A DNA stretch of 64,000 bases from positions 1 to 64,000 of the forward strand of contig NZ_JACNMU010000001.1 in assembly GCF_014901205.1 (NCBI RefSeq), read 5' to 3'. Positions within the stretch are counted from its first letter, which is position 1; each line of letters begins with the position of its first letter. Below are positions 1 through 64,000 of this stretch, piece by piece. The notes under the pieces were generated by a model. That model had not been told where the DNA came from, searched no databases, and worked only from the letters and a program-made list of their open reading frames with translations. The DNA comes from Meridianimarinicoccus sp. MJW13 (GTDB lineage: Bacteria; Pseudomonadota; Alphaproteobacteria; Rhodobacterales; Rhodobacteraceae). Position numbers and translations under genes: made by a program.

Positions 1-257
1 GGACATGAGGCGGAAGGAAACTGCATGAGGGCCGAAAATCTCGGACCCTTGTTGACGAACGAACGGCGCATTCACCCTATAGGCAGAACAACGTTCCCGA
101 GCGGCGACTAATTCCGCGGCCTGTTAGGACTTCCAATAGGGGGCATGAGGTCAACGTGTGACCGACCGGGCGATCATCCAAATTTCTGCATGATGGTATC
201 GCCACTGTTGCATGTGATCGCAACGCCCCAAGACGTCATTCGAGTCTGCCAGCCCGG

Positions 258-1078
258 ATGTTGCTGATCTGTCGTGACGCCGAAGCTGATCCAACGCGAC
301 AAGATCTGCTGCTGCATCAATCGACCCGACGCCCTCCGCGCCGATCCATCACACCACGAGGCGTTGAGCTTCCCCTCGTCTCTTGTCATGCTTGGATCTG
401 CAAAGATTTTGAACAAGTGGTTGATATTGTGACAAAGCCTCCCGCCGCAGTCCGCGCGCGTCATTCTGCTCCGCTGTTGTTTCTCGACAGGAAACACACC
501 GAGAGATTCGACCCCGAAGATCTGCGGATCGACTATGCTGAAGACCGGAATTTTTCCAAGCAACCGCTGTATCAGGGTCGTGTTCTGCTACGCCCGGAGA
601 TTGATCTTTCTGTCTACGATCCCCGCGCTGTGATTGACTGGCTGGAGATCGGCTGGGATAGCCGTGACGAGCAGCGCTCCCTGAACATTGCAAGGAAGAT
701 CAAGAACTGGCTGAACACGCGCGGGTCGCGGTCAACAGCGCATGTCATGGGACCCGGCAGAGAGACGGACTATTGGGGAAACCGCTTCGTCTGCCGGATA
801 CAGGATCCCGATCCCGCAGAACTCCGCGAGTTGATGAACTTCATCGCTGTCACCTATCAAGCGCTGCCCTTCGAGAACGGGCGCCTTCACGTAACCGGGC
901 TGGAGGTCTCGCTGGATTTCTATGTGACGAATTCCGCCGAGATGGCCGAGGAGAACCGGTGCAGATCTCTACAGGCACCACACGCTGGCGGTTTTCTGAT
1001 GTTTTAACCTTTGAACGCAAGCTTCTGCGCGTGCGCGATGGCAGCCGACGTGCGCGCAAACCGGGAGGCGAAAAATGA
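258..1078 (+). pseudogene. Frameshifted protein of unknown function, first gene of a decayed integration module
   Basis: I do not recognise the family. The reading frame opening at the ATG at 258 looks coding from about residue 75 onward (motifs such as DWLEIGWDSRDEQ, DYWGNRFVCRI, GLEVSLDFYV), then degenerates after about position 960 and stops at 1007. A coding-like continuation (STGTTRWRFSDVLTFERKLL) sits in another frame and ends at the TGA at 1076-1078, which overlaps the ATG of the next gene as ATGA. That overlap suggests the ancestral gene ended there and was translationally coupled to the helix-turn-helix gene, with a frameshift between about 930 and 965. The phrase LEVSLDF faintly recalls replication-initiator-like proteins, but that is only an impression. 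The N-terminal 70 residues may not be coding. Confidence 0.45.
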
Positions 1079-1665
1079 GCCGAGCCTACAAGATCCGCGC
1101 CAAAGTTCATCGCGTCTATGCGGTGGACGAGGTGCTCAAACTCTATGGCATCTGTCGCAACACCCTGTCCAACTGGGTATCGTGCGGGCTTGTGCCCTCT
1201 CCCGGCGCTGGTCCGCAGATCTTTCGAGGGGCCGAACTGAACCGGTTTCACACCGCACGTCGCGCTCGAGGCCGCCGGCAACTGCGGATGGGACAGTTCT
1301 TTTGCCTGCGGTGCAAGGTGGCGGTTGTCCCGGTTGTCTCATCGCTCTCCTTTCCGCAACACGACAAGCGTGGCGCGATGGCAATCGCTGTCTGCTCAGA
1401 GTGTGATTGCACGGTGATGAAGAGACTGGGACAGACAGAATACGACAGATTGCGCGAGGCGCGAGATACCAATACGAGCTTGGCGCACGCAGACGAAAGC
1501 GAGGGGCCATCCCCTGCTTGTGTTGGGAAGAACCACGGCTCCGAAACACAGATCGACCCATCCTTGAACGACAGGATCCTGCACAGCTGGCAAATCTGCG
1601 CGGGAAGATTCGACGTCAAGACCGTGGATGCGCATCTGACATACATCCGTGAGTTCGACGCATAA
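1075..1665 (+). CDS. Helix-turn-helix/zinc-ribbon protein, probably cut off from a downstream recombinase by a stop
   Basis: The product is 196 residues. Residues 15-60 form a MerR/excisionase-like helix-turn-helix (VDEVLKLYGICRNTLSNWV), followed by two Cys-x2-Cys pairs (CLRC and CSEC) that could hold a zinc ion. The last 35 residues (LHSWQICAGRFDVKTVDAHL and beyond) look like the start of the core-binding domain of a tyrosine recombinase. The gene ends at TAA 1663-1665. In the same frame after that stop, translation continues as IGGSCFSQVRPTDVANYRN, which completes the core-binding domain. The natural product was therefore either a fused DNA-binding recombinase or an HTH protein with an internal recombinase start, and the TAA is probably a nonsense mutation. 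It starts in an ATGA overlap with the preceding reading frame. Confidence 0.6.
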   Translation: MSRAYKIRAKVHRVYAVDEVLKLYGICRNTLSNWVSCGLVPSPGAGPQIFRGAELNRFHTARRARGRRQLRMGQFFCLRCKVAVVPVVSSLSFPQHDKRGAMAIAVCSECDCTVMKRLGQTEYDRLREARDTNTSLAHADESEGPSPACVGKNHGSETQIDPSLNDRILHSWQICAGRFDVKTVDAHLTYIREFDA

Positions 1666-2647
1666 ATTGGCGGTTCGTGCTTCTCGCAGGTCCGCCCTAC
1701 GGACGTGGCCAATTACCGAAACCAGCTGATCGAACGCGGCGAGCGTCCGAGTTCAGACGGCGGCCTCAGCACCTCGACCATCCGCCACCGCGCCTCGCAT
1801 CTGGCAGGATTCTTCCGTTGGCTTTGCACGCAGGACGGATACCGCCGGCTTGGCGCCTCGCTGCCCGAGTATTTCGCGCTTCCCCGAAAGCAGATGGCCA
1901 AAACCCTGCCACCCCCAACGAAGGAGTATCCGACGATTGACGACGCCGAGGACATGATCTCTTCGATGCCCAGAGTGACCCGGCTCCAACGCCGCAACAA
2001 GGCAATCGTGGCTTGTGCCTTCCTGACCGTGTTGCGGGCCGCCGCGTTGCTTTCCATGAAGCTGAAGCATCTGAACACCGAAGCCAGGATGGCTGTTCAG
2101 GACGGCCGGGAAATGCACGCCAAGAACGGCAAGAGCTTCACGGTTCGCTGGTTTCCTGTGCCCGAGAGCTTTGCGCATTGCGTGGTCGCCTGGAAGGAAG
2201 AGATTTCGGCGCTGGGGCTTTGGCCCTGACGATGCGCTCTTTCCCGCCGGAATGTACCTGAAGGCGCCGCTAGGGGACCATGATAACGTCCCGGTCCTGC
2301 TGACGACTGATCCGATAACGCGCGCCTTCCAGCAAGCCTGTTCGGGAACGGGAAAGCACTATACCCCGCATGCCGCCCATCATTGCGTGAAGGCGCTTGG
2401 AGATCGCATATGCACAACCTCCCAAGCGCTGAAGGCCTGGTCGCTGAACCTTGGCCATGACAGCGTGGTCACCACCGAATCCTACTATGGGAAAATGAAC
2501 GACGTAGAGCGAATGCAGATCCTCGATGGCCTTTCAACGCACGAGCACAACTCTGATGAAGAATTGAAGCTCATGCTCAGCAATTGTCTTCACGAACTGG
2601 CCCGAGGTACGCCTGAGTTCAAGCGCGCCAAGGCGCTTATCCAATAA
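1666..2647 (+). pseudogene. Tyrosine recombinase/integrase, broken by a stop and a frameshift
   Basis: This is a phage-type integrase split over two frames. The first part (in frame with the upstream gene, up to TGA 2227-2229) carries the core-binding domain (STSTIRHRASHLAGFFRWL) and the first catalytic Arg region (LTVLRAAALLSMKL). The second part (frame of 2171-2647) carries the C-terminal catalytic region: TPHAAHHCVKAL in the HxxR box position and LGHDSVVTTESYYGKM with the box-III His and the nucleophile Tyr. Joining the frames gives ALGFGPDDALFPAG, so the lesion is most simply one extra G in the GGGG run at 2214-2217. The box-II Arg appears as His, which may be a family variant or further decay. 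No att sites or cargo boundary were found. Confidence 0.65.
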
Positions 2648-2835
2648 TGGGAAGAAGCCTTGGAAGACGCCGATGTCATTGAGTAAAGGTTTGTCCAACT
2701 TCCCACCGGCAATCCAGGCTTCGAGCCACCCCGCTACCTTGGTCTTCTCCCTTGGTGATTTAGGGCATTTGCCCCGCCGTGCCATCCACGGCACTGGTCG
2801 GCGGACCACATCGATCCGCTCGCATTGCGGTGGCG

Positions 2836-4458
2836 TTACAGCCTGCCCATGATCATGTCGGCGCAGCGATCGGCGATCATCATCGCCGGCGCGTTGGTGT
2901 TGCCGGCCACAATGTCGGGCGCGGCGGACATGTCGCAGATTCTGAGCCCGTCGATACCACGAACCCGCAGGCGCGAATCAAGAACGGCCATCGGGTCATT
3001 GTCATGGCCCATCTTCGCCGTGGCGCAGGGGTGATAGTTGGTTTTCACGAAGCGTCGGCAATGTTCGCGAAACCCCTCGTCCGAGGCGCGCGACGCTGCA
3101 TCCGGCAAGACCAACCTTTCGATTTTCGATGCCAGGGGTTTCTTCGAGAATACGTCACAGAAGAACCTCTGACCGGCGACCATCGTCTCCATGTCATCTT
3201 CGTGACTCAGCAGGTTCGGGTTCACCAGGGGCATGTCGCCTGGACGGTCCGACGCCAGCCGAACCCAGCCGCGCGACTTTGGCTGGAGAACGACCGTCGT
3301 CACGGTCATGCCGTGCCGGTCTTCCACGAGGTGTTGCGCATCGCGGTCGATATAGACCATGCCCACGCAGAACGTCTGGATCGACGGCGGTGCATCCCGG
3401 TCGATCGGGTTGACGAACGCGCCGCATTCGACGCCGGTCGAGCAGACACGCCCGGAGCCGAACAGCTTGAACTGCAGGCCGTTCAGGATCATTCGCCAGC
3501 CGTCGCCCTGCTTGAAATAGCCATAGGGACCATTGGTATAGGCCGTGATCGGAACTTCCGGATGGTCGATCAGGTTGTTGCCGACGCCAGGCAGGTCGTG
3601 TGCCACCTCGACACCGACCTCGCGCAGGTGGTCGGCCGGACCGATCCCCGAAAGCATCAGTATCTTGGGCGTGACCAGCGCGCCGGCGGTCACGATCACT
3701 TCCCCCTCCGTCCGGACCTCGTGCAGAGCACCCTTGCTGTCGGCATAGATCACGCCCACGGCGCGACCGGCGTCCAGCAGGATGCGGTGAACTTCGCTTT
3801 GCAGACGCACGGTCAGGTTGGGATTGTTCTTCAGCGGTTCGACATGGGAATAGGCCGATGAAGAGCGCTTCCCGTCGCGATTCATGAACTGGTAGTAGCC
3901 AGCACCGCGCTGCGAGGGACCGCAGAAGTCGCTGTTGAATGGCTCGCCCATTGCCTGGACCGCTTGCACCCAGTCACGCGAAAGCGGATCGATATACCCT
4001 GGATCGGACACCTTCAGCGGCCCACCGACGCCGTGGTATTCGTTCAGAAGGCGGTTGTTGTCTTCCATTCCAGTGAACGATTGGAGCACATCGGCGAACC
4101 CCCACGGCACGTAGTCCTGGCTGCCGCGCAGCGCGGCGTCCCAGCGATCGTAGTCGGAAGGACGACCTCGCATGTAGACCTGTCCGTTGACGGTCGATCC
4201 GCCGCCCAGCACGTGGCCTTGCGGTATATCGTGCTGCCGCCCGTGAAAATGCGGCTGCGGCACCGTTCTGTGATACCTCATGTACTTCGAGCCGTTGATC
4301 ATCTTGAAGATGCCAGGCGGCATGTCGAGCAGCGGGTGATGATGGGAATATCCCGCCTCCAGCAACAGCACCCTTGCGTCGCCCTCGGCGGCCAGCCGCG
4401 CAGCGACGACACATCCCGAGGCGCCACCACCGACGACGATGTGGTCAAAAGCCTCCAT
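2836..4458 (-). CDS. GMC-family FAD-dependent oxidoreductase
   Basis: The 540-residue product is a glucose-methanol-choline family flavoenzyme oxidising an alcohol or sugar group to a carbonyl. It has the N-terminal dinucleotide fold (DHIVVGGGASGCVVAARL), the GMC signature near residue 80 (HVLGGGSTVNGQVYMRG), the second signature near residue 260 (VIVTAGALVTPKILMLSGIG), a catalytic His in KTNYHPCATAKMG, and a C-terminal NTNAPAMMIA motif. The ATG at 4458 is preferred over an upstream in-frame start because GGAGGAGG lies just before it. It follows the GntR gene by 19 bases on the same strand. The exact substrate cannot be read from sequence; the neighbours point to a sugar-derived alcohol rather than choline. 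Confidence 0.85.
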   Translation of the reverse strand: MEAFDHIVVGGGASGCVVAARLAAEGDARVLLLEAGYSHHHPLLDMPPGIFKMINGSKYMRYHRTVPQPHFHGRQHDIPQGHVLGGGSTVNGQVYMRGRPSDYDRWDAALRGSQDYVPWGFADVLQSFTGMEDNNRLLNEYHGVGGPLKVSDPGYIDPLSRDWVQAVQAMGEPFNSDFCGPSQRGAGYYQFMNRDGKRSSSAYSHVEPLKNNPNLTVRLQSEVHRILLDAGRAVGVIYADSKGALHEVRTEGEVIVTAGALVTPKILMLSGIGPADHLREVGVEVAHDLPGVGNNLIDHPEVPITAYTNGPYGYFKQGDGWRMILNGLQFKLFGSGRVCSTGVECGAFVNPIDRDAPPSIQTFCVGMVYIDRDAQHLVEDRHGMTVTTVVLQPKSRGWVRLASDRPGDMPLVNPNLLSHEDDMETMVAGQRFFCDVFSKKPLASKIERLVLPDAASRASDEGFREHCRRFVKTNYHPCATAKMGHDNDPMAVLDSRLRVRGIDGLRICDMSAAPDIVAGNTNAPAMMIADRCADMIMGRL

Positions 4459-4477
4459 CGACCCTCCTCCCAATCTC

Positions 4478-5215
4478 CTACTCATCGATGTCGAACGTCT
4501 GCCGCACGTGCTCCCAGGCAGTGTGGAGATGGTTCACCAACTCCGCTTCGGCGACATCGGGATCACGCTCCAGTATCGCCATGTAGATTGCCTCGTGGCT
4601 GCTGTAGTTGACGCGGTTGCGCTCGGGCGACCGAAGCATCCGGCTCCAGTGCGGCGCCAGCCAGGTCGCGTAGGCGCGGTGCAGGGTCGGAAAGATCGGG
4701 TTGCGCGGTATCTCGTACAGCACTGCGTGGAATGCCACGTCCGTGGCGTAGAAAGCATCGGAATCCCCGAGCGCGTCCTTGTTCCGCCGCAGCGCCGACT
4801 TCAGATCGGCAATGTCACCTTTTGTGGCTGAAACAGCGGCGTCGCGTACCAGCCCACGCTCGACGAAGACCCGGCTCTGGAACAGAGGTGCGACACCGCC
4901 CGTTTGTTCCAGAAGAAGTTCGACGATGCTGCCAACCGACGAGAGAGCCGTGTCGTAGCCCGGCTTGCGGACGATCGGACGAAAGCGCGGCTTTGCGTCA
5001 AGCAGTCCCCGACTCGCGAGTGTTGCGACCGCCTCGCGGATGACTGTCCTGCTGGCGGCGAACCTCTCCATCAGGTCACGCTCGGAAGCAAGCGGCATGT
5101 TGTGGGGAAGCTCTCCAGACAGGATCTGGTGCTGAAGCACATCCACGATCGCGTCCGATGCGCGCCCGCCCTCGGAAGGGAACTGCACGATTCCCGAAGT
5201 TTCTTTTTTGCTCAT
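4478..5215 (-). CDS. GntR-family transcriptional regulator, FCD subfamily
   Basis: This 245-residue regulator has an N-terminal winged helix at about residues 20-85 (LASERDLMERFAASRTVIREAVATL, the classic GntR helix-turn-helix) and an all-helical FCD effector domain from about 95 to the end, with conserved RVFVERGLVRDAA and FHAVLYEI segments. It heads the leftward pair with the GMC oxidoreductase and is divergent from the catabolic operon starting at 5403, so it is the probable local repressor. The ATG at 5215 is chosen because AGGGCGG precedes it; an upstream TTG at 5227 is possible. Two FadR-like palindromes flank the divergent region, consistent with autoregulation. The ligand is probably a sugar acid intermediate, by inference only. 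Confidence 0.9.
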   Translation of the reverse strand: MSKKETSGIVQFPSEGGRASDAIVDVLQHQILSGELPHNMPLASERDLMERFAASRTVIREAVATLASRGLLDAKPRFRPIVRKPGYDTALSSVGSIVELLLEQTGGVAPLFQSRVFVERGLVRDAAVSATKGDIADLKSALRRNKDALGDSDAFYATDVAFHAVLYEIPRNPIFPTLHRAYATWLAPHWSRMLRSPERNRVNYSSHEAIYMAILERDPDVAEAELVNHLHTAWEHVRQTFDIDE

Positions 5216-5229
5216 ACCGCCCTGCAATT

Positions 5230-5240
5230 TGGTCCGATCA
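5230..5240. promoter_or_regulatory. Candidate GntR/FadR-type operator in the regulator's leader
   Basis: TGGTCCGATCA closely resembles the FadR-subfamily core TGGTCnGACCA, with one mismatch in dyad symmetry. It lies just downstream of the predicted leftward -10 box and upstream of the regulator's start codon, where a bound repressor would block its own gene. Confidence 0.4.
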
Positions 5241-5250
5241 TATATCTGCC

Positions 5251-5279
5251 TCTATACGCGCCTTTTGTCGATCTGTCAG
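5251..5279 (-). promoter_or_regulatory. Predicted sigma70-type promoter of the GntR-GMC pair
   Basis: Read leftward, CTGACA (5279-5274) is separated by 17 bases from TATAGA (5256-5251). This matches the -35 box at five of six positions and the -10 box at four of six, and places transcription start near 5244, about 30 bases before the regulator's ATG. Confidence 0.45.
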
Positions 5280-5377
5280 CTAGTATGTCTATATCCAGCC
5301 AAATTTTGCGCGCTTTTGGATTAGTTCTCATTTTATCTTGACGGGCTTCTGGCCTAGGGAGTAGCGTGCCGCATAGT

Positions 5378-5390
5378 TTGGTCATACCAA
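5378..5390. promoter_or_regulatory. Candidate GntR/FadR-type operator before the catabolic operon
   Basis: TTGGTCATACCAA is a perfect dyad (TTGGT, three bases, ACCAA) ending 12 bases before the aldehyde dehydrogenase start at 5403. It has the TGGnnnnnCCA spacing typical of FadR-subfamily operators. No good ribosome-binding site separates it from the ATG, so binding here would cover the start of the operon. Confidence 0.5.
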
Positions 5391-5402
5391 GGCTTCCAAG
5401 AC

Positions 5403-6869
5403 ATGAGCATACCCAATCTGATTCCCGGCGAGATCGCCGACGCCTGCATGTTGATCGACGGCGCATGGGTGGCGGGGTCCGGCGGACGTCTGGAGGTCGA
5501 CAATCCGGCTGACGAATCGGTCATTGCGACCATTCCCGAGGCGACCGCGGAGGACGCCATTGCCGCGCTGGAGGCCGCGCGGCGGGCACAGCCGGGCTGG
5601 GCCGCGCTGCCGGCGGTGGCGCGTGGCACGGCAGTCAACGCCCTCGCGCGGGAAGTCGAGGCCAGGTCCGAAGACCTCGCGCGCCTCATAACGCTGGAGC
5701 AAGGCAAGCCGATCGGCCAGGCGCGTGGAGAAGTCAGCGCTGTGCTGATGTTCCTGCGCCATGCGGCGAGCGGAGCACGTCGGATCGAGGGCGACATCGT
5801 TGCCTCGGACCTTCCGAACGAAGAAATCCACGTTCGCCGTCACCCGCATGGCGTTGTCGTGGCCCTGACAGCCTGGAACTACCCTGCCGCGCTTTGCGCG
5901 CGCAAGCTTGGCCCGGCGCTGGTGACCGGCAACACCTTTGTGTTGCTCGGGCACGAGATCACTCCGCTGTCCGGACTGTTCATCTGCGGGCTGGCCGAAA
6001 AGGCCGGTATCCCGAAAGGCGTGATCAACGCGGTGACAGGGCGCGGAGCCGTGGCTGGACAGGCGATGGTCGAAAGCCGCTTGAGCGACCTTGTGACGAT
6101 GACGGGCTCGACCCGTGCCGGCAAGCAGATCTACCGCACTGGCGCCGAGACGATGAAGGTTGTTCGGCTGGAGCTGGGCGGCAAGGCGCCGTTCATCGTG
6201 ATGGAAGATGCCGACATCGACAAGGCGGTCGAGGCGGCCGTCGTCGCCCGCTACACCAATTGCGGCCAGATCTGCACCTGCAACGAGCGGATGTATCTGC
6301 ACAGAGCCATCCGCGACGAGTTCCTGGACAAGTTCGTCTCGCGCTCCAAGGCGCTGACCATCGGCGACCCCATGGCGGATCCGGATATCGGCCCCAAGGT
6401 CAGCCGGATCGAGGTGGACAAGATCGCCCAGATGGTGCGCACCGCCAAGGCGGAAGGCGCCGAGGTTCTTCTGGACGGCGGGCCGCTGACGGACGGTGCC
6501 TACGAAAAGGGCTACTGGTACGCGCCAACCGTTCTGTCGGTCGGCGACAACACGTCGAGCCTGATCCAGAACGAGGTCTTCGGCCCGGTTGTCCCGGCGA
6601 TGACGTTCGACAGTTTCGAAGAGGTCGTGGAGTTGGCAAACGACTCACCATACGGCCTCTCGGCATATCTCTTTACGCGCGACTACCGCCGGATTGCCCG
6701 GGCGCCGTATGCGCTCAAGTTTGGCGAAATCTACCTCAATCGCGCCAACGGCGAGCAGGTCCAGGGCTTTCACACCGGCTGGAAGGAGTCCGGGCTTGGC
6801 GGAGAAGACGGCAAGTACGGGTTTGACGGGTATCTGCGCAAGCAGACCACCTATCACAACTGGGGTTAG
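5403..6869 (+). CDS. NAD-dependent aldehyde dehydrogenase, AldA (lactaldehyde/glycolaldehyde) type
   Basis: The 488-residue enzyme would oxidise a small hydroxyaldehyde to its acid in the cytoplasm. Visible active-site residues are Asn159 (TAWNYP), Glu257 (RLELGG) and the nucleophile Cys291 (NCGQICTCNERMY). The C-terminus (LKFGEIYLNRANGEQVQGFHTGWKESGLGG) closely follows E. coli AldA. Oddly, the segment that normally reads KPSE before the cofactor site is LLGHE (residues 181-185), so the Lys that usually contacts the NAD ribose is missing. It is the first gene of the rightward operon and is followed 50 bases later by the sugar-binding protein gene. No strong Shine-Dalgarno sequence precedes the ATG. 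Confidence 0.88.
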   Translation: MSIPNLIPGEIADACMLIDGAWVAGSGGRLEVDNPADESVIATIPEATAEDAIAALEAARRAQPGWAALPAVARGTAVNALAREVEARSEDLARLITLEQGKPIGQARGEVSAVLMFLRHAASGARRIEGDIVASDLPNEEIHVRRHPHGVVVALTAWNYPAALCARKLGPALVTGNTFVLLGHEITPLSGLFICGLAEKAGIPKGVINAVTGRGAVAGQAMVESRLSDLVTMTGSTRAGKQIYRTGAETMKVVRLELGGKAPFIVMEDADIDKAVEAAVVARYTNCGQICTCNERMYLHRAIRDEFLDKFVSRSKALTIGDPMADPDIGPKVSRIEVDKIAQMVRTAKAEGAEVLLDGGPLTDGAYEKGYWYAPTVLSVGDNTSSLIQNEVFGPVVPAMTFDSFEEVVELANDSPYGLSAYLFTRDYRRIARAPYALKFGEIYLNRANGEQVQGFHTGWKESGLGGEDGKYGFDGYLRKQTTYHNWG

Positions 6870-6919
6870 CCCCGCACCAAGGCGGCGCAACGCTGCAAGA
6901 CAACAGTGGAGGAAACACT

Positions 6920-7894
6920 ATGAAACGCAGGATCCTGATGGGGACGGCCATTGCATTTGGTCTTGGCCTGACAACAATGTCGGCCGTGGCGGAACCGCCG
7001 CCCCTTGAGCAGAAAGACCGCTACAAGGTCGGCTTCAGCCAGATGGAGTCGAACAACCCCTGGCGTATCGCCGAAACCAAGTCCTTCCATGATACGGCCG
7101 AGGCCTGCAACTGGGACCTGATCGCCACCGACGCCGCCGGCTCGGCGGCCAAGCAGGTTGCCGATGTGGACTCGATGATCGCGCAGGGCATCGATGTGCT
7201 GTTCCTGCCCCCGCGCGAGGAAAAGCCGCTCATTCCCGCCGTGATGAAGGCCCAGGCCGCCGGGATCCCGACCTTCCTGGTCGACCGCTCGGTTGACCCG
7301 AATGTTGCCAAGGCCGGCGAGCATTATGTCTCGTTCCTGGGCTCCGACTTCATCGACCAGGGCAAGCGCGTCGCCGAGTGGACGATCGAAAACTTCAACG
7401 GCGACAAGGGCATCATCGTGGAGCTTGAGGGCACCACCGGATCGTCGCCCGCCAATGACCGCAAGTCGGGTTTCGATGACCGCATCCTGCAGGACGACCG
7501 GTTCGAGATCGTCGCCAGCCAGACCGGTGACTTCGCCCGCGACATGGGCCGTCAGGTCATGGAAACGCTGCTGCAGGCGCATCCCGACGTGAACATCGTC
7601 TATGCCCACAACGACGAGATGGCGATTGGCGCGATCCAGGCGCTGGAACTTGCCGGGCGCAAGCCGGGTGAGGACGTTCTTGTCGTGTCCATCGACGGCA
7701 CTCGCGACGCGCTCCAGGCGATCATCGACGGCAAGATGGGCGTGACGGTGGAATCCTCGCCGTTCTTCGGTCCGCTGGCCTGTGAAGTGATGCAGAAATA
7801 CGCCGCTGGCGAGTCCATCCCGCCCTGGGTCAAAGTCGAAGACCGCATCTTCACTGCGGACAACGCCGCCGACCACATTGACGAGGCTTACTGA
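6920..7894 (+). CDS. Periplasmic sugar-binding protein of an ABC importer, YtfQ/RbsB type
   Basis: This is a 324-residue substrate-binding protein (type 1 periplasmic-binding fold). A signal peptide with basic MKRR start, hydrophobic core and AVAEP cleavage region covers residues 1-25. The mature part begins with YKVGFSQMESNNPWRIAETKS and contains DGTRDALQAIIDGKMGVTVESSPFFGP, which is typical of the YtfQ (galactofuranose) branch. The start has a strong GGAGG nine bases upstream. It is the first of four contiguous importer genes. The binding-pocket residues do not let me name the sugar. Confidence 0.9.
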   Translation: MKRRILMGTAIAFGLGLTTMSAVAEPPPLEQKDRYKVGFSQMESNNPWRIAETKSFHDTAEACNWDLIATDAAGSAAKQVADVDSMIAQGIDVLFLPPREEKPLIPAVMKAQAAGIPTFLVDRSVDPNVAKAGEHYVSFLGSDFIDQGKRVAEWTIENFNGDKGIIVELEGTTGSSPANDRKSGFDDRILQDDRFEIVASQTGDFARDMGRQVMETLLQAHPDVNIVYAHNDEMAIGAIQALELAGRKPGEDVLVVSIDGTRDALQAIIDGKMGVTVESSPFFGPLACEVMQKYAAGESIPPWVKVEDRIFTADNAADHIDEAY

Positions 7895-7908
7895 TCCTCC
7901 CCTGCCGG

Positions 7909-7930
7909 GGGGCCGCTTACGGGCGGTCCC
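7909..7930 (+). promoter_or_regulatory. Intercistronic stem-loop after the binding-protein gene
   Basis: GGGGCCGC and GCGGTCCC form an eight-pair stem (one G-U pair) around a six-base loop, 15 bases after the binding-protein stop and 28 bases before the ATPase start. No U-tract follows. Such hairpins commonly protect the 5' message, so that the binding protein is made in excess over the membrane components. Confidence 0.5.
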
Positions 7931-7957
7931 TCGTGCATTTCTGGCGAAAGGGCCACG

Positions 7958-9481
7958 ATGCAACCGCTCCTGAAAATGCAGGGCATCCACAAATCCTTTG
8001 CGGGGGTCGCGGCGCTCACCTCTGCAGAGCTTGAGATTGCCCCAGGCGAAGTTCACGCCGTGATCGGCCAGAACGGCGCCGGAAAATCTACCCTGATCAA
8101 GATCCTGACAGGCGTCTATCGCAAGGATTCCGGAGAAGTCGCGTTCGATGGGCGCCCGCTTCACGTGCAATCGCCCCGAGAGGCGCAGGACAACGGAATC
8201 TCCACAATCTATCAGGAGTTGAGCCTCGTTCCGCTCCGCTCGGTGACCGAGAACGTCATCATGGGCTACGAGCCGCGCACGGCGCTCGGGCTGATTGACT
8301 GGACGTCCGCCCACGCGCGCACGCGCGAGATCCTCGCCGGCTTCGGCATCAATATCGACGTGACCCAGGCGCTCGGCTCCTATTCCACCGCTATTCAGCA
8401 GCTGACCGCCATCGCGCGGGCCGTGTCGCTCAATGCGCGGCTTGTCATCATGGACGAGCCGACCTCTTCGCTGGATGATCGCGAGGTCGAGACTCTGTTT
8501 GGCGTGGTGCGCGGGCTGAAGGCGCGCGGCGTCTCGGTCATCTACATCTCGCACTTTCTCGACGAACTGTTCCAGATCTGCGACCGTGCCACGATCATGC
8601 GCGACGGGCAGACGGTGGCGGTTCGTGAGATTGCCGATACCACCAAGCTGGGATTGATCGCCGACATGCTTGGACGCGATCCCGAGGAAATCGCTGCCGC
8701 CGGGATGACCGAGCTTGGCGGTGGTCAGCGCGAAACAGGCGAGGTGCTGCTGGAGGCCACCAACCTGCATACCGATCGCATGTTGCGCGATGTCTCTGTG
8801 ACCGTCCACAAAGGCGAGATCGTCGGGCTTGGCGGGCTTCTGGGGTCGGGGCGGACCGAAGCGGCACGGGCGATCTTTGCGATGGACCGGTTGCGCGGCG
8901 GAACGGTAAGCACGCACCTTCACCCCGAGGGGTTCTCCAATCCCGCCGAGGCGATCCGCGGTGGCGTCGGCTTTCTGACCGAGGATCGCAAGGCCGAGGG
9001 CATTGTGCCGGACATGTCGGTGCGCGAGAACCTGACCCTCGCCCTGCTGCCCCGGCTTGTGCGCCGCGGCACAATCGACCGGGTGCGGGAGGAAGAGATC
9101 GTCAAGAAGTTTGTCGATGCTCTCGGCATCAAACTGGCCAGCATTGAACAGCCGATACGCGAATTGTCGGGTGGCAATCAGCAGAAGGTGCTGCTTGCCC
9201 GCTGGCTTGCGCTTGAGCCCGACCTGCTGATCCTCGACGAGCCAACCCGTGGTGTTGATGTCGGCGCAAAGTTCGAAATCCAGTCGATCATTCAGGAATA
9301 TGTCGAAAAGGGTGTGGGCGTGTTGTTGATTTCCTCGGAATTTGAGGAACTCGTGGAAGGCGCGGATCGGATCGTCGTCTTGCAAGACGGCGTATCGGTG
9401 ACCGAACTCCAGAATCCCGGCATCACCGAGCAGGCGCTGATCGGCGCAATTGCGCAATCCCACGAAAGGGCGACGGCATGA
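7958..9481 (+). CDS. Sugar ABC importer ATP-binding protein, duplicated (RbsA/YtfR/MglA type)
   Basis: The 507-residue protein holds two tandem ATPase domains, as in monosaccharide importers. The N-terminal domain has Walker A GQNGAGKST near residue 42 and Walker B RLVIMDEPTSSLD. The signature region is YSTAIQQLTAIARAV rather than LSxGQ, a common departure in this branch. The second domain has a degenerate Walker A (GLGGLLGSGRTEAARAIF), an intact LSGGNQQKVLLARWLA signature and LLILDEPTRGVDVGA. Its final codons overlap the next start as ATGA (9478-9481), indicating translational coupling to the permease. Confidence 0.92.
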   Translation: MQPLLKMQGIHKSFAGVAALTSAELEIAPGEVHAVIGQNGAGKSTLIKILTGVYRKDSGEVAFDGRPLHVQSPREAQDNGISTIYQELSLVPLRSVTENVIMGYEPRTALGLIDWTSAHARTREILAGFGINIDVTQALGSYSTAIQQLTAIARAVSLNARLVIMDEPTSSLDDREVETLFGVVRGLKARGVSVIYISHFLDELFQICDRATIMRDGQTVAVREIADTTKLGLIADMLGRDPEEIAAAGMTELGGGQRETGEVLLEATNLHTDRMLRDVSVTVHKGEIVGLGGLLGSGRTEAARAIFAMDRLRGGTVSTHLHPEGFSNPAEAIRGGVGFLTEDRKAEGIVPDMSVRENLTLALLPRLVRRGTIDRVREEEIVKKFVDALGIKLASIEQPIRELSGGNQQKVLLARWLALEPDLLILDEPTRGVDVGAKFEIQSIIQEYVEKGVGVLLISSEFEELVEGADRIVVLQDGVSVTELQNPGITEQALIGAIAQSHERATA

Positions 9482-10482
9482 CCGATCAGAGCCAGGCCCC
9501 CTCGGAGCAGAGCAGGAGCCTTTCCATGGACGCATTCGACTGGAAGCACCTTTCCAGGCACGGCGGGCTAGTCGCCTTTGCCGCGCTGCTGCTGATCAAC
9601 ATTCTGATCACGCCCAACTTCCTGCAATTGCAAACGCTTTTCGTGAACATCAGCCAGGTTGCGACGATTGCCATCGTCGCGGTTGGCATGACCCTTGTCA
9701 TCGCGACCGCAGGCATCGACCTCAGCGTCGGCGCGGTCATGGCGGTGGCCGGGGCGATTGCACCGCTGATCTTCCTGTCAGATTTCGCCCAGGCGAACCC
9801 GTCGCTCGGCCTTTTTCTGGCCATCGTTGTCCCGGTCCTCGTCTCGGTGGTTTGCGGGCTTTTCAACGGGGCGCTCGTGGCATTTCTCGGTGTGCAGCCG
9901 ATTATCGCGACGCTGATTTTCTTCATTTCCGGCCGCGGCATCGCACAGGTGCTTACCAACGGCAATTTGCAAACCTTCACGCACCCGGGATTTTCGTATC
10001 TCGGCACTGGCAAGATCCTCGGATTGCCGTTCCAGGGCTGGCTGGTGCTCGTCATCGCCATCGTCGTCTGGTGGATGGCCAACAGGACCATGTTCGGCCG
10101 TCGCATCCTTGCCGTGGGCGGGAATGAGAATGCCGCCAGGCTGACCGGCACCCCGGTGAGGCGCGTCAAGCTTGGCGTATACGCCATCTCAGCCGGTCTG
10201 TCTGGTATCGCCGGACTGATCGTTGTCGCGATCAATTCAGCCTCGGACGCGGCCCGGATTGGCAATCTGATGGAACTGGACGCGATTGCAGCCGCCGTCG
10301 TGGGTGGCACGCTGCTCATGGGCGGCAAGGCTCCGATCTTCGGCGCCATCCTTGGCGCGGTGATCATCCAACTGGTGAAATACACCCTGCTGGCCAATGG
10401 GGTTGCCGATGAGGTCGCGCTGATCGCCAAGGCCGCCATCATCGTATTGGCCGTTTACGTTCAGCAGGGCCGGAAGGAGTGA
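9478..10482 (+). CDS. Sugar ABC importer permease, first (YtfT/RbsC type)
   Basis: This 334-residue inner-membrane protein is of the BPD_transp_2 family with about eight to ten hydrophobic segments. The family signature VGMTLVIATAGIDLSVGAVMAVAG lies near residues 75-98, and the EAA-like segment ENAARLTGTPVRRVKLGVYAISAGLSGIAG faces the ATPase. It starts in a four-base overlap with the ATPase gene and ends in an overlap region with the second permease. The heterodimeric pair of permeases is as in the ytfQRT-yjfF importer. Confidence 0.92.
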   Translation: MTDQSQAPSEQSRSLSMDAFDWKHLSRHGGLVAFAALLLINILITPNFLQLQTLFVNISQVATIAIVAVGMTLVIATAGIDLSVGAVMAVAGAIAPLIFLSDFAQANPSLGLFLAIVVPVLVSVVCGLFNGALVAFLGVQPIIATLIFFISGRGIAQVLTNGNLQTFTHPGFSYLGTGKILGLPFQGWLVLVIAIVVWWMANRTMFGRRILAVGGNENAARLTGTPVRRVKLGVYAISAGLSGIAGLIVVAINSASDAARIGNLMELDAIAAAVVGGTLLMGGKAPIFGAILGAVIIQLVKYTLLANGVADEVALIAKAAIIVLAVYVQQGRKE

Positions 10483-10487
10483 TGAAC

Positions 10488-11483
10488 ATGCTCGATACCA
10501 ACGCATTCGACTTGCGCAGATATCTTCAGGGCAACGGCCAGTCGCTAGGTGTCTGGCTCGCGCTCGTACTCGTGATTCTGTTTGGCGCCATGCGCTACGA
10601 CAACTTTGCCGGCGCCTACAACATCAGTTCGTTCCTCAACTACAACTCGATGTTCATCGCGATTGCGCTCGGCATGTGCTTCGTCATCATGACGGGCGGG
10701 ATCGATCTTTCCGTGGGATCGGTGGTGGCGTTCACCTCGGTCTGCGTGGCCTACCTTTCGCCCTATGGCATCCAGGTTGCGCTACCTGGAGGTATTCTGG
10801 CAGGGATGGCCATCGGGGGCTTGAATGCCTTTTTTGTTATCGGAATGCGCATTCCACCCTTCATTGCCACGCTCGCGACAATGCTGGGTGCGAAGGGCGG
10901 CGCCCTGGTCATTTCGGGCCGGCAGACGATCTCGGTCGATTGGGGCTCCAACTTCACCAAGTTTGGAATGGGCAATGTGGGCGGCATCCTGCCTTGGTCG
11001 ATCATCGTCGTAGCGATCCTGGCGGTGATCCTTTGGGTGGTCCTTGAAAAGACCTCCATCGGCCGCACCGTCGAAGCCATCGGCGGCGGCGAGGACGCAA
11101 CCCGGATGATGGGCCTGCCGGTCAACCGCGCCAAGGCTTTCGTCTACATCCTGTCAGGGGGCTGCGCGGGCCTCGCCGGAGTGATCCTCGCCTCAGGCTT
11201 TGGGGCCGGCCAACCCCTGGAAGGCGTCGGCTGGGAATTGTCAGCCATCGCCTCGGTCGTCGTCGGCGGCACGCTGTTGACCGGCGGGCTCGGCTCGGTG
11301 CCTGCCACCGTCGCAGGGGCACTGCTTCTCGGCCTCGTCTTCAACATCCTCAACTTCGAGAACGGGCGCGGCGTGATCAGCATCTCGGCCTATTGGCAGA
11401 TGGTCGTGCGCGGTCTGTTCCTTTTCGTCGTGATCCTCCTGCAATCGCGGGTCTCACGCACGGCCTCAAGACAAGGAGCCTAA
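10488..11483 (+). CDS. Sugar ABC importer permease, second (YjfF/RbsC type)
   Basis: The 331-residue partner permease carries the same signature ([22 protein letters not shown]) and the inner loop [39 protein letters not shown] at 10474-10479 is eight bases before the ATG at 10488 but only two before the ATG at 10482, so 10488 is preferred; a GTG at 10479 also exists. The stop is one base before the GTG start of the dehydratase gene, so import and catabolism are transcribed together. Confidence 0.9.
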
Positions 11484-11484
11484 C

Positions 11485-12582
11485 GTGACCGGGATTCAAT
11501 CGTTGCAAGCCCGCCGGTTTGCCATTCCGCTTGACGAGGTGTTGAGCGATGCCAAGCACGGCGATCACACCCATTTCGAGTTGATTACCGTGACTGTCCG
11601 GCTCACGGACGGCAGCGAGGGCACCGGCTACACCTACACCGGCGGCAAGGGCGGCCACGCAATACTCGCGATGATCGACCATGACCTGAAACCTTTCCTG
11701 CTTGGCAGGGACGGTGCGCAGGTCGAGGAGCTTCATGATGCAATGCAGTGGCACGTGCATTATGTCGCCCGGGGCGGTATCGCGTCCTTCGCCATTTCCG
11801 CCGTGGACATCGCGCTTTGGGACGCACGGTGCAAGCGCGCCGGAAAGCCGCTCTGGCAGATGGCGGGCGGGTCCTCGAACACGTGCAATTGCTACTTCGG
11901 CGGAATCGACCTGAATTTCCCGCTGCCCAAGCTCTTGGACTCGATCCGGGACTACCTGGCCAAAGGCGCGAACGGCGTGAAGATCAAGATCGGTCAGTCG
12001 ACCCTTGCAGAGGACGTTGCCCGCATAGCCGCGGTGCGCGACCTGATCGGGCCGGATGTCGCCTTCATGGTCGATGCCAATTATTCCATGACGGTGCCAC
12101 AGGCGATCGAAGCCGCCGAAGCGTTCAAACCCTTTGACCTGCTGTGGTTCGAGGAACCGACGATCCCCGACGACTACCTGGGCTTCGGCCGGATTGCCCG
12201 CGAGACGGGCATGCCACTGGCCATGGGCGAGAACCTGCATACGATCCACGAGTTCGAATACGCATTCGAACAGGCCAGCCTGTCGTATGTGCAGCCCGAC
12301 GCGTCGAACTGTGGCGGCATCACCGGCTGGCTGCGCGTGGCAGAACTGTCGCGCAGGCATGGCATCCCGGTGTGCAGTCACGGGATGCAGGAGCTTCACA
12401 TCTCGCTGGTATCCGGGCAACCGAACGCTGGCTGGGTCGAACTGCACTCATTTCCCATCGACCGCTACACCACACGCCCCGTCGTCATAGAAAACCACCT
12501 CGCCGTCGCGCCGGATGCGCCTGGTATTGGCGTCACGTTCGATTGGTCAAGGCTGGGAGATGCCGACGATCGTGCGGCCTGA
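11485..12582 (+). CDS. Enolase-superfamily sugar-acid dehydratase, mandelate racemase subgroup
   Basis: The 365-residue enzyme abstracts the proton alpha to a carboxylate and usually dehydrates an aldonate to a 2-keto-3-deoxy acid. All the expected residues are visible: the KxK motif Lys166/Lys168 (GVKIKIG), Mg ligands Asp197 (MVDAN), Glu223 (WFEEP) and Glu249 (MGEN), and the Asp272/His299 dyad ([10 protein letters not shown] and VCSHGMQ). These define the mandelate racemase subgroup, but the substrate (fuconate, galactarate, gluconate or other) cannot be fixed by eye. Translation starts at GTG 11485, eight bases after an AAGGAG. The sugar importer precedes it directly, and sugar dehydrogenases follow it. 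Confidence 0.85.
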
Positions 12583-12689
12583 CGCCCGACCGTCCAATTG
12601 CTCTGCACCTGCGAGTGTTTACGGATCGCCGAAAAAAGACCCGAGGGGTGGGAACCCCGGATTGGGTCGCACATGAGGGAAGCAACAAC

Positions 12690-13712
12690 ATGAAGGCTCT
12701 GGTTTACACAGGCCCCAACAAGGTCGAAGTACAGGATGTTCCCGTTCCGGCTGGGCGAAGCGGTGCGGTGAAGGTCCGGATGCGCTATTGCGGCGTCTGC
12801 GGCACCGATATCGGCATCTTTGCTGGCAAGCACCCAAGAGCCCGGGCCCCACTGGTGCTCGGGCATGAATTCGTTGGTACGGTCGAAGAACTCGCTGGTG
12901 GCTCGGGGCAGTTTTCGGTCGGCGACCGGGTTGTCGCCTATCCGCTTTTTTCCTGCGGCAGCTGCCGGCCCTGCCGGAACGGGCAGCCGCATGTCTGCGA
13001 GACGCTGAAGCTCATCGGCATCGACCGCGACGGCGGCATGGCCGACTACGCCTGGATCGACGAGGATGTGCTGTTCAAGGTTCCGGAGACGCTGTCCGAT
13101 GCCGCTGCCGCGCTGGTCGAGCCGCTGGCCGTGGTGGTCCGCTCGCTGCACCAGGCGCGATTCAACCTGCTGGACACTACCGTCGTCACCGGCGCCGGGC
13201 CGATCGGCGTGCTGACCGCGATCGTGCTCAAGCATTCAGGCGCCTCGCGCATCGTGATCTCCGACGTGGACCAGGGGCGGCTCGATATTTGCGCCAAGTT
13301 CGGCTTCGAGACTGTCAACGTCGCCGTGACAAGCCTTGTCGACTACATCAACGACAGCACCAATAACGAAGGCGTCGATATCGTGTTCGAATGCTCCGGC
13401 GTCGAAAGCGCGGCGGCCGAGATGACGAAGCTGACGCGGGTCGGCGGCACTATCTGCATGACCGGCATCCACAAGGCACCGCGCGCGGTAGACCTGCGGG
13501 ACATGAACTTCAAGGAACAGATCCTGATTGGGTCGCGCGTCTACACGCTCAGGGAATTCGGCATGTCGGTGGCCTATGCGCAGGAGATCGCGGAAGACCT
13601 GGAGAAGGTCGTGACCCAGATCGTGCCGCTGTCGGGGGCCGAAAGCGTCTTCGAGATGATCGCCGATCCGTCGGTGACCACGGTGAAGGTGCTTGTGGAC
13701 TGCCAGGCGTGA
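12690..13712 (+). CDS. Zinc-dependent medium-chain alcohol/polyol dehydrogenase
   Basis: This 340-residue NAD(P)-dependent dehydrogenase resembles threonine and sorbitol dehydrogenases. Catalytic zinc ligands are Cys37 (CGVCGTD), His59/Glu60 (LGHEF) and Glu144 (LVEPLA). A structural zinc site is given by Cys89, 92, 95 and 103. The cofactor loop is VVTGAGPIGVLTAIV near residue 170, followed by an Asp at the end of the second strand (ISDVD), suggesting NAD preference. The ATG at 12690 was chosen because homology begins there (MKALVYTGPNKVEV); the frame is open further upstream without similarity. It would oxidise a sugar, polyol or sugar-acid hydroxyl in the pathway. Confidence 0.87.
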   Translation: MKALVYTGPNKVEVQDVPVPAGRSGAVKVRMRYCGVCGTDIGIFAGKHPRARAPLVLGHEFVGTVEELAGGSGQFSVGDRVVAYPLFSCGSCRPCRNGQPHVCETLKLIGIDRDGGMADYAWIDEDVLFKVPETLSDAAAALVEPLAVVVRSLHQARFNLLDTTVVTGAGPIGVLTAIVLKHSGASRIVISDVDQGRLDICAKFGFETVNVAVTSLVDYINDSTNNEGVDIVFECSGVESAAAEMTKLTRVGGTICMTGIHKAPRAVDLRDMNFKEQILIGSRVYTLREFGMSVAYAQEIAEDLEKVVTQIVPLSGAESVFEMIADPSVTTVKVLVDCQA

Positions 13713-13743
13713 CCGATCGGAAAGACAAGAGGACAAGAAGGCT

Positions 13744-14502
13744 ATGACAAGTTTTGATGTAAGCGGTCGCAAGGCGATCGTGACGGGCGGCACACGCGGC
13801 CTTGGCATGGGCATGGCCGAGGCGTTGCTGGAAGCGGGGGCAGAGGTGGTGATCTTCGGCTCCGGCGAAAGCGCGAAAGCTGTTGCCGAGGAATTTCGCG
13901 GCCGCGGCTTCGCCTGCCACGGGCTGATTGTGGACCTGGCCGATGCCGCGGCGCGCGGTGCGGGCTTCGACGCGGCGCTGGCGCTGCTTGGCGGGCGGCT
14001 CGACATCCTGGTAACCGCCGCCGGTGTCCAGAAGCGGCATAAGAGCGAGGAGTTTCCGCTGGAGGATTTCGACGCGGTGCTGGAGGTCAACCTGACCTCG
14101 GTCTTCGATCTCTGCCAACGCGCGGCGCGGGTGATGCTGCCCCAGGGGCGCGGCAAGATCGTCAACATCGCCTCGCTGCTCAGCTTCTTCGGCGGGCTCA
14201 CGGTGCCGGCCTATGCCGCCAGCAAGGGCGGTATCGCGCAGCTTACCAAGGCGCTGGCCAACGAATGGGCAAGCCAGGGGATCTGCGTCAACGCCATCGC
14301 GCCGGGCTACATGGCCACCGACATGAACACGGCGCTACTGGCCGATGCCGGACGCAATGCCGAGATCACGGCCCGCATCCCGGCCCGCCGCTGGGGTGTT
14401 GCCGACGACATGAAGGGGCCGCTGCTGTTCCTGGCCTCCGAGGCCTCGGATTATGTCAACGGCGCCATCCTCCCGGTGGACGGCGGCTACCTTGGCCGCT
14501 GA
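13744..14502 (+). CDS. Short-chain dehydrogenase/reductase, KduD/gluconate 5-dehydrogenase type
   Basis: The 252-residue classical SDR has the cofactor motif TGGTRGLG at residues 14-21, the NAAG-like TAAG at 91-94, and the catalytic triad Ser144, Tyr157 and Lys161 (YAASK). The segment NAIAPGYMATDMN and the C-terminal substrate loop are typical of 2-deoxy-gluconate or gluconate dehydrogenases. It probably interconverts a keto and hydroxy sugar acid. The start is the ATG at 13744, after the previous gene's stop by 31 bases. Confidence 0.87.
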   Translation: MTSFDVSGRKAIVTGGTRGLGMGMAEALLEAGAEVVIFGSGESAKAVAEEFRGRGFACHGLIVDLADAAARGAGFDAALALLGGRLDILVTAAGVQKRHKSEEFPLEDFDAVLEVNLTSVFDLCQRAARVMLPQGRGKIVNIASLLSFFGGLTVPAYAASKGGIAQLTKALANEWASQGICVNAIAPGYMATDMNTALLADAGRNAEITARIPARRWGVADDMKGPLLFLASEASDYVNGAILPVDGGYLGR

Positions 14503-14535
14503 CACGAGAAACACTCGAACAAGGAAAATCAGCTG

Positions 14536-15495
14536 ATGAAGATTGTCGTCTCCGATTGCGACCACGCCTCCATGCGCATCGAGGAGAAGGTCCTCGCCGA
14601 TGCCGGCTTCGGATATGAGCATCACGCCTGTCGGACCGAGGACGATCTGATCGCCAAATGCGCCGGCGCGAATGTCATCATGACTCAGTACGGCCCCTTC
14701 AGCGACAGGGTGCTCGCGGCGCTCTGCCCGGACCTGGGGCTGATCGTGCGCTACGGAGTCGGGGTCGACACCATTGATCTGGACGCGGCGACTCGCCTCG
14801 GCGTGCAGATATGCAACGTGCCCGACTATGGCATGAACGAGGTCTCCGACCATGCGCTTGGACTAATGCTGGCGCTGGTCCGCAAGATCCCAATGATCAC
14901 CAACAGCACGCGTGCCGGCGAATGGGATTACCGGATGTCCATACCGGTGCGTCGCATCAAGGACATGACGATCGGCGTGCTGGGTGTTGGTCGGATCGGG
15001 CGGCTGTTTGCCCTCAAGGCCATGGCATTCGGCGGGCGCGTAGTGCTGTGCGACCCGTACAAGCCGGACGGAAAAAGCCGGGTTCCGGGGGCCGAGCAGT
15101 TGCCATTTGACGATTTCATTGCCGCTGCTGACGTGGTCTCGGTCCATTGCCCGCTATCGGAGGAGACCAATGGGCTGATCGGAGCGCCCGAGATCGCCAA
15201 AATGCGGCCGGGTGCGTTCATCATAAACACCGCCCGAGGCGGTATCGTCGATGAGGATGCGCTAGCCGAGGGGCTGGCCTCGGGAAAACTCGCGGGCGCT
15301 GGCATCGACACTGTCGAGGTCGAACCGCTGCGAAAGGACTCGCCGCTGCGGGCGCTCGACACCTGCCTCGTCACACCCCACATGGCCTGGTACTCAGAGG
15401 AATCCGCCAACGAACTCAAACGCAAGGTCGCAGAGGAAGCCGTGCGGTTTGCCCAAGGGCACTGCGTGACTTACCCAGTCAACCGCCCGGCGTGA
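14536..15495 (+). CDS. D-2-hydroxyacid dehydrogenase, CtBP-like
   Basis: This 319-residue NAD-dependent oxidoreductase belongs to the D-2-hydroxyacid dehydrogenase fold. The nucleotide-binding loop is GVLGVGRIG (147-155), and the catalytic set is Arg234 (NTARGG), Glu263 (VEVEP) and His282 (TPHMAWYSEES), the last motif being characteristic of the CtBP-like branch. It would reduce or oxidise a 2-keto or 2-hydroxy acid, for example one arising from the keto-deoxy acid made by the dehydratase. It is the last gene of the operon, 33 bases after the SDR. I found no convincing terminator after it. Confidence 0.87.
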   Translation: MKIVVSDCDHASMRIEEKVLADAGFGYEHHACRTEDDLIAKCAGANVIMTQYGPFSDRVLAALCPDLGLIVRYGVGVDTIDLDAATRLGVQICNVPDYGMNEVSDHALGLMLALVRKIPMITNSTRAGEWDYRMSIPVRRIKDMTIGVLGVGRIGRLFALKAMAFGGRVVLCDPYKPDGKSRVPGAEQLPFDDFIAAADVVSVHCPLSEETNGLIGAPEIAKMRPGAFIINTARGGIVDEDALAEGLASGKLAGAGIDTVEVEPLRKDSPLRALDTCLVTPHMAWYSEESANELKRKVAEEAVRFAQGHCVTYPVNRPA

Positions 15496-15816
15496 CCCGG
15501 CCGGCCCGGCTCTCGTCCGCTGGACTTCCTGACGGTCCACGAGGACGGCGCAGTCATGTCCAAGGTGCTTCTCTAACTGGCAAAAATGGAGCAAGCCACA
15601 TCTGATATGAGAACGGCGATGCGAAAGTCGACCACGGTTGCGGCGGGATGAGCCTGCTGCGGGCGGCGCGAAGTGGCCTGCTGCCGTTTCCGTTTCAAGA
15701 TCTCTGATTTCCTTCTCGTCGAGTATCAGCCGACCACAGGTCGTAACCTACGTCAGCGTCCAAATTTCGGGGGCAACTCAAACCAGCCTAAATTTCCTCC
15801 GCCCCAGTGCCAGGCT
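15496..15816. other. Non-coding gap between the catabolic operon and the RTX gene
   Basis: No supported gene was seen here on either strand. Short frames exist but lack ribosome-binding sites and recognisable motifs. GC-rich self-complementary sequence (CCGGCCGG, near 15500) follows the 2-hydroxyacid dehydrogenase stop but does not form a clear terminator with a U-tract. Confidence 0.5.
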
Positions 15817-15844
15817 TTCACACCGCTGCTGGCATAAATAAAAT
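15817..15844 (+). promoter_or_regulatory. Predicted sigma70-type promoter of the RTX gene
   Basis: TTCACA (15817-15822) and TAAAAT (15839-15844), each matching the consensus at five of six positions, are separated by 16 bases. The surrounding sequence is markedly AT-rich for this genome. It implies a 5' leader of about 95 bases before the RTX start codon. Confidence 0.5.
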
Positions 15845-15944
15845 ATCAAAAACTGGGAAAACTCTGTAATGATGTGCCTCAGGGTGGATACCTCTGGTCC
15901 TTTTGAGTTCTTTGCTCTGCTCTTTCTGCACATGCGAGGATCGA

Positions 15945-18900
15945 ATGGCCAAGAAGAACACCACCCTGAATTTCGCCGCAACCAACCAGTCGCTCTGGTC
16001 CCCGGGGGAAGCCTTCGACGGCTTCCTAACCACAGGCGACCTTCTGGTGTACGAACTGCCGAGCCTTGAAGAATTCATCGGCATCAGCAAATTCAACACC
16101 AACATCGGCGCAACAGCCTATATGGAAGCCCGGTTCGGGCTGGTGGCCTGGGCCGATATCGGTTCGACCGGAAGCTGGCAGGCGGACTATGACATCTCGG
16201 TCGACATCGACCTGCCCTATGCTGTCTATGCTGCCGATCAGATGGTTTTCGACTTCTCGGACTACTACGTGGTCTCGGCCGACATCAGTTCGATCGGCTT
16301 TGGCAACGCCGAATCCGATGATCCGGAAAAGCTGGTTACCGCAGGCCTGGACCTGGTTGCAGAGTTCAAGGCAGGTCTGAAAGGCATCGGATTTTATGGC
16401 CCCATCCCCGGCGGGGTCGACAATTTCACTTTTGGCAACATCCCTCTGATCGATCTCGACCTCGGCGGCCCGTTGTTGGACGTGTCCATTGATAAGCCGA
16501 CGTACAATGCAAAAGTTGAAGGTTGGGGGATCGAGTTCTATCTGGGGCTACCCACCGGCGCAGACACCGAAGGCTCTTCCGAGGGGTCGGGCGTGGTTTC
16601 CGGGAGTGGGATCTCCGACACGCGCTTTGCAACGCTGGATGCCGATCTGGACAACATCCTGACCGAGCTGTTGGGCTATATCAAGAACCCCTACATTGCA
16701 GCAGGGGTCAAGTTTCTCGAACGGGTCGTGTTCGCGGAATACGAGTGGGAAGTCGGGGGCGGCGACATCGAGTTCTCGTTCACGATGGTTGACGTTCAAG
16801 GGACGATCGGGGTCGCGCTGAGTGAACAGGTCAGACTGGACATAACAGAACCGGGGCCTTCGATGGTCCCGGATGTGAACATTGCACTGACAACGGACAA
16901 CGGCACTCCCAACGATCCGAAAGACGACACAACGGTGTACGGCAACCTTGGCGATGTGCTTAGCCTGACGGCGCCCGCCGTCGGGTATGGCAACGCGCTT
17001 GTCACAGCTGAATACTCGGTCGGATCAGGCGTGTTTTCGCATTCAGTGGGTCTGAACGTAAATTCCAAGATCACCATCGATATCCTGAGCGGCAGCTTCG
17101 GCGGCGATCTTGTGCCCGGGTTCCTGGAGTTCGATTTCGGTCCGGTCTGGGATTATGAGTTCCCCGAAGGCGGTTACGACATCGATATCGACGGTCTGTA
17201 CTATGATTCCTTTCCCGTCAGCGGTTCGATCTTTGGAACCCAGACCGAAGTCTATGACGTCTTCTATGCGCACCGAAATCTTGCCCCAACCGGTTGGGAC
17301 AGAAGTCTGCCGTCTGCCGAACATGCGGCCTACGGGTTCATCGAGGCTGGTTTTCAGGCCAGAACGGCCGCAGCGGATTCCTTTGATCCCGGGAATGCCT
17401 ATCTCAAGAAACCTACGCAGGCAGAAGTCAGCGCCGAGGATGACTTTGTCATCGATTACTCCAACGAGACCCAGAAAGTTCTGTTCACCTGGGCAGGCGC
17501 GATCACGTGGGACTCGGTCACACTGAAATACGGCAACAAAAGCCGCGTCCTGATCGCCCCCGATGCTGTTGAAGGTGTCAATCTGACCCCGGTACGGGCT
17601 GATCTGAATATCACCTTGCCGCAATCAAATCTGACCACCGGTGTTTTCCTGAACCACGACAGCGGCATTCAGTCTCTTTACGACGGCATATTCGCGTCGC
17701 GTTTCGCGGACTCGTACACCTACGAATACAACGGCAAAACATTCACATCCCGGAACGTAGCCAATGTCATCGGCGGCGTGCGCGGGGACGTTCTGGTCTA
17801 TTCCTATCACGACTTCGCAGATTCAGATGGTCAAGGCGGCGAGTTTTTCGACGGTGGGGGCAACGAAAACGATTCCCATGACCTGTTCGTCGCCAACCTC
17901 GCGACCTGGGGTACCGGGGTGTATTGGGATCTGCCGAATTCGATCCTGCGCGACAATGATGGCGACCCGAATACCATGGGCGGTGTCACGCTGGAATATG
18001 CCGGCGAATCCATTGACGTCATCAACGTGGAGGCCATGGCGATCCTGACAGGCAATCAGGATGACTATATTGTTGCAGGGACCAAAAGCGATGTGATCCT
18101 GACCAATGGCGGGGATGATATTGTCAAGCTGGTCTACTTTGTCCCCAATGGGCCTGCAGGTATGCAACCGGTTGATATTGAGGACGATTATGTGCGTCTT
18201 GGTGCTGGCGATGATGTGGCCATCGTTGAACTAGGCAACATTCCCAATCCTGGGGGGAAGTTCACCGACTACATCTTTGGCGGCACTGGCATTGATAATG
18301 TGTTTGTACGTTCTGGCGTGCAGGGACTGCGCTATGACATGTTTGATGACACCCTCGCCGGCTATGTATTCGGCGGAGAAGGTATCGGAGCAGACGATAC
18401 CCACGCAAATTTCAGCACGCTTTTGCAATACTATGGCGCAAATCTTGAAGATTACGCCGACACATACGGTGCGGATGACCCCTCATTCGGGATCGACACC
18501 AATGACGACGGCAGCGATGATTTCTTCGCACCCAATCACTACCTCCTGCTGAACGGTGGCTCGCAGCAAGGCCGGATCGAGATTTCGCGTGACGTTGAAT
18601 ACGTCAGTGTCAATGTCGACAGTGGCAGCGGTGGCGGCGACGACCTGATGGTCTTTCAGGGTGGCACCCGCTACGACGGCGGTGCTGGCAGCGATACGTT
18701 CATTGGTGATTTTCAAGCCTGGCAGTACGACAAGGGCGCGCGCGGCGGCCTGAATCTGGCGGTTTCGGACCAGGAATCCTATTTCGGTGACGTGGTCATC
18801 CGGAATATCGAACGCATTCACGTCATCGGCACAGACGACAATGACATCATCTCGGGTGGCGATGAGGATGACTATGTTTTCGGGGCCTACGGCAACGACT

Positions 18901-21900
18901 ACCTGTATGGCGGGGTGGATGCAGTTGCAGACACCCTGGACGGCGGTGAAGGCAACGATATCTTTCTGTGGCAAGACAATGGCGCGGACACGATCATCGG
19001 CGGGAACGGTGTCGATACACTGAACATCGGGGCGTTCCAAAGCCCGATCGATGCTGACACCAGTGCGTTCCAGTCCGGCGGATCGCTTGGCTACACCTTC
19101 CTTGATGACCAGGGCAACGTGTTGGGGACGGCCTTCGGGCAAATCACCACCAACCTGGCAACCCAATTGAACATTCTGGCGATGTCGTCGCAGGCGGCTG
19201 TAACCCAGGCCTCATTCGGGACGGACAGTGTCAGCTACAGCGAGATCGAGAAGGTCAACGTCATCGGCTCTGAAGCCGGGGATGACATCCTGATCTATCA
19301 GGGCGGTAACCTGTATGACGCGGGCGAGGCTATTTCCAAGGATTTCGACCGCTTCGTCGCTGACTTCGGCTCTCAGAACGTCGGCATCGAATTCCGCATC
19401 AGCCCTCCGGGGAACTACAACGACGACGAGGGGTATCTCCTCGACAACGGGGTGTTCCTGCGCGGCATTGAAATGGCGACCATCCAGGCAGGCAGCGGTG
19501 TGGATCTGTTGGTCGGCGGTCAGTACGGCGACTATTTCTTCGGCGGCGACGGCAACGACATTCTGTATGGATTGGACGGCAACGACCATCTGGACGGACA
19601 GTCCGGCAGTGACATCATCATCTGGGACTCCCAAGGCTACGACGACATCATTGGCGGGACCGAAGTCGGGAACTTCTATCAGAACGGTCAGCTGGTTCAG
19701 AATGTCCAGGAAAACGACAACCTGATCATCAACGGCGGCTCCGGCCATTCCCGTGTGCGTCTGCTGGATGACACCGGTGCCGACATGCTGACCATCAACC
19801 CCAAGGGCCAGGTCTGGGCCGATGGCGGTCGCGATGCGATGCAGGAGCTTGCCGAGAAATCCCTGACCGCAACAACCTGGAAGTACTACAATTCGACCCC
19901 CGGAAACCCGAACAATCGCGAAGACCCCTCTCTGAAACACGTAACCTACAGCGAGATTGAAAGCGTCGATATCGCAGGTACGGACGCCTATGACGAATTG
20001 GTCGTTTACCAGAACGGTGTGGCCTATGTGGGCGGCGAGCGGGACGGTGATCAGGATGTGTTTGTCGCGGATCTGAGGGGCTTTTCCCAGGACCTGTTCC
20101 TTGATGTGACCTACGCGTCCGGGGTCGGCTACGACATTGGCCAGGGCACGCGGATTGCCGATTTCGAACGGATGCACGTTCTGCTTGGCTCCGGCGACGA
20201 CACCTTCATTGGCGGCGAACTTGTGGCCACAGCCTATGAAGGGGATGGCACAACCGCCCTTGCGGCAGGCCAAGGCAATGTCGCCTATGGCGGGCACGGG
20301 AATGACAAGCTGATCGGCGGGCTTGGCGACGACTACTTCATGGGCGAAGGCGGTAACGATACGTTCACGCATATCGGCGGCAATGACACGATCGACGGTG
20401 GCACCGGCAGCGTTGACAGCCTGACGATCAGCGGCAGCGACGATGCGCTGGAATTGGCGGTATTCAGCGTGATGGACGGGGCGACCGCCCTGGTAAACTC
20501 GGCAGTCTCGATGGTTACTGGTGTCCCGAGTTTCACCGCGTTTACGGACTTTTACACGGTCGCCACCGATGCCTGGGTGAAGGTTACGCACGGGGCAGCT
20601 TCCGTTCAATTCACCGGGATCGAAGAAACCTTCATGTCCGGCAGCGAAGCCAATGATGTGCTGGTCGGCGGCACCGCGCTGGGGGTTCTGTTTGGCGGTG
20701 CGGGCGATGACGCGCTGGTCGGGCGCGAGGGCAATGATCTGTTGTCAGGTGGCGTCGGCGACGACGTCTATGTCTTTGGCGCGAACTTTGGCACCGATAC
20801 GATCGCGGGCGAAACCGCTGGATCTTCCCGGATGTTGTTCACGGCGCACACGACGAACGACCTGTCCTTCAGCTTGGACGACATCGACCTGCTTGTGACC
20901 GCAGGCACCGACTCTGTCCGGATCATGGACTACTTCAAGGGTGATCCGACCATTGGCATGAATTTCACCTTCGAAGCCATGGATGGCGCCTTCAGCAAGG
21001 ATTTCTCGGGCCTTGGGGCCGTTAGTCCCGGCTCCAGCGTTGGAACTACTTATCTTGGCACGCCAGATGATGATCTGGCGCCGATGGGGACAGATCGGTC
21101 AGATTTCTTCCGCGGGTTTGACGGAGACGACTTCTTCCAGGCCAGTGCCGGTGGAGACATATTCGAAGGCGGCGCGGGTCAGGATATTGTTTCATACCAA
21201 GAGGATACATCAGCCATTCAGGTGGATCTTGGCACGCAAAGCGCCATCCACGGCTCTGGCGACCGCGATCTTTTGGTGTCGATCGAGCAGATCGAAGGAT
21301 CTGATCTGAACGACAGCTTCATCGGCAACAACGCCGAAAACATCTTCAAGGGCTTTGCCGGTGACGATACGATGTTGGGTGGCGGCGGAAACGATCAGCT
21401 GATCGGCGGCCACGGCAACGATTTGATCGAAGGCGGTGCAGGCAACGACCAGATGTCGGGCGGCACGGGCGACGACACCTTGCGGGGAAGCATCGGGACC
21501 GATTTCCTTGGCGGTGGTGCTGGCAACGACCTTCTGGAGGGCGGCGATGGTGCCGACATTTTTGATGCGGGCACAGGAAATGACACGGCCCGTGGAGGGA
21601 CTGGCAACGACATCTTCACCTATCGGTCTGGCCTGGACAGCTATGCTGGGGATGCGGGCAGCGACACTGTAGACTTCAACCAACTGGATATTGCCGTTCA
21701 AGTTGATTTGACCGCAGTGGACGAAGCCGTGACCCGCGACGGTGTGGATCTGGATCCGACACTCGGTCCACTTCGCACGCTGGCACAACTGGTCACGGTC
21801 GAGAATGTCCGCGGATCCATTTTCGATGATGTGCTTGTCGGTGACGGACTGGCCAACCAGCTTGACGGCGACAACGGCGACGACGTTCTGACCGGCGGCG

Positions 21901-24900
21901 CAGGCAAGGACATCCTGATCGGCGGCGGTGGTTTTGATACCGTGGACTACAGCCGTGAAACAGGCTCTTCCGGGATTGTGCTCGACCTCTTCACGCCGGG
22001 GCAGGAAACGGCTGTGGACACCCACGGTGACGATGATGTGTTGTCGGGCATCGAAAACATTATTGGCACGCAGTTTGACGACATAATCAACGGCGGTGTT
22101 CGGGACAACATCTACTGGGGCGGCGCCGGCGACGACATTCTGGACGGTGATCTTGGCAATGACGCCCTGTACGGCGAGGCTGGCCAGGACACGCTGTTCG
22201 GCGGTGACGGCAACGACATGCTCAGCGGCGGTGATGATGCTGACACCCTCTATGCGTATGCCGGCAACGACCTGTTGATGGGCGGCGCTGGCGATGACGT
22301 TCTGGATGGCGGGGATGGGCTCGACAGCGCTTCCTACACCGACACGACGGCAGGTGTATCGGTTGACCTCAACGCCAACACGGTTACCGGTTCCGAAATC
22401 GGGACGGACACATTGATTGACATCGAGAATGTCATCGGCAGCACAGGTGACGACACGATGCTTGGCAATGCGTCCGCCAACACGTTCTCGTATTTCGGTG
22501 GCATGGACACCTATGACGGCGGCGGCGGTGTTGACGCTGTCAGCTACCAACAGTTCACGTCTTCGGTTCTGGTCGATCTGTCTGCCAGCAACGAAGCGCG
22601 TACAGCCGATGGCACCACGCTTCCGACATCAGGCCTGCGGACGATCGGACAGTTCACCAGCATAGAATCCGTCATCGGCTCGCAGTTTGATGACCATCTG
22701 GTGGGTGACGGCGGGGACAACACCCTGGTTGGCGCGAGTGGCAATGACCTTCTTGACGGCGGCACGGGTGGTTCTGACACGTTGGCCGGAAACGATGGCA
22801 ACGACCGGTTTGCAGGCCGCATTCATTCCGGCGTGACCACCTATTCCGGCGGCTATGGCTCTGATACGCTTGATTATTCAGGCGCGACCGGTGCCGTGAC
22901 TGCAAGTCTTGACATCGGGGATGGCAATGACATCGTCACCGAAATCGAGCGTCTGATCGGCAGCCAATACGCAGACACCTTGCTTGGCAACGCACTGGAC
23001 AACGTCCTGAACGGGGGCTTTGGCAATGATACGATTGCTGGCGGATTTGGCGATGACCTGATTGTCTATGCCGGTGGTGAAGACATCGTCATGGGCGGTG
23101 ACAGCAACGATACGCTTGACTACTCGGGCCTCGGATCTGCGATTGATGCCGATCTGTCGAAAACCACCCAATCTGTCACGACGGGCGATAGCACCGATTG
23201 GACTACAGGGGTTCAACGGGTTCTGACCACCCTGCCCGACAGCGACGTCGAAAGCGTGATCGGCACAGACTACGATGACCGGTTGCGCGGCACCGACGGC
23301 GGCAACATGTTCAGTGACGGCGGCGGTGACGATGAAGTCTACGGAGACGCCGGCAACGATGTGTTTGCCTACGGCGGAGGTTTTGACACCTGGGTCGGCG
23401 GAGCGGACAGCGACACGGCCAGTTTCTCGAATGTGGCAACCGGTGTCGGCGTTGACCTGACATCCACCGGGACCGGTGCAAACACATTGGCGACGGCCAG
23501 TGCCGCCGCGGTCGGTCTGGCCGTTCTTTCAGAGATCGAAAATGTCGTCGGCTCCCAGTTTGCGGACGTCCTGACTGGTGACGATTTGGCCAACATCCTT
23601 GATGGGCTTGGTGGCGACGACTTGATCGAAGGTGCAGACGGCGACGACTTCCTTTCAGGCGGCGATGGCAACGATACGATGATCGGAGGCGCGGGTGCGG
23701 ACCAGTTCGTTGGCGGCGCCGGGGTCGATACCGCAAGCTTTGCATCTGCAAGTGCACTGGTCGCGCTGGATCTCGGTACCAACCAAGGGACCCAGGGCGA
23801 TGCCGCCGGAGACAGCTTTACTGGTGTTGAAAACGTCATCGGAACCGCGTTTGACGATGTGATCGCGGGTGACGGTGAAGGCAACCGCCTCGACGGCGGT
23901 GATGGGGATGACCTGTTGTTTGGCATGTCCGGCGATGACACGTTTGTTGATGGGGCTGGCGATGACCAGATTGCCGGGGGCGATGGCAACGACATCCTGG
24001 TCCATACAGGCGGCACAGCCAAATTCGACGCGGGTCTGGGCGATGACGTGCTGGATCTGTCAAAGGGTCAATCGGCTGTGGTGGTGGATCTGGTGAAAGC
24101 GCCTCTGGCCTCTGAGGGGGGTGCATCGCGTGCGGTTGCCGCCACCACCGACACGTCAAGCTGGATTCTGCAATCCGGCGGAAGCCTGAGAAATATCGTT
24201 ACGATGACCTCGACAGAAGCGGTCATTGGAACGGACTTCGATGACCATCTTACAGGCAACACATATGCCAACGCCCTGGACGGTGGCGCAGGCGACGATG
24301 TTCTGGATGGCGGCGGTGCGTCTGATCGCCTGACCGGCGGTACGGGCTTTGACGACTTCACCATCAGTGCAAATGACGGCATCGTCACGATCACGGATTT
24401 CGACGTCACCCAGGACACGCTGGATCTGCGCGCCTTTGCCCAATCCGAAATCGACGCAGCGTTTTCCAATGCGGAATACGTCTCCGAGAGTTTTGGCTTT
24501 GGTGATCCGATCGCACTTGAATTTGCCCGGATCAACCCTGACTTTGCTGCGATCGACTTGTCCGATCTTGCGCTTCCTGTGACGATTGTCAGCACGATCA
24601 TCAGCCTGAGTGACACACAAATCGTCCGGCTGGTCGGCGTGAACCAAACCCAGTTTGCGCGTTTGCAACTGACCGGCGCCAACAACGCGCCCCAGGTTGT
24701 CGACGATAGCTACTCGGTCGACGAAGACGCTACGCTTACGGTATCTGCCGCCGGAATTCTGGCCAATGACTCCGATGTGAACGGGGATACGCTGTCTGCC
24801 TCGGTCAAAACCGGGCCCACGAACGGCAGTGTGATGCTCAACGGCGATGGCAGCTTCACCTATACGCCCAACGTCGGTTTTTCTGGCACAGACAGCTTTA

Positions 24901-26237
24901 CCTACATCGCAAACGACGGAACCGACGACAGCAGTGAAGCAACCGTCACCTTGACGGTAGTTCCGACAGCGCCAATCCTGACGGCCCCTGCAGGAGGCGG
25001 AACTGTCAACGGCACGAACGTAGCCGAAGACATCCGAGGCAGTGACGGCCCGGATCACCTGAACGGGTTTGGCGGCGACGATGTCATCACGGGGGGCAAT
25101 GGCGACGATATCATCGACGGCGGCGGCGGGTCAGACAGCTTGTTTGGCCAAGGCGGCAATGATCACCTGATCGGCAGCTATGCGGATGACCTGCTGTTTG
25201 GCGGCTCTGGCAACGATATTCTGGAGGGCGGCGACAGCCCGGACCAGTTGTTCGGTGGCAGCGGTGCAGACACGATGGACGGCGGCAACGGTTCGGATCT
25301 CTACGTCATCGACCAATTCGACACCGTCAACGACACCGGCGCCAATGGCTACGACAAGGCGCAGATCAGCAACGCAGCGGGCATTTCGGTGTCGCTGAAC
25401 GGCTGGAGTGGCCTCGAGCGGATCAACGGGTTCTCTGGCGGCGACCAGATCGACGCTTCAACGGTGGTCCAAGGGCTCCTGATGTTCGGCGATGATGGCA
25501 ACGACACGTTGATCGGCGGGCTTGGCAATGACGTGCTGATCGGTGGCGACGGCAATGACATGCTGACCGGCAACGATGGCAATGACATCATGTTGGGGGC
25601 CGCAGGCAACGACACGTTCGACGGCGGTGCAGGAAATGACGTCTTTTATATCGGTGAAAGCGGTGATGTGGTCAGCGATGGCGGCGCCGGGTTCGACAAG
25701 GCGGTGATCTCGACACCGGCGGGTATTGCCTTGTCCGTTGGGTCATGGCTGAACGTCGAACGGATCAATGGCCTGACGGGCGACGACAGCATTGATGCCA
25801 CAGGCATGGCAACGTCAATCACCCTGGTGGGCTCGGACGGCAATGACACGCTGACTGGCGGCGACGTGGGAGACGTCTTTTTTGCTGGCAACGATGACGA
25901 CGCGATCTTCGGGGGCGGCGGGGCCGATGCGATCATTGCAGGCGCCGGCAATGACACTTTGGACGGCGGCATCGGCAATGATTTCTACTTTGGCGGAGCT
26001 GGCGCGGATATCTTCGTCTGGACCGACAATTTTGGCCGGGACGTGGTGAAGGACTTTACCGATGGCGTCGACCGTCTGGATTTCTCGGGCCACAGCGGAG
26101 CGAACAGCATGGCCGATGTGAGCGTGACCCAAAGTGGCAATCACACGATCATCACGCTGACGACCAGCACCGACAAGGTGACCCTGGCCGACACGCTGTC
26201 CACCACGGTTACCGGCAGCGATTTCGACTTCGTGTGA
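15945..26237 (+). CDS. Giant RTX (hemolysin-type calcium-binding) secreted protein
   Basis: The 3430-residue acidic protein is predicted to be exported by a type I system and to fold on binding calcium outside the cell. Residues 1 to about 690 are non-repetitive and beta-rich with no recognised catalytic motif. From about 700 to 2850, arrays of GGxGxDxxx nonapeptides alternate with spacers of the type VDLxxx...IENVIGSxxDDxLxGN. A cadherin/VCBS-like module lies at about 2913-3008 (APQVVDDSYSVDEDATLTV), then more RTX repeats. The C-terminus (VKDFTDGVDRLDFSGHSG and a final DFDFV) looks like a type I secretion signal. The ATG at 15945 with GAGGA five bases upstream is preferred to an in-frame start at 15903. 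No HlyB/HlyD-like exporter or dedicated activator is in the window. Adhesin, biofilm matrix or toxin are all possible. Confidence 0.88.
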   Translation: MAKKNTTLNFAATNQSLWSPGEAFDGFLTTGDLLVYELPSLEEFIGISKFNTNIGATAYMEARFGLVAWADIGSTGSWQADYDISVDIDLPYAVYAADQMVFDFSDYYVVSADISSIGFGNAESDDPEKLVTAGLDLVAEFKAGLKGIGFYGPIPGGVDNFTFGNIPLIDLDLGGPLLDVSIDKPTYNAKVEGWGIEFYLGLPTGADTEGSSEGSGVVSGSGISDTRFATLDADLDNILTELLGYIKNPYIAAGVKFLERVVFAEYEWEVGGGDIEFSFTMVDVQGTIGVALSEQVRLDITEPGPSMVPDVNIALTTDNGTPNDPKDDTTVYGNLGDVLSLTAPAVGYGNALVTAEYSVGSGVFSHSVGLNVNSKITIDILSGSFGGDLVPGFLEFDFGPVWDYEFPEGGYDIDIDGLYYDSFPVSGSIFGTQTEVYDVFYAHRNLAPTGWDRSLPSAEHAAYGFIEAGFQARTAAADSFDPGNAYLKKPTQAEVSAEDDFVIDYSNETQKVLFTWAGAITWDSVTLKYGNKSRVLIAPDAVEGVNLTPVRADLNITLPQSNLTTGVFLNHDSGIQSLYDGIFASRFADSYTYEYNGKTFTSRNVANVIGGVRGDVLVYSYHDFADSDGQGGEFFDGGGNENDSHDLFVANLATWGTGVYWDLPNSILRDNDGDPNTMGGVTLEYAGESIDVINVEAMAILTGNQDDYIVAGTKSDVILTNGGDDIVKLVYFVPNGPAGMQPVDIEDDYVRLGAGDDVAIVELGNIPNPGGKFTDYIFGGTGIDNVFVRSGVQGLRYDMFDDTLAGYVFGGEGIGADDTHANFSTLLQYYGANLEDYADTYGADDPSFGIDTNDDGSDDFFAPNHYLLLNGGSQQGRIEISRDVEYVSVNVDSGSGGGDDLMVFQGGTRYDGGAGSDTFIGDFQAWQYDKGARGGLNLAVSDQESYFGDVVIRNIERIHVIGTDDNDIISGGDEDDYVFGAYGNDYLYGGVDAVADTLDGGEGNDIFLWQDNGADTIIGGNGVDTLNIGAFQSPIDADTSAFQSGGSLGYTFLDDQGNVLGTAFGQITTNLATQLNILAMSSQAAVTQASFGTDSVSYSEIEKVNVIGSEAGDDILIYQGGNLYDAGEAISKDFDRFVADFGSQNVGIEFRISPPGNYNDDEGYLLDNGVFLRGIEMATIQAGSGVDLLVGGQYGDYFFGGDGNDILYGLDGNDHLDGQSGSDIIIWDSQGYDDIIGGTEVGNFYQNGQLVQNVQENDNLIINGGSGHSRVRLLDDTGADMLTINPKGQVWADGGRDAMQELAEKSLTATTWKYYNSTPGNPNNREDPSLKHVTYSEIESVDIAGTDAYDELVVYQNGVAYVGGERDGDQDVFVADLRGFSQDLFLDVTYASGVGYDIGQGTRIADFERMHVLLGSGDDTFIGGELVATAYEGDGTTALAAGQGNVAYGGHGNDKLIGGLGDDYFMGEGGNDTFTHIGGNDTIDGGTGSVDSLTISGSDDALELAVFSVMDGATALVNSAVSMVTGVPSFTAFTDFYTVATDAWVKVTHGAASVQFTGIEETFMSGSEANDVLVGGTALGVLFGGAGDDALVGREGNDLLSGGVGDDVYVFGANFGTDTIAGETAGSSRMLFTAHTTNDLSFSLDDIDLLVTAGTDSVRIMDYFKGDPTIGMNFTFEAMDGAFSKDFSGLGAVSPGSSVGTTYLGTPDDDLAPMGTDRSDFFRGFDGDDFFQASAGGDIFEGGAGQDIVSYQEDTSAIQVDLGTQSAIHGSGDRDLLVSIEQIEGSDLNDSFIGNNAENIFKGFAGDDTMLGGGGNDQLIGGHGNDLIEGGAGNDQMSGGTGDDTLRGSIGTDFLGGGAGNDLLEGGDGADIFDAGTGNDTARGGTGNDIFTYRSGLDSYAGDAGSDTVDFNQLDIAVQVDLTAVDEAVTRDGVDLDPTLGPLRTLAQLVTVENVRGSIFDDVLVGDGLANQLDGDNGDDVLTGGAGKDILIGGGGFDTVDYSRETGSSGIVLDLFTPGQETAVDTHGDDDVLSGIENIIGTQFDDIINGGVRDNIYWGGAGDDILDGDLGNDALYGEAGQDTLFGGDGNDMLSGGDDADTLYAYAGNDLLMGGAGDDVLDGGDGLDSASYTDTTAGVSVDLNANTVTGSEIGTDTLIDIENVIGSTGDDTMLGNASANTFSYFGGMDTYDGGGGVDAVSYQQFTSSVLVDLSASNEARTADGTTLPTSGLRTIGQFTSIESVIGSQFDDHLVGDGGDNTLVGASGNDLLDGGTGGSDTLAGNDGNDRFAGRIHSGVTTYSGGYGSDTLDYSGATGAVTASLDIGDGNDIVTEIERLIGSQYADTLLGNALDNVLNGGFGNDTIAGGFGDDLIVYAGGEDIVMGGDSNDTLDYSGLGSAIDADLSKTTQSVTTGDSTDWTTGVQRVLTTLPDSDVESVIGTDYDDRLRGTDGGNMFSDGGGDDEVYGDAGNDVFAYGGGFDTWVGGADSDTASFSNVATGVGVDLTSTGTGANTLATASAAAVGLAVLSEIENVVGSQFADVLTGDDLANILDGLGGDDLIEGADGDDFLSGGDGNDTMIGGAGADQFVGGAGVDTASFASASALVALDLGTNQGTQGDAAGDSFTGVENVIGTAFDDVIAGDGEGNRLDGGDGDDLLFGMSGDDTFVDGAGDDQIAGGDGNDILVHTGGTAKFDAGLGDDVLDLSKGQSAVVVDLVKAPLASEGGASRAVAATTDTSSWILQSGGSLRNIVTMTSTEAVIGTDFDDHLTGNTYANALDGGAGDDVLDGGGASDRLTGGTGFDDFTISANDGIVTITDFDVTQDTLDLRAFAQSEIDAAFSNAEYVSESFGFGDPIALEFARINPDFAAIDLSDLALPVTIVSTIISLSDTQIVRLVGVNQTQFARLQLTGANNAPQVVDDSYSVDEDATLTVSAAGILANDSDVNGDTLSASVKTGPTNGSVMLNGDGSFTYTPNVGFSGTDSFTYIANDGTDDSSEATVTLTVVPTAPILTAPAGGGTVNGTNVAEDIRGSDGPDHLNGFGGDDVITGGNGDDIIDGGGGSDSLFGQGGNDHLIGSYADDLLFGGSGNDILEGGDSPDQLFGGSGADTMDGGNGSDLYVIDQFDTVNDTGANGYDKAQISNAAGISVSLNGWSGLERINGFSGGDQIDASTVVQGLLMFGDDGNDTLIGGLGNDVLIGGDGNDMLTGNDGNDIMLGAAGNDTFDGGAGNDVFYIGESGDVVSDGGAGFDKAVISTPAGIALSVGSWLNVERINGLTGDDSIDATGMATSITLVGSDGNDTLTGGDVGDVFFAGNDDDAIFGGGGADAIIAGAGNDTLDGGIGNDFYFGGAGADIFVWTDNFGRDVVKDFTDGVDRLDFSGHSGANSMADVSVTQSGNHTIITLTTSTDKVTLADTLSTTVTGSDFDFV
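18090..26000 (+). repeat. Arrays of RTX nonapeptide-coding repeats
   Basis: The DNA encodes dozens of GGxGxDxxx units (for example GGGGNDQLIGGHGNDLIEGG near 21390). They recur in blocks roughly 300-420 bases apart, each followed by a VDL spacer and an IENVIGS-like segment. The densest blocks are 21140-21620, 21840-22320, 23250-24060 and 25060-25640. The blocks have diverged from each other rather than being identical copies. Confidence 0.8.
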
Positions 26238-26469
26238 GGGGACGGCCTGCATGGTCTTCTCATCAAGAACCGGGGCCCCTGGAGGAAACGCTGATCCGGA
26301 ACAGTCCACCATTGCCCCCTGACCTGAGCATGCCCAGGCATCCGTTCATCACGACGTTCAGCACCCTGTTCAACACGTCATAATGACGGACACCCAGAAG
26401 CAACTCGATGTGATGTCAATGTTGCCCTGCCTGTGCTCTGCCCCCTGAAAGCCGAAAGAAAGCCGGGGC
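26238..26469. other. Non-coding gap after the RTX gene
   Basis: I see no supported gene. A GGGGCCCC self-complementary run about 35 bases after the RTX stop may form part of a weak hairpin, but there is no U-tract. The leftward ALDH transcript would run into this region. Confidence 0.4.
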
Positions 26470-26544
26470 TCAGGTCACCATCAGAAGACCGATGCCAGAG
26501 GCTCCGCCCGCAGTCAGGGCTGTACGGCCGGACATTTCGGTCAT
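26470..26544 (-). pseudogene. N-terminal remnant of a short-chain dehydrogenase
   Basis: Leftward from the ATG at 26544 (GAGGA upstream) the frame reads MTEMSGRTALTAGGASGIG followed by a few residues and a TGA at 26472-26470. This is the start of an SDR: the first strand and the GGxSGIG cofactor loop, with the usual TGG replaced by AGG. Only 24 residues remain, and no SDR-like sequence follows in any frame I checked. It starts 16 bases after the aldehyde dehydrogenase stop on the same strand, so it was probably the third gene of the TetR-ALDH operon before being truncated. Confidence 0.55.
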
Positions 26545-26559
26545 GGTGTGCGTCCTCGA

Positions 26560-27954
26560 CTAGCGGCCAAGAATTCGGATGGGGAGTTCTGCCAACCTGC
26601 CGAATGGCGGGCCCAGCACTTCAAAGGCGTTGAAAAAGCCAGGTTTGAAAACGGAACGCGCATGGCTCATCCGGCGAAACCCGTCGCGTCCGTGACAAGC
26701 GCCGATGCCACTGTTTCCGACGCCGCCGAAAGGCAGGTCATCCTGCGCGATATGCAGCAACGTGCCATTCAGAGTCACCCCGCCCGAGATGGCTGTGTCG
26801 AGGATCGTCTGCCGTGCCTTGCGGTCCCCTGTGAAGGCGTAAAGCGCAAGGGGCCGCGCGCGGCGGTTGATGAACGCAAGCGCATCATCCAGCGATTTGT
26901 AGGGTACAATGGGCAGGATCGGGCCGAAGATTTCCTCGTTCAGCAGCAAGCCCTCTTCAGACGCGCCGATGACCAGGGTCGGCGGGAATTTTTCACCGTA
27001 GTCCCCCGAAGGCCGCAGGATGGTTGCACCGCTGCCTTGCGCCTCCTGCACAGCGTCCACCAGACGGGTCCGGTGTCGCGCGGTGATGATGTTGGCGTAG
27101 CCGCCCTTTGCATTTGTGGCGGGAAAGGCGGTTTCGATGCGCTTGATCATCTCAAGCGCGAGTGCCTCGGCCTTTCCTTCCGGCACCAGCACATAGTCAG
27201 GCGCGATACAGGTCTGGCCGGCATTGGTGAACTTACCCAGAACAATGGAGCGCGCGGCCTTGTCCAGTGGATAATCCGGTGCCACCACGGCCGGGGACTT
27301 GCCCCCCAACTCCAGCGTGACGGGGGTGAGGTTGGCCGCTGCCGCCTGCATCACCTTGCGCCCCACAGCGGTTGAACCGGTGAAGATCAGATGATCGAAC
27401 GGAAGGGCGGAAAACTCCTGTGCGACTTCGACGCCGCCGGTCTCGACCGTCACCACATCCGCGTCAAAATAGGTCGCGACAAGCCGCTGGAGCAGGTCGG
27501 AAAATCGGGGCGTCAACTCGGAGGGTTTGATCATGGCGCGATTGCCTGCGGCCAGGGCATCAACCAGTGGCCCGAGGGCGAGCAACAGCGGGTAGTTCCA
27601 CGGCGAGATGATCCCGATTACGCCGAGAGGCTCATGACGCACCCAGGCCGAGCCGGGCTGGAACGGCCAGGCGACGTGGCGGCGCTCGTCGCGCATCCAG
27701 CGTTTCAGGTGGCGCGAGGTGAACCGCACGCCTCTGAGAAGCGGGACAATCTCAAGCAGTTCCGTCTCCTTACGGGGGCGACCGCCGAAATCGGCATCAA
27801 TCTCGCGGGTGATGTCGTCGCGGTTCTCGACCACCATGCGCCGCAGCGCTGCAAGACGGTCCCTGCGCGTTGCCAGATCGGGTAGACGGTCACTGCGGGA
27901 AGCCGTGTGCATGATCCGGAAGGCCGGAAATTCGAGGTGCACTACATCTTTCAT
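26560..27954 (-). CDS. Aldehyde dehydrogenase, coniferyl-aldehyde dehydrogenase type
   Basis: The 464-residue enzyme belongs to the membrane-associated/coniferyl aldehyde dehydrogenase branch, which is shorter at the N-terminus than AldA. Active-site residues are Asn120 (SPWNYP), Lys143 (MIKPSE), Glu215 (TLELGGKSP) and Cys249 (NAGQTCIAPD). The ATG at 27954 has AGAAGG upstream and matches the usual family start; the open frame extends to 28014. The TetR gene is 105 bases upstream on the same strand. Likely substrates are aromatic or long-chain aldehydes, by family only. Confidence 0.87.
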   Translation of the reverse strand: MKDVVHLEFPAFRIMHTASRSDRLPDLATRRDRLAALRRMVVENRDDITREIDADFGGRPRKETELLEIVPLLRGVRFTSRHLKRWMRDERRHVAWPFQPGSAWVRHEPLGVIGIISPWNYPLLLALGPLVDALAAGNRAMIKPSELTPRFSDLLQRLVATYFDADVVTVETGGVEVAQEFSALPFDHLIFTGSTAVGRKVMQAAAANLTPVTLELGGKSPAVVAPDYPLDKAARSIVLGKFTNAGQTCIAPDYVLVPEGKAEALALEMIKRIETAFPATNAKGGYANIITARHRTRLVDAVQEAQGSGATILRPSGDYGEKFPPTLVIGASEEGLLLNEEIFGPILPIVPYKSLDDALAFINRRARPLALYAFTGDRKARQTILDTAISGGVTLNGTLLHIAQDDLPFGGVGNSGIGACHGRDGFRRMSHARSVFKPGFFNAFEVLGPPFGRLAELPIRILGR

Positions 27955-28059
27955 GAACGGGCCTTCTCTTCCGCAAATGTCAGGGCGTCCGTCCACCCCT
28001 ACTGGCTTGCACATGCAAGAGGATGGACCCCGGACTGTCAGACCAGCTATGCGATGTAC

Positions 28060-28707
28060 CTAGGAAAACTTGAGGGTGGTTTCAAGTTTTCCATTTTGCA
28101 CCCGTTCGATGCCGCCAATCACCAGACTGGCCATCATCCTGGCGATATCCTGCGTTTCAACGGTACCGTCGCCTTGCAGCTGGATCACAGCCTCGAGCGC
28201 AATGGACACAACAATCCGTGCGATCAGTTCAACCTCGGGCGAGTCAGGGTCCAGCCCCGGCAGACCGCGCACAACATCTTGTTTAATATCGGAAATCACC
28301 CCTTCTGTTCCGTCCAGCCCGTAAAGCGCGGAACGGATCTGGTGTTGATTGCAGGCGATAAATGCGCGCGCACCATCCAGAGAGAGGATGTAGTCCAGCA
28401 AATCCCTGTAGGAAAGCAGGAGCATCGTCTCAAGGTCATCAGACTTTGCGCGTGCATTCGCCGTGATCGACCTGATCCTGTCGAGCATCTCGGCGAGGAT
28501 CTCTTGAAAAACTGCCTCCTGGGTGCCGTAGTAGTTATAGAACGTGCCTGTCGAGATATCGCTGGCACTGACAATCTCTGCGATCGACGCCCGCCCCAGT
28601 CCATGACGGGAAAAAACTTCCCAGGCCCCGGCCCGAATACGTTCGCGGGTCTTGCGGGCCGTGGTTTCCCGTTTGCTTGATGGCTTGTAGGTGCGTGGGG
28701 TCGTCAT
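28060..28707 (-). CDS. TetR-family transcriptional regulator
   Basis: This 215-residue regulator has an N-terminal helix-turn-helix at about residues 20-66 ([22 protein letters not shown] and [18 protein letters not shown]) and a helical C-terminal ligand domain without recognisable pocket residues. It lies immediately upstream of the aldehyde dehydrogenase in the same direction and probably controls it and itself. The dehydrogenase operon around it is partly degraded, so its original regulon may have been larger. Confidence 0.88.
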
Positions 28708-28904
28708 GGCGCGCTATCCTCGTGGCCGTGCTTGATATGACACGACAGCGCGATCCACCGATCCATATTCCCAGACCATTTGAACGGATCTCGCTTCGCG
28801 CACGTGATCGCATAGGCCTACTGCTTCGGATCCGTCATCGCCAGCCCCGCCCGACAACCATGGCAACAGATTCACGCATCTCTCGATCAGGTGCGCCTTT
28901 CCCA

Positions 28905-29063
28905 ATGCAACGGTTCAAGGCGTTTGACAGGCCATTTGCGCGGACTGATCTGCACGCCGCCCTTGGCGATTGGCCGGCAAAGCCGAACCCTCCGTTTGTG
29001 CCCGGCCACGAAGGTATCGGCATCGCGGCAGAGGTCGCAGGTCTTGTGGAAGCGGCAACGTAA
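28905..29063 (+). pseudogene. Fragment of an AdhP-type zinc alcohol dehydrogenase
   Basis: The frame from ATG 28905 to TAA 29063 includes [20 protein letters not shown] followed by [11 protein letters not shown]. This is the catalytic zinc region of AdhP-like alcohol dehydrogenases, including the GHE ligand motif. The preceding 40 or so residues of the family, including the CGVC ligand, are missing ([13 protein letters not shown] joins directly), and the rest of the protein is absent downstream. It is therefore an internally deleted and truncated remnant, divergent from the TetR gene. Confidence 0.6.
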
Positions 29064-29266
29064 CCCTTGGCCTGCGAGACCCCGTCGAACCGCAACCCGG
29101 CATCGCTCCGGGCTGTTTCTGCAGGTCTTCCGAACAGAAGATTGACCCGATGACCATCAGCCGATGGCAGACAGAATGATCGGGCGCACTCGTGCTGCCC
29201 TCTTCCCGCTGTCCGCGCCGTGACCCGCATTCTGTGCCGGTGGGTAATGTGGTGCCAAAGGCCGCC
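29064..29266. other. Debris region without a supported gene
   Basis: No complete gene is recognised on either strand. Several overlapping short frames show codon bias typical of the genome but no motif. The region lies between two gene fragments and looks like eroded coding sequence. Confidence 0.35.
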
Positions 29267-29635
29267 TCAGAAGTTGACCCTGTCGCCGCCCGTGCGCTGC
29301 GGGCCAATCACGGTGTTCAGCGGGTGGTCATTGGCCTGGGTGTCAGGGCCGACAACCTTCACGTCTTTCTCGACCCTCCATTCGGCAGCCGAAAGCACCA
29401 GACACGGACAACCGGCAAAGTAATCGCCTTCCTTGTAGTCAAGGTGACAGCCGGTATTGATGATCGGCACCTCGACGAGGAAGCGCGTGCCCTGCACCAG
29501 TTGGGCGGGCGCATTGATGCGCATGGTGGTGGTGAATCGCCGGATCAGCACGCCGGACTTGGCCGTAGACCAGGCCCGAACCCTGATCGCGCAGGAAGGC
29601 TGGGTGTCGGAAAGCGCAAGCGCGGCGCTGTTCAA
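29267..29635 (-). pseudogene. C-terminal fragment of an unidentified protein
   Basis: The leftward frame reads through INAPAQLVQGTRFLVEVPII, then HLDYKEGDYFAGCPCLVL and ends with GPQRTGGDRVNF. The composition and the ordered Cys/Asp/Gly pattern look like genuine, once-conserved coding sequence. I cannot place the family. There is no ribosome-binding site or plausible start; a second frame upstream (MSWASPHFAVIFKPIEQ, near 29675) may be an earlier piece of the same gene after a frameshift. A short intact gene is possible but less likely. Confidence 0.35.
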
Positions 29636-29985
29636 TTGGCTTGAAGATAACTGCGAAATGCGGGCTGGCCCATGACATCAACGAACACACCGCTGGCATC
29701 TCGGCCATCGGCTTTGCCTGCGCAGATCTGAGCGGCCGCTACCACGCGATTTCAGTACCTGTTCCCTCCTTTCGAATTGACGCGCTCAAGGCACGACTGG
29801 AAGGCGCACTCAACGATACGCGCGCCACGGTACTGAACGAGTTTTCCTTCGAACACCGACGTCGTGTGCCGGGGCCGCCCCCTCAGGCGAGACCCTGGGG
29901 GCCGATCCCATGGCGCCTTCCAAGAACGGCACGGCAAAAGAACCCTCTGCCCGCGCCGTCATTTTTCCCATGTACCGTTGGCTGC
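29636..29985. other. Gap between gene debris and the autotransporter stop
   Basis: No supported gene. Frames on the minus strand continue weak coding-like sequence next to the 29267-29635 fragment, but none has a start signal or a recognised motif. No clear terminator for the autotransporter was found. Confidence 0.35.
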
Positions 29986-32900
29986 TCAGAACCTCTTGGT
30001 GAAGCGCAGCAGGCCACGATGGCTTTGGTAATCGTCACCGACCGAGCCCTGATATTCCACCTTGATGTCCATCCCAGCCGCTGCATTGGCAAACGACAGC
30101 CCAAGCCCGAGTTGGCCCACGACGGGCGCAATCGGCACACTGGTCGAGAAATTGCCCGCTCCGGCAGGTGCCTCAACAAGACGTGCTGTGGTTGACCAGT
30201 CATCCTCGGACGACAGGCTGATGCCCAATGTCGTCGCGGCGCCGATGTCCCAGCCGCCCTGCCGAACCATGCGCGTGCCGATCTCGACCGATGGCGTGAC
30301 CACGATGGCGGTGGCCGACCCGGAAGCAACATCAAGATCGAAGATCCCGGCACCGCTTTCCGTGTAGCCGCCAGCGCGCGTGTGCACGAGATCGATGTCG
30401 AGGATCGGCATGACATAGCCTTGTGGCGTGTCCGCCATGGTATAGGCGGCCCGAATGCGTCCGCTCAGCGTGTTGAGGTCGGACTTGCCCGTTGCCGTGC
30501 CGGTGAACCCCGGCACCGAAACACGCCGTTCCGTGTCGAAACTGCCCCAGCTGCCCCCCAGCGCGCCGGACAGCGTGAAGTTGCCAAAGCGACGCCCCAC
30601 CGACACCGCCAGAAACCCGTTGTCCCCTTCGACGCTCGAAAGACTGTTGTTGCCGGTGTAGTTCGAATGTTCGTAACCCGCGGCGAAGCCCGCGATCCAG
30701 TCTTCATTGACATCGACCTGCGCACCGCCGCTGAAGCCATAGGTCGTGCCGTCATAACCATTGGTGCCGGACTGGTCCGTATAGCCCCGGCTGCCGTCGG
30801 CCCAGTAACAGTTTTCCCCGTCTGCCGAGAGGGACATCCCAAGGCGACGCGCGCAATTCATGGCACCGTCCAGCCGCCCGCGCGTCAGCGGCACCTGCGC
30901 CGCCGCCATCGCCTGGGATGCACCCGGGGTCAGGGATGACAGGGCCTGCGCATAGGCCGTGCCGCCGCCCGAATTGCCGGCCAGCACGTTCATGTTGGCC
31001 AGCAGCGTCCCATAGCTGCGGGACCGATTGTCGAAGATCGCATCAAGGTGCGCCCCGGCGCTGCGTTCGCTGGCGGTCAGGGACGCGGATGCGCTGCCAA
31101 AATGGGTATCGGCGACACTGAAGGCGATCCCATTCCCCACAAGTTCGGCCGCGAAATCAACCGCGGCAGTGCCGATCACCGTCGGCGCCCCGGTCAGCGT
31201 GCCACCCGCCGACACAAGGGTCACCGCGCTGTCCTTCAGAAGCGTCGTCGCATTGATCGCGATCGCCCCGTTCGCCGTGGCATTTCCGGCCACCTGCAGG
31301 CTGTCACTGCCCGCAGGATTGACGAAGTCGATGGTCGCTTCGGTGATGCCTGCGCCGGTTTGAACGAAGTTTCCACCGATGCGAAGCGTGTGACCACCGC
31401 GACCGTTGCCGATGACCAGACGCCCGTTGTTGACCACGTTGGCAGCGTATAGCCCGGCACCGCGCAGGGAATTGCGGCTGTTGTTGGTGATCGTCCCCGC
31501 GACCTCGCCCCGGCTGTCGCGAAGTAGGATATCGCCGATCACGGTTCCATCCTGAACCAGCACATCCGTCGTGCTGCCATTCACCGTGGTTCCGTTGGTG
31601 GTATAGGTGATCGCGGTGCCCGACTGGGCCGTAACCGTGGCACCGTTGGTGATGGTCACGGTATTTCCGGTGCCGGAGGCGACCAGAATGCCGACGCCCG
31701 CGCCGCTGCCGCCGGTCACATCCGCCGACACGTTGACGGCCACGGTGCCGACATCGGTGCCGGTGTTGGCCGCGCCTATGCTTTGCGCGAAAATACCCAC
31801 CGCGTCTGCGCCTGTTGCCGAGATGGCGCCCTGCGTGGTGACGGTCACGTCGCCTGACCCGAATGCAGACCCCATGTCACCGGCCGTGGAGCCTGCGAAA
31901 GTGCCGCTGCCATCGCCGCCAAGGCCACCGCCGCCACCGATGGATTGCGCAATGATCCCGTGTGCCATTGCCCCGGTCGTCGTGATCGTGCCGTCCACGG
32001 TGACGCTGACAGCACCGCCGACACCATCGGCCGATTGAAGAAAGCCGGGTGTGACGTCGAACGGGCCGACCGACAGGTCACCGCCGATGCCACCGCCGCC
32101 GCCGATGGATTGCGCGATGATCCCGTGTCCCCCGGAGCCGCTGGTCGTGATGGAGGTTCCCGACGTCAGGTCAAGGCTGACAGCGCCGCCGTTGCCGCCG
32201 TTGCCGCCAAACCCGCCTACCTGAACGCTCTTGACGCCATCGGCGCTGCCAACACCGCCAATGCCCCCGCCCCCGCCGATGGACTGGGCAACAATGCCGA
32301 AAGACCGGTCGCCAGTGGTCTGGATGGTGGACCCAAACGTCAGCGAAACGTCGCCCGCATCGCCCGCCGAGCCGCCCTGCCCACCGACGATGATGGCCAC
32401 CGAATGACTGCCTGCGTCATCCTGCGATGCGGCGCTGCCGGCCCCGCCAATGCCGCCGCCGCCACCGATGGACTGGGCAATGAGCCCATGCGAGTCGTCG
32501 AGACCAGTTGTGATGTCGATAAAACTGTTGCCCGAGGCCGGAATGGTCACGGTGCCGCCGGTGCCGGAAGTCCCGCCACTGCCGCCGACGCCGCTGCCGA
32601 CTGTCAGCGTGCCCGCAGCCATGGCAGATCCATCACCGCCTTGCCCGCCGCCGCCACCGATGGACTGCAGGACAAGGCCGTTTGCCATGTATCCCAACGT
32701 GATAACCGAGGCGGTGCCGCTGGAAAAACTCGCCGTGACGGGGCCGCCATTGCCCGCCGTCCCGCCGGTTCCGCCTACGGCAATGTTGACCTGCGCGGTC
32801 TCGCCGGTACCCGAGGCCATGGCCGTGCCGCCCGTACCGCCACCGCCGCCGATGGCCTGAACCACGACGCCGTCAGCCCAGTCACCGGTTGTCTGGATCT

Positions 32901-35900
32901 CGCCGTTGTAGTCGAACGTCGCGCCACCGCTGCTGCCGCCGGTGCCGCCCGCACCGCCGACCGCGACGGTCAGGGACACATCGATATCGTCGTCGCTGTC
33001 GTCCTGGGGCGCGAAGGCCGACGGGCCGCTGCCGCTGTCTTCACCGGCCGACCCGAGACTGCCGCCCAAACCGCCGCCACCGCCAATCGACTGGACTAGA
33101 AGGCCGTCCGCATCGACCCCTTTGGTCTGGATCCCGCTGCCCGAGATGCTGTTCACCGTGACCAGGCCGCTGCCCCCGCCCTGACCGCTTTTCATGCCAA
33201 CGTTGACGGTCACCGTCCCGGTGTACGTGTCGTTCTCGTCGTCTTCGACGGCCTCTTCGCCACTGCCCTTGATACTGGCACCGAGCTGAATCTCTCCGCC
33301 CTGCACGGTGCCGCCGCCGCCGCCGATCGATTGCACAACCGCCCCGCGCGACCCCGCGCCCGAGGTCAGGATCATGCCGTCCTGGTAGAGTGTGAGATCG
33401 GCGGTGCCGCCTGTCGCGCCGCTCTCGCCGCTTTCGATGATGCCGCTTGATCCCAGATCGAAGGTCAGCGCCACTGTTGCCGCGCCGCGGATCGTATCGG
33501 TCTTGCTTGACGGGACGCCGCTGTTGCCGCCACCGCCGCCGATGGACTGTACGACCACGCCGTTCGAATAGGCATCGGTGGTGGTGACAACCGACGGGAT
33601 TCCCGCCGGTGTCGAACTGCCAAGGGCCACGCTGGCCGTCCCCCCGTTGCCACCATTGCCGCCCGCACCGCCAAGGGCGCCGTTGATGGTCAGGCCGTAT
33701 TGCTGGGTTGAATCCGGGATTGTCGTCGTCGCGGTCGAGGCATCGCCACCAGACCCGCCGCCACCGCCAATGGACTGGGCCAACACGCCATGCGCACCGG
33801 CACCATAGGTCAGGATCGAGGATTGATCCGACAGGGTGACCGTGGCTGCCTGCCCGTCTCCGCCCGCACCACCGCGACCGCCAAGTGCAAATTGCGCGTT
33901 GAGCGTCACCGTGAAGTCCGGATCAGTCGGGTCGAGCGGCACACCTGTTGTGATGGCGCTGGCCGCGGTCGCACCGCCGGTGCCGCCGCCACCGCCAATG
34001 GACTGCGCAAGAATGCCGATGGAATCGTTCGTCGTGGCCGGGTTGCCGCCGCCGGTCGAGATGGTTGTTTGCTCGGTCAGCGTGACAGCGACATCGCCAC
34101 CGTCGCCGCCGGCGTTGGCAAGCCCGCCGACGGTCAGGCCGATGTTGAGGAAACTGGCAGCCTTGCTGGTACCCGATCCGCCCGACCCGCCGCCGCCGCC
34201 AATGGACTGCGCGACGATCCCCGCCGAGAGCGACTCTTCGGTGGTGATGTTGGAGTTCGACAGCGTCGCTGTGACGGCGCCGCCCGCGCCTGCCGCCGAT
34301 GCGGACCCCCCGATGGCAAACTGGAACGTGTCAAGAATGCCGCCGGTTTGCGCAATGCCCCCGGACCCGCCGCCGCCGCCGATGGATTGCAAAAGCAGAC
34401 CCGCCGAAGAGGTGCTGACCGTGCGCACACGCGCCCCTTCCCCGTTGGTGACCTTGACCGAACCGCCGTTGCCGCCGCCGCCGGACTGGCCGCCGATCGC
34501 AGCGCCCGGAATGCTGAAGATGCCGATGCCGAAGGCGCTGCCGCCCGCACCGCCCCCGCCGCCGATGGATTGGGCCTGAAGCCCCGGTGCAAAGGTGCCG
34601 TTGGTCGACAGGGTTCCGATGGCCGTGACCTCGACCCTGCCGCCGACCCCTGCGCCACCGCCGGCCGACCCGATGGCAAGCACGCCGGTGCTGCTCGATC
34701 CCGAGGTTCCCGCCGCACTGCCGCCCCCGCCACCGACCGATTGCGCCAGAACAGCAACCGCCGCATCGCCGGTTGTGCTGATCGAGCCAATGTTGGAGAC
34801 GGTCGTCGATCCCGCCGCCGTGCTGCTGTCGCTGCCCCCGGTCGCACCGATACTCACCGTCGCGCCAGAGACACCCGCCGACCCGCCACCGCCGACGATG
34901 GATTGGGCAAGTATACCGGTCGCATTGTAGCCTTGGGTCGTGATGGTGCCGTCATTGGACACCGATACGGCACTGCTTGATCCACCCGAGCCACCCGAAC
35001 CGCCCAAGGCGATCACAAGCCCGTCCGCCGCGCCGCCCGCACCCCCGCCACCGCCGATGGACTGGGCAAGGATGCCATTGGCCTGCGCCCCTTTGGTGTT
35101 GATGGTGCCATTGTTGAGGATCGACACCGTATCGCCCGATCCCCCCGTGCCGCCCGAGCCGCCCGAGCCGCGCAGGAAGTTGCTGAAGTCCCCGCCATCG
35201 CCGCCCCCACCGCCGATGGACTGGGCAAAGACGCCAGCCCCGAAATCCAGTCCTGCGCTCATGTCGTTGGTGCCATCGGTGCTGATGGTTCCGCCCCCGA
35301 CGGACACGCTGACAGCGCTGCCGTTCCCGCCCGATCCACCGTCACCCGGATTGCCGGCAAACTCGTTGCCGTTGCTGCCCAGGCCGCCGACATTGGACAG
35401 CGACTGCGCGACGATGCCCCGGCCGCTGTCCTGTCCCGCGGCAGAACTCTGTGCGGTGATGGTCAGAGTCTGAGACGGATTGACGTTGACATAGACGCTG
35501 CCACCGGAGCCGCCGTCGCCACCGGTAGAGTTGTTGGCGTTCGACAAGCCCGCGCCGCCCTGCCCGCCCTTGCTGAGCGCAAAGATGGCGTCGGTGTTGA
35601 TGCCGGTTGCATGGATGGTCGCGCCGACGGAGACATCCACCGTGCCGCCGTTGCCGCCGCTGCCGCCGGTTTTCTGCGATTGGCCGACGCCGCCTTCCGC
35701 GCCCTGGGAATGGGCAAAGATGGCGGCACTGCCATCCGGCGCGGCGCTTGTTCCGGTATCCTCGACAGTGATCGTGTCGATGGCCGTAACGTCGACCTTG
35801 CCGCCCGCACCGCCGGGTCCACCGTTCTCGATGAAGGCCGAGACGCCGACGTTGTAAGCCCAGCCGCCATCGCCGCCGCTGCTCTGGGCGTGGATGCCAC

Positions 35901-36831
35901 GTGTCGCCCCGCTAGCACTGGTGCGCCCGACGACGCTGACCGCCCCCTGGTTGGTAACGGTGACATCGCCGCCCGTACCGCCATGACTGTAGCCGCCGCC
36001 GCCATCGTCCGATTGGTCGTAGGAGTTGTAGTTGTTCGGGCCCGCCCCTCCGACCGAGCGCGCGCGCAGACCGACGACGCTGTCGGCGACCAGCGGGTCG
36101 GTGGTGGTCCCGACGGTGACAGATCCGCTGGTCCAGGAGATATCGCCACCGTCTCCACCATCGCCGCCGTCATAGTCCTGTTTGACGCCCCCGTTCAGGC
36201 GGCCACCCTGCCCGCCGTAGGACCGCAACTCGATGCCCACGAAATCATTGGTGGTAGAGATGTCAGGAGCGCCACCCTGAAGCGTGACGTCGGTGAAGGC
36301 ACTGTTTGGCGCCAGCCGGATCGCGCCGCCGGACCCGCCGGGTGCGCCGTCGCTGTTGTTGTTTTCGTTGTTGTCGGTGCCCGGTCCGCCCTGGGTCCAG
36401 GCCAGAATGCCCGCCGCAGCATCGCCAATGTCAAGGTTGCCGGACACGGTGGTGGTCACGGTTTGCGGTCCGCTGACGGTGATGTCGCCACCATTGCCAC
36501 CGTCCGACGGCCCGCTGTAGGAGCCGTCACCGCCAATCTGCTTGAGGTAAATACCCTGGTAGGCGGTGGTGAAGGGCAGGTTGATGTCGATGTCGGTCGG
36601 GATATCGAAGGTATAGTCCGGCCCCGACTCGCCGTCCGTGGTCTGGCTGCCGCTGGTCCCCGTGAACGTGTAGACGGCCGGTGCGTTCGTGGACGGGAAG
36701 GTGCAGACGCTGCCGACCACTGTGCAGACGTTCTGCGCCTCGGCGTCCGGAACCGGGCCCAGAATCCACCCCGCCGCAAGGGCCATCGCAGAAAGGAATT
36801 GCAGGTATGACAGGTTGCTTGATTTTCTCAT
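29986..36831 (-). CDS. Giant glycine-rich autotransporter (type Va secretion)
   Basis: The 2281-residue protein has a signal peptide ending near EAQ at residue 33, a very long Gly/Ser/Thr/Asn-rich passenger, and a C-terminal autotransporter barrel from about residue 1990 to the terminal Phe (LLRFTKRF). The passenger repeats a 55-80-residue unit built round GVLAQSIGGGGGSGG; I count about 18 copies plus one variant, alternating with beta-strand segments such as VSVSNDGTITTQG. This is the fold expected for a beta-helical adhesin stalk. A non-repeating segment at roughly 1740-1990 links to the barrel. No protease or chaperone partner is adjacent. The start at 36831 lacks a good ribosome-binding site; no better start was found. 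Surface adhesion or aggregation is the likely role. Confidence 0.88.
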   Translation of the reverse strand: MRKSSNLSYLQFLSAMALAAGWILGPVPDAEAQNVCTVVGSVCTFPSTNAPAVYTFTGTSGSQTTDGESGPDYTFDIPTDIDINLPFTTAYQGIYLKQIGGDGSYSGPSDGGNGGDITVSGPQTVTTTVSGNLDIGDAAAGILAWTQGGPGTDNNENNNSDGAPGGSGGAIRLAPNSAFTDVTLQGGAPDISTTNDFVGIELRSYGGQGGRLNGGVKQDYDGGDGGDGGDISWTSGSVTVGTTTDPLVADSVVGLRARSVGGAGPNNYNSYDQSDDGGGGYSHGGTGGDVTVTNQGAVSVVGRTSASGATRGIHAQSSGGDGGWAYNVGVSAFIENGGPGGAGGKVDVTAIDTITVEDTGTSAAPDGSAAIFAHSQGAEGGVGQSQKTGGSGGNGGTVDVSVGATIHATGINTDAIFALSKGGQGGAGLSNANNSTGGDGGSGGSVYVNVNPSQTLTITAQSSAAGQDSGRGIVAQSLSNVGGLGSNGNEFAGNPGDGGSGGNGSAVSVSVGGGTISTDGTNDMSAGLDFGAGVFAQSIGGGGGDGGDFSNFLRGSGGSGGTGGSGDTVSILNNGTINTKGAQANGILAQSIGGGGGAGGAADGLVIALGGSGGSGGSSSAVSVSNDGTITTQGYNATGILAQSIVGGGGSAGVSGATVSIGATGGSDSSTAAGSTTVSNIGSISTTGDAAVAVLAQSVGGGGGSAAGTSGSSSTGVLAIGSAGGGAGVGGRVEVTAIGTLSTNGTFAPGLQAQSIGGGGGAGGSAFGIGIFSIPGAAIGGQSGGGGNGGSVKVTNGEGARVRTVSTSSAGLLLQSIGGGGGSGGIAQTGGILDTFQFAIGGSASAAGAGGAVTATLSNSNITTEESLSAGIVAQSIGGGGGSGGSGTSKAASFLNIGLTVGGLANAGGDGGDVAVTLTEQTTISTGGGNPATTNDSIGILAQSIGGGGGTGGATAASAITTGVPLDPTDPDFTVTLNAQFALGGRGGAGGDGQAATVTLSDQSSILTYGAGAHGVLAQSIGGGGGSGGDASTATTTIPDSTQQYGLTINGALGGAGGNGGNGGTASVALGSSTPAGIPSVVTTTDAYSNGVVVQSIGGGGGNSGVPSSKTDTIRGAATVALTFDLGSSGIIESGESGATGGTADLTLYQDGMILTSGAGSRGAVVQSIGGGGGTVQGGEIQLGASIKGSGEEAVEDDENDTYTGTVTVNVGMKSGQGGGSGLVTVNSISGSGIQTKGVDADGLLVQSIGGGGGLGGSLGSAGEDSGSGPSAFAPQDDSDDDIDVSLTVAVGGAGGTGGSSGGATFDYNGEIQTTGDWADGVVVQAIGGGGGTGGTAMASGTGETAQVNIAVGGTGGTAGNGGPVTASFSSGTASVITLGYMANGLVLQSIGGGGGQGGDGSAMAAGTLTVGSGVGGSGGTSGTGGTVTIPASGNSFIDITTGLDDSHGLIAQSIGGGGGIGGAGSAASQDDAGSHSVAIIVGGQGGSAGDAGDVSLTFGSTIQTTGDRSFGIVAQSIGGGGGIGGVGSADGVKSVQVGGFGGNGGNGGAVSLDLTSGTSITTSGSGGHGIIAQSIGGGGGIGGDLSVGPFDVTPGFLQSADGVGGAVSVTVDGTITTTGAMAHGIIAQSIGGGGGLGGDGSGTFAGSTAGDMGSAFGSGDVTVTTQGAISATGADAVGIFAQSIGAANTGTDVGTVAVNVSADVTGGSGAGVGILVASGTGNTVTITNGATVTAQSGTAITYTTNGTTVNGSTTDVLVQDGTVIGDILLRDSRGEVAGTITNNSRNSLRGAGLYAANVVNNGRLVIGNGRGGHTLRIGGNFVQTGAGITEATIDFVNPAGSDSLQVAGNATANGAIAINATTLLKDSAVTLVSAGGTLTGAPTVIGTAAVDFAAELVGNGIAFSVADTHFGSASASLTASERSAGAHLDAIFDNRSRSYGTLLANMNVLAGNSGGGTAYAQALSSLTPGASQAMAAAQVPLTRGRLDGAMNCARRLGMSLSADGENCYWADGSRGYTDQSGTNGYDGTTYGFSGGAQVDVNEDWIAGFAAGYEHSNYTGNNSLSSVEGDNGFLAVSVGRRFGNFTLSGALGGSWGSFDTERRVSVPGFTGTATGKSDLNTLSGRIRAAYTMADTPQGYVMPILDIDLVHTRAGGYTESGAGIFDLDVASGSATAIVVTPSVEIGTRMVRQGGWDIGAATTLGISLSSEDDWSTTARLVEAPAGAGNFSTSVPIAPVVGQLGLGLSFANAAAGMDIKVEYQGSVGDDYQSHRGLLRFTKRF
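31900..35230 (-). repeat. Repeats encoding the QSIGGGGG passenger motif
   Basis: On the plus strand the element appears as near copies of CCGCCGCCGATGGACTGGGC, recurring about every 150-240 bases from 31930 to 35220. Each marks one GGGGG-containing turn of the autotransporter passenger. Spacers differ in length and sequence, so this is protein-level repetition, not a CRISPR or an insertion-sequence array. Confidence 0.75.
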
Positions 36832-37220
36832 CTCGGACCGGCCCCCGGCGCTGATACTGTTCCCCTACCAGACAACGGGCAGACCGATTCAAACTCAAGC
36901 TTTTCGCAACCTATGCGCGCAGGGGTGCCTATCAAGCCTAGCCTGTTGCCCTAGGGTCACATCCGGCGTCAGCCTTGCAAGAGCCAAGGTTCGCGGCGGG
37001 CTCCGCCACCCAGGCCCGTCTTCCCCGACTGCAGGAAAAACGCTTTCTGCACATCCATTTAGGCCGATACCGAAGCCCGCTTTCGCGCCGTTTCAGGCCA
37101 AGACCGCGAACCTGCGGGCGGGCCGCGCGGGTGGTGTTCCCGCTCGTCCTGCTCGTTGTTTGGGGGGGATTGATCCTTTCGGCCGAGTGATGGTTCCGGC
37201 TTCTGCCCACCTGCTCGACA
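36832..37220. other. Intergenic region upstream of the autotransporter
   Basis: This 389-base stretch contains no supported gene. It must hold the autotransporter promoter and the end of the leftward porin-HupE transcript. I did not find a convincing sigma70 promoter or terminator; a GTTTTTCC stretch near 37040 on the minus strand is the nearest to a U-tract. Confidence 0.4.
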
Positions 37221-38252
37221 TCAGCCCATCAGCGCCAGCCGCTGCAGCGTCCAGAATGCGGCGATCGTTCCGACTGCCGGAGCGACGAGCACGCGGCCGA
37301 ACCCTGCCATCGTCGGTACAATGGCCATGCCAAGCCGCCAGCCGACGGCGAGCACGGCAATGAACGCGAGTTGACCAGCCTCGATGCCCAGATTGAAGCT
37401 CAGAAGCGCCAACAGGAACGGGCCGGTCGGCAAGCCGAACTCGCCCAACATGCCGGCAAATCCAAGACCGTGCAGCAGGCCGATCCCGACCAGAGGAAGC
37501 AGGTCTCGATCCCGAAGCCCCTGAGCCAGCACCACCTGCCGCGCCAGTACCACTATGGAAAGTGCGATGCAGGCCTCGACGGGAATCGCAGGCACCCGAA
37601 CCATGCCAAGCGCCCCGAGCGCAAGCGACAGGCTGTGGCCTAGCGTGAAGGCGGTAACCGCCAAAACCAGCAACCGCCCGCGCGCCAGAAGCAGCAGGCA
37701 CAGGATCAGCGCGAGGTGATCCGCGCCGCCAAGGATGTGGTGAACACCGGCGGCGAAATAGCGCGTGGCGATCGACGCGAACGGCATGCTGCTGGTGGCC
37801 ACGAGTTCCATCGGAACCGCAACGCCACGGCCGCCCGCGCGCAGAAAATGCTCTTCCTTGTCTCCGTTGCGCATAACGATCGTTCGCGCGGCCTCGACAC
37901 GCCACGGAAACAGGATGGCACCCTGTGCCGCGTCGCAGTGCCGGGTTTCCGTCAGCCGCCAGCCATTGTGCAACCGCTCGGCAACCGGCGCGACGCTCTT
38001 GATGCAATGCAGCGGCCAGATCGGTGCCGTCACCGGGTCCGGGCCGGTCACGCGCGCCCGAACGGTCACGTATCCCTCAGCCGTACTCACGAGGCGGATC
38101 TGTGCGAGGCCAAGTGCGGCCTCTGGGGCGGTCATGGCTTCGGCACGAAAACCGCTTGGCACCGACGGACCCTGAGGCATGCCGTCCATATGCGCCAAGG
38201 CCGGTCCGGAAATTGTGAGAGCAAGGATGAGAAGACGCAGAAGGGACATCAT
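37221..38252 (-). CDS. HupE/UreJ-type membrane protein with extracytoplasmic domain
   Basis: The 343-residue product has a signal-peptide-like N-terminus, an extracytoplasmic domain of about 150 residues, and then six or so hydrophobic segments starting with the family motif GVHHILGGADHLALILCL and AFTLGHSLSLALGALG. HupE/UreJ proteins are associated with nickel or cobalt handling. The HxxxGxDH motif is the probable metal-entry site. Start codons at 38252 and 38249 are adjacent; the first is one base beyond the stop of the upstream peptidyl-prolyl isomerase gene, so translation is coupled. It is the last gene of the operon containing an exported ureohydrolase, an enzyme family that includes nickel-dependent members. 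Confidence 0.82.
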   Translation of the reverse strand: MMSLLRLLILALTISGPALAHMDGMPQGPSVPSGFRAEAMTAPEAALGLAQIRLVSTAEGYVTVRARVTGPDPVTAPIWPLHCIKSVAPVAERLHNGWRLTETRHCDAAQGAILFPWRVEAARTIVMRNGDKEEHFLRAGGRGVAVPMELVATSSMPFASIATRYFAAGVHHILGGADHLALILCLLLLARGRLLVLAVTAFTLGHSLSLALGALGMVRVPAIPVEACIALSIVVLARQVVLAQGLRDRDLLPLVGIGLLHGLGFAGMLGEFGLPTGPFLLALLSFNLGIEAGQLAFIAVLAVGWRLGMAIVPTMAGFGRVLVAPAVGTIAAFWTLQRLALMG

Positions 38253-38253
38253 G

Positions 38254-39147
38254 TCAGCGCGTTCCTGCGGCAAATGCCGCGCCCGAGGATGCCGGCAGAG
38301 CGTCGGACGGCAGGCGGATATCATAGGCTTTCCGCATATCCAGGATGCGCTTGTCCCGGGTTTCGACATGATGCCGAAGGGCAAAATCCTCGCGCAGCCG
38401 TCGGTCGAGTTCCTGGGCGGGCAGCGGCTGTGGTCCGGTCACCGAGGTCAGGCGCACCACGTGCCACCCGCGTCCGGTCTGCAGCGGCCCGCTCCAGGTG
38501 TCCGGCGGCAGTTCGGCGATGGCTTCGAACACTTCCGGGCCCAGCACCGTCTGGATCTGGGCTTCGCTGTATCCCTCCATCCACTCGCCCAGCCAGAACC
38601 TATTTGCGGCACCCTCGGGAAGGTCGCTTCCCGCGGTCAGTTTCGCCAACGCGTCGCGGGAAGCTGTCTCGTTGTCGCCAAAGAAGCGATGTTCAAAGCT
38701 GATGGTTTCGGGAAGGCTGTAGCGGTCGGGCATGGCGGTGCGCAGGGCCGCCAGTTCTTCTGGGGTCGGGTCCGGTGCCTCGTCCATCAGCAGAAAGTCC
38801 ATCTTGGCAAGCATCCGGGCGCGCAGCTTCGCGTCGCTCAGATGCAGACCCCGCGCCACCGCCTCGCGGACCAGCACCTCGTCATTGATGTAGCGTTCCA
38901 CGACCTGCGCCGACTCTTGCGGCGACAGAGGGCGGCCCACTAATGCGGCGTGGTTTTCGACCAGCACCGCAGCCTGTTCCGAAGTGACATCGATCACCTC
39001 CCGCGTGTCGGGCGCAAGCAGGGCATTGGCGACGAATATCGCCAGCGCCGCGGCGAAAAACAATGCCACCGGATCTAGCCGCCGCATCCAGCCGGTCAGG
39101 CGCCACGGGCGCCCGCCCCGGCGTAGCGTGGTTTCACTTGCCGTCAT
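38254..39147 (-). CDS. Membrane-anchored parvulin-like peptidyl-prolyl isomerase
   Basis: The 297-residue protein has a basic N-terminus, one transmembrane anchor at about residues 24-42 (LDPVALFFAAALAIFVANAL), a helical SurA/PpiD-like chaperone region, and a PpiC-type domain in the C-terminal half (FGDNETASRDALAKL ... WLGEWMEGYSEAQIQTVLGPEVFEAI ... TGRGWHVVRL). It would help fold exported proteins on the periplasmic face. The start at 39147 overlaps the end of the ureohydrolase gene by 14 bases, and the stop abuts the HupE gene, so it is embedded in the operon. A dedicated folding role for the exported neighbour or porin is plausible but unproven. Confidence 0.78.
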   Translation of the reverse strand: MTASETTLRRGGRPWRLTGWMRRLDPVALFFAAALAIFVANALLAPDTREVIDVTSEQAAVLVENHAALVGRPLSPQESAQVVERYINDEVLVREAVARGLHLSDAKLRARMLAKMDFLLMDEAPDPTPEELAALRTAMPDRYSLPETISFEHRFFGDNETASRDALAKLTAGSDLPEGAANRFWLGEWMEGYSEAQIQTVLGPEVFEAIAELPPDTWSGPLQTGRGWHVVRLTSVTGPQPLPAQELDRRLREDFALRHHVETRDKRILDMRKAYDIRLPSDALPASSGAAFAAGTR

Positions 39148-40393
39148 CGACCAGATCCGTGTGCAGATAGTTGTCGGGCAAACCGTTCTTGGCCATGGCA
39201 ATGCCGTTCAGGCACTGGCGCAGGACCGCCTTGGAGTTGAGAACGCTCGTGTAGCCTGGATCGCGCTCGGGGCGGAGTTCGACGATTTCCATGCCCACCA
39301 GATTGTTTTCGGCGCAGATCCGACGCACCAGCGGCAGCACTTCGCGCATGTAGAGCCCGCCCGGCTCGGGCGTCGAGGTGCCGGGAATGAACGCCGGGTC
39401 CACCACGTCGATGTCGAAAGACAGAAACAGCGGCTTGCCGTTGGCGCGGGCTTCGGCAAGCACATCATCGACCACAGGTTGCCAGCCGCGGCGTTCGATC
39501 TCGGCCATCATGTGATAGCGCAGGCCCGCGGACCGATTCCAGGCGACACCGTTCATGTCGGTCGAATTCGGACCACGCAAACCGATCTGGATGATGTCCT
39601 CACCATTGACCAACCCTTCTTCCACAAGTTTCCGGACAGGGTTTCCGTGCGTGTTGAAAACACCGAATCCCACCGGTGCCTGATCGGCATGAGCATCGAA
39701 GTGAACGATCGTCAGGTTACCCTTGCCATAGACGTCAGCAAGCCCCGCAGCGTCCGGATACATCAGCACGTGTCCGCCACCGATGATGATCGGAATGGTT
39801 CGCTTTCCATTTTCCAGTTCAACCCCCGCCACCTCGGCGACCATCCTGCGCACCTCGGGGATGGATTTCTCCATGCTGAGCGGATGAACCGGAGCGTCGC
39901 CGTAGTCGACAACGGTCAGTTCTTCGAGGGCCGCAAGCCCGGAGTCGAGCTCCGGCATCGTGAAGGCCCCCCACATGTGGTAGATCTCGGACTTCATCGG
40001 CGCGCGCATTTCCATCGGGCCGTAGGATTGCACTCGCATCCCGTTGTACATTTCGGCACCGAAAATCGCGACTTCCACCTCTCCGGCCTTCAGGTCTGCC
40101 GGGGTCAGGGCAACGGGCAGATGGAAGAACGTGGGAATACCGACCCAAGGGAACCCGCCGACGTATCGCTGCACGTTGATTGGGCCCGGCTCGCGCCCGC
40201 TGGACAGGTCGTCTCGCATCTTGCGCCAGACATCATAGCTGGGGTCGTCCTTGTTCAATCGGATCAACGGCTCTTCGCCCTCGTTGATCGGATCTATTTC
40301 CGCGGGTGTGTCGGCAGCTCCCATCATCTGGGCGAACGTCGTTTCCGGCAGCAGAAGTCCGGCAAGCAGAAGGACTGTCAGGGGGTGTTTCAT
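39134..40393 (-). CDS. Exported arginase/agmatinase-family ureohydrolase
   Basis: The 419-residue enzyme has a signal peptide (hydrophobic TVLLLAGLLLP, cleavage near FAQ, residue 21), unusual because ureohydrolases are normally cytoplasmic. All six di-metal ligands are present: His208 (IIGGGHVLMYP), Asp233, His235 and Asp237 (FDAHAD), and Asp327 and Asp329 (SFDIDVVDP). The usual GGDH box is GGGH, changing a non-ligand residue. It hydrolyses a guanidino or formamidino group, releasing urea or a related product; the substrate is unknown. It lies 33 bases after an OprB-like porin gene and before a parvulin and a HupE/UreJ protein, implying substrate entry through the porin and metal loading or folding in the periplasm. 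Confidence 0.82.
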   Translation of the reverse strand: MKHPLTVLLLAGLLLPETTFAQMMGAADTPAEIDPINEGEEPLIRLNKDDPSYDVWRKMRDDLSSGREPGPINVQRYVGGFPWVGIPTFFHLPVALTPADLKAGEVEVAIFGAEMYNGMRVQSYGPMEMRAPMKSEIYHMWGAFTMPELDSGLAALEELTVVDYGDAPVHPLSMEKSIPEVRRMVAEVAGVELENGKRTIPIIIGGGHVLMYPDAAGLADVYGKGNLTIVHFDAHADQAPVGFGVFNTHGNPVRKLVEEGLVNGEDIIQIGLRGPNSTDMNGVAWNRSAGLRYHMMAEIERRGWQPVVDDVLAEARANGKPLFLSFDIDVVDPAFIPGTSTPEPGGLYMREVLPLVRRICAENNLVGMEIVELRPERDPGYTSVLNSKAVLRQCLNGIAMAKNGLPDNYLHTDLVDDGK

Positions 40394-40426
40394 TGCGTTT
40401 CCTTGTTCGAATTCGAAGACTGAAAG

Positions 40427-41656
40427 TTAAAGCACGAGCCGGAAGCGCAGGCCGAAGACGACCTCGCTGTCGGCGCCGGACAGGGCGGGGTTGGCAATGT
40501 ACTGAATGTCCGGGGTGATCTCGAAGGCACGTGAGACCTGGGCGCGGTAGTAGGCCTCGAAGCCGCGCTCCATGCCGAGGTTTTCGTCCGTGGGATCGCC
40601 CTGCCAGACCCCGACGCCGATCCGGTCATAGCGGAACCCGAAAGGTGTCTTGACCTGGAAACCGATGGCGGTGCGTTCCCGAAAGGCGCGGAAGGTATCC
40701 TTGGCCACCGAATACCGGAAGAAGGCACCCAGCCGATCGCCGATGTCCTGATCGAAACTGGCGGACAGGCTGCGGACTTCGGACTGGGTGTCGGTGGCCG
40801 TGTCCAGCGACCAGGTCAGGCGGTATTCGCCATAGCCGAGCCCGGGAATGGCAGGTTGCAGCGCCGCCTCGATCACGTACTCCCGATTGCCGTCCTGCAA
40901 GGCTTCAAGGCTGAGACCCGTCTCCACATCCGGCGCCCGCACCACGCCGGAGAGATACCAGGTCTCGGCCTTCCACTGCGCGAAGATGCCGTTTCCAAGC
41001 AAGGCGGTGTAAGGCACCACCGGGTTGTTGCCGAGCATGGGAGAGAAGAACATCTCGCTGTCGCCATGCGCATAGCGGTTCAGGTTGACCAATGTCCGCA
41101 TGGCCAACTTGCCAATCTGAAACCGAAAGCGCTCGTCCGCCGTGATGTGTTCCAGCGCCAGCATCTGCAGGATCTCGACGGAATTGTCCGGCCCGCCGTT
41201 TCCGCCATTCAACGGCGACAGGATTCCGAGATCGGACTGGAACTGGCCAGCCGTGTTGCCCCCCAGGCTGTTGGCGAACTGCCCCCAGATGTTGAGCGAA
41301 GTGTGCCCCGGGGCGTCGCCGGCGAAATCAAGTCGGGCGATCACGTTCAACTCGTTGTCATTGATCCTGGATCCGTCAGCCCATTGGTTGATCAGGCGAT
41401 CCTCGATCACCCAGTAGAACCCTGCCTCGTCCTGTACGCGCTCCTTGAACTCGAAATATTGCAGCCCTGCCCGACCGACCGCCCCGAACGAAAGATAGCC
41501 GTCGCGCGCGACCGGGTTCTCGAACACCACGCCAAACTCGCCGTAGTCGAAATCCGGTGCATCGGTCTGCTCTTGGGACGTTGCTGCAAAGGGAAAGGCG
41601 ACGCAGGTCAGGCATGCGAGCAAACGCAGATCTGCCGGGCAGTCGATGCCTTTCAT
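40427..41656 (-). CDS. OprB-like outer-membrane porin
   Basis: The 409-residue product has a signal peptide (LACLTCVAFPFAATSQEQ) and alternating amphipathic beta strands ending in an aromatic/hydrophobic terminus (FGLRFRLVL). The segment MERGFEAYYRAQVSRAFEITPDIQYIANP is the C-terminal signature of carbohydrate-selective OprB porins. GGAAGGA precedes the ATG at 41656. It leads the leftward ureohydrolase operon and is divergent from a winged-helix regulator 118 bases away. Despite the family name, the partner enzyme suggests the solute may be a guanidino compound. Confidence 0.82.
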   Translation of the reverse strand: MKGIDCPADLRLLACLTCVAFPFAATSQEQTDAPDFDYGEFGVVFENPVARDGYLSFGAVGRAGLQYFEFKERVQDEAGFYWVIEDRLINQWADGSRINDNELNVIARLDFAGDAPGHTSLNIWGQFANSLGGNTAGQFQSDLGILSPLNGGNGGPDNSVEILQMLALEHITADERFRFQIGKLAMRTLVNLNRYAHGDSEMFFSPMLGNNPVVPYTALLGNGIFAQWKAETWYLSGVVRAPDVETGLSLEALQDGNREYVIEAALQPAIPGLGYGEYRLTWSLDTATDTQSEVRSLSASFDQDIGDRLGAFFRYSVAKDTFRAFRERTAIGFQVKTPFGFRYDRIGVGVWQGDPTDENLGMERGFEAYYRAQVSRAFEITPDIQYIANPALSGADSEVVFGLRFRLVL

Positions 41657-41774
41657 CGCTGGTCCTTCCCATTGTTTGCGCAATCGTCCCAAACGCGTAG
41701 CACCGGCGCCGAACAGGTGGTAAGTAACTAACGTAACGGAAATCCTGATCCGCACCGGGGGAGGACACCGCTGG

Positions 41775-43298
41775 ATGAACGGACCCGACGGCCTGATCGA
41801 AACCGAAGGCGTGAAGGCGCTTGCGCGACGTGTCGCCCGAGATCCGGTGTTTCAGGCGTCCGACCGATTGCGCAGGCTGCTGCTTTTCATTGCCGACACG
41901 TCGGATGATCCGGAAGGGGCTGGCACCACCCAACAGCAGATTGCATGCAAGATCCTCGGCAAGGGCCCCGATTTCGATCCGGCAATCGACCCCCATGCGC
42001 GTATCGAAGTAGGTCGCCTGCGGACCGCCCTGAAGCTTTATTTCGCCGACCAGCCCGCCGGCGCACAACGGCTGGAGATTCCCAAGGGAAAGTACCTGCT
42101 TTGTCTGGCTGCATCCCGGCAATCACTGGCAGCAGTTGAACCCAGACCTGGTGGTTTGAGGGTTCAGTTCAGTCTTTCGGGATCCGGACAGCCGGATCGT
42201 GAAGACGCGCTGCTTGCCGCGATCCTGTGCCGATCTGCCAGGTCTCCGCTTTTGCTGGACGGTGCCCTCGTGCTGTGCCCGGCAACTGCGACGAGCGCGG
42301 CGCAAGCCTGCCATGAGGCCCGGAAAAATGCCTGCCATATCTCGGCACATCTGCATCTTTCACCGTCCGACCCCGGGCCCTCCAGAGCTTGGCTGACGCT
42401 CTGCCGGACAGATCGTGAGGCGCTTGTTGCCGGAATCGAACTGCCCATGACGGTTGGTCATTCCCCCGGACAGCCCGAGGACCCTCTCGTGCAACTGGTT
42501 GCGGACGCTTTGGCCGATCCGGCAAGCGGTCTGGTTCCGAACCAGGCCGCGCGGATCTGGCCGAGTTCCCGCCTTGCGCTGATCCTGCTGGCCTACCGCT
42601 TCATGTGCACCCAGTCCTCTGTCTGGGCGGAACGGGCGATGAATGCCTTTGCGGCGCTGGAAGGCACCGGATACCGGTCCGCGACCACCCTGGCGTTGAA
42701 GGCGGACATGTGCCGGATCAGCGAGGTCTTTGCGATCGGCCCGGAAAGCGGAGGATGCAGTCGCGCCCTGGAGATGGCCGCGGCTGCCGTTGAATGGGAA
42801 CCGGACAACGCAGCCGCGGTGCTGTCGCTGGGATACGCCTGCCTTGCCACAGATCAAAAGACAGCGGCCCGACAGGCAGCCTGCAGTATTCCGGCAGCGG
42901 TCAGCCTGTCGGGAATCGATGCGGATGTCGTGCTACTTCGATCCTTGTGTCGCCTTCCGATGCGGAACAGGGATGTCCTTGATCCGGAAAAATCCTTCTT
43001 TGCCACGGCGTCCGAAATCGTGTCCCTGTTTGATGCCGCTGATTGGGAAGCACTGGCCGTCCGAACCCGCTCTTCCGCGTTCCGATCGAACTTCTGGCTT
43101 CCGTTGTTCGACAGTGTTGCAAGCGTGGCGCTCGGGGACCGGCCCGGATTGGACGCCTGCGCGGACGAAATCCGGTGCGCCTTGCCAAATTCCAAGGTCG
43201 TCCTGCCACGAGCCGTCCACGCAATGTTTGTCGCCGATACGGACCGGGGCGTTTTCGGTGACGCCCTTTCGCGAATGGGCTATCAGCCGAGCATCTGA
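41775..43298 (+). CDS. Winged-helix regulator with TPR-like C-terminal region
   Basis: The 507-residue protein has an N-terminal domain at about residues 12-112 (VFQASDRLRRLLLFIAD ... FDPAIDPHARIEVGRLRTALKLYF ... LEIPKGKYL). It matches the DNA-binding-like domain found at the start of many TolB/TPR and cyclase-like alphaproteobacterial regulators. The remainder is helical with TPR-like stretches (AVEWEPDNAAAVLSLGYACLA) and several Cys residues. There is no cyclase domain or signal peptide. Divergence from the porin-ureohydrolase operon makes it the likely local regulator. It could instead sense an unrelated signal. Confidence 0.65.
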   Translation: MNGPDGLIETEGVKALARRVARDPVFQASDRLRRLLLFIADTSDDPEGAGTTQQQIACKILGKGPDFDPAIDPHARIEVGRLRTALKLYFADQPAGAQRLEIPKGKYLLCLAASRQSLAAVEPRPGGLRVQFSLSGSGQPDREDALLAAILCRSARSPLLLDGALVLCPATATSAAQACHEARKNACHISAHLHLSPSDPGPSRAWLTLCRTDREALVAGIELPMTVGHSPGQPEDPLVQLVADALADPASGLVPNQAARIWPSSRLALILLAYRFMCTQSSVWAERAMNAFAALEGTGYRSATTLALKADMCRISEVFAIGPESGGCSRALEMAAAAVEWEPDNAAAVLSLGYACLATDQKTAARQAACSIPAAVSLSGIDADVVLLRSLCRLPMRNRDVLDPEKSFFATASEIVSLFDAADWEALAVRTRSSAFRSNFWLPLFDSVASVALGDRPGLDACADEIRCALPNSKVVLPRAVHAMFVADTDRGVFGDALSRMGYQPSI

Positions 43299-43495
43299 CC
43301 CATGCGCAGTGTCCCGGCTTGAGTGCGCGCGCGTGAACGGCCCGATCCCGACCTCGGGCACCCTTTCATATTGCTGCGGTGCGGCCCGTCGAAGGCGCCC
43401 TTCGCAGCACGCGCAAACCCGGATGGGGTCGACCGCACAGATCGCGGAGCTCTGCGGTCGATGCATGTGAGGCGATGCATGCAAGGTTCGGTGAC

Positions 43496-44506
43496 CTATT
43501 CAGCGGATCCGTCCTTCTGGGTTCTTTGCAGGCTTCGGTACGTGGTTGGTGTCATGTCGTTTGCGCGGCGAAAGGCTCGGGTGAAATTGGCAACGTCCGT
43601 GAAGCCCAATGCAGTGGCGATGTCAGAGATGGACCGGTTGGTCTCGAAAAGGGCGGCACGGGCATATTCTTGCCGGACAAAGTCGATCTCCTTGCTGATC
43701 CCGGTTCCTTCGGCAGCAAGGCGGCGTTTCAGTTTCTGCTGGCTCATCGATGCGAGGACGGCACAATCCGCGGCGCTCAGGGCGCCTTGCCCAATGTAGG
43801 CGCGCACCACTTGCCGAAAGGAATGCACGAATTCGCCGACATCGGCGTCGCGCCGCTGCATCGGGGTCAGATCGGGAGAACGTGCATCGAACGATGACGA
43901 CAACCACGCAGTCGGAAAACGAATGCTGAACCCCATCCGGTTGCCTTTCACCGGGTGCATCAGGTCGAACTCCGGGGGAAGGACCGATGGATCGCTGACA
44001 ACAACGGTCACTTTCGAGGGGTCGATCCCGTCCCGAAGTGCCCGCTGGAGGATGGCCCAGCCCAGCGCCAGCATGAACGCGTCGTTCTGTGCCGGCAGGA
44101 TCGTCGGCTTGAAGGTTCGTCTTTCGCCCAAGGTCGCAGTTTGACCGGAAATATTGAGATACTCAGTGGCCGAACTTGAAACCTCGTTGGCGCCCGCGAT
44201 GAAGATCGAAAGGTAGTCTCCGGCGGTGGTCGCCCGGGCTTCCGCATCTGCAAGAATTGGCCAGCCGCCGAGATCAAGCTTGGCGCCCACGCGCGCGCCG
44301 AGAAACCGATCGTTGGCCACGTCCGCCGCGTTCTCGACAAACTGGGTGGCAACCATGACATGAACGGACAGATCCGGGTCAAGGGTTGCTTCTTCGGTCA
44401 GGCCTACGCTGTCGAAGACCGGTTCCGGGTCGATGCCGCGCGCATGGAATTCACCCACAAACGGACGAAGAAGGCTCAGTTTGACGAGTGGCAGTCTGTG
44501 TGTCAT
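43496..44506 (-). CDS. AraC-family transcriptional regulator
   Basis: The 336-residue regulator has an N-terminal arabinose-binding-like sensor domain (about 15-200) and a C-terminal double helix-turn-helix at about 235-330 (MSQQKLKRRLAAEGTGISKE and ISDIATALGFTDVANFTRAFRRANDMTP). The layout matches the OruR/ArgR-like branch, some members of which respond to amino acids or ornithine. It is divergent from the exported amidohydrolase gene across 200 bases and probably activates that gene and the following porin. Confidence 0.88.
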   Translation of the reverse strand: MTHRLPLVKLSLLRPFVGEFHARGIDPEPVFDSVGLTEEATLDPDLSVHVMVATQFVENAADVANDRFLGARVGAKLDLGGWPILADAEARATTAGDYLSIFIAGANEVSSSATEYLNISGQTATLGERRTFKPTILPAQNDAFMLALGWAILQRALRDGIDPSKVTVVVSDPSVLPPEFDLMHPVKGNRMGFSIRFPTAWLSSSFDARSPDLTPMQRRDADVGEFVHSFRQVVRAYIGQGALSAADCAVLASMSQQKLKRRLAAEGTGISKEIDFVRQEYARAALFETNRSISDIATALGFTDVANFTRAFRRANDMTPTTYRSLQRTQKDGSAE

Positions 44507-44706
44507 TGGCTTGATATCCGCACGCCCCTTGTCACGCAGCGTAGCGTCTGACAGCCGCGGGAATAGGAAAAACTCTCAAGAACAGTCTGGATGGGTAAAA
44601 AACCCGTTCCTCGTGACCCTGAAAGACAAGAGAAGCAATATTCTAGCGCTATAGTGTTTCCCACTCAAACGCCCCGCATCGGGGTCTGATCCAATGGGAG
44701 ATATAT

Positions 44707-46110
44707 ATGATGAGATTCCTTGCCTCGGCTGCAAGCATTGCGCTGGCCGCTGGGTTTGCGACCGCCGCCTTCGCGCAGGACAACGCCCCGCGCCAGGTGC
44801 TCTTCACCAACGTCAATATTTTCGATGGAATGAGCGATGCCCTGATCGAGAACGGCTCGGTCCTGGTCGAAGGCAATCTCATCTCGCAGGTGTCCGCCGA
44901 TGCCATCGACGCCCCGGATGCCGTCATGGTGGATGGCGAAGGGCGCACGCTGATGCCCGGCCTGATCGACATGCATTCGCACTTGTGCATCCGGAACGGC
45001 ATGCTGGAGTTTCGCGACAATTACGACCAGATGGCCAACGGCGCCTACACCGGGCTGGTCCTGCAAGACTATCTCGACCAGGGCTTCACCACCGCGCGCG
45101 ACGCGGGCTGCAACATCCTTGGCATTGCGAAGGCGGTGAACAACGACATCATCCCCGGACCGCGCCTTTACCCCAGCGGAGGCTTCCTGAGCCAGACCGG
45201 CGGCCACGCCGACACCGGATCGTTCAACGATGTTCCCGGCGACGTGGATGACCTGGAAGCCCATATGTTCGGCTTCATCGCCGATGGCGTTCCCGAGGTG
45301 ATCCGCGCGGCGCGTCACAACCTGCGCGCCGGGGCCACCCAGATCAAGGTCATGGCGGGCGGCGGCGTTGCCAGCGAATTCGATCCCCTGCACACGACCC
45401 AGTACTCGCCAGAAGAGCTTGAGGCGATCGTTGGCGTTGCCGAAGACTACGGCACCTACGTGCTGGTGCACGCCTATCACGACCGGTCGGTCAACCGCGC
45501 GATTGACGCCGGTGTCCGCGTGATCGAACACAACTTCCTCGTCTCGGAAGATACCATCATCCGCATGAAGGAAGAGGGCGTCGCCCTTTCCGTTCAAGCG
45601 GTCCAGTCGCTGGAAGCTTTCGGCGATCCCGAGAGCATCACCTTCTTTAACGCCGACCAGAAAACCAAGGCCGCCCAGGTCAATGCAGGCGCACAGCAGA
45701 TGATGGAATGGGCGGTCAAGCATGACCTGCTGATGGTCACCGGCGGCGACATGTTCGGACCCGACGTGGTGCGTCAGGCCGACAACATCATCTGGTTCAA
45801 CGACAAGGTTGTAAACAACACGCTTCTGTCCCTGAAAACCGCAACCAGCAATGCCGCCGAAGTGCTGTCCTGGTCGGGCGGCATGAACCCCTACAAGGAG
45901 GGCACCCTGGGCACGATCGTCGAAGGGGGCTACGCCGACATCATTCTGGTCGATGGCAACCCGCTGGAGGACATCAATGCCATCTCGCGCGACCGGGTGG
46001 ATTTCGTGATGAAGGATGGGGACGTCTACAAGAACTGGCTGCCCGGCAAAAACGCCCCGGCCTTCAAACCCGCCGAACCAAGCCGCGACGCATATTTCGG
46101 AAACCTCTGA
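44707..46110 (+). CDS. Exported metal-dependent amidohydrolase, imidazolonepropionase/Xaa-carboxypeptidase-like
   Basis: The 467-residue enzyme has a signal peptide (cleavage near AFAQD, residue 24) and an amidohydrolase-superfamily barrel. Binuclear-site residues are visible: His90 and His92 (DMHSHL), Lys214 (IKVMAGGG), His255 (LVHAYHD), His275 (IEHN) and Asp348 (TGGDMF). This set is that of the branch that includes prolidases and N-acyl or Xaa-Arg/Lys carboxypeptidases. It probably cleaves an amide in a peptide-like compound in the periplasm. A hairpin follows the stop, and a porin gene lies downstream. ATGs at 44707 and 44710 are equivalent; GGGAGA lies upstream. Confidence 0.85.
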   Translation: MMRFLASAASIALAAGFATAAFAQDNAPRQVLFTNVNIFDGMSDALIENGSVLVEGNLISQVSADAIDAPDAVMVDGEGRTLMPGLIDMHSHLCIRNGMLEFRDNYDQMANGAYTGLVLQDYLDQGFTTARDAGCNILGIAKAVNNDIIPGPRLYPSGGFLSQTGGHADTGSFNDVPGDVDDLEAHMFGFIADGVPEVIRAARHNLRAGATQIKVMAGGGVASEFDPLHTTQYSPEELEAIVGVAEDYGTYVLVHAYHDRSVNRAIDAGVRVIEHNFLVSEDTIIRMKEEGVALSVQAVQSLEAFGDPESITFFNADQKTKAAQVNAGAQQMMEWAVKHDLLMVTGGDMFGPDVVRQADNIIWFNDKVVNNTLLSLKTATSNAAEVLSWSGGMNPYKEGTLGTIVEGGYADIILVDGNPLEDINAISRDRVDFVMKDGDVYKNWLPGKNAPAFKPAEPSRDAYFGNL

Positions 46111-46119
46111 GCGCAGGGC

Positions 46120-46148
46120 CGCACCCCGGTTGATCCGACCGGGGTGCG
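46120..46148 (+). terminator. Strong stem-loop after the amidohydrolase gene
   Basis: CGCACCCCGGT, a seven-base loop and ACCGGGGTGCG make a perfect 11-pair GC-rich stem nine bases after the amidohydrolase stop. There is no long U-tract after it, so it may act as an attenuator or mRNA-stabilising hairpin between the enzyme and porin genes as well as a terminator. Confidence 0.6.
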
Positions 46149-46338
46149 TGCACCTTGGCTTTGGCAGACACTGTCGGGGACCGGTCAAAGGCGATGCGGT
46201 TTTCGGCACTGAATGTCACGGCACTGTCGGCGACCGACTGTTCGGTTGCGATCGACCAGACCGATCTGGCACGCACGCTTGTGACCGATGCGCAAAGCTG
46301 AAAGCGAACCAAGCCAAAACCGGCAAGCGGGAGACCCC

Positions 46339-47532
46339 ATGTCGAGATTCATTTACGCGGGGGCAATGCTGCTGGCCCTGACGCTTCTGCCGCATGCCGC
46401 ATGGGCCCAACAGGGCCTTTCTGGCCCGTCATCCGTCGAGGCGGACCTGACACCCGGCGACGGGCTCACCGATCCGCAGCCGCGCACAGACTTTCCACGC
46501 AACGTGCTGCCGGGGTACTTTGCCTGGAAAGACGGGCTGGCCGACAATGGCTTGCGGTTCAACATCGACTACCTTGCGCTCGGCCAGAGGAGCGACAGCG
46601 ACCTGGGCGAAGGACAGGCCGGCGGTGGCATCCTCCGATTCTATGGCAATTGGCAGGCCACCGAAAACGGGTCGCTGACCTTCAAGGTCGAAAACCGGCA
46701 CGCCTACGGCGCCATCGCGCCCCAGTTCTTTGGCTTTGATTCCGGCGCAATGTCGATCACCGGCACTGGCTTCAACGACAACGGCACGATGCTGACGAAC
46801 CTTTTCTGGTCCCAGCGGGATGCAAAGGGGCGATGGACATTGCAGTTCGGTCAACTTGACCTGACCGATTTCGTGGATGTCTATGGCCTTGTCAGTCCCT
46901 GGACCTCGTTCCAGAACCTGGCATTCAACACCAATCCCACGATCAACGCGCCCAATCCCGGCCTGGGGATTGCGGGCGGTGCGAAGTTGGGAGAGAACTT
47001 CTATGTTGTGGGTGCGGTGGCCGATGCGAACGGGGACCCGACCAAGCCGAGTTTCGATGTGTTCGAAACCGGTGAAACGTTCAAATCCATCGAGATCGGC
47101 TATACCAGCGGCATCGACCGGATCTATTTCGACAATGTCCACCTGACCGTCTGGCAATCGGACGAGGCCGAGGATGGCAGCCGGGCCGAAGACAAGGGTG
47201 CCGCCTTCTCTGCCGCCTGGTTCTTCGACAATACATGGATGCCGTTCCTGCGGGCCGGCGTTTCCGATGGCACCGCCTCGCTTTACCAACGGTCTCTTTC
47301 CACCGGTCTGGGCTGGTACCGACGGAACACTGACCTTGCGGGTATCGGCCTCAACTGGGCCGAGGCGAAAGATATCGATGACACCCAGTTCACCACCGAA
47401 GTCTTCTACCGCTTCAATATCTCACCGGATCTCCAGATCACGCCCTCGATCCAGTATATCAACAACCCGCTGCTTGATCCCGGTCAGGACGACCTGACCA
47501 TCCTCAGCCTGCGGGCACGGATCGTGTTCTAG
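46339..47532 (+). CDS. OprB-like outer-membrane porin, second copy
   Basis: The 397-residue protein has a signal peptide (MLLALTLLPHAAWAQ) and beta-barrel strand patterns ending in Phe (LRARIVF). FTTEVFYRFNISPDLQITPSIQYINNP is the OprB C-terminal signature. It resembles the first porin in architecture and length but is clearly diverged. GCGGGAGA precedes the ATG at 46339; the open frame extends upstream to 46288 without support. The metallophosphoesterase gene follows after 10 bases, so these two form an operon, possibly with partial read-through from the amidohydrolase. Confidence 0.83.
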   Translation: MSRFIYAGAMLLALTLLPHAAWAQQGLSGPSSVEADLTPGDGLTDPQPRTDFPRNVLPGYFAWKDGLADNGLRFNIDYLALGQRSDSDLGEGQAGGGILRFYGNWQATENGSLTFKVENRHAYGAIAPQFFGFDSGAMSITGTGFNDNGTMLTNLFWSQRDAKGRWTLQFGQLDLTDFVDVYGLVSPWTSFQNLAFNTNPTINAPNPGLGIAGGAKLGENFYVVGAVADANGDPTKPSFDVFETGETFKSIEIGYTSGIDRIYFDNVHLTVWQSDEAEDGSRAEDKGAAFSAAWFFDNTWMPFLRAGVSDGTASLYQRSLSTGLGWYRRNTDLAGIGLNWAEAKDIDDTQFTTEVFYRFNISPDLQITPSIQYINNPLLDPGQDDLTILSLRARIVF

Positions 47533-47542
47533 GGACACAAGT

Positions 47543-48553
47543 ATGAAACACCTGGTCGCCGCAACAGCCACTCTCCTCCTTTCGGCCGTGTCCATTGTCG
47601 CCCAGCCGTTTTCGCACGGCATCGCGGATGGCCCCACCCCATGGACCGACAAGGTCTTTGACGTTGGAGAAGACCGGTTCATGTTCGCAATCCATTCCGA
47701 CCTGACAGGCGGCGAGCGACCCCAAGTGTTCGAAATCGCCATGGCGCAGTTGAATCTGCTGCGCCCCGAATTTGTAATCAGCGTCGGCGACCTGATCGAA
47801 GGCGGTGACGTGGACCGCGACCAGCATCTGCGTGAATGGGAGGACTACGACCGCAGAGTGGAGGCGTTGAAAGCACCGATCTTCTACGTGGGGGGCAATC
47901 ACGACCTGTCGACGCAACTGTCGCAGGACATCTGGCAGGCACGGCTCGGGCCAAGCTTTTACCATTTCCGCTACAAGGATGTCCTGTTCCTGGTACTCGA
48001 CACCGAAGACAACACCCCGTCCCGGATAGACGAGATCGCGGCCGCCCGTGCACAAGCGGTTGAAATCTACAAGACAGAAGGGCCCAAAGCCTTCGCGGCG
48101 ACCGAATACAACCAGATGCCGGAACGCGCTTCGGGCACGATCAGCGCCGGACAGGCCGCGTATTTTCGGGCGGTCATTGCAGACAATCCAGATGTCCGTT
48201 GGACCTTCCTGTTCGTTCACAAACCGGCCTGGAAACGGGAGGGAGATGTGGCTTTCTCGTCCATCGAAGCCGCTTTGTCCGACCGGTCTTACACTGTTTT
48301 CAACGGCCACGAGCATGTCTACGACTATAGACAAAGACACGGGCGGGATTACATCCAACTCGCAACAACAAGTGGCGAGCAATTTCCGGATCTCGGGATG
48401 TCGGAAGACCATGTAACCCTGGTGACCGTATCTGGCGAGGAGGTCGATATCGCCACGCTGATGCTGTCAGGAATCCGGGACAGGACCGGTTCCATTCCCT
48501 TGGGTGGACACGAGGTGTGCTTTGCCGCAGTCGAGTGCGCAGCAGAGCAGTAG
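47543..48553 (+). CDS. Exported calcineurin-like metallophosphoesterase with altered metal motif
   Basis: The 336-residue protein has a signal peptide (about 1-20, SIVAQ) and a metallophosphoesterase fold. Motifs in order are HSDLTGG, VGDLIEGG, VGGNHDLS, LFVHKPAW and FNGHEHVYDY. The first box usually reads DxH and here ends in Thr, and the second GDxxE replaces GDxxD, so the di-metal site is not canonical, although GNHD and the C-terminal histidines are intact. It would act on a phosphoester or related compound in the periplasm. It is co-transcribed with the porin. Confidence 0.8.
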   Translation: MKHLVAATATLLLSAVSIVAQPFSHGIADGPTPWTDKVFDVGEDRFMFAIHSDLTGGERPQVFEIAMAQLNLLRPEFVISVGDLIEGGDVDRDQHLREWEDYDRRVEALKAPIFYVGGNHDLSTQLSQDIWQARLGPSFYHFRYKDVLFLVLDTEDNTPSRIDEIAAARAQAVEIYKTEGPKAFAATEYNQMPERASGTISAGQAAYFRAVIADNPDVRWTFLFVHKPAWKREGDVAFSSIEAALSDRSYTVFNGHEHVYDYRQRHGRDYIQLATTSGEQFPDLGMSEDHVTLVTVSGEEVDIATLMLSGIRDRTGSIPLGGHEVCFAAVECAAEQ

Positions 48554-48856
48554 ATCGTTTCGCCTGACACCACGGTGGGCAGTTGCAAACCCGGACTGTC
48601 GCGACCGTCAAAAGATCTGATCACAACCGGCTCCAAGTCGGCTTTTGGCGGTGCCGAGATCATCTTGGATTCACGCGCATATGGCTGTCGGCCTGCCTTG
48701 GAAACGTACAGCCGATTGTTCCGGCCGCTTTCAGGACAGGCGAACTACGCGTTCACAGTTTGCTGTACTTGCACAATTCCGGCGGTCCGGGGACGCGCTC
48801 CCCAATGACCTTTTTTCGGACTTTTCTTCCCGTCACTCGAAAAGGCACCTAGCCAG
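48554..48856. other. Convergent intergenic gap
   Basis: No gene is supported in these 303 bases between two convergent genes. Runs of T (CTTTTTTCGGACTTTTCTTCC, near 48808-48829) could serve as a U-tract for the rightward transcript, but I found no matching GC-rich stem immediately before it. Confidence 0.4.
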
Positions 48857-49693
48857 TCAGAGGGATGGCTGCACGGACTCCCCCTCCGCCGGGGCCACCG
48901 CCCGCTGATAAAGATGCCAGGTGGTGTGGCCAAGGATCGGCAGGGTGAAGATTAGGCCCAGAAACGCCGGAACCAGCGATAACAGCATGGTCACGGTGAT
49001 GATTGCCGCCCAGGTGAGCATGACCGCCGGGTTTTCCACGACGACGCGAACGGAAGTGATCATGGCGGAAACGAAATCCATGTCCCGGTCGAGCAGCATG
49101 GGCATGGCCACAACGGTCACCGAGAACAGGACCGCAGACAGCAATGCCCCAACGCAGGCCCCGATCGCAAGAAAGGTCCAGCCCTGCGGCGTGAACAACA
49201 CGGTGTGCAGGAACCCGTCCAGATCCGAAAAGGATGAATCCTTCAGGACAATCACCAACACGGTGCGGAACTGGTAAAACCAGACCCACAGGATGAACAG
49301 GGTGACGAAGGCCATCCAGCCCATCTCGCGCTTGCGCTGATTGGCCATGACGGTGAGGATTTCAGACCAGCCGAAGCTCTCCCCTGCCTCCAGCCGGCGG
49401 GACATTTCATACAGCCCGGCAGCCGCGAAAGGCGCGACCAGCGGAAAGGCGACCACCGCGGGAACGATCATCCAGAGCATGTCGAGCCAGACCAGGCACC
49501 AGACCAGCAGCAGTCCAAACACCGCGTAGAACAGGCCGAAGAAGCCGCTCATGACGGGGCGCGCCAGAAAGTCGGAAAACCCTTCTTTCAGCGACGCGGT
49601 GATATCATCCGCCGTCACCTTGTTCACCTTGGGCAGGCCCCGTTGCGGCGCCTGATTGTCCGGTGGTGTGGACCCTTCGATCTTTGATGTCAT
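48857..49693 (-). CDS. DUF2189 integral membrane protein
   Basis: This 278-residue inner-membrane protein has about six hydrophobic helices. The DUF2189 pattern is recognisable in SLKEGFSDFLARPVMSGFFG at the start, LVAPFAAAGLYEMSRRLE after the first two helices, and SAMITSVRVVVENPAVMLTWA in the second half. The function of the family is unknown. The ATG at 49693 follows GGGAGGAG, so the open frame's upstream ATG at 49726 is rejected. No partner genes are apparent. Confidence 0.85.
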   Translation of the reverse strand: MTSKIEGSTPPDNQAPQRGLPKVNKVTADDITASLKEGFSDFLARPVMSGFFGLFYAVFGLLLVWCLVWLDMLWMIVPAVVAFPLVAPFAAAGLYEMSRRLEAGESFGWSEILTVMANQRKREMGWMAFVTLFILWVWFYQFRTVLVIVLKDSSFSDLDGFLHTVLFTPQGWTFLAIGACVGALLSAVLFSVTVVAMPMLLDRDMDFVSAMITSVRVVVENPAVMLTWAAIITVTMLLSLVPAFLGLIFTLPILGHTTWHLYQRAVAPAEGESVQPSL

Positions 49694-49982
49694 GACACAC
49701 TCCTCCCAAAGCAGGGTTCCGCGCATGTCCGGTGTCCTACAGACCCAGCAGCAATACAGACATCCCGGCCCCGCCTATAAATCTGTATCAGGTAAGGACC
49801 AAAGGCAAGGAATGGGATCATGGCCGTCAGATCCGCCGACTTGCTCGTGGTGCCCGCCGCTGGTCCGCACGCGCAACGCCGCGCCCCTGCAAGCGGCACA
49901 CCTGTGAGAACGCGTCTGTGGCAGGCGGCGTTCCCACAACCATCTGTTATGGAATTGCACCCACGCGCGGGAATGGCAGCCA

Positions 49983-51068
49983 CTAGCGCGCGCGCAATTG
50001 CCCACGCAGCGCGTCAACCGCCGACGGAAGATCGTCCTCGAAACCGGGAAGGAACGCCTGCTGGATTGCAGCATTCAACGCGTCGTCGGCAGCGGCCTCG
50101 CCTGCGGATGACGACCCCACAAGGGCTTCGATCTCCTCGAAGGCTTCAAGAAGCAAAAGCGGCTCGCGCAGGATGCCCTGAACCGTCATGCTGATCGACA
50201 TATGCTCGATCTGGTTGTTGTTCTCGGGCGGGCCTACGAACACGGGCGCAAAGCCGGAAACGCCCCAGATCGTAGAGTTGTCCTGAGCAATCCCGGTGTC
50301 GTATTGCCAGATCGTTCCGACGTGGAACCGCGTGGTGAAGCCATGGTTGAACAACTTGATATGTGTCAGCGGGTTGCGGCGCGACGACCCCACGACCAGT
50401 TGCTGCCAAAGGTAAAGGGCCGCCTGTTCCTTTCCGCCAATGAACTCAGACGTTTCCAGCATATGCTCCGGCGGCACCGCATCAATCAGGTCGTTGGCGG
50501 GCTCGAACAGGTCCAGCGCCGTGTCGAGCGCCGTATCATCGGTGTCGGCCCCCGACAGATCAGCCAGCTTGAAGGCGTGAAACCGGGTGTAGGCCGCGCC
50601 AAGCGCCGCAAGATAGGGTTCGCCCTCTGCCGAGGCAAGCGCTTCGACAACGCCATAGGCGTCCCAACCATCTGCGCGCAACTGGTCGGTATCCACGTCC
50701 CAGAACGCGGATGGAATCTGGCGGCCGGCGTCGCCGGTTCGAAGCGCGAGAACCCTGAGCCCATCCGCATATTCCATCAGTTGCGCGGATGTGACCGCAC
50801 CCTCATCAAGCCGGGCGAGATGGCCGGCGATGGAAATGTCCCCCAGAAGCGGCTGTTCGCTCAGCCCCGCGTCCCGCAACGCCTGGTGCACTTCATTTCG
50901 GGACACCTCGGCCACCGGCGCCGGGCCTGTTTTCCCCTCGGAAATCGGACTTCCTTCCAGCCGTTTTTCCGGAAGCCCGAAGAACAGGAACCGAACCTGT
51001 GGAACCGCCAAAACGACGACCACAAGCACCATGCAGGAAAGCAAGCCGAACCATGCCACCCGTCTCAT
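49983..51068 (-). CDS. Membrane-anchored protein of unknown function
   Basis: I do not recognise this 361-residue protein. A single hydrophobic helix at residues 5-27 (FGLLSCMVLVVVVLAVPQV) would anchor it or act as an uncleaved signal. The rest is acidic, mostly helical and soluble, with no cysteine-rich or catalytic motif. The middle (FNHGFTTRFHVGTIWQYDTG and VGPPENNNQIEHMSISMTVQG) looks beta-structured and extracytoplasmic. It lies alone, leftward, between the DUF2189 gene and a small secreted protein. Confidence 0.7.
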   Translation of the reverse strand: MRRVAWFGLLSCMVLVVVVLAVPQVRFLFFGLPEKRLEGSPISEGKTGPAPVAEVSRNEVHQALRDAGLSEQPLLGDISIAGHLARLDEGAVTSAQLMEYADGLRVLALRTGDAGRQIPSAFWDVDTDQLRADGWDAYGVVEALASAEGEPYLAALGAAYTRFHAFKLADLSGADTDDTALDTALDLFEPANDLIDAVPPEHMLETSEFIGGKEQAALYLWQQLVVGSSRRNPLTHIKLFNHGFTTRFHVGTIWQYDTGIAQDNSTIWGVSGFAPVFVGPPENNNQIEHMSISMTVQGILREPLLLLEAFEEIEALVGSSSAGEAAADDALNAAIQQAFLPGFEDDLPSAVDALRGQLRAR

Positions 51069-51226
51069 GCCTCATCCGCTTCATGTGAGACGTGATTGTC
51101 CAGCAAGCACTGCCGAAGCGCCAAGGGTTGTTGCCATTGGCACGTCATCTGCGCTGGCACCCTTTCCAGCGCGTGCCTTCAGCCCGTGGGTTGGTGCTGC
51201 GGTCGGTGTCTGTCATTTGCGAGACG

Positions 51227-51517
51227 TCACTTCGTGTAGTCTTCGAAACCTTCGACATTCCCGTCGATGACGGTGCAGTTTCCAGCCGCCCGCACGGTCG
51301 GCTCGTCCCAGTTCACATTCCAGTTCACGATGATGGTGTCGCCATTCTGAGATGCAGGAAAGACCGAAATCGCTGCATTGGGCATATCCATGAACTCGGG
51401 AACTTGCCAAAGGTAGTCGTGACAGGTCTTCAGGGCGTTTGTTGTCTGCCTGTCAAAGGCTTGGGCAGCACTGGCCGCACCGACCAGGACCAGGCAAAGA
51501 CCGACAACTTTGTGCAT
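51227..51517 (-). CDS. Small secreted protein of unknown function
   Basis: The 96-residue product has a clear signal peptide (VVGLCLVLVGAASAAQAF, cleavage near residue 20). The mature domain of about 75 residues contains two Cys (ALKTCHDYLW and AAGNCTVIDG) that could form a disulfide, and the segment DTIIVNWNVNWDEP. It resembles the short exported conserved hypotheticals common in Rhodobacterales. AGAGG lies before the ATG. No function is proposed. Confidence 0.7.
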   Translation of the reverse strand: MHKVVGLCLVLVGAASAAQAFDRQTTNALKTCHDYLWQVPEFMDMPNAAISVFPASQNGDTIIVNWNVNWDEPTVRAAGNCTVIDGNVEGFEDYTK

Positions 51518-51646
51518 TGAGAACCTCTTTCAGATGTCCGTATCTGTCCATTCCTGTCCAAGGTTAGCGCGCCACCAGGCTGCGTCCAACAGGAAAGGAA
51601 TTGCTCCGTCCATCATTTCCAGCGCCGCTCTGTCAGCCCCCCCGCC

Positions 51647-54034
51647 CTATTCTTCCCCTTCGCCGGATTCGGACGACCCCGCACCCAGCAACGCGATCAT
51701 GCGCTCAAGCTCCGCGGTCGCAATCTCGCCAATGGACGTCCCTTTCAGTTCGCCCATCGCAACCATGGCGACTTCCATGGGGAACCCGGCGTCGACCAGC
51801 GCAGCCAGATCCTCGCCATTGCCGTCCTCGGCGGTCAGGTCCGTCAGGATGTCGATATAGGCCAGAATTGCGCCCTGCCGTGCTGGCGAAACAAGGCCCT
51901 TTGACGGAAGGTCGGCCAACAGGGTCTCTGTGATCTGTCCGATGTAGTCCTGCAAAGACATGAACGCGTCGCCATGCAATTTCCGCTGCATGTAAACCAT
52001 CCTGACGCGCTCGCGGTTCAGGACCTCGCTCATGATCTCCGCCGCCGCGCTTTCGACAGTGATTAGCCCGCCGATGGGTCGGAAGCGGGCCAGCAACCCC
52101 GGTTCGGCGAAGGCATCGAGACCTAGAATGGCTTCCCCTGCAAGAAACTCAACCGCCTGCCGTTGCTCCTGCGGGTCGACATAGGCAAACGGCCTGTCAC
52201 CACCAAGCGTCTGAGAAACGCCGCCGATCAGTTTGCCGACACTTCCCGCGATCCCGACGTACCGGCTGAGCGCCTCGTCGTAGGTGACAACCAGCAGCGC
52301 CTCTGGATTGCGCGCCTCTTCAACAGCCGTAGGCAGCGCCGCCAGACTGGCGTGTAACGCATCGATCCCGGCGCGCGTCGCCGATATCCGGTCCGCCCCG
52401 ATATTCTCGGTCTGAACCCGAGGATCGAACCGGGCAAGATATTCTTCGCCAAGCTCGCCGGCGCCCCACCTGAGTTCCGGGCGATCCTCCGCCTCTGCTG
52501 CGATGGCCGCAAGTTCCTCTGCGTTCAGTCCGGTGGAATAGCCCCATCGGATGGCGTGCCGGTCGTAGGGTCCGATGATTGGAATGAACCGAGACACGCC
52601 ATCATCCGGGGCCGCCACGTAGTTGAAGCGCCCATAGGCCATGATCGAAGACGTGCTGCCGTTCCGCGCAGTGAATTCAGGGTCTTTCAGCTGTGCCGTT
52701 GTCCAGGCCGTCGAGGCGCGATGATTGTGCCGCAGGCCAAGCGTATGGCCGACCTCATGGGACACTACATAGCGCAGGATGCGCCCTTGCAACGCCTCCG
52801 GCAGCGGTAATTTGGCCGCGGCGGGGTCGGTCCGATGCATCAGCATATAGTAGTAGCGGCTGAAAAGGTTCACCACGTCGGGCCACACCAGGATATGGGC
52901 GGAAAGAATTTCGCCGGAACGCGGGTCGTGAATGTTCGGACCCATGGCGTTCTGCACCGGTTGCGCAACCCAGCGGATCACGCTGTGACGGACATCTTCC
53001 GGGGACCAGTCAGGATCCTCTTCATGGCTTGGCGCATCGCGGGCAATGATCGCGTTGGTGAAGCCCGCGGCCTCGAATGCGGTCTGCCAGTCCTCGACCG
53101 CCTGGCGAATGTAGGGACGCCACCGTTCGGGGATTTCACGCGAGAGATAGAAAACGATGGGTTCAACCGGGTCCGACGGACGCGGCGCATCCGGTTCGGC
53201 GTGTTCAAGACGAAAGCGAAGGGCGGCACGGTCGCGCGATTGCACATCGCCGAACGCGCTTTCATAAACCAGATACTCGGTGAAGAAGAAGCCGACCCGG
53301 TCGTCATGGGCGCGACGCTCCATCGGGGTTTCCGGCAGCACGGCAATCGAATGCGCCGTTTCCACGGAAACCGGCTGTGCCAGCCCGGACTGATCGGTCG
53401 CTTCGAAGGTCAGTTGCGACCGGACAAAGAGGTTGTCGGGAAAAACCGACGCCTCGACAACGTAGGACCGGTCAGGGTCGTTCGGCCCGGGCGCGAGACC
53501 GGTGGAGGCCAGCAGCGCGGCGACCGAATAGCCGACGATATCGCCCCCGAACGCATCGCGCAAATCCACAAGTACGGCCCCGGTGTCGTCTTCCGCAAGG
53601 ATCGGGAAATCGACGATGATGGGACCAAGATTGGCGCGCTCCACGGCGAGGTTCACCGGGCGCAGCTTGTCGCGACCGCCGGTGTAATGCGGATCACCCG
53701 AGACCTTTTCGAACGCGGTGCCAGACAGGGACCGCACCATGACGCGATCCGGGCGCCGTTCCAACTGGATCAGTCGTGCGCCCAGGGCGTTTCCGCCCAA
53801 AGCCACCGCATCGGTGGGATACCCGGACACTTCGGCGTACCAGATCAGTCTGCGTTCAAACATGTCGCGCGGGATCGCAAGCAACAGCTCGCCGTCTTTC
53901 TGGTACAGGTCGAATGCCCCTGACCGCAGCTCGGCACCTGCAACGCGATCCTGGAAAGTCTCTGTTTGCGCCGTGGCATCTGTCGTCGAAAGCGGGATCG
54001 CAAGGGCAATGCAAAGGGCAAATGCGAGGCGCAT
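51647..54034 (-). CDS. Exported zinc metalloprotease, DUF4953/DUF5117 type
   Basis: The 795-residue protein has a signal peptide (residues 1-23, ending ATAQ) and the layout of the family: an N-terminal DUF5118/5117-like beta domain (YQKDGELLLAIPRDMFERRLIWYAEV), then the catalytic domain with the extended zincin motif HEVGHTLGLRHNHRAS near residue 425 and the Met-turn-like SIMAYGRFNYVAAPDD. The C-terminal third is helical. It would degrade proteins in the periplasm or outside. It is monocistronic as far as can be seen, with a gap of 221 bases from the patatin gene upstream. Confidence 0.85.
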   Translation of the reverse strand: MRLAFALCIALAIPLSTTDATAQTETFQDRVAGAELRSGAFDLYQKDGELLLAIPRDMFERRLIWYAEVSGYPTDAVALGGNALGARLIQLERRPDRVMVRSLSGTAFEKVSGDPHYTGGRDKLRPVNLAVERANLGPIIVDFPILAEDDTGAVLVDLRDAFGGDIVGYSVAALLASTGLAPGPNDPDRSYVVEASVFPDNLFVRSQLTFEATDQSGLAQPVSVETAHSIAVLPETPMERRAHDDRVGFFFTEYLVYESAFGDVQSRDRAALRFRLEHAEPDAPRPSDPVEPIVFYLSREIPERWRPYIRQAVEDWQTAFEAAGFTNAIIARDAPSHEEDPDWSPEDVRHSVIRWVAQPVQNAMGPNIHDPRSGEILSAHILVWPDVVNLFSRYYYMLMHRTDPAAAKLPLPEALQGRILRYVVSHEVGHTLGLRHNHRASTAWTTAQLKDPEFTARNGSTSSIMAYGRFNYVAAPDDGVSRFIPIIGPYDRHAIRWGYSTGLNAEELAAIAAEAEDRPELRWGAGELGEEYLARFDPRVQTENIGADRISATRAGIDALHASLAALPTAVEEARNPEALLVVTYDEALSRYVGIAGSVGKLIGGVSQTLGGDRPFAYVDPQEQRQAVEFLAGEAILGLDAFAEPGLLARFRPIGGLITVESAAAEIMSEVLNRERVRMVYMQRKLHGDAFMSLQDYIGQITETLLADLPSKGLVSPARQGAILAYIDILTDLTAEDGNGEDLAALVDAGFPMEVAMVAMGELKGTSIGEIATAELERMIALLGAGSSESGEGEE

Positions 54035-54255
54035 GGCGGTTCTCCTTGTCGACGGTCTTTTGGGCAGGCACGCGCCGCCCGGTTGTCGTGTATGTGTTCG
54101 AAGTTCCAGAATACGTAGACTGAACGGGGCATTGGAGAAAGCGCGATGCCCACGAATTCACCGGAAACAGAGAGGATGGGAGCGCCCCTGAAGCGTGACA
54201 TAGATGAAGACACGGTTTGGCGGCCGCTGGATCGCGCCGCCGCTTCCGTGCCGTG

Positions 54256-55050
54256 TCAGGCCAGCGCCCGTTCCAGCTTGCGCTTCATGGCGTCCTTGTC
54301 GGCCGTCGCCACCTCAAGGATCTCGGCGGCCTTGAGGAATGCCAATGCCGGGAAGGCGCTGGCCTTCGGAGCGATCAGAACCGCCCCGGGCCGATCTTCA
54401 AGCTGCTGCCTCAGCATCCGGTGCATCATGATCCGCATCGCCCCGACTGCGGCCTCCATCGGGCCAGGCACCTCGCTGCTGTCCTGCGCTGTAACACTGG
54501 CCACATCCACCGCGAGCACCAGATCCGCATCCGGCAGCGCATCGAGCGGAAGATTGTTGGTCACGCCCCCGTCCATAAGCACCCGCCCGTCCAGAAGCGT
54601 GGGCCGAAACACGCCCGGAATCGCGATCGACGCCGCCAGCGCGGGTTTGAGAAGCCCCTCGCGCAGAAACACCGTTTCGCGCGCGTGGAAATCCGTCGCA
54701 ACTGCCGTGAAGGGGATCCCCAGCATGTCGAACCGGTCGGGCATGGTCGGTGGCAAGGCAATCTGAACGGCGTGATGCGCGTTGAGAGATCCCGGCATGA
54801 TCGGGAACCGGCCCGGTCTGGACGCCAGGAACCGCTTCATCTCGCGGGCTGGATTGTCGGCAATGCTCAGGATCCACTCCCGAATGTCCCGGCCCGACAT
54901 GCCCGCGGAATACGCCGCACCAATCATTGCCCCCATCGAGGTGCCCGATATTGCCATCGGGTGAAGCCCCAACTCGTCCACGACCTCCAGCACCGGCACA
55001 TGCCCGATCCCGGCAGCGCCGCCCCCGCTGAGGGCAATCGCAAGCCTCAT
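54256..55050 (-). CDS. Patatin-like phospholipase, RssA/NTE type
   Basis: The 264-residue enzyme has the oxyanion loop GGGAAG (9-14), the nucleophile elbow GTSMG with Ser38, and the second dyad residue Asp160 in LMDGGVTNNLP. These are the complete patatin catalytic elements, so lipid acyl-hydrolase activity is expected. It has no signal peptide when started at 55050. The open frame reaches 55233, with another ATG at 55125; 55050 is chosen because family similarity begins there, although its ribosome-binding site is poor. It may act on membrane phospholipids. Confidence 0.85.
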   Translation of the reverse strand: MRLAIALSGGGAAGIGHVPVLEVVDELGLHPMAISGTSMGAMIGAAYSAGMSGRDIREWILSIADNPAREMKRFLASRPGRFPIMPGSLNAHHAVQIALPPTMPDRFDMLGIPFTAVATDFHARETVFLREGLLKPALAASIAIPGVFRPTLLDGRVLMDGGVTNNLPLDALPDADLVLAVDVASVTAQDSSEVPGPMEAAVGAMRIMMHRMLRQQLEDRPGAVLIAPKASAFPALAFLKAAEILEVATADKDAMKRKLERALA

Positions 55051-55313
55051 GGCCGCAGACCGCGCCTTGGATGCCTGCCCGTGGGCGTCCCGATAAATCC
55101 CATGCCCTGAAAATCCCCTGCGCATTTCGTTGACGCAACCTAGAGCGGTCGCAGGCCGGTCTTCAATGGCGTGCGGCGCAAACACTGGCCATGGCGGCCT
55201 ATTTAGGTGACCGGCGGCCAGCGGCAGGCCCACCCATCAAAGACGTCCCGCACCGCCCAGCGGCTGGAACCGAAACCGGCAGAAGCGGCCTGTCTTCCCC
55301 GCGATCCCTTGTG

Positions 55314-56675
55314 TCAGCTTTCGCAGTTGGCCGCCTTGATGGCTTCGACGGCCCGCGCACCATCGGCGCGGCTCATGTACCGGGTCCAGCCGAGAAAATA
55401 GACCAGACCGTCCTCGGCGCGATTGACATATTCGACCACCGCCTGACCCTCGGAATCAAGGATCACAAGCCGCCCCTGCGAGGTTTCCTCTACCATCACG
55501 AAGCCGCCCGGCAGACGTTCGAACAGCCCGCCAAACAGGGCCTTCACCTCGAGTTCCGCCAGCGCATCGTCTTGCGGGCCACTGACGCTGTCGGTCTGGA
55601 AATCGTAATAGCTGATCTTGTTGGCATCGCGCACATAGGCGCGGCCCGAGGTGTTGATCACGTCGTTGTTGAAGATGGCAATGGTGTGGTCGTCGACGAT
55701 ATCGACATCATGCTGTGCCCGCCACGGCCCCCGACGCATCCAGATGATCTCGTCGGTTTCGGGGCGGAATTGCAGCACCATCGAGGAGTCCCGGAAGCTG
55801 AGAAACACATCGCCGCGTTTCCAATAGGGACCGTCTTCGAAAACCGGCTGCACATCGTTCAGGTGCATCGGGTTGTTGTTGTATTCGCTCGAGTTGAAAA
55901 CAAGGTACTCGTATCCGTGTTCGATCAGGACATCACCGATGGACCGACTGTACAGGACCTCTCCGTCTTCGCTGATCTGCGCGATGGCCACATTTCCGAA
56001 GTTGTCATTGACCGTGTAGTCAGCTTCCAGCGGCAGCTTGTCGGGCAGCCAGAAATGCCCGTCCGGTCCACGCTCAAGGGCGTGATGATAGTAGCCGCGC
56101 TTGCTGCGCCAGACCAGATCGCCGCAGGGGGTCAGGCGCACCAGCGGAGAGTGATGGTCCTTGATCAGCAGATCGCCGTTTTCGAGCAAATAGGGATGGA
56201 TGGCGCGAAAGCGCTTGGGGATATGCGCCGTTGCGATGTCGTTCTCGATTTCCGGGGTCCAGCCGGCGAAGAACTCTTCCGGGCGGGTCACCAGCCGGTG
56301 TTCGGTCGCGCCAGACTTCAGGTCGACCAGTTCCACCACATGACGTTCGACCGCACGGTCATAGCGGCTGAGCAGGATGAACCCGTCAGGACGCTCCTCA
56401 GGGGTAGATTGGTCAAAGTTCCAGCCCGAGAGACCGGGAAAGCGATGCGGATCCCGGACCGACATCCAGTTGTCGTCCTTTGCACTCAATGCGTCCTGTA
56501 GGTCTGCGGGGGCCGCAGCAAGCTTGTAGGCAAAGGTTCCGAACGCCCCGAAGCGACTGTGGCCCAGCGTCTCGTTGCGGACCGCGGCGCCGAACAGGAT
56601 CGCGCCGATCGCGGCAAGGAGAAGCAGGAGGAGAACAAACCAAAGCTCAATCTTCTTGAAGAAAAATCGTTCCAT
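55314..56675 (-). CDS. Membrane-anchored arylsulfotransferase-like (ASST) protein
   Basis: The 453-residue protein has an N-terminal membrane anchor (LWFVLLLLLLAAIGAILFG, about 10-30) and a periplasmic beta-propeller-like domain. The arylsulfotransferase-family repeats include KRGYYHHALERGPDGHFWLP, MHLNDVQPVFEDGPYWKRGD, VFLSFRDSSMVLQF and WRAQHDVDIVDDHTIAIFNN. ASST enzymes move sulfate between phenolic compounds through a His intermediate, but this branch may have another activity. It is divergent from the NRPS gene across 294 bases, so a functional link, for example modification of the NRPS product, is conceivable but not shown. Confidence 0.75.
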   Translation of the reverse strand: MERFFFKKIELWFVLLLLLLAAIGAILFGAAVRNETLGHSRFGAFGTFAYKLAAAPADLQDALSAKDDNWMSVRDPHRFPGLSGWNFDQSTPEERPDGFILLSRYDRAVERHVVELVDLKSGATEHRLVTRPEEFFAGWTPEIENDIATAHIPKRFRAIHPYLLENGDLLIKDHHSPLVRLTPCGDLVWRSKRGYYHHALERGPDGHFWLPDKLPLEADYTVNDNFGNVAIAQISEDGEVLYSRSIGDVLIEHGYEYLVFNSSEYNNNPMHLNDVQPVFEDGPYWKRGDVFLSFRDSSMVLQFRPETDEIIWMRRGPWRAQHDVDIVDDHTIAIFNNDVINTSGRAYVRDANKISYYDFQTDSVSGPQDDALAELEVKALFGGLFERLPGGFVMVEETSQGRLVILDSEGQAVVEYVNRAEDGLVYFLGWTRYMSRADGARAVEAIKAANCES

Positions 56676-56969
56676 CAGGGCAGCAACTCACACGATCAAA
56701 AGGTCCCGGCATGGGAAACGGGCGCTTGCCTGCCACAGTTTGGTTTGGTGATTTTCAAGCAACGTCTCCCCCACACCGAACGCTACGGGGCAAGATTGGA
56801 CTTGGCAACGGTTTTGCTACCACGACAAAAACCCGGCCGAAGGGCACGTTTCCTGAATTCCCGGAAAAGTAGAGTTGCAACACATTCAAACAACCCATAG
56901 CTTAATTGTGAGTGAAGCGGCTGCCTGACTTCACAACTCTCGCGCAGCATCAGGAGTATACGATACGAC
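56676..56969. promoter_or_regulatory. Divergent promoter region between the ASST-like and NRPS genes
   Basis: This 294-base stretch holds no gene. Toward the NRPS, TTGCAA near 56875 and TAGCTT 17 bases later are weak -35/-10 candidates in a locally AT-rich segment (56860-56910). No recognisable operator was seen. Confidence 0.3.
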
Positions 56970-58436
56970 ATGTCCGGTGCTGCTCAGCGCATTGCTGCGT
57001 TCAATTTCAGAACCGTCACGGCCACGCCCAACCAGACCCGCTATGTGAGGTCCGAACTCGCCGAGGCGGGGTCGTACATGATTTCCATGGGCCATCTCGT
57101 GCAGGGCCAACTGGACGAGACAAGGTTTCGGGCAGCGGCAACGCAACTGGTTCTGCGTCATGACGCGTTGCGCACCTCTTTTGACATCATTCAAGGGGCT
57201 GTTCAGGCGCGTATTTCCGAAGAACCGCAGTTTCAGTACCACAGCTGCAGGCTTGCAGATGACAGCCTCTCTGCGTTCCGGTCCTGGGCATTGCCGCTGG
57301 TTTTCGAAGACGTGGATCCAAGGGTGCCAGGATCGCTGATCCGTGTTCTCGTCGCCAACCTTGGCGAGCAATGGCGGTTTACCATTGCGGCCCATCACGC
57401 CACCACCGATGGATTTTCTCGCGGCGTGATGACACGGGAATTGCTCAAGCTCTATGCCGGGGAGGATCTGCCGTCGGCGCCCTCCTACTACGACATCGAT
57501 ATCAAAGCGGCCCAGGACCCGTCCGAGCTGCGCGCTGTCAATGATCTGGTGACGGCGCTACCACAACCCGTGCGCCTGATCGGAGACGGGTTCGAAACCG
57601 GCGAAGAATCCTCGGCAGGCCATTTCGTCGAGCGGTCCTTTGACGATCTGTCTCGCTCGGTGCGGATGACCGCCAAGTCGATCGGCACAACGAAATTCGG
57701 TCTGTTCTCGGCCGTCTACGCGTTGGGGCTGCACGGCTATTCCGGTGAAACACAGGTGTCGAGCTTTTTTCAGACCTCAGGGCGCAAGGTGTTCGGGGCT
57801 TCCAATTCCATCGTCGGGCCCTATTCCAACACCCTGCCCCTTGATCTGAGCTTTGATCCGGGCCGTGCGTTTGGCAGCTTCGCACGGGATCTTGCCAAGC
57901 AGGTGGGAAACACCGTCGCGCTGGAGCGTGCGCCGATCCTTGATGCCGTTCTGGCCGCCCAGAAAGGACCGAGCGTTTCGATCAACATGTTCCCACCGGC
58001 GGCGCGCATCAAGGCTGGCGCGCTGGAAGTCGGCCCGCGCGAGTTTCTGGATCGCCGGACGGAATTCGATTTGAACCTTGTCTGGGCCGAGGATGGCGGC
58101 GTTCTGACCGCGCGGGCGTTCTATGACAAGGCGCATTTGTCCGACACCCGCGCGCGGCTTTTTCTGGATCAGCAAGCCCGATTGCTGCGCGCCGTTCTGG
58201 CGGATCCTGCGGCCTCCTGCCGGGACATTCTCAAGCAAGCCCGCTCCGGTGCCGAAGCATTGCTGCCGCAAGGCACAACGGACCCCACCCCCAGGCATCG
58301 CCTGCACAACGCGTTCTTGGAATGGGCAGCGCGGACCCCGGATGCCGTGGCACTTGTCACTTCGAAGGACCGCCTGACCTACAAGGCATTGGCAGACCGT
58401 CTTCGGGCCAGAGTGGCAGGCCTGCAGGACGCATGA
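56970..58436 (+). CDS. NRPS first part: condensation domain and start of adenylation domain, ended by an in-frame TGA
   Basis: The 488-residue product contains a condensation domain (about 25-440) with the active-site HHATTDG (His143, Asp147) and YSNTLPLDLSF-like later motifs. From about residue 446, LHNAFLEWAARTPDAVALVT begins the adenylation domain, which is cut at TGA 58434-58436 after only 40 residues. The same frame continues without a break into AGPGNCVVIFAQRDPALVEA, the normal next segment of the domain. The TGA is therefore a point nonsense mutation, sequencing error or recoding site in a 1356-residue synthetase, not a natural gene end. There is no ribosome-binding site right after it. 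Confidence 0.8.
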   Translation: MSGAAQRIAAFNFRTVTATPNQTRYVRSELAEAGSYMISMGHLVQGQLDETRFRAAATQLVLRHDALRTSFDIIQGAVQARISEEPQFQYHSCRLADDSLSAFRSWALPLVFEDVDPRVPGSLIRVLVANLGEQWRFTIAAHHATTDGFSRGVMTRELLKLYAGEDLPSAPSYYDIDIKAAQDPSELRAVNDLVTALPQPVRLIGDGFETGEESSAGHFVERSFDDLSRSVRMTAKSIGTTKFGLFSAVYALGLHGYSGETQVSSFFQTSGRKVFGASNSIVGPYSNTLPLDLSFDPGRAFGSFARDLAKQVGNTVALERAPILDAVLAAQKGPSVSINMFPPAARIKAGALEVGPREFLDRRTEFDLNLVWAEDGGVLTARAFYDKAHLSDTRARLFLDQQARLLRAVLADPAASCRDILKQARSGAEALLPQGTTDPTPRHRLHNAFLEWAARTPDAVALVTSKDRLTYKALADRLRARVAGLQDA

Positions 58437-58454
58437 GCCGGGCCCGGCAATTGC

Positions 58455-61040
58455 GTGGTGATATTCGCCCAACGCGATCCCGCATTGGTCGAAGCCCTGT
58501 TGGCGGTATCCGCCAGCGGGGCGTCCTTTGCGATCATTGATGCCAGTTATCCGCCGGCGCGCATCTCCCAAATGTTCGACCGGCTTGAGGCGCGCTTCGT
58601 CATCGAGGCCGGGGCGGAATTGCCGCCGGACCTGCGCAGCGGGCGGACGCTGGTTGCGTGTGGCGATCCAGCCAGGGCCAGGGTGATCGACGGACCACCC
58701 CGAGACGCGGCCTGCCACATGTTCACATCGGGCACGACGGGTCAGCCGAAACTGATCAGCCATCCCGATCAGACTGTTCAGAGATTTGTCGCCTGGCAGG
58801 CCGCGACACTGGCGCTGGACACCCCCGTTGTGACCATGATGATGGCGGGCCTGGCCCATGATCCAACCCTGCGCGACGTGCTTCTGCCCCTGTCGCATGG
58901 TGGCACCGTGGCGGTTCCGACACCCTGCGAAATGGCAACGCCCGAGCGGCTGCGCGCACTCATGGCCACGGCACAATGCAACGTCGTGCGGTTCAGCCCT
59001 GCCTCCGCAAGGCTGCTGACAACGGGCGCTTCCCGGGACCACCGCTTCGACCATCTGTGCGCCATTTTCTGGGGCGGAGAGCGCCTGCCCCGGTCCGTGG
59101 TCGCGGAATGGCAGTCGCGCGTGCCCAAAGCCCGCCAGTTCAACGTGTTCGGCACCACCGAAACGCCACAAGCCTTCCTGATCCACGAGATCCAGCGAAA
59201 CGCGCCGCCCGCCGGGGAAATTCCCTTGGGGCGAACACTGCCATGGACAGGGGCGGCGGTTTTGGCAGAAGACGCAACACCGGTGGCGATCGGCGAGGTC
59301 GGCGAACTGACGGCCATGCTGGCCGACCCGATCATCGGGGCCAACGACAAGCTGTCAGAGACAAAGGGCGCGGGCGCGCTGCGCCATTTCACCGGCGATT
59401 TGGCCTACATGATGCCGGGCGGCGAGATCACCTTTGCCGGACGACGGGACGGTCAGGTCAAGATCAACGGGTTCCGGGTGGAACTGGGCGAGATCGAGGC
59501 GTTTGCCGAGGGGATTTCCGGGGTGAAGCAGGCGACGGCCCTGGTTGCGGACGATCGCATCCTTCTGTTCGTGCTGGCGCCCGGCACCTCCGTCGCCGAA
59601 GGGACCGTGAAGGCGCGACTGGCCCAAAACGTGCCCGCCTACATGGTGCCTGCGCAGATCTTGGTGCTTGATGGATTCCCGGCCACGCCCAATGGCAAGG
59701 TCGACAAGCCTGCGCTGGTGGCTTTGGCGGCAAAAGCGGCCAGAGCCGAGACTGGCAAGCCCGATGCCCAGCCGAAAGGTGCGGAAGAGATCGCGATTTC
59801 GAAGCTGCTGGCCCGAAACACAAACCGCACCTTTGTCGCACGCAACCAGTCGCTGGCCGATCTGGGCATCGACAGCATTGGCACTATCGAGGCGCGACTG
59901 GATCTGGAAGGCGCGGGCTTCACCCTGCCAGACGGCTGGCAATGGCTGACCGTTTCGGAACTGGCCGCCCAACAACCGGCGGCCAAATCCAGCGGGTCGG
60001 CGTCGAAACGCTGGATCGCCATGGGCCGGATGGACAGTTTCATCCTGATCCGGGCCCTTGCCATTGCGGTGATCGTGGCCTTCCACACCGGGTTGAAGCT
60101 GCCGGTCGGAGCCTCGATCATCCTGTTTGTTCTGACCGGCTTTGCCTTCGTACGCATGCAGTTGCCCGCCATTCTGCGGGACGACCATGCCGGACGGATT
60201 CTGACGCTGATGGCGCGGCTCATAGTGCCCATGGCCGCGATTTCGCTGGTCTACTATCTGAAACACACGGTGATGGACAACGACGCCCATCTGTCCACGT
60301 TGCTGCCCTATCGCAATCTGGCACCCTTTTTCGAATTCATGGTGCTTGGCCGGGATCACTACCAGATCCAGTTGGAATTTCTGTGGTTCCTGCACAGCTA
60401 TTTGCAGATGTTCCTGGTGATCAGTGTCTTGCTGGCCGTGCCCCGCATCCGTGCACTGCTGCGGCGGGATCTGTGGCGCAGCCTGGTCGGGTTGTTCTGC
60501 ATCTCTGAATTGGCAGGGGTGGGCACCATCGCGGCGCTGGCCCAGTGGACCGGCGACTTCGAAAAGACCTCGTTCTACCTGCTCTCATGGCCGACCACGA
60601 CGATGCCGTTCCTGGTCATTGGCGCCGTGGTTGCCGCTGCCGACACGCAGCGCCGGGTGGTGGCCAGCTTCGCCTTCGTGCTGCTGCATTTTGCGGTCAG
60701 CGCCCTGTTCTACAGATCTCACGCCGAAGGCTGGTGGGTCATTGCACTGTTGTTCTGCGTGCTGATGCCTCAGATCACACTGCCGCGGATCGTAACCAGC
60801 GTCGTGATGCTCTTGGCGGCACATTCGCTGATCATCTACCTGTCCCACCATGCGACCGGATCGGTGTTCTCGGACATCTTCGGACGTGGCGAGTTGCGAG
60901 GGGCCAGCGTGGTATTCCAACTGGCTTTCGGTGTGCTGCTGGGCATTGCCCTGCGCCCGCTGCTGACGCGGTTGGGCATCTATCGGCTGGCCGACATCCC
61001 GCTGTCCTTCCAAAGCAAGTTGGCCAAGAAACAAGTATGA
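58455..61040 (+). CDS. NRPS second part: adenylation domain, carrier protein and membrane acyltransferase-3 domain
   Basis: As drawn from GTG 58455 the product is 861 residues, but it is probably the rest of the preceding gene. Adenylation motifs run in order: A3 FTSGTTGQPK, AHDPTLRD, A5 NVFGTTE, A7 TGDLAYM, A8 GRRDGQVKINGFRVELGEIE and A10 NGKVDK. A carrier domain follows with the phosphopantetheine Ser474 in LGIDSIGTIEA. From about 525 to the end there are roughly ten hydrophobic helices that begin LIRALAIAVIVAFHTG, the Arg/His start of acyltransferase-3 membrane proteins. No thioesterase or reductase domain is present, so the membrane domain is the candidate release or transfer module. A reductase-like gene follows after 13 bases. 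Confidence 0.8.
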   Translation: MVIFAQRDPALVEALLAVSASGASFAIIDASYPPARISQMFDRLEARFVIEAGAELPPDLRSGRTLVACGDPARARVIDGPPRDAACHMFTSGTTGQPKLISHPDQTVQRFVAWQAATLALDTPVVTMMMAGLAHDPTLRDVLLPLSHGGTVAVPTPCEMATPERLRALMATAQCNVVRFSPASARLLTTGASRDHRFDHLCAIFWGGERLPRSVVAEWQSRVPKARQFNVFGTTETPQAFLIHEIQRNAPPAGEIPLGRTLPWTGAAVLAEDATPVAIGEVGELTAMLADPIIGANDKLSETKGAGALRHFTGDLAYMMPGGEITFAGRRDGQVKINGFRVELGEIEAFAEGISGVKQATALVADDRILLFVLAPGTSVAEGTVKARLAQNVPAYMVPAQILVLDGFPATPNGKVDKPALVALAAKAARAETGKPDAQPKGAEEIAISKLLARNTNRTFVARNQSLADLGIDSIGTIEARLDLEGAGFTLPDGWQWLTVSELAAQQPAAKSSGSASKRWIAMGRMDSFILIRALAIAVIVAFHTGLKLPVGASIILFVLTGFAFVRMQLPAILRDDHAGRILTLMARLIVPMAAISLVYYLKHTVMDNDAHLSTLLPYRNLAPFFEFMVLGRDHYQIQLEFLWFLHSYLQMFLVISVLLAVPRIRALLRRDLWRSLVGLFCISELAGVGTIAALAQWTGDFEKTSFYLLSWPTTTMPFLVIGAVVAAADTQRRVVASFAFVLLHFAVSALFYRSHAEGWWVIALLFCVLMPQITLPRIVTSVVMLLAAHSLIIYLSHHATGSVFSDIFGRGELRGASVVFQLAFGVLLGIALRPLLTRLGIYRLADIPLSFQSKLAKKQV

Positions 61041-61053
61041 AGAGGAGCCAGAC

Positions 61054-62124
61054 ATGTCCAAGATGAACATCCTGATGCTGGGGGCGGCCTATGGGCTGCT
61101 GCCCGCGGTTCGCATCCTGTTGGCCGGCCATCGTGTGACTGTGGTGTGCCGCGCCTCGGAACAATCCAGTATTGCCAGCGACGGCGCGCAGATCTCGTTC
61201 CTGAAGCGGGACGGCACGCCCAACACCACGATGTCAGCGCCGGGCACCATCGGAACGGTCAAGGACAACGCGCTGTGCCTTGCCGGGGTCGATGTGGATC
61301 TGTCGCCCTTCGACATGGTGTTCCTTGCCATGAGCGAGCCGCAATACGCGTCCGAGGATGTGGCCGGGCTTGTACGCCGGATCGGCGCATCCGGCCTGCC
61401 GGTTGTATCGCTGATGAATGCCCTGCCGCCGCCCTTCCTGGCGCGCCTGAACGCATTCGACACCGTACAGCTGCGCCCGGCCTACACCGCGTGGTCGGTG
61501 TGGCAGCATCTTGACCCGGCGCTGATCTCGGCCGCCAGTCCCGACGCCCAGGCCGTGCGCATGGATCCCGAAAGGACCAACGAACTGTCGGTCACGCTGG
61601 CGTCGAATTTCAAGGTGGCTCCATTCGAACAGGCTGCACATCAAGAACTGTTGGAAACGCTCTCGCGCGATGTGTCTGCCTATCGTCAGGATGGTCGACC
61701 GCTGCCAGTGCGCCTGCTTGCGCATAACGCACTGCATGTTCCGATGGCCAAATGGCCCATGCTGATGGCCGGCAACTGCCGTTGTGTCGGACCGGATGGA
61801 AGCATCGTGTCCATTGCCGAGGCCGTTGGCGCGGATCCCGAAGCCAGCCAGAGGATATATGACCAGACGCTGGAGGTCGTGCGCGCTGCCGGTGCGGGTG
61901 ACGGCGATATCGTTCCGTTTTCGCACTATGCACGTGCCGCGCGTGGCCTGGTCCGGCCTTCCTCTTTCGCCCGTGCCATCGCAGCGGGTGCTCCGAACAT
62001 CGAACGCGTTGACAAGATCATCCAGCTCAGTGGCCGTGCACTGGGTCAGACCATACCCGAAATCGATCGGATCGTCGCGCAGGTGGATGTCCTGATGGCC
62101 CGCCCCCTGGCAGCCAGCGCCTAG
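61054..62124 (+). CDS. Ketopantoate-reductase-like NAD(P)-dependent oxidoreductase
   Basis: The 356-residue protein has an N-terminal Rossmann fold (NILMLGAAYGLLPAVRILLAGHRVTVVCRAS) and the FDMVFLAMSEPQ and VVSLMNALPPPFL segments of the ApbA/PanE superfamily. The usual GxGxxG loop is GAAYG, so cofactor binding may be atypical. The C-terminal half is helical, as in 6-phosphogluconate-dehydrogenase-like folds. GAGGAG precedes the ATG, 13 bases after the NRPS stop, so it is co-transcribed and may reduce or condense the NRPS product or supply its precursor. True ketopantoate reductase activity is not assumed. Confidence 0.7.
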   Translation: MSKMNILMLGAAYGLLPAVRILLAGHRVTVVCRASEQSSIASDGAQISFLKRDGTPNTTMSAPGTIGTVKDNALCLAGVDVDLSPFDMVFLAMSEPQYASEDVAGLVRRIGASGLPVVSLMNALPPPFLARLNAFDTVQLRPAYTAWSVWQHLDPALISAASPDAQAVRMDPERTNELSVTLASNFKVAPFEQAAHQELLETLSRDVSAYRQDGRPLPVRLLAHNALHVPMAKWPMLMAGNCRCVGPDGSIVSIAEAVGADPEASQRIYDQTLEVVRAAGAGDGDIVPFSHYARAARGLVRPSSFARAIAAGAPNIERVDKIIQLSGRALGQTIPEIDRIVAQVDVLMARPLAASA

Positions 62125-64000
62125 ATGTCCTTGACCAGCCGCAGCGCGTCATAGATCGCGGCATGGGTGTTGCGGGCGCTGACCGCGTCGCCGATGCGGA
62201 ACAATTGGAACCGGCCGTCCGGGTTGCGGCACAGGGTCTGGGGCCGACCTTCCAGAAGCGCATCGTGATCCACCGCCCCGCCGTTTGACGACAGCGGCTT
62301 GAGGTCGAAATACAGGTCCTCCAGCGGCAGGGTGCCATAGTTCACCACCACCTGATCGTATTGCGCATCGAAGCGGTGATCGCTGTAGTCGGTGCCGATG
62401 GTGGCGGTCAGCTTGTTGCCGTCGCGCCGCACGTCCAGCAGCCGCCGTGTCACGGTAAAGGTCACGTCCTTGTCCTGCAGCGCCCGCATGTAAGGCACCA
62501 GGTTCATCGCCATGATGTCTGGGGCAAACACCCGGTCGGGGGTCATCACCTCGACCGTCGATCCGGCCAGGGCCGCCATTTCGGCGGCCTGGAGCCCCGG
62601 ATGATCACCGCTTTCATCATAAATCAGCACGGACCCGGCGGGCTTCACATCGCCCGACAGGATGTCCCACGTGCTGACCACATGGGCCGGTTCCCCCCGC
62701 GTTTCGAACAGCCCGGTGTTGGGCACACCACCGGTGGCCACGATCACCACGTCTGGATGCATCGCGGCCACATCCGCGGCCTCGGCCCAGGTGTTGAAGC
62801 GGAAGTCCACGTCCCGCGCGGCGCATTGCGCCATGCGCCAGTCGATGATCGAGATCATCTCGCGCCGGCGCGGCGATTGCGCGGTCAGCCGCACCTGTCC
62901 GCCCGGATCGGCGGCGGCTTCCAGAACCACCACCTCATGGCCCCGCTCGGCGGCGACACGGGCCGCTTCCAGCCCACCCGGACCGGCGCCGACCACGACG
63001 ACCTTGCGGCGGGTTGCCGCCCGCGCGATCTCATGCGGCATGGTCAGTTCCCGCCCGGTCGCGGCGTTGTGCATGCACAGGGCATCGCCCGCCTGATAGA
63101 TCCGGTCCAGGCAGTAGGTGGCACCGACACAGGGGCGGATGTCCTCTTCGCGGCCTTCGACGATCTTGCGGACGATATGCGGGTCGGCCATATGCGCCCG
63201 CGTCATGCCGACCATATCCAGCAGGCCCGCCGCCACCGCGTGGCGTGCCGTCGCCACATCGGGGATCTTCGCGGCATGGAAGGTCGGCATGCCTGTGGCC
63301 TTGCGCACTGCACCCGCGAAATCCAGATGCGGCGCGTTCTTCATGCCCTGCACCGGGATCACATCGGTCATCGCCGGATCGGTGTGGATGCGGCCCCGGA
63401 TCACGTTGAGGAAATCCACCTGCCCGGTGTCGGCCAGCCGTCTGGAGATCTCGACCCCCTCCTCGGCCGTGATGCCGCCCTTCTGCGCCTCGTCCGCCGT
63501 ATAGCGGAAGCCGACGATGAACTCGGGCCCCACCCGCTTGCGCACCGCCGCCAGCACATCCAGCGGAAACCGCAGCCGGTTTTCCAGCGTATCCGCCCCG
63601 TAGGGGCCGGTCAGATCATTGGTCAGCGGCGACCAGAACTGGTCCAGCAGATGGCCATAGGCCTGCAATTCGATCCCGTCCATGCCGCCCGCCTGCATGC
63701 GCTCCGCGGCATCGACGAAGTCGCCAAGAATACGGTCAATGTCCCAATCCTCGATCAGTTTGGGAAAGGAACGGTGCGCGGGTTCGCGATGCCGCGACGA
63801 CGACACCGACGGCAGCCAGTCGCCCTTGTTCCAGCCGGTGCGCCGGCCAAGGTGCGTCAGCTGGATCATCACCGCGCAGCCGTGGTCGTGGCAGGCGTCG
63901 GTCAGGTTGCGGATCCACGGCACCACCTCGTCCTTGTAGGCAAGGATGTTGTTGAACACCGGCGGGCTGTCCTTTGACACCGCCGCCGATCCGGCGGTCA
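62121..64000 (-). CDS. TMADH/StcD-like NADH:flavin oxidoreductase, N-terminus beyond the window
   Basis: At least 626 residues lie in the window, and the frame is still open at the right edge (SAAVSKDSPPVFNN, typical of an internal position near residue 60), so the start is outside. The N-terminal part is an old-yellow-enzyme barrel (MIQLTHLGRRTGW, AYGHLLDQFWSPLTND), followed by an iron-sulfur segment (RPCVGATYCLDRIYQAGDALCMHNAATGRE) and an FAD/NAD-binding part (VVVVGAGPGGLEAARVAAERGHEVVVLE). The arrangement matches trimethylamine dehydrogenase and N-methylproline demethylases. The first cysteine box is CVGATYC, lacking the middle Cys of the classical CxxCxxC. Demethylation of a methylated amine or proline betaine is a reasonable guess. 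Confidence 0.82.
   Translation of the reverse strand, partial: TAGSAAVSKDSPPVFNNILAYKDEVVPWIRNLTDACHDHGCAVMIQLTHLGRRTGWNKGDWLPSVSSSRHREPAHRSFPKLIEDWDIDRILGDFVDAAERMQAGGMDGIELQAYGHLLDQFWSPLTNDLTGPYGADTLENRLRFPLDVLAAVRKRVGPEFIVGFRYTADEAQKGGITAEEGVEISRRLADTGQVDFLNVIRGRIHTDPAMTDVIPVQGMKNAPHLDFAGAVRKATGMPTFHAAKIPDVATARHAVAAGLLDMVGMTRAHMADPHIVRKIVEGREEDIRPCVGATYCLDRIYQAGDALCMHNAATGRELTMPHEIARAATRRKVVVVGAGPGGLEAARVAAERGHEVVVLEAAADPGGQVRLTAQSPRRREMISIIDWRMAQCAARDVDFRFNTWAEAADVAAMHPDVVIVATGGVPNTGLFETRGEPAHVVSTWDILSGDVKPAGSVLIYDESGDHPGLQAAEMAALAGSTVEVMTPDRVFAPDIMAMNLVPYMRALQDKDVTFTVTRRLLDVRRDGNKLTATIGTDYSDHRFDAQYDQVVVNYGTLPLEDLYFDLKPLSSNGGAVDHDALLEGRPQTLCRNPDGRFQLFRIGDAVSARNTHAAIYDALRLVKDI

Follow-up and report, generated by a model that had tools for sequence, protein, structure and literature searches.

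The Dlt pathway for D-alanylation of teichoic acids comprises the ligase DltA, the carrier DltC, and the membrane acyltransferase DltB (excerpts of PMC12148441 and PMC3783018), and DltB is described as taking D-Ala from the DltC carrier, not from acyl-CoA (excerpts of PMC12148441). In epsilon-poly-lysine synthetase (Pls) and its kin, an adenylation (A) domain and a carrier are fused to a membrane part and there is no thioesterase. Pls contains six transmembrane segments and three tandem acetyltransferase-related domains, according to excerpts of PMC8117764. A third point of comparison is provided by the acyltransferase-3 (AT3) enzymes (PF01757), in which the R-X10-H motif of transmembrane helix 1 (TMH1) has been termed absolutely conserved and the RxxR motif of TMH3 highly conserved. 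The commonest two AT3 fusions, as given in excerpts of the review PMC9558356, involve a C-terminal SGNH domain and alanine racemase; the review contains no mention of non-ribosomal, nonribosomal, AMP-binding, or acyl carrier. The AT3 paper published in eLife does not mention nonribosomal peptide synthetases (NRPSs), and the paper on the TmAT superfamily contains none of the terms NRPS, non-ribosomal, and carrier protein. Among the matches listed from the open-licence literature, none concerned an NRPS-AT3 fusion.

Domain organization of the locus

The window analyzed here is a 64,000-nucleotide stretch of the genome of Meridianimarinicoccus sp. MJW13. The original prediction placed a condensation (C) domain, an A domain, a peptidyl carrier protein (PCP), and an AT3 domain in a single reading frame at positions 56970-61040. 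The features of the locus are as follows.

56970..58436, + strand: ORF 1 (488 amino acids), encoding the C domain and the first ~36 residues of the A domain and stopping at an in-frame TGA
57012..58229, + strand: C domain (PF00668, 109.5 bits), with the HHxxxDG motif in the form HHATTDG
58320..59699, + strand: A domain, interrupted by the TGA (PF00501 in two pieces, and PF13193), with the A4 motif HDPTLRD
58434..58436, + strand: in-frame TGA within the A domain, in an alignment column occupied by a Gly codon in 8 of 9 relatives and by an Asp codon in 1 of 9
58455..61040, + strand: ORF 2 (861 amino acids, GTG start at 58455), in the same frame as ORF 1 and encoding the remainder of the A domain, the PCP, and the AT3 domain
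59835..59969, + strand: PCP (PF00550, weak), with the Ser codon of the LGIDS motif at 59874-59876
60036..60947, + strand: AT3/TmAT membrane acyltransferase domain, with the Arg and His codons of R-X10-H at 60051 and 60084
61054..62124, + strand: downstream enzyme of ketopantoate-reductase fold (356 amino acids), adjoining 5 of 11 loci

Pfam analysis recovered the predicted order of domains in a common frame, but the TGA at 58434-58436, which had been read through, cuts the A domain, and 56970-61040 is not an open frame. The C-domain matches were to generic C domains. The A-domain core motifs FTSGTTGQPK, TGD, GRRDGQ, and NGK were identified in the alignment, the domain being interrupted in the window copy; they include the catalytic Lys near the domain end. 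The carrier match (16.7 bits) fell under its cut-off, and the expected Ser was present in the LGIDS motif. Assignment of the membrane part to the AT3 family stood less firmly, since the PF01757 match (E = 7.7e-7) scored 28.9 bits by hmmscan, just under the cut-off of 31. A six-frame search of the same genome gave 30.1 bits for the AT3 stretch, and 32.9 bits when its neighbors were included. Two of three relatives scored over the cut-off (see below), and a model of the window membrane domain was predicted to have the conserved TmAT membrane fold, as compared by overall fold rather than by the number of helices relative to the ten-helix core. Hydropathy gave broken segments and was set aside for counting helices. 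There was no match to MBOAT at E = 0.1 in the window protein, PF01757 being matched instead, and the Pfam scan of 56970-61040 revealed no match to a thioesterase family, as predicted.

The protein resembles the Pls family in the fusion of an A domain and a carrier to a membrane part without a thioesterase. It differs in that Pls, as excerpted, has no C domain and a membrane part that is not AT3. The part following the carrier in the window protein is one AT3/TmAT domain in place of three tandem acetyltransferase-related domains, bearing out the predicted difference in terminal domain. The region thus read from its sequence is an unusual, genuine C-A-PCP-AT3 architecture.

Relatives of the locus and the in-frame TGA

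Of 295 genomes searched within the family, seven gave a match: the genome of origin, two with full-length matches (G092 and G217), and four with matches over the A domain or A-PCP only. Within the genus, no match was detected at E = 1e-40 in six other genomes, one of which is 74% complete. Searching 390 genomes of the order with the AT3 part led to the genome of origin, G092, and G373. Two short patterns spanning PCP-AT3 were then run against a collection of genomes from 84,980 species and recovered nine loci; the patterns are narrow and may miss others. They belong to Tropicimonas marinistellae (locus L018), T. sediminicola, Albibacillus kandeliae, Silicimonas algicola, two uncultured Roseobacter, and Gemmobacter, Rhodobacteraceae, and Henriciella metagenome-assembled genomes. 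Together with the G373 locus (L017), they make up ten relatives, and counts out of 11 refer to these and the window protein.

Nine of the ten relatives are complete, each encoded by one uninterrupted ORF, the exception (L022) ending at a contig end. Domain order was established by Pfam for three relatives and by alignment and motifs for the remainder. Pfam detected the C domain, A domain, and carrier in all three, the carrier weakly in two; AT3 scored 32.3 and 37.2 bits in two of them, over the cut-off, and the third had no AT3 entry at E = 0.1, although its sequence in this region can be aligned with the others. The HHxxxDG motif is kept in the ten proteins that hold the C-domain region and the A4 motif HDPxxRD in all 11. 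The search for the C-A-PCP-AT3 order thus produced relatives with the membrane part fused in 9/9 complete cases, and not always as a separate protein. The order did not arise by chance, as it is found unbroken in nine complete relatives, all of them from other genomes. As judged from these comparisons, the design is rare among bacterial enzymes and kept in relatives.

Besides TGA 58434-58436, the 4-kb frame contains no further stop or evident frameshift. Identity between the window and L018 proteins is 62% for the C domain, 59% for the A domain, 53% for the PCP, and 49% for AT3, and aligned sequences indicate that it is similar on either side of the TGA. The window gene is interrupted and, on the evidence of its sequence, unlikely to be functional unless the TGA arose in sequencing; a recent nonsense mutation and a sequencing error are both possible origins. 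Selenocysteine insertion was considered and rejected, as the selenocysteine synthase SelA was not detected in the genome at E = 0.001 and the relatives have Gly (8/9) or Asp (1/9) in this column.

We lean slightly toward the window copy being a decaying pseudogene of a normal family, yielding no product, which is compatible with our main reading of the family. The position of the TGA where eight of nine relatives have Gly codons, the lack of a match at E = 1e-40 in all six other genomes of the genus, and the missing SelA favor decay. Against it stand the otherwise intact frame, the level of identity to L018, alike across the TGA for the C and A domains, and the possibility of a base-calling error. 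It is highly improbable that ORF 1 and ORF 2 form a working split enzyme, ORF 2 being translated by reinitiation at GTG 58455. Both ORFs are open and in frame, with 18 bases between the stop and the GTG, but the break falls within the A domain, the GTG has no good Shine-Dalgarno sequence by eye, and none of the nine relatives covering the TGA position is split there.

The AT3 domain and its proposed acyl donor

TMH1 R-X10-H is present in 11/11 NRPS-type proteins, and R1028, H1039, G1057 (the TMH2 Gly), and Y1290 are invariant in the alignment, as is G1218, a TMH6-like Gly placed by eye. By contrast, RxxR near the TMH3 Pro was found in 0/11 of these proteins versus 25/28 controls, a loose R..R in three of the 11 lying upstream. 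These counts rest on text patterns, not structure, with named anchors picked by hydrophobicity. The control set comprised 28 of the 36 PF01757 matches that passed the cut-off, the window itself not being counted. The eight omitted were seven for which no locus had been fetched and the fragment L062; matches under the cut-off were omitted as well. One of the latter, L032 from the same genome, has neither R-X10-H nor RxxR. Three donor-binding features, the DxxR Asp, the TMH2 Phe, and RxxR, are absent from all 11 NRPS-type proteins. This sets the window type apart from AT3 enzymes such as OafB, OatA, and OacB and from the TmAT superfamily, including HGSNAT, from which it also differs in carrying C-A-PCP on the N-terminal side of AT3.

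The reading that we prefer, holding it with evenly balanced confidence, is that of a membrane-anchored single-module NRPS in which AT3/TmAT replaces the thioesterase and takes the acyl group from the fused PCP to an extracytoplasmic acceptor. The domains and motifs suggest that the A domain would activate an acid, probably an amino acid, and load it onto the PCP, and that the C domain would probably join an acyl or aminoacyl partner to the PCP-bound acid. AT3 would then draw the thioester, through the membrane pore, directly off the phosphopantetheine arm of the PCP to which it is fused, not from CoA, and pass the acyl group to an extracytoplasmic acceptor, for example a glycan or a lipid head group. 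We infer the carrier thioester as donor from motif loss and carrier linkage. The predicted hand-over of the chain to a membrane acyltransferase, and hence to an extracytoplasmic acceptor, is partly supported in that it has a better basis than before, although it is unproven.

The arrangement may follow the logic of Dlt in outline, in one polypeptide and with a different membrane enzyme. By our comparison with excerpted descriptions of Dlt, both would have an adenylation enzyme that loads a carrier and a membrane acyltransferase that moves the carrier-borne acyl group across the membrane. In Dlt, the proteins are separate, DltB is an MBOAT and not AT3/TmAT, DltX and DltD are involved, and there is no C domain.

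Use of ordinary acyl-CoA by AT3 to acylate the NRPS product or another molecule (tailoring), with the fusion merely co-locating the enzymes, is unlikely. AT3 mechanisms in the excerpted literature do use acyl-CoA, the TMH1 R-X10-H is intact, and fused enzymes may have separate substrates, but three donor-binding features are missing in 11/11, and AT3 is the only visible candidate for accepting the acyl group from the carrier in the proteins without a C domain and in the split pair described below. We regard it as very unlikely that the membrane domain is an AT3 that has lost catalysis and persists as a membrane anchor or an exporter of the product: its divergence, its Pfam score near the cut-off, and the loss of RxxR would fit, whereas R1028, H1039, G1057, G1218, and Y1290, unneeded by an anchor, are invariant in 11/11.

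Our preferred reading predicts a PCP-bound donor, independent of CoA. If it is correct, nonribosomal synthesis would have a new way to end, with transfer at the membrane in place of release by a thioesterase, and AT3 enzymes could supply the cell surface with groups other than those on CoA, amino acids among them.

Profile searches with PCP and AT3 covered 385 genomes at the class level and 398 at the phylum level, with matches in five and nine, respectively, the genome of origin included. They disclosed ten A-PCP-AT3 proteins without a C domain (L064-L067 and L070-L075), all within the same class, with genome G626 occurring in both sets. L072/L073 and L074/L075 are near copies, and the ten proteins are therefore not ten independent cases. 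Of the ten, five were run against Pfam. All five matched AMP-binding; AT3 passed its cut-off in four of them (25.7 in the fifth), and a carrier was detected in four, two of these over the cut-off. The LGGDS carrier motif occurs in 10/10 proteins. Three of the proteins were compared with NCBIfam, and their A domains were acyl-ligase-like; in L064, TIGR03098 scored 551.5 bits against a cut-off of 592.35. The DxxR Asp was found in 0/10, FxxxxG in one, RxxR in one, and [SAT]xxxY in ten, L071 being the protein with both RxxR and FxxxxG. Thus, these proteins share the AT3 branch, the carrier-AT3 junction, and the loss of most donor-binding motifs with the NRPS type and differ from it by lacking the C domain. 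A sugar transferase, a glycosyltransferase, and an MBOAT are encoded in the surroundings of L064 (L082).

Genome G235 contains a split form, in which a 655-amino-acid ORF with an AMP-binding domain (L077:6295-8262) overlaps a 338-amino-acid AT3 ORF (8255-9271) by 8 bases; here the membrane part is a separate protein. The larger ORF has an AGGDS carrier motif by eye and no Pfam carrier match at E = 0.01. LGMDS, also considered as the carrier motif, was rejected as a chance occurrence inside the A domain. Close to the pair are genes for a Bac_transf sugar transferase, a glycosyltransferase, and a Polysacc_synt protein. DxxR and RxxR are both retained in the split AT3 (L076), and any simple rule equating a carrier donor with motif loss is weakened by this result.

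In the AT3 tree, the 11 NRPS-type proteins, the ten A-PCP-AT3 proteins, and the split one lie on the opposite side of a branch (100/98) from the 28 controls. The tree is unrooted, with ten rows on long branches, and this value describes one side of a branch, not a clade; the NRPS type forms its own group (100/100). Because the family had been gathered with PCP and AT3 profiles, an AT3-only profile was run on the 398 genomes, considering the best five candidates per genome. The same nine genomes were returned, and no AT3 lacking a carrier in the same or adjoining gene appeared among these candidates. Eight of the nine were query rows and the other, G310, is a near copy of one, so the result means merely that nothing else appeared among the best five candidates of each genome. 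It is possible, although we are slightly more doubtful than confident, that this AT3/TmAT branch switched its donor from free CoA to an attached carrier, making it self-loading; fed by an NRPS in the present case, it would release the chain across the membrane without a thioesterase.

Substrate of the A domain and genomic context

Reading of the adenylation specificity code, by eye from an alignment to LgrA, gave D P R R I W V Q A K for the window A domain, with R or H at the fourth position in the 11 proteins. Among A domains with codes beginning with D-P-R are some whose substrate is activated at the carboxyl group of its side chain (aminoadipate or glutamate). A literature search for D-P-R-type codes returned nothing, and a substrate with an activated side-chain carboxyl therefore remains a weak lead, suggested by the code. 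The score for TIGR03443 (aminoadipate reductase) was 154.3 bits against a cut-off of 1030.

Glycan genes common to the 11 NRPS-type loci were not found. At the window locus, there were no promoter or terminator signals beyond chance and G+C content marked no clear island. For the downstream 356-amino-acid enzyme, a sequence search of the PDB gave no match at E = 1; structure comparison gave a clear match to the ketopantoate-reductase fold. The sole PF01648 phosphopantetheinyl transferase detected in the genome is AcpS-like. The other NRPS locus of the same genome encodes C-A-PCP followed by C-A-PCP-TE, with an ordinary thioesterase end.

Separate A-PCP and AT3 genes

In another genome (G235), the adenylation-carrier protein (A-PCP) and acyltransferase-3 (AT3) segments are encoded by separate genes that overlap by 8 bases (L077:6295-9271), with polysaccharide genes located close to the pair. 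This split pair is a natural two-protein version of the fusion.

Neighbors of the synthetase gene

Window 61054-62124: ketopantoate-reductase-fold enzyme, adjoining the synthetase
Window 51647-56675, minus strand: DUF4953/DUF5117 metalloprotease-like, patatin-like, and arylsulfotransferase-like proteins, divergent and upstream of the synthetase

The ketopantoate-reductase-fold enzyme adjoins the synthetase in 5 of the 11 loci (the window and ten relatives). The window copy had no sequence match in the PDB at an E value of 1, and the Tropicimonas marinistellae copy (L018) had none in NCBIfam at 1e-10. Counterparts of the divergent genes were found in none of the ten other loci.

NRPS loci and large ORFs of the source genome

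L034:5184-16084, contig C20: second NRPS locus
Window 29986-36831, minus strand: 2281-aa ORF
Window 15903-26237: 3444-aa ORF

The second NRPS locus encodes an AMP-binding protein, C-A-PCP and C-A-PCP-thioesterase proteins, and an acyl-CoA dehydrogenase-like protein. The genome contains two NRPS loci, versus the single phosphopantetheinyl transferase (PF01648) found, which is AcpS-like (L035:513-947). In the window, the 2281-aa ORF had no Pfam match at an E value of 1e-4. The 3444-aa ORF, which contains RTX nonapeptide repeats and cadherin/Ig-like domains toward its end, looks like a large secreted protein.
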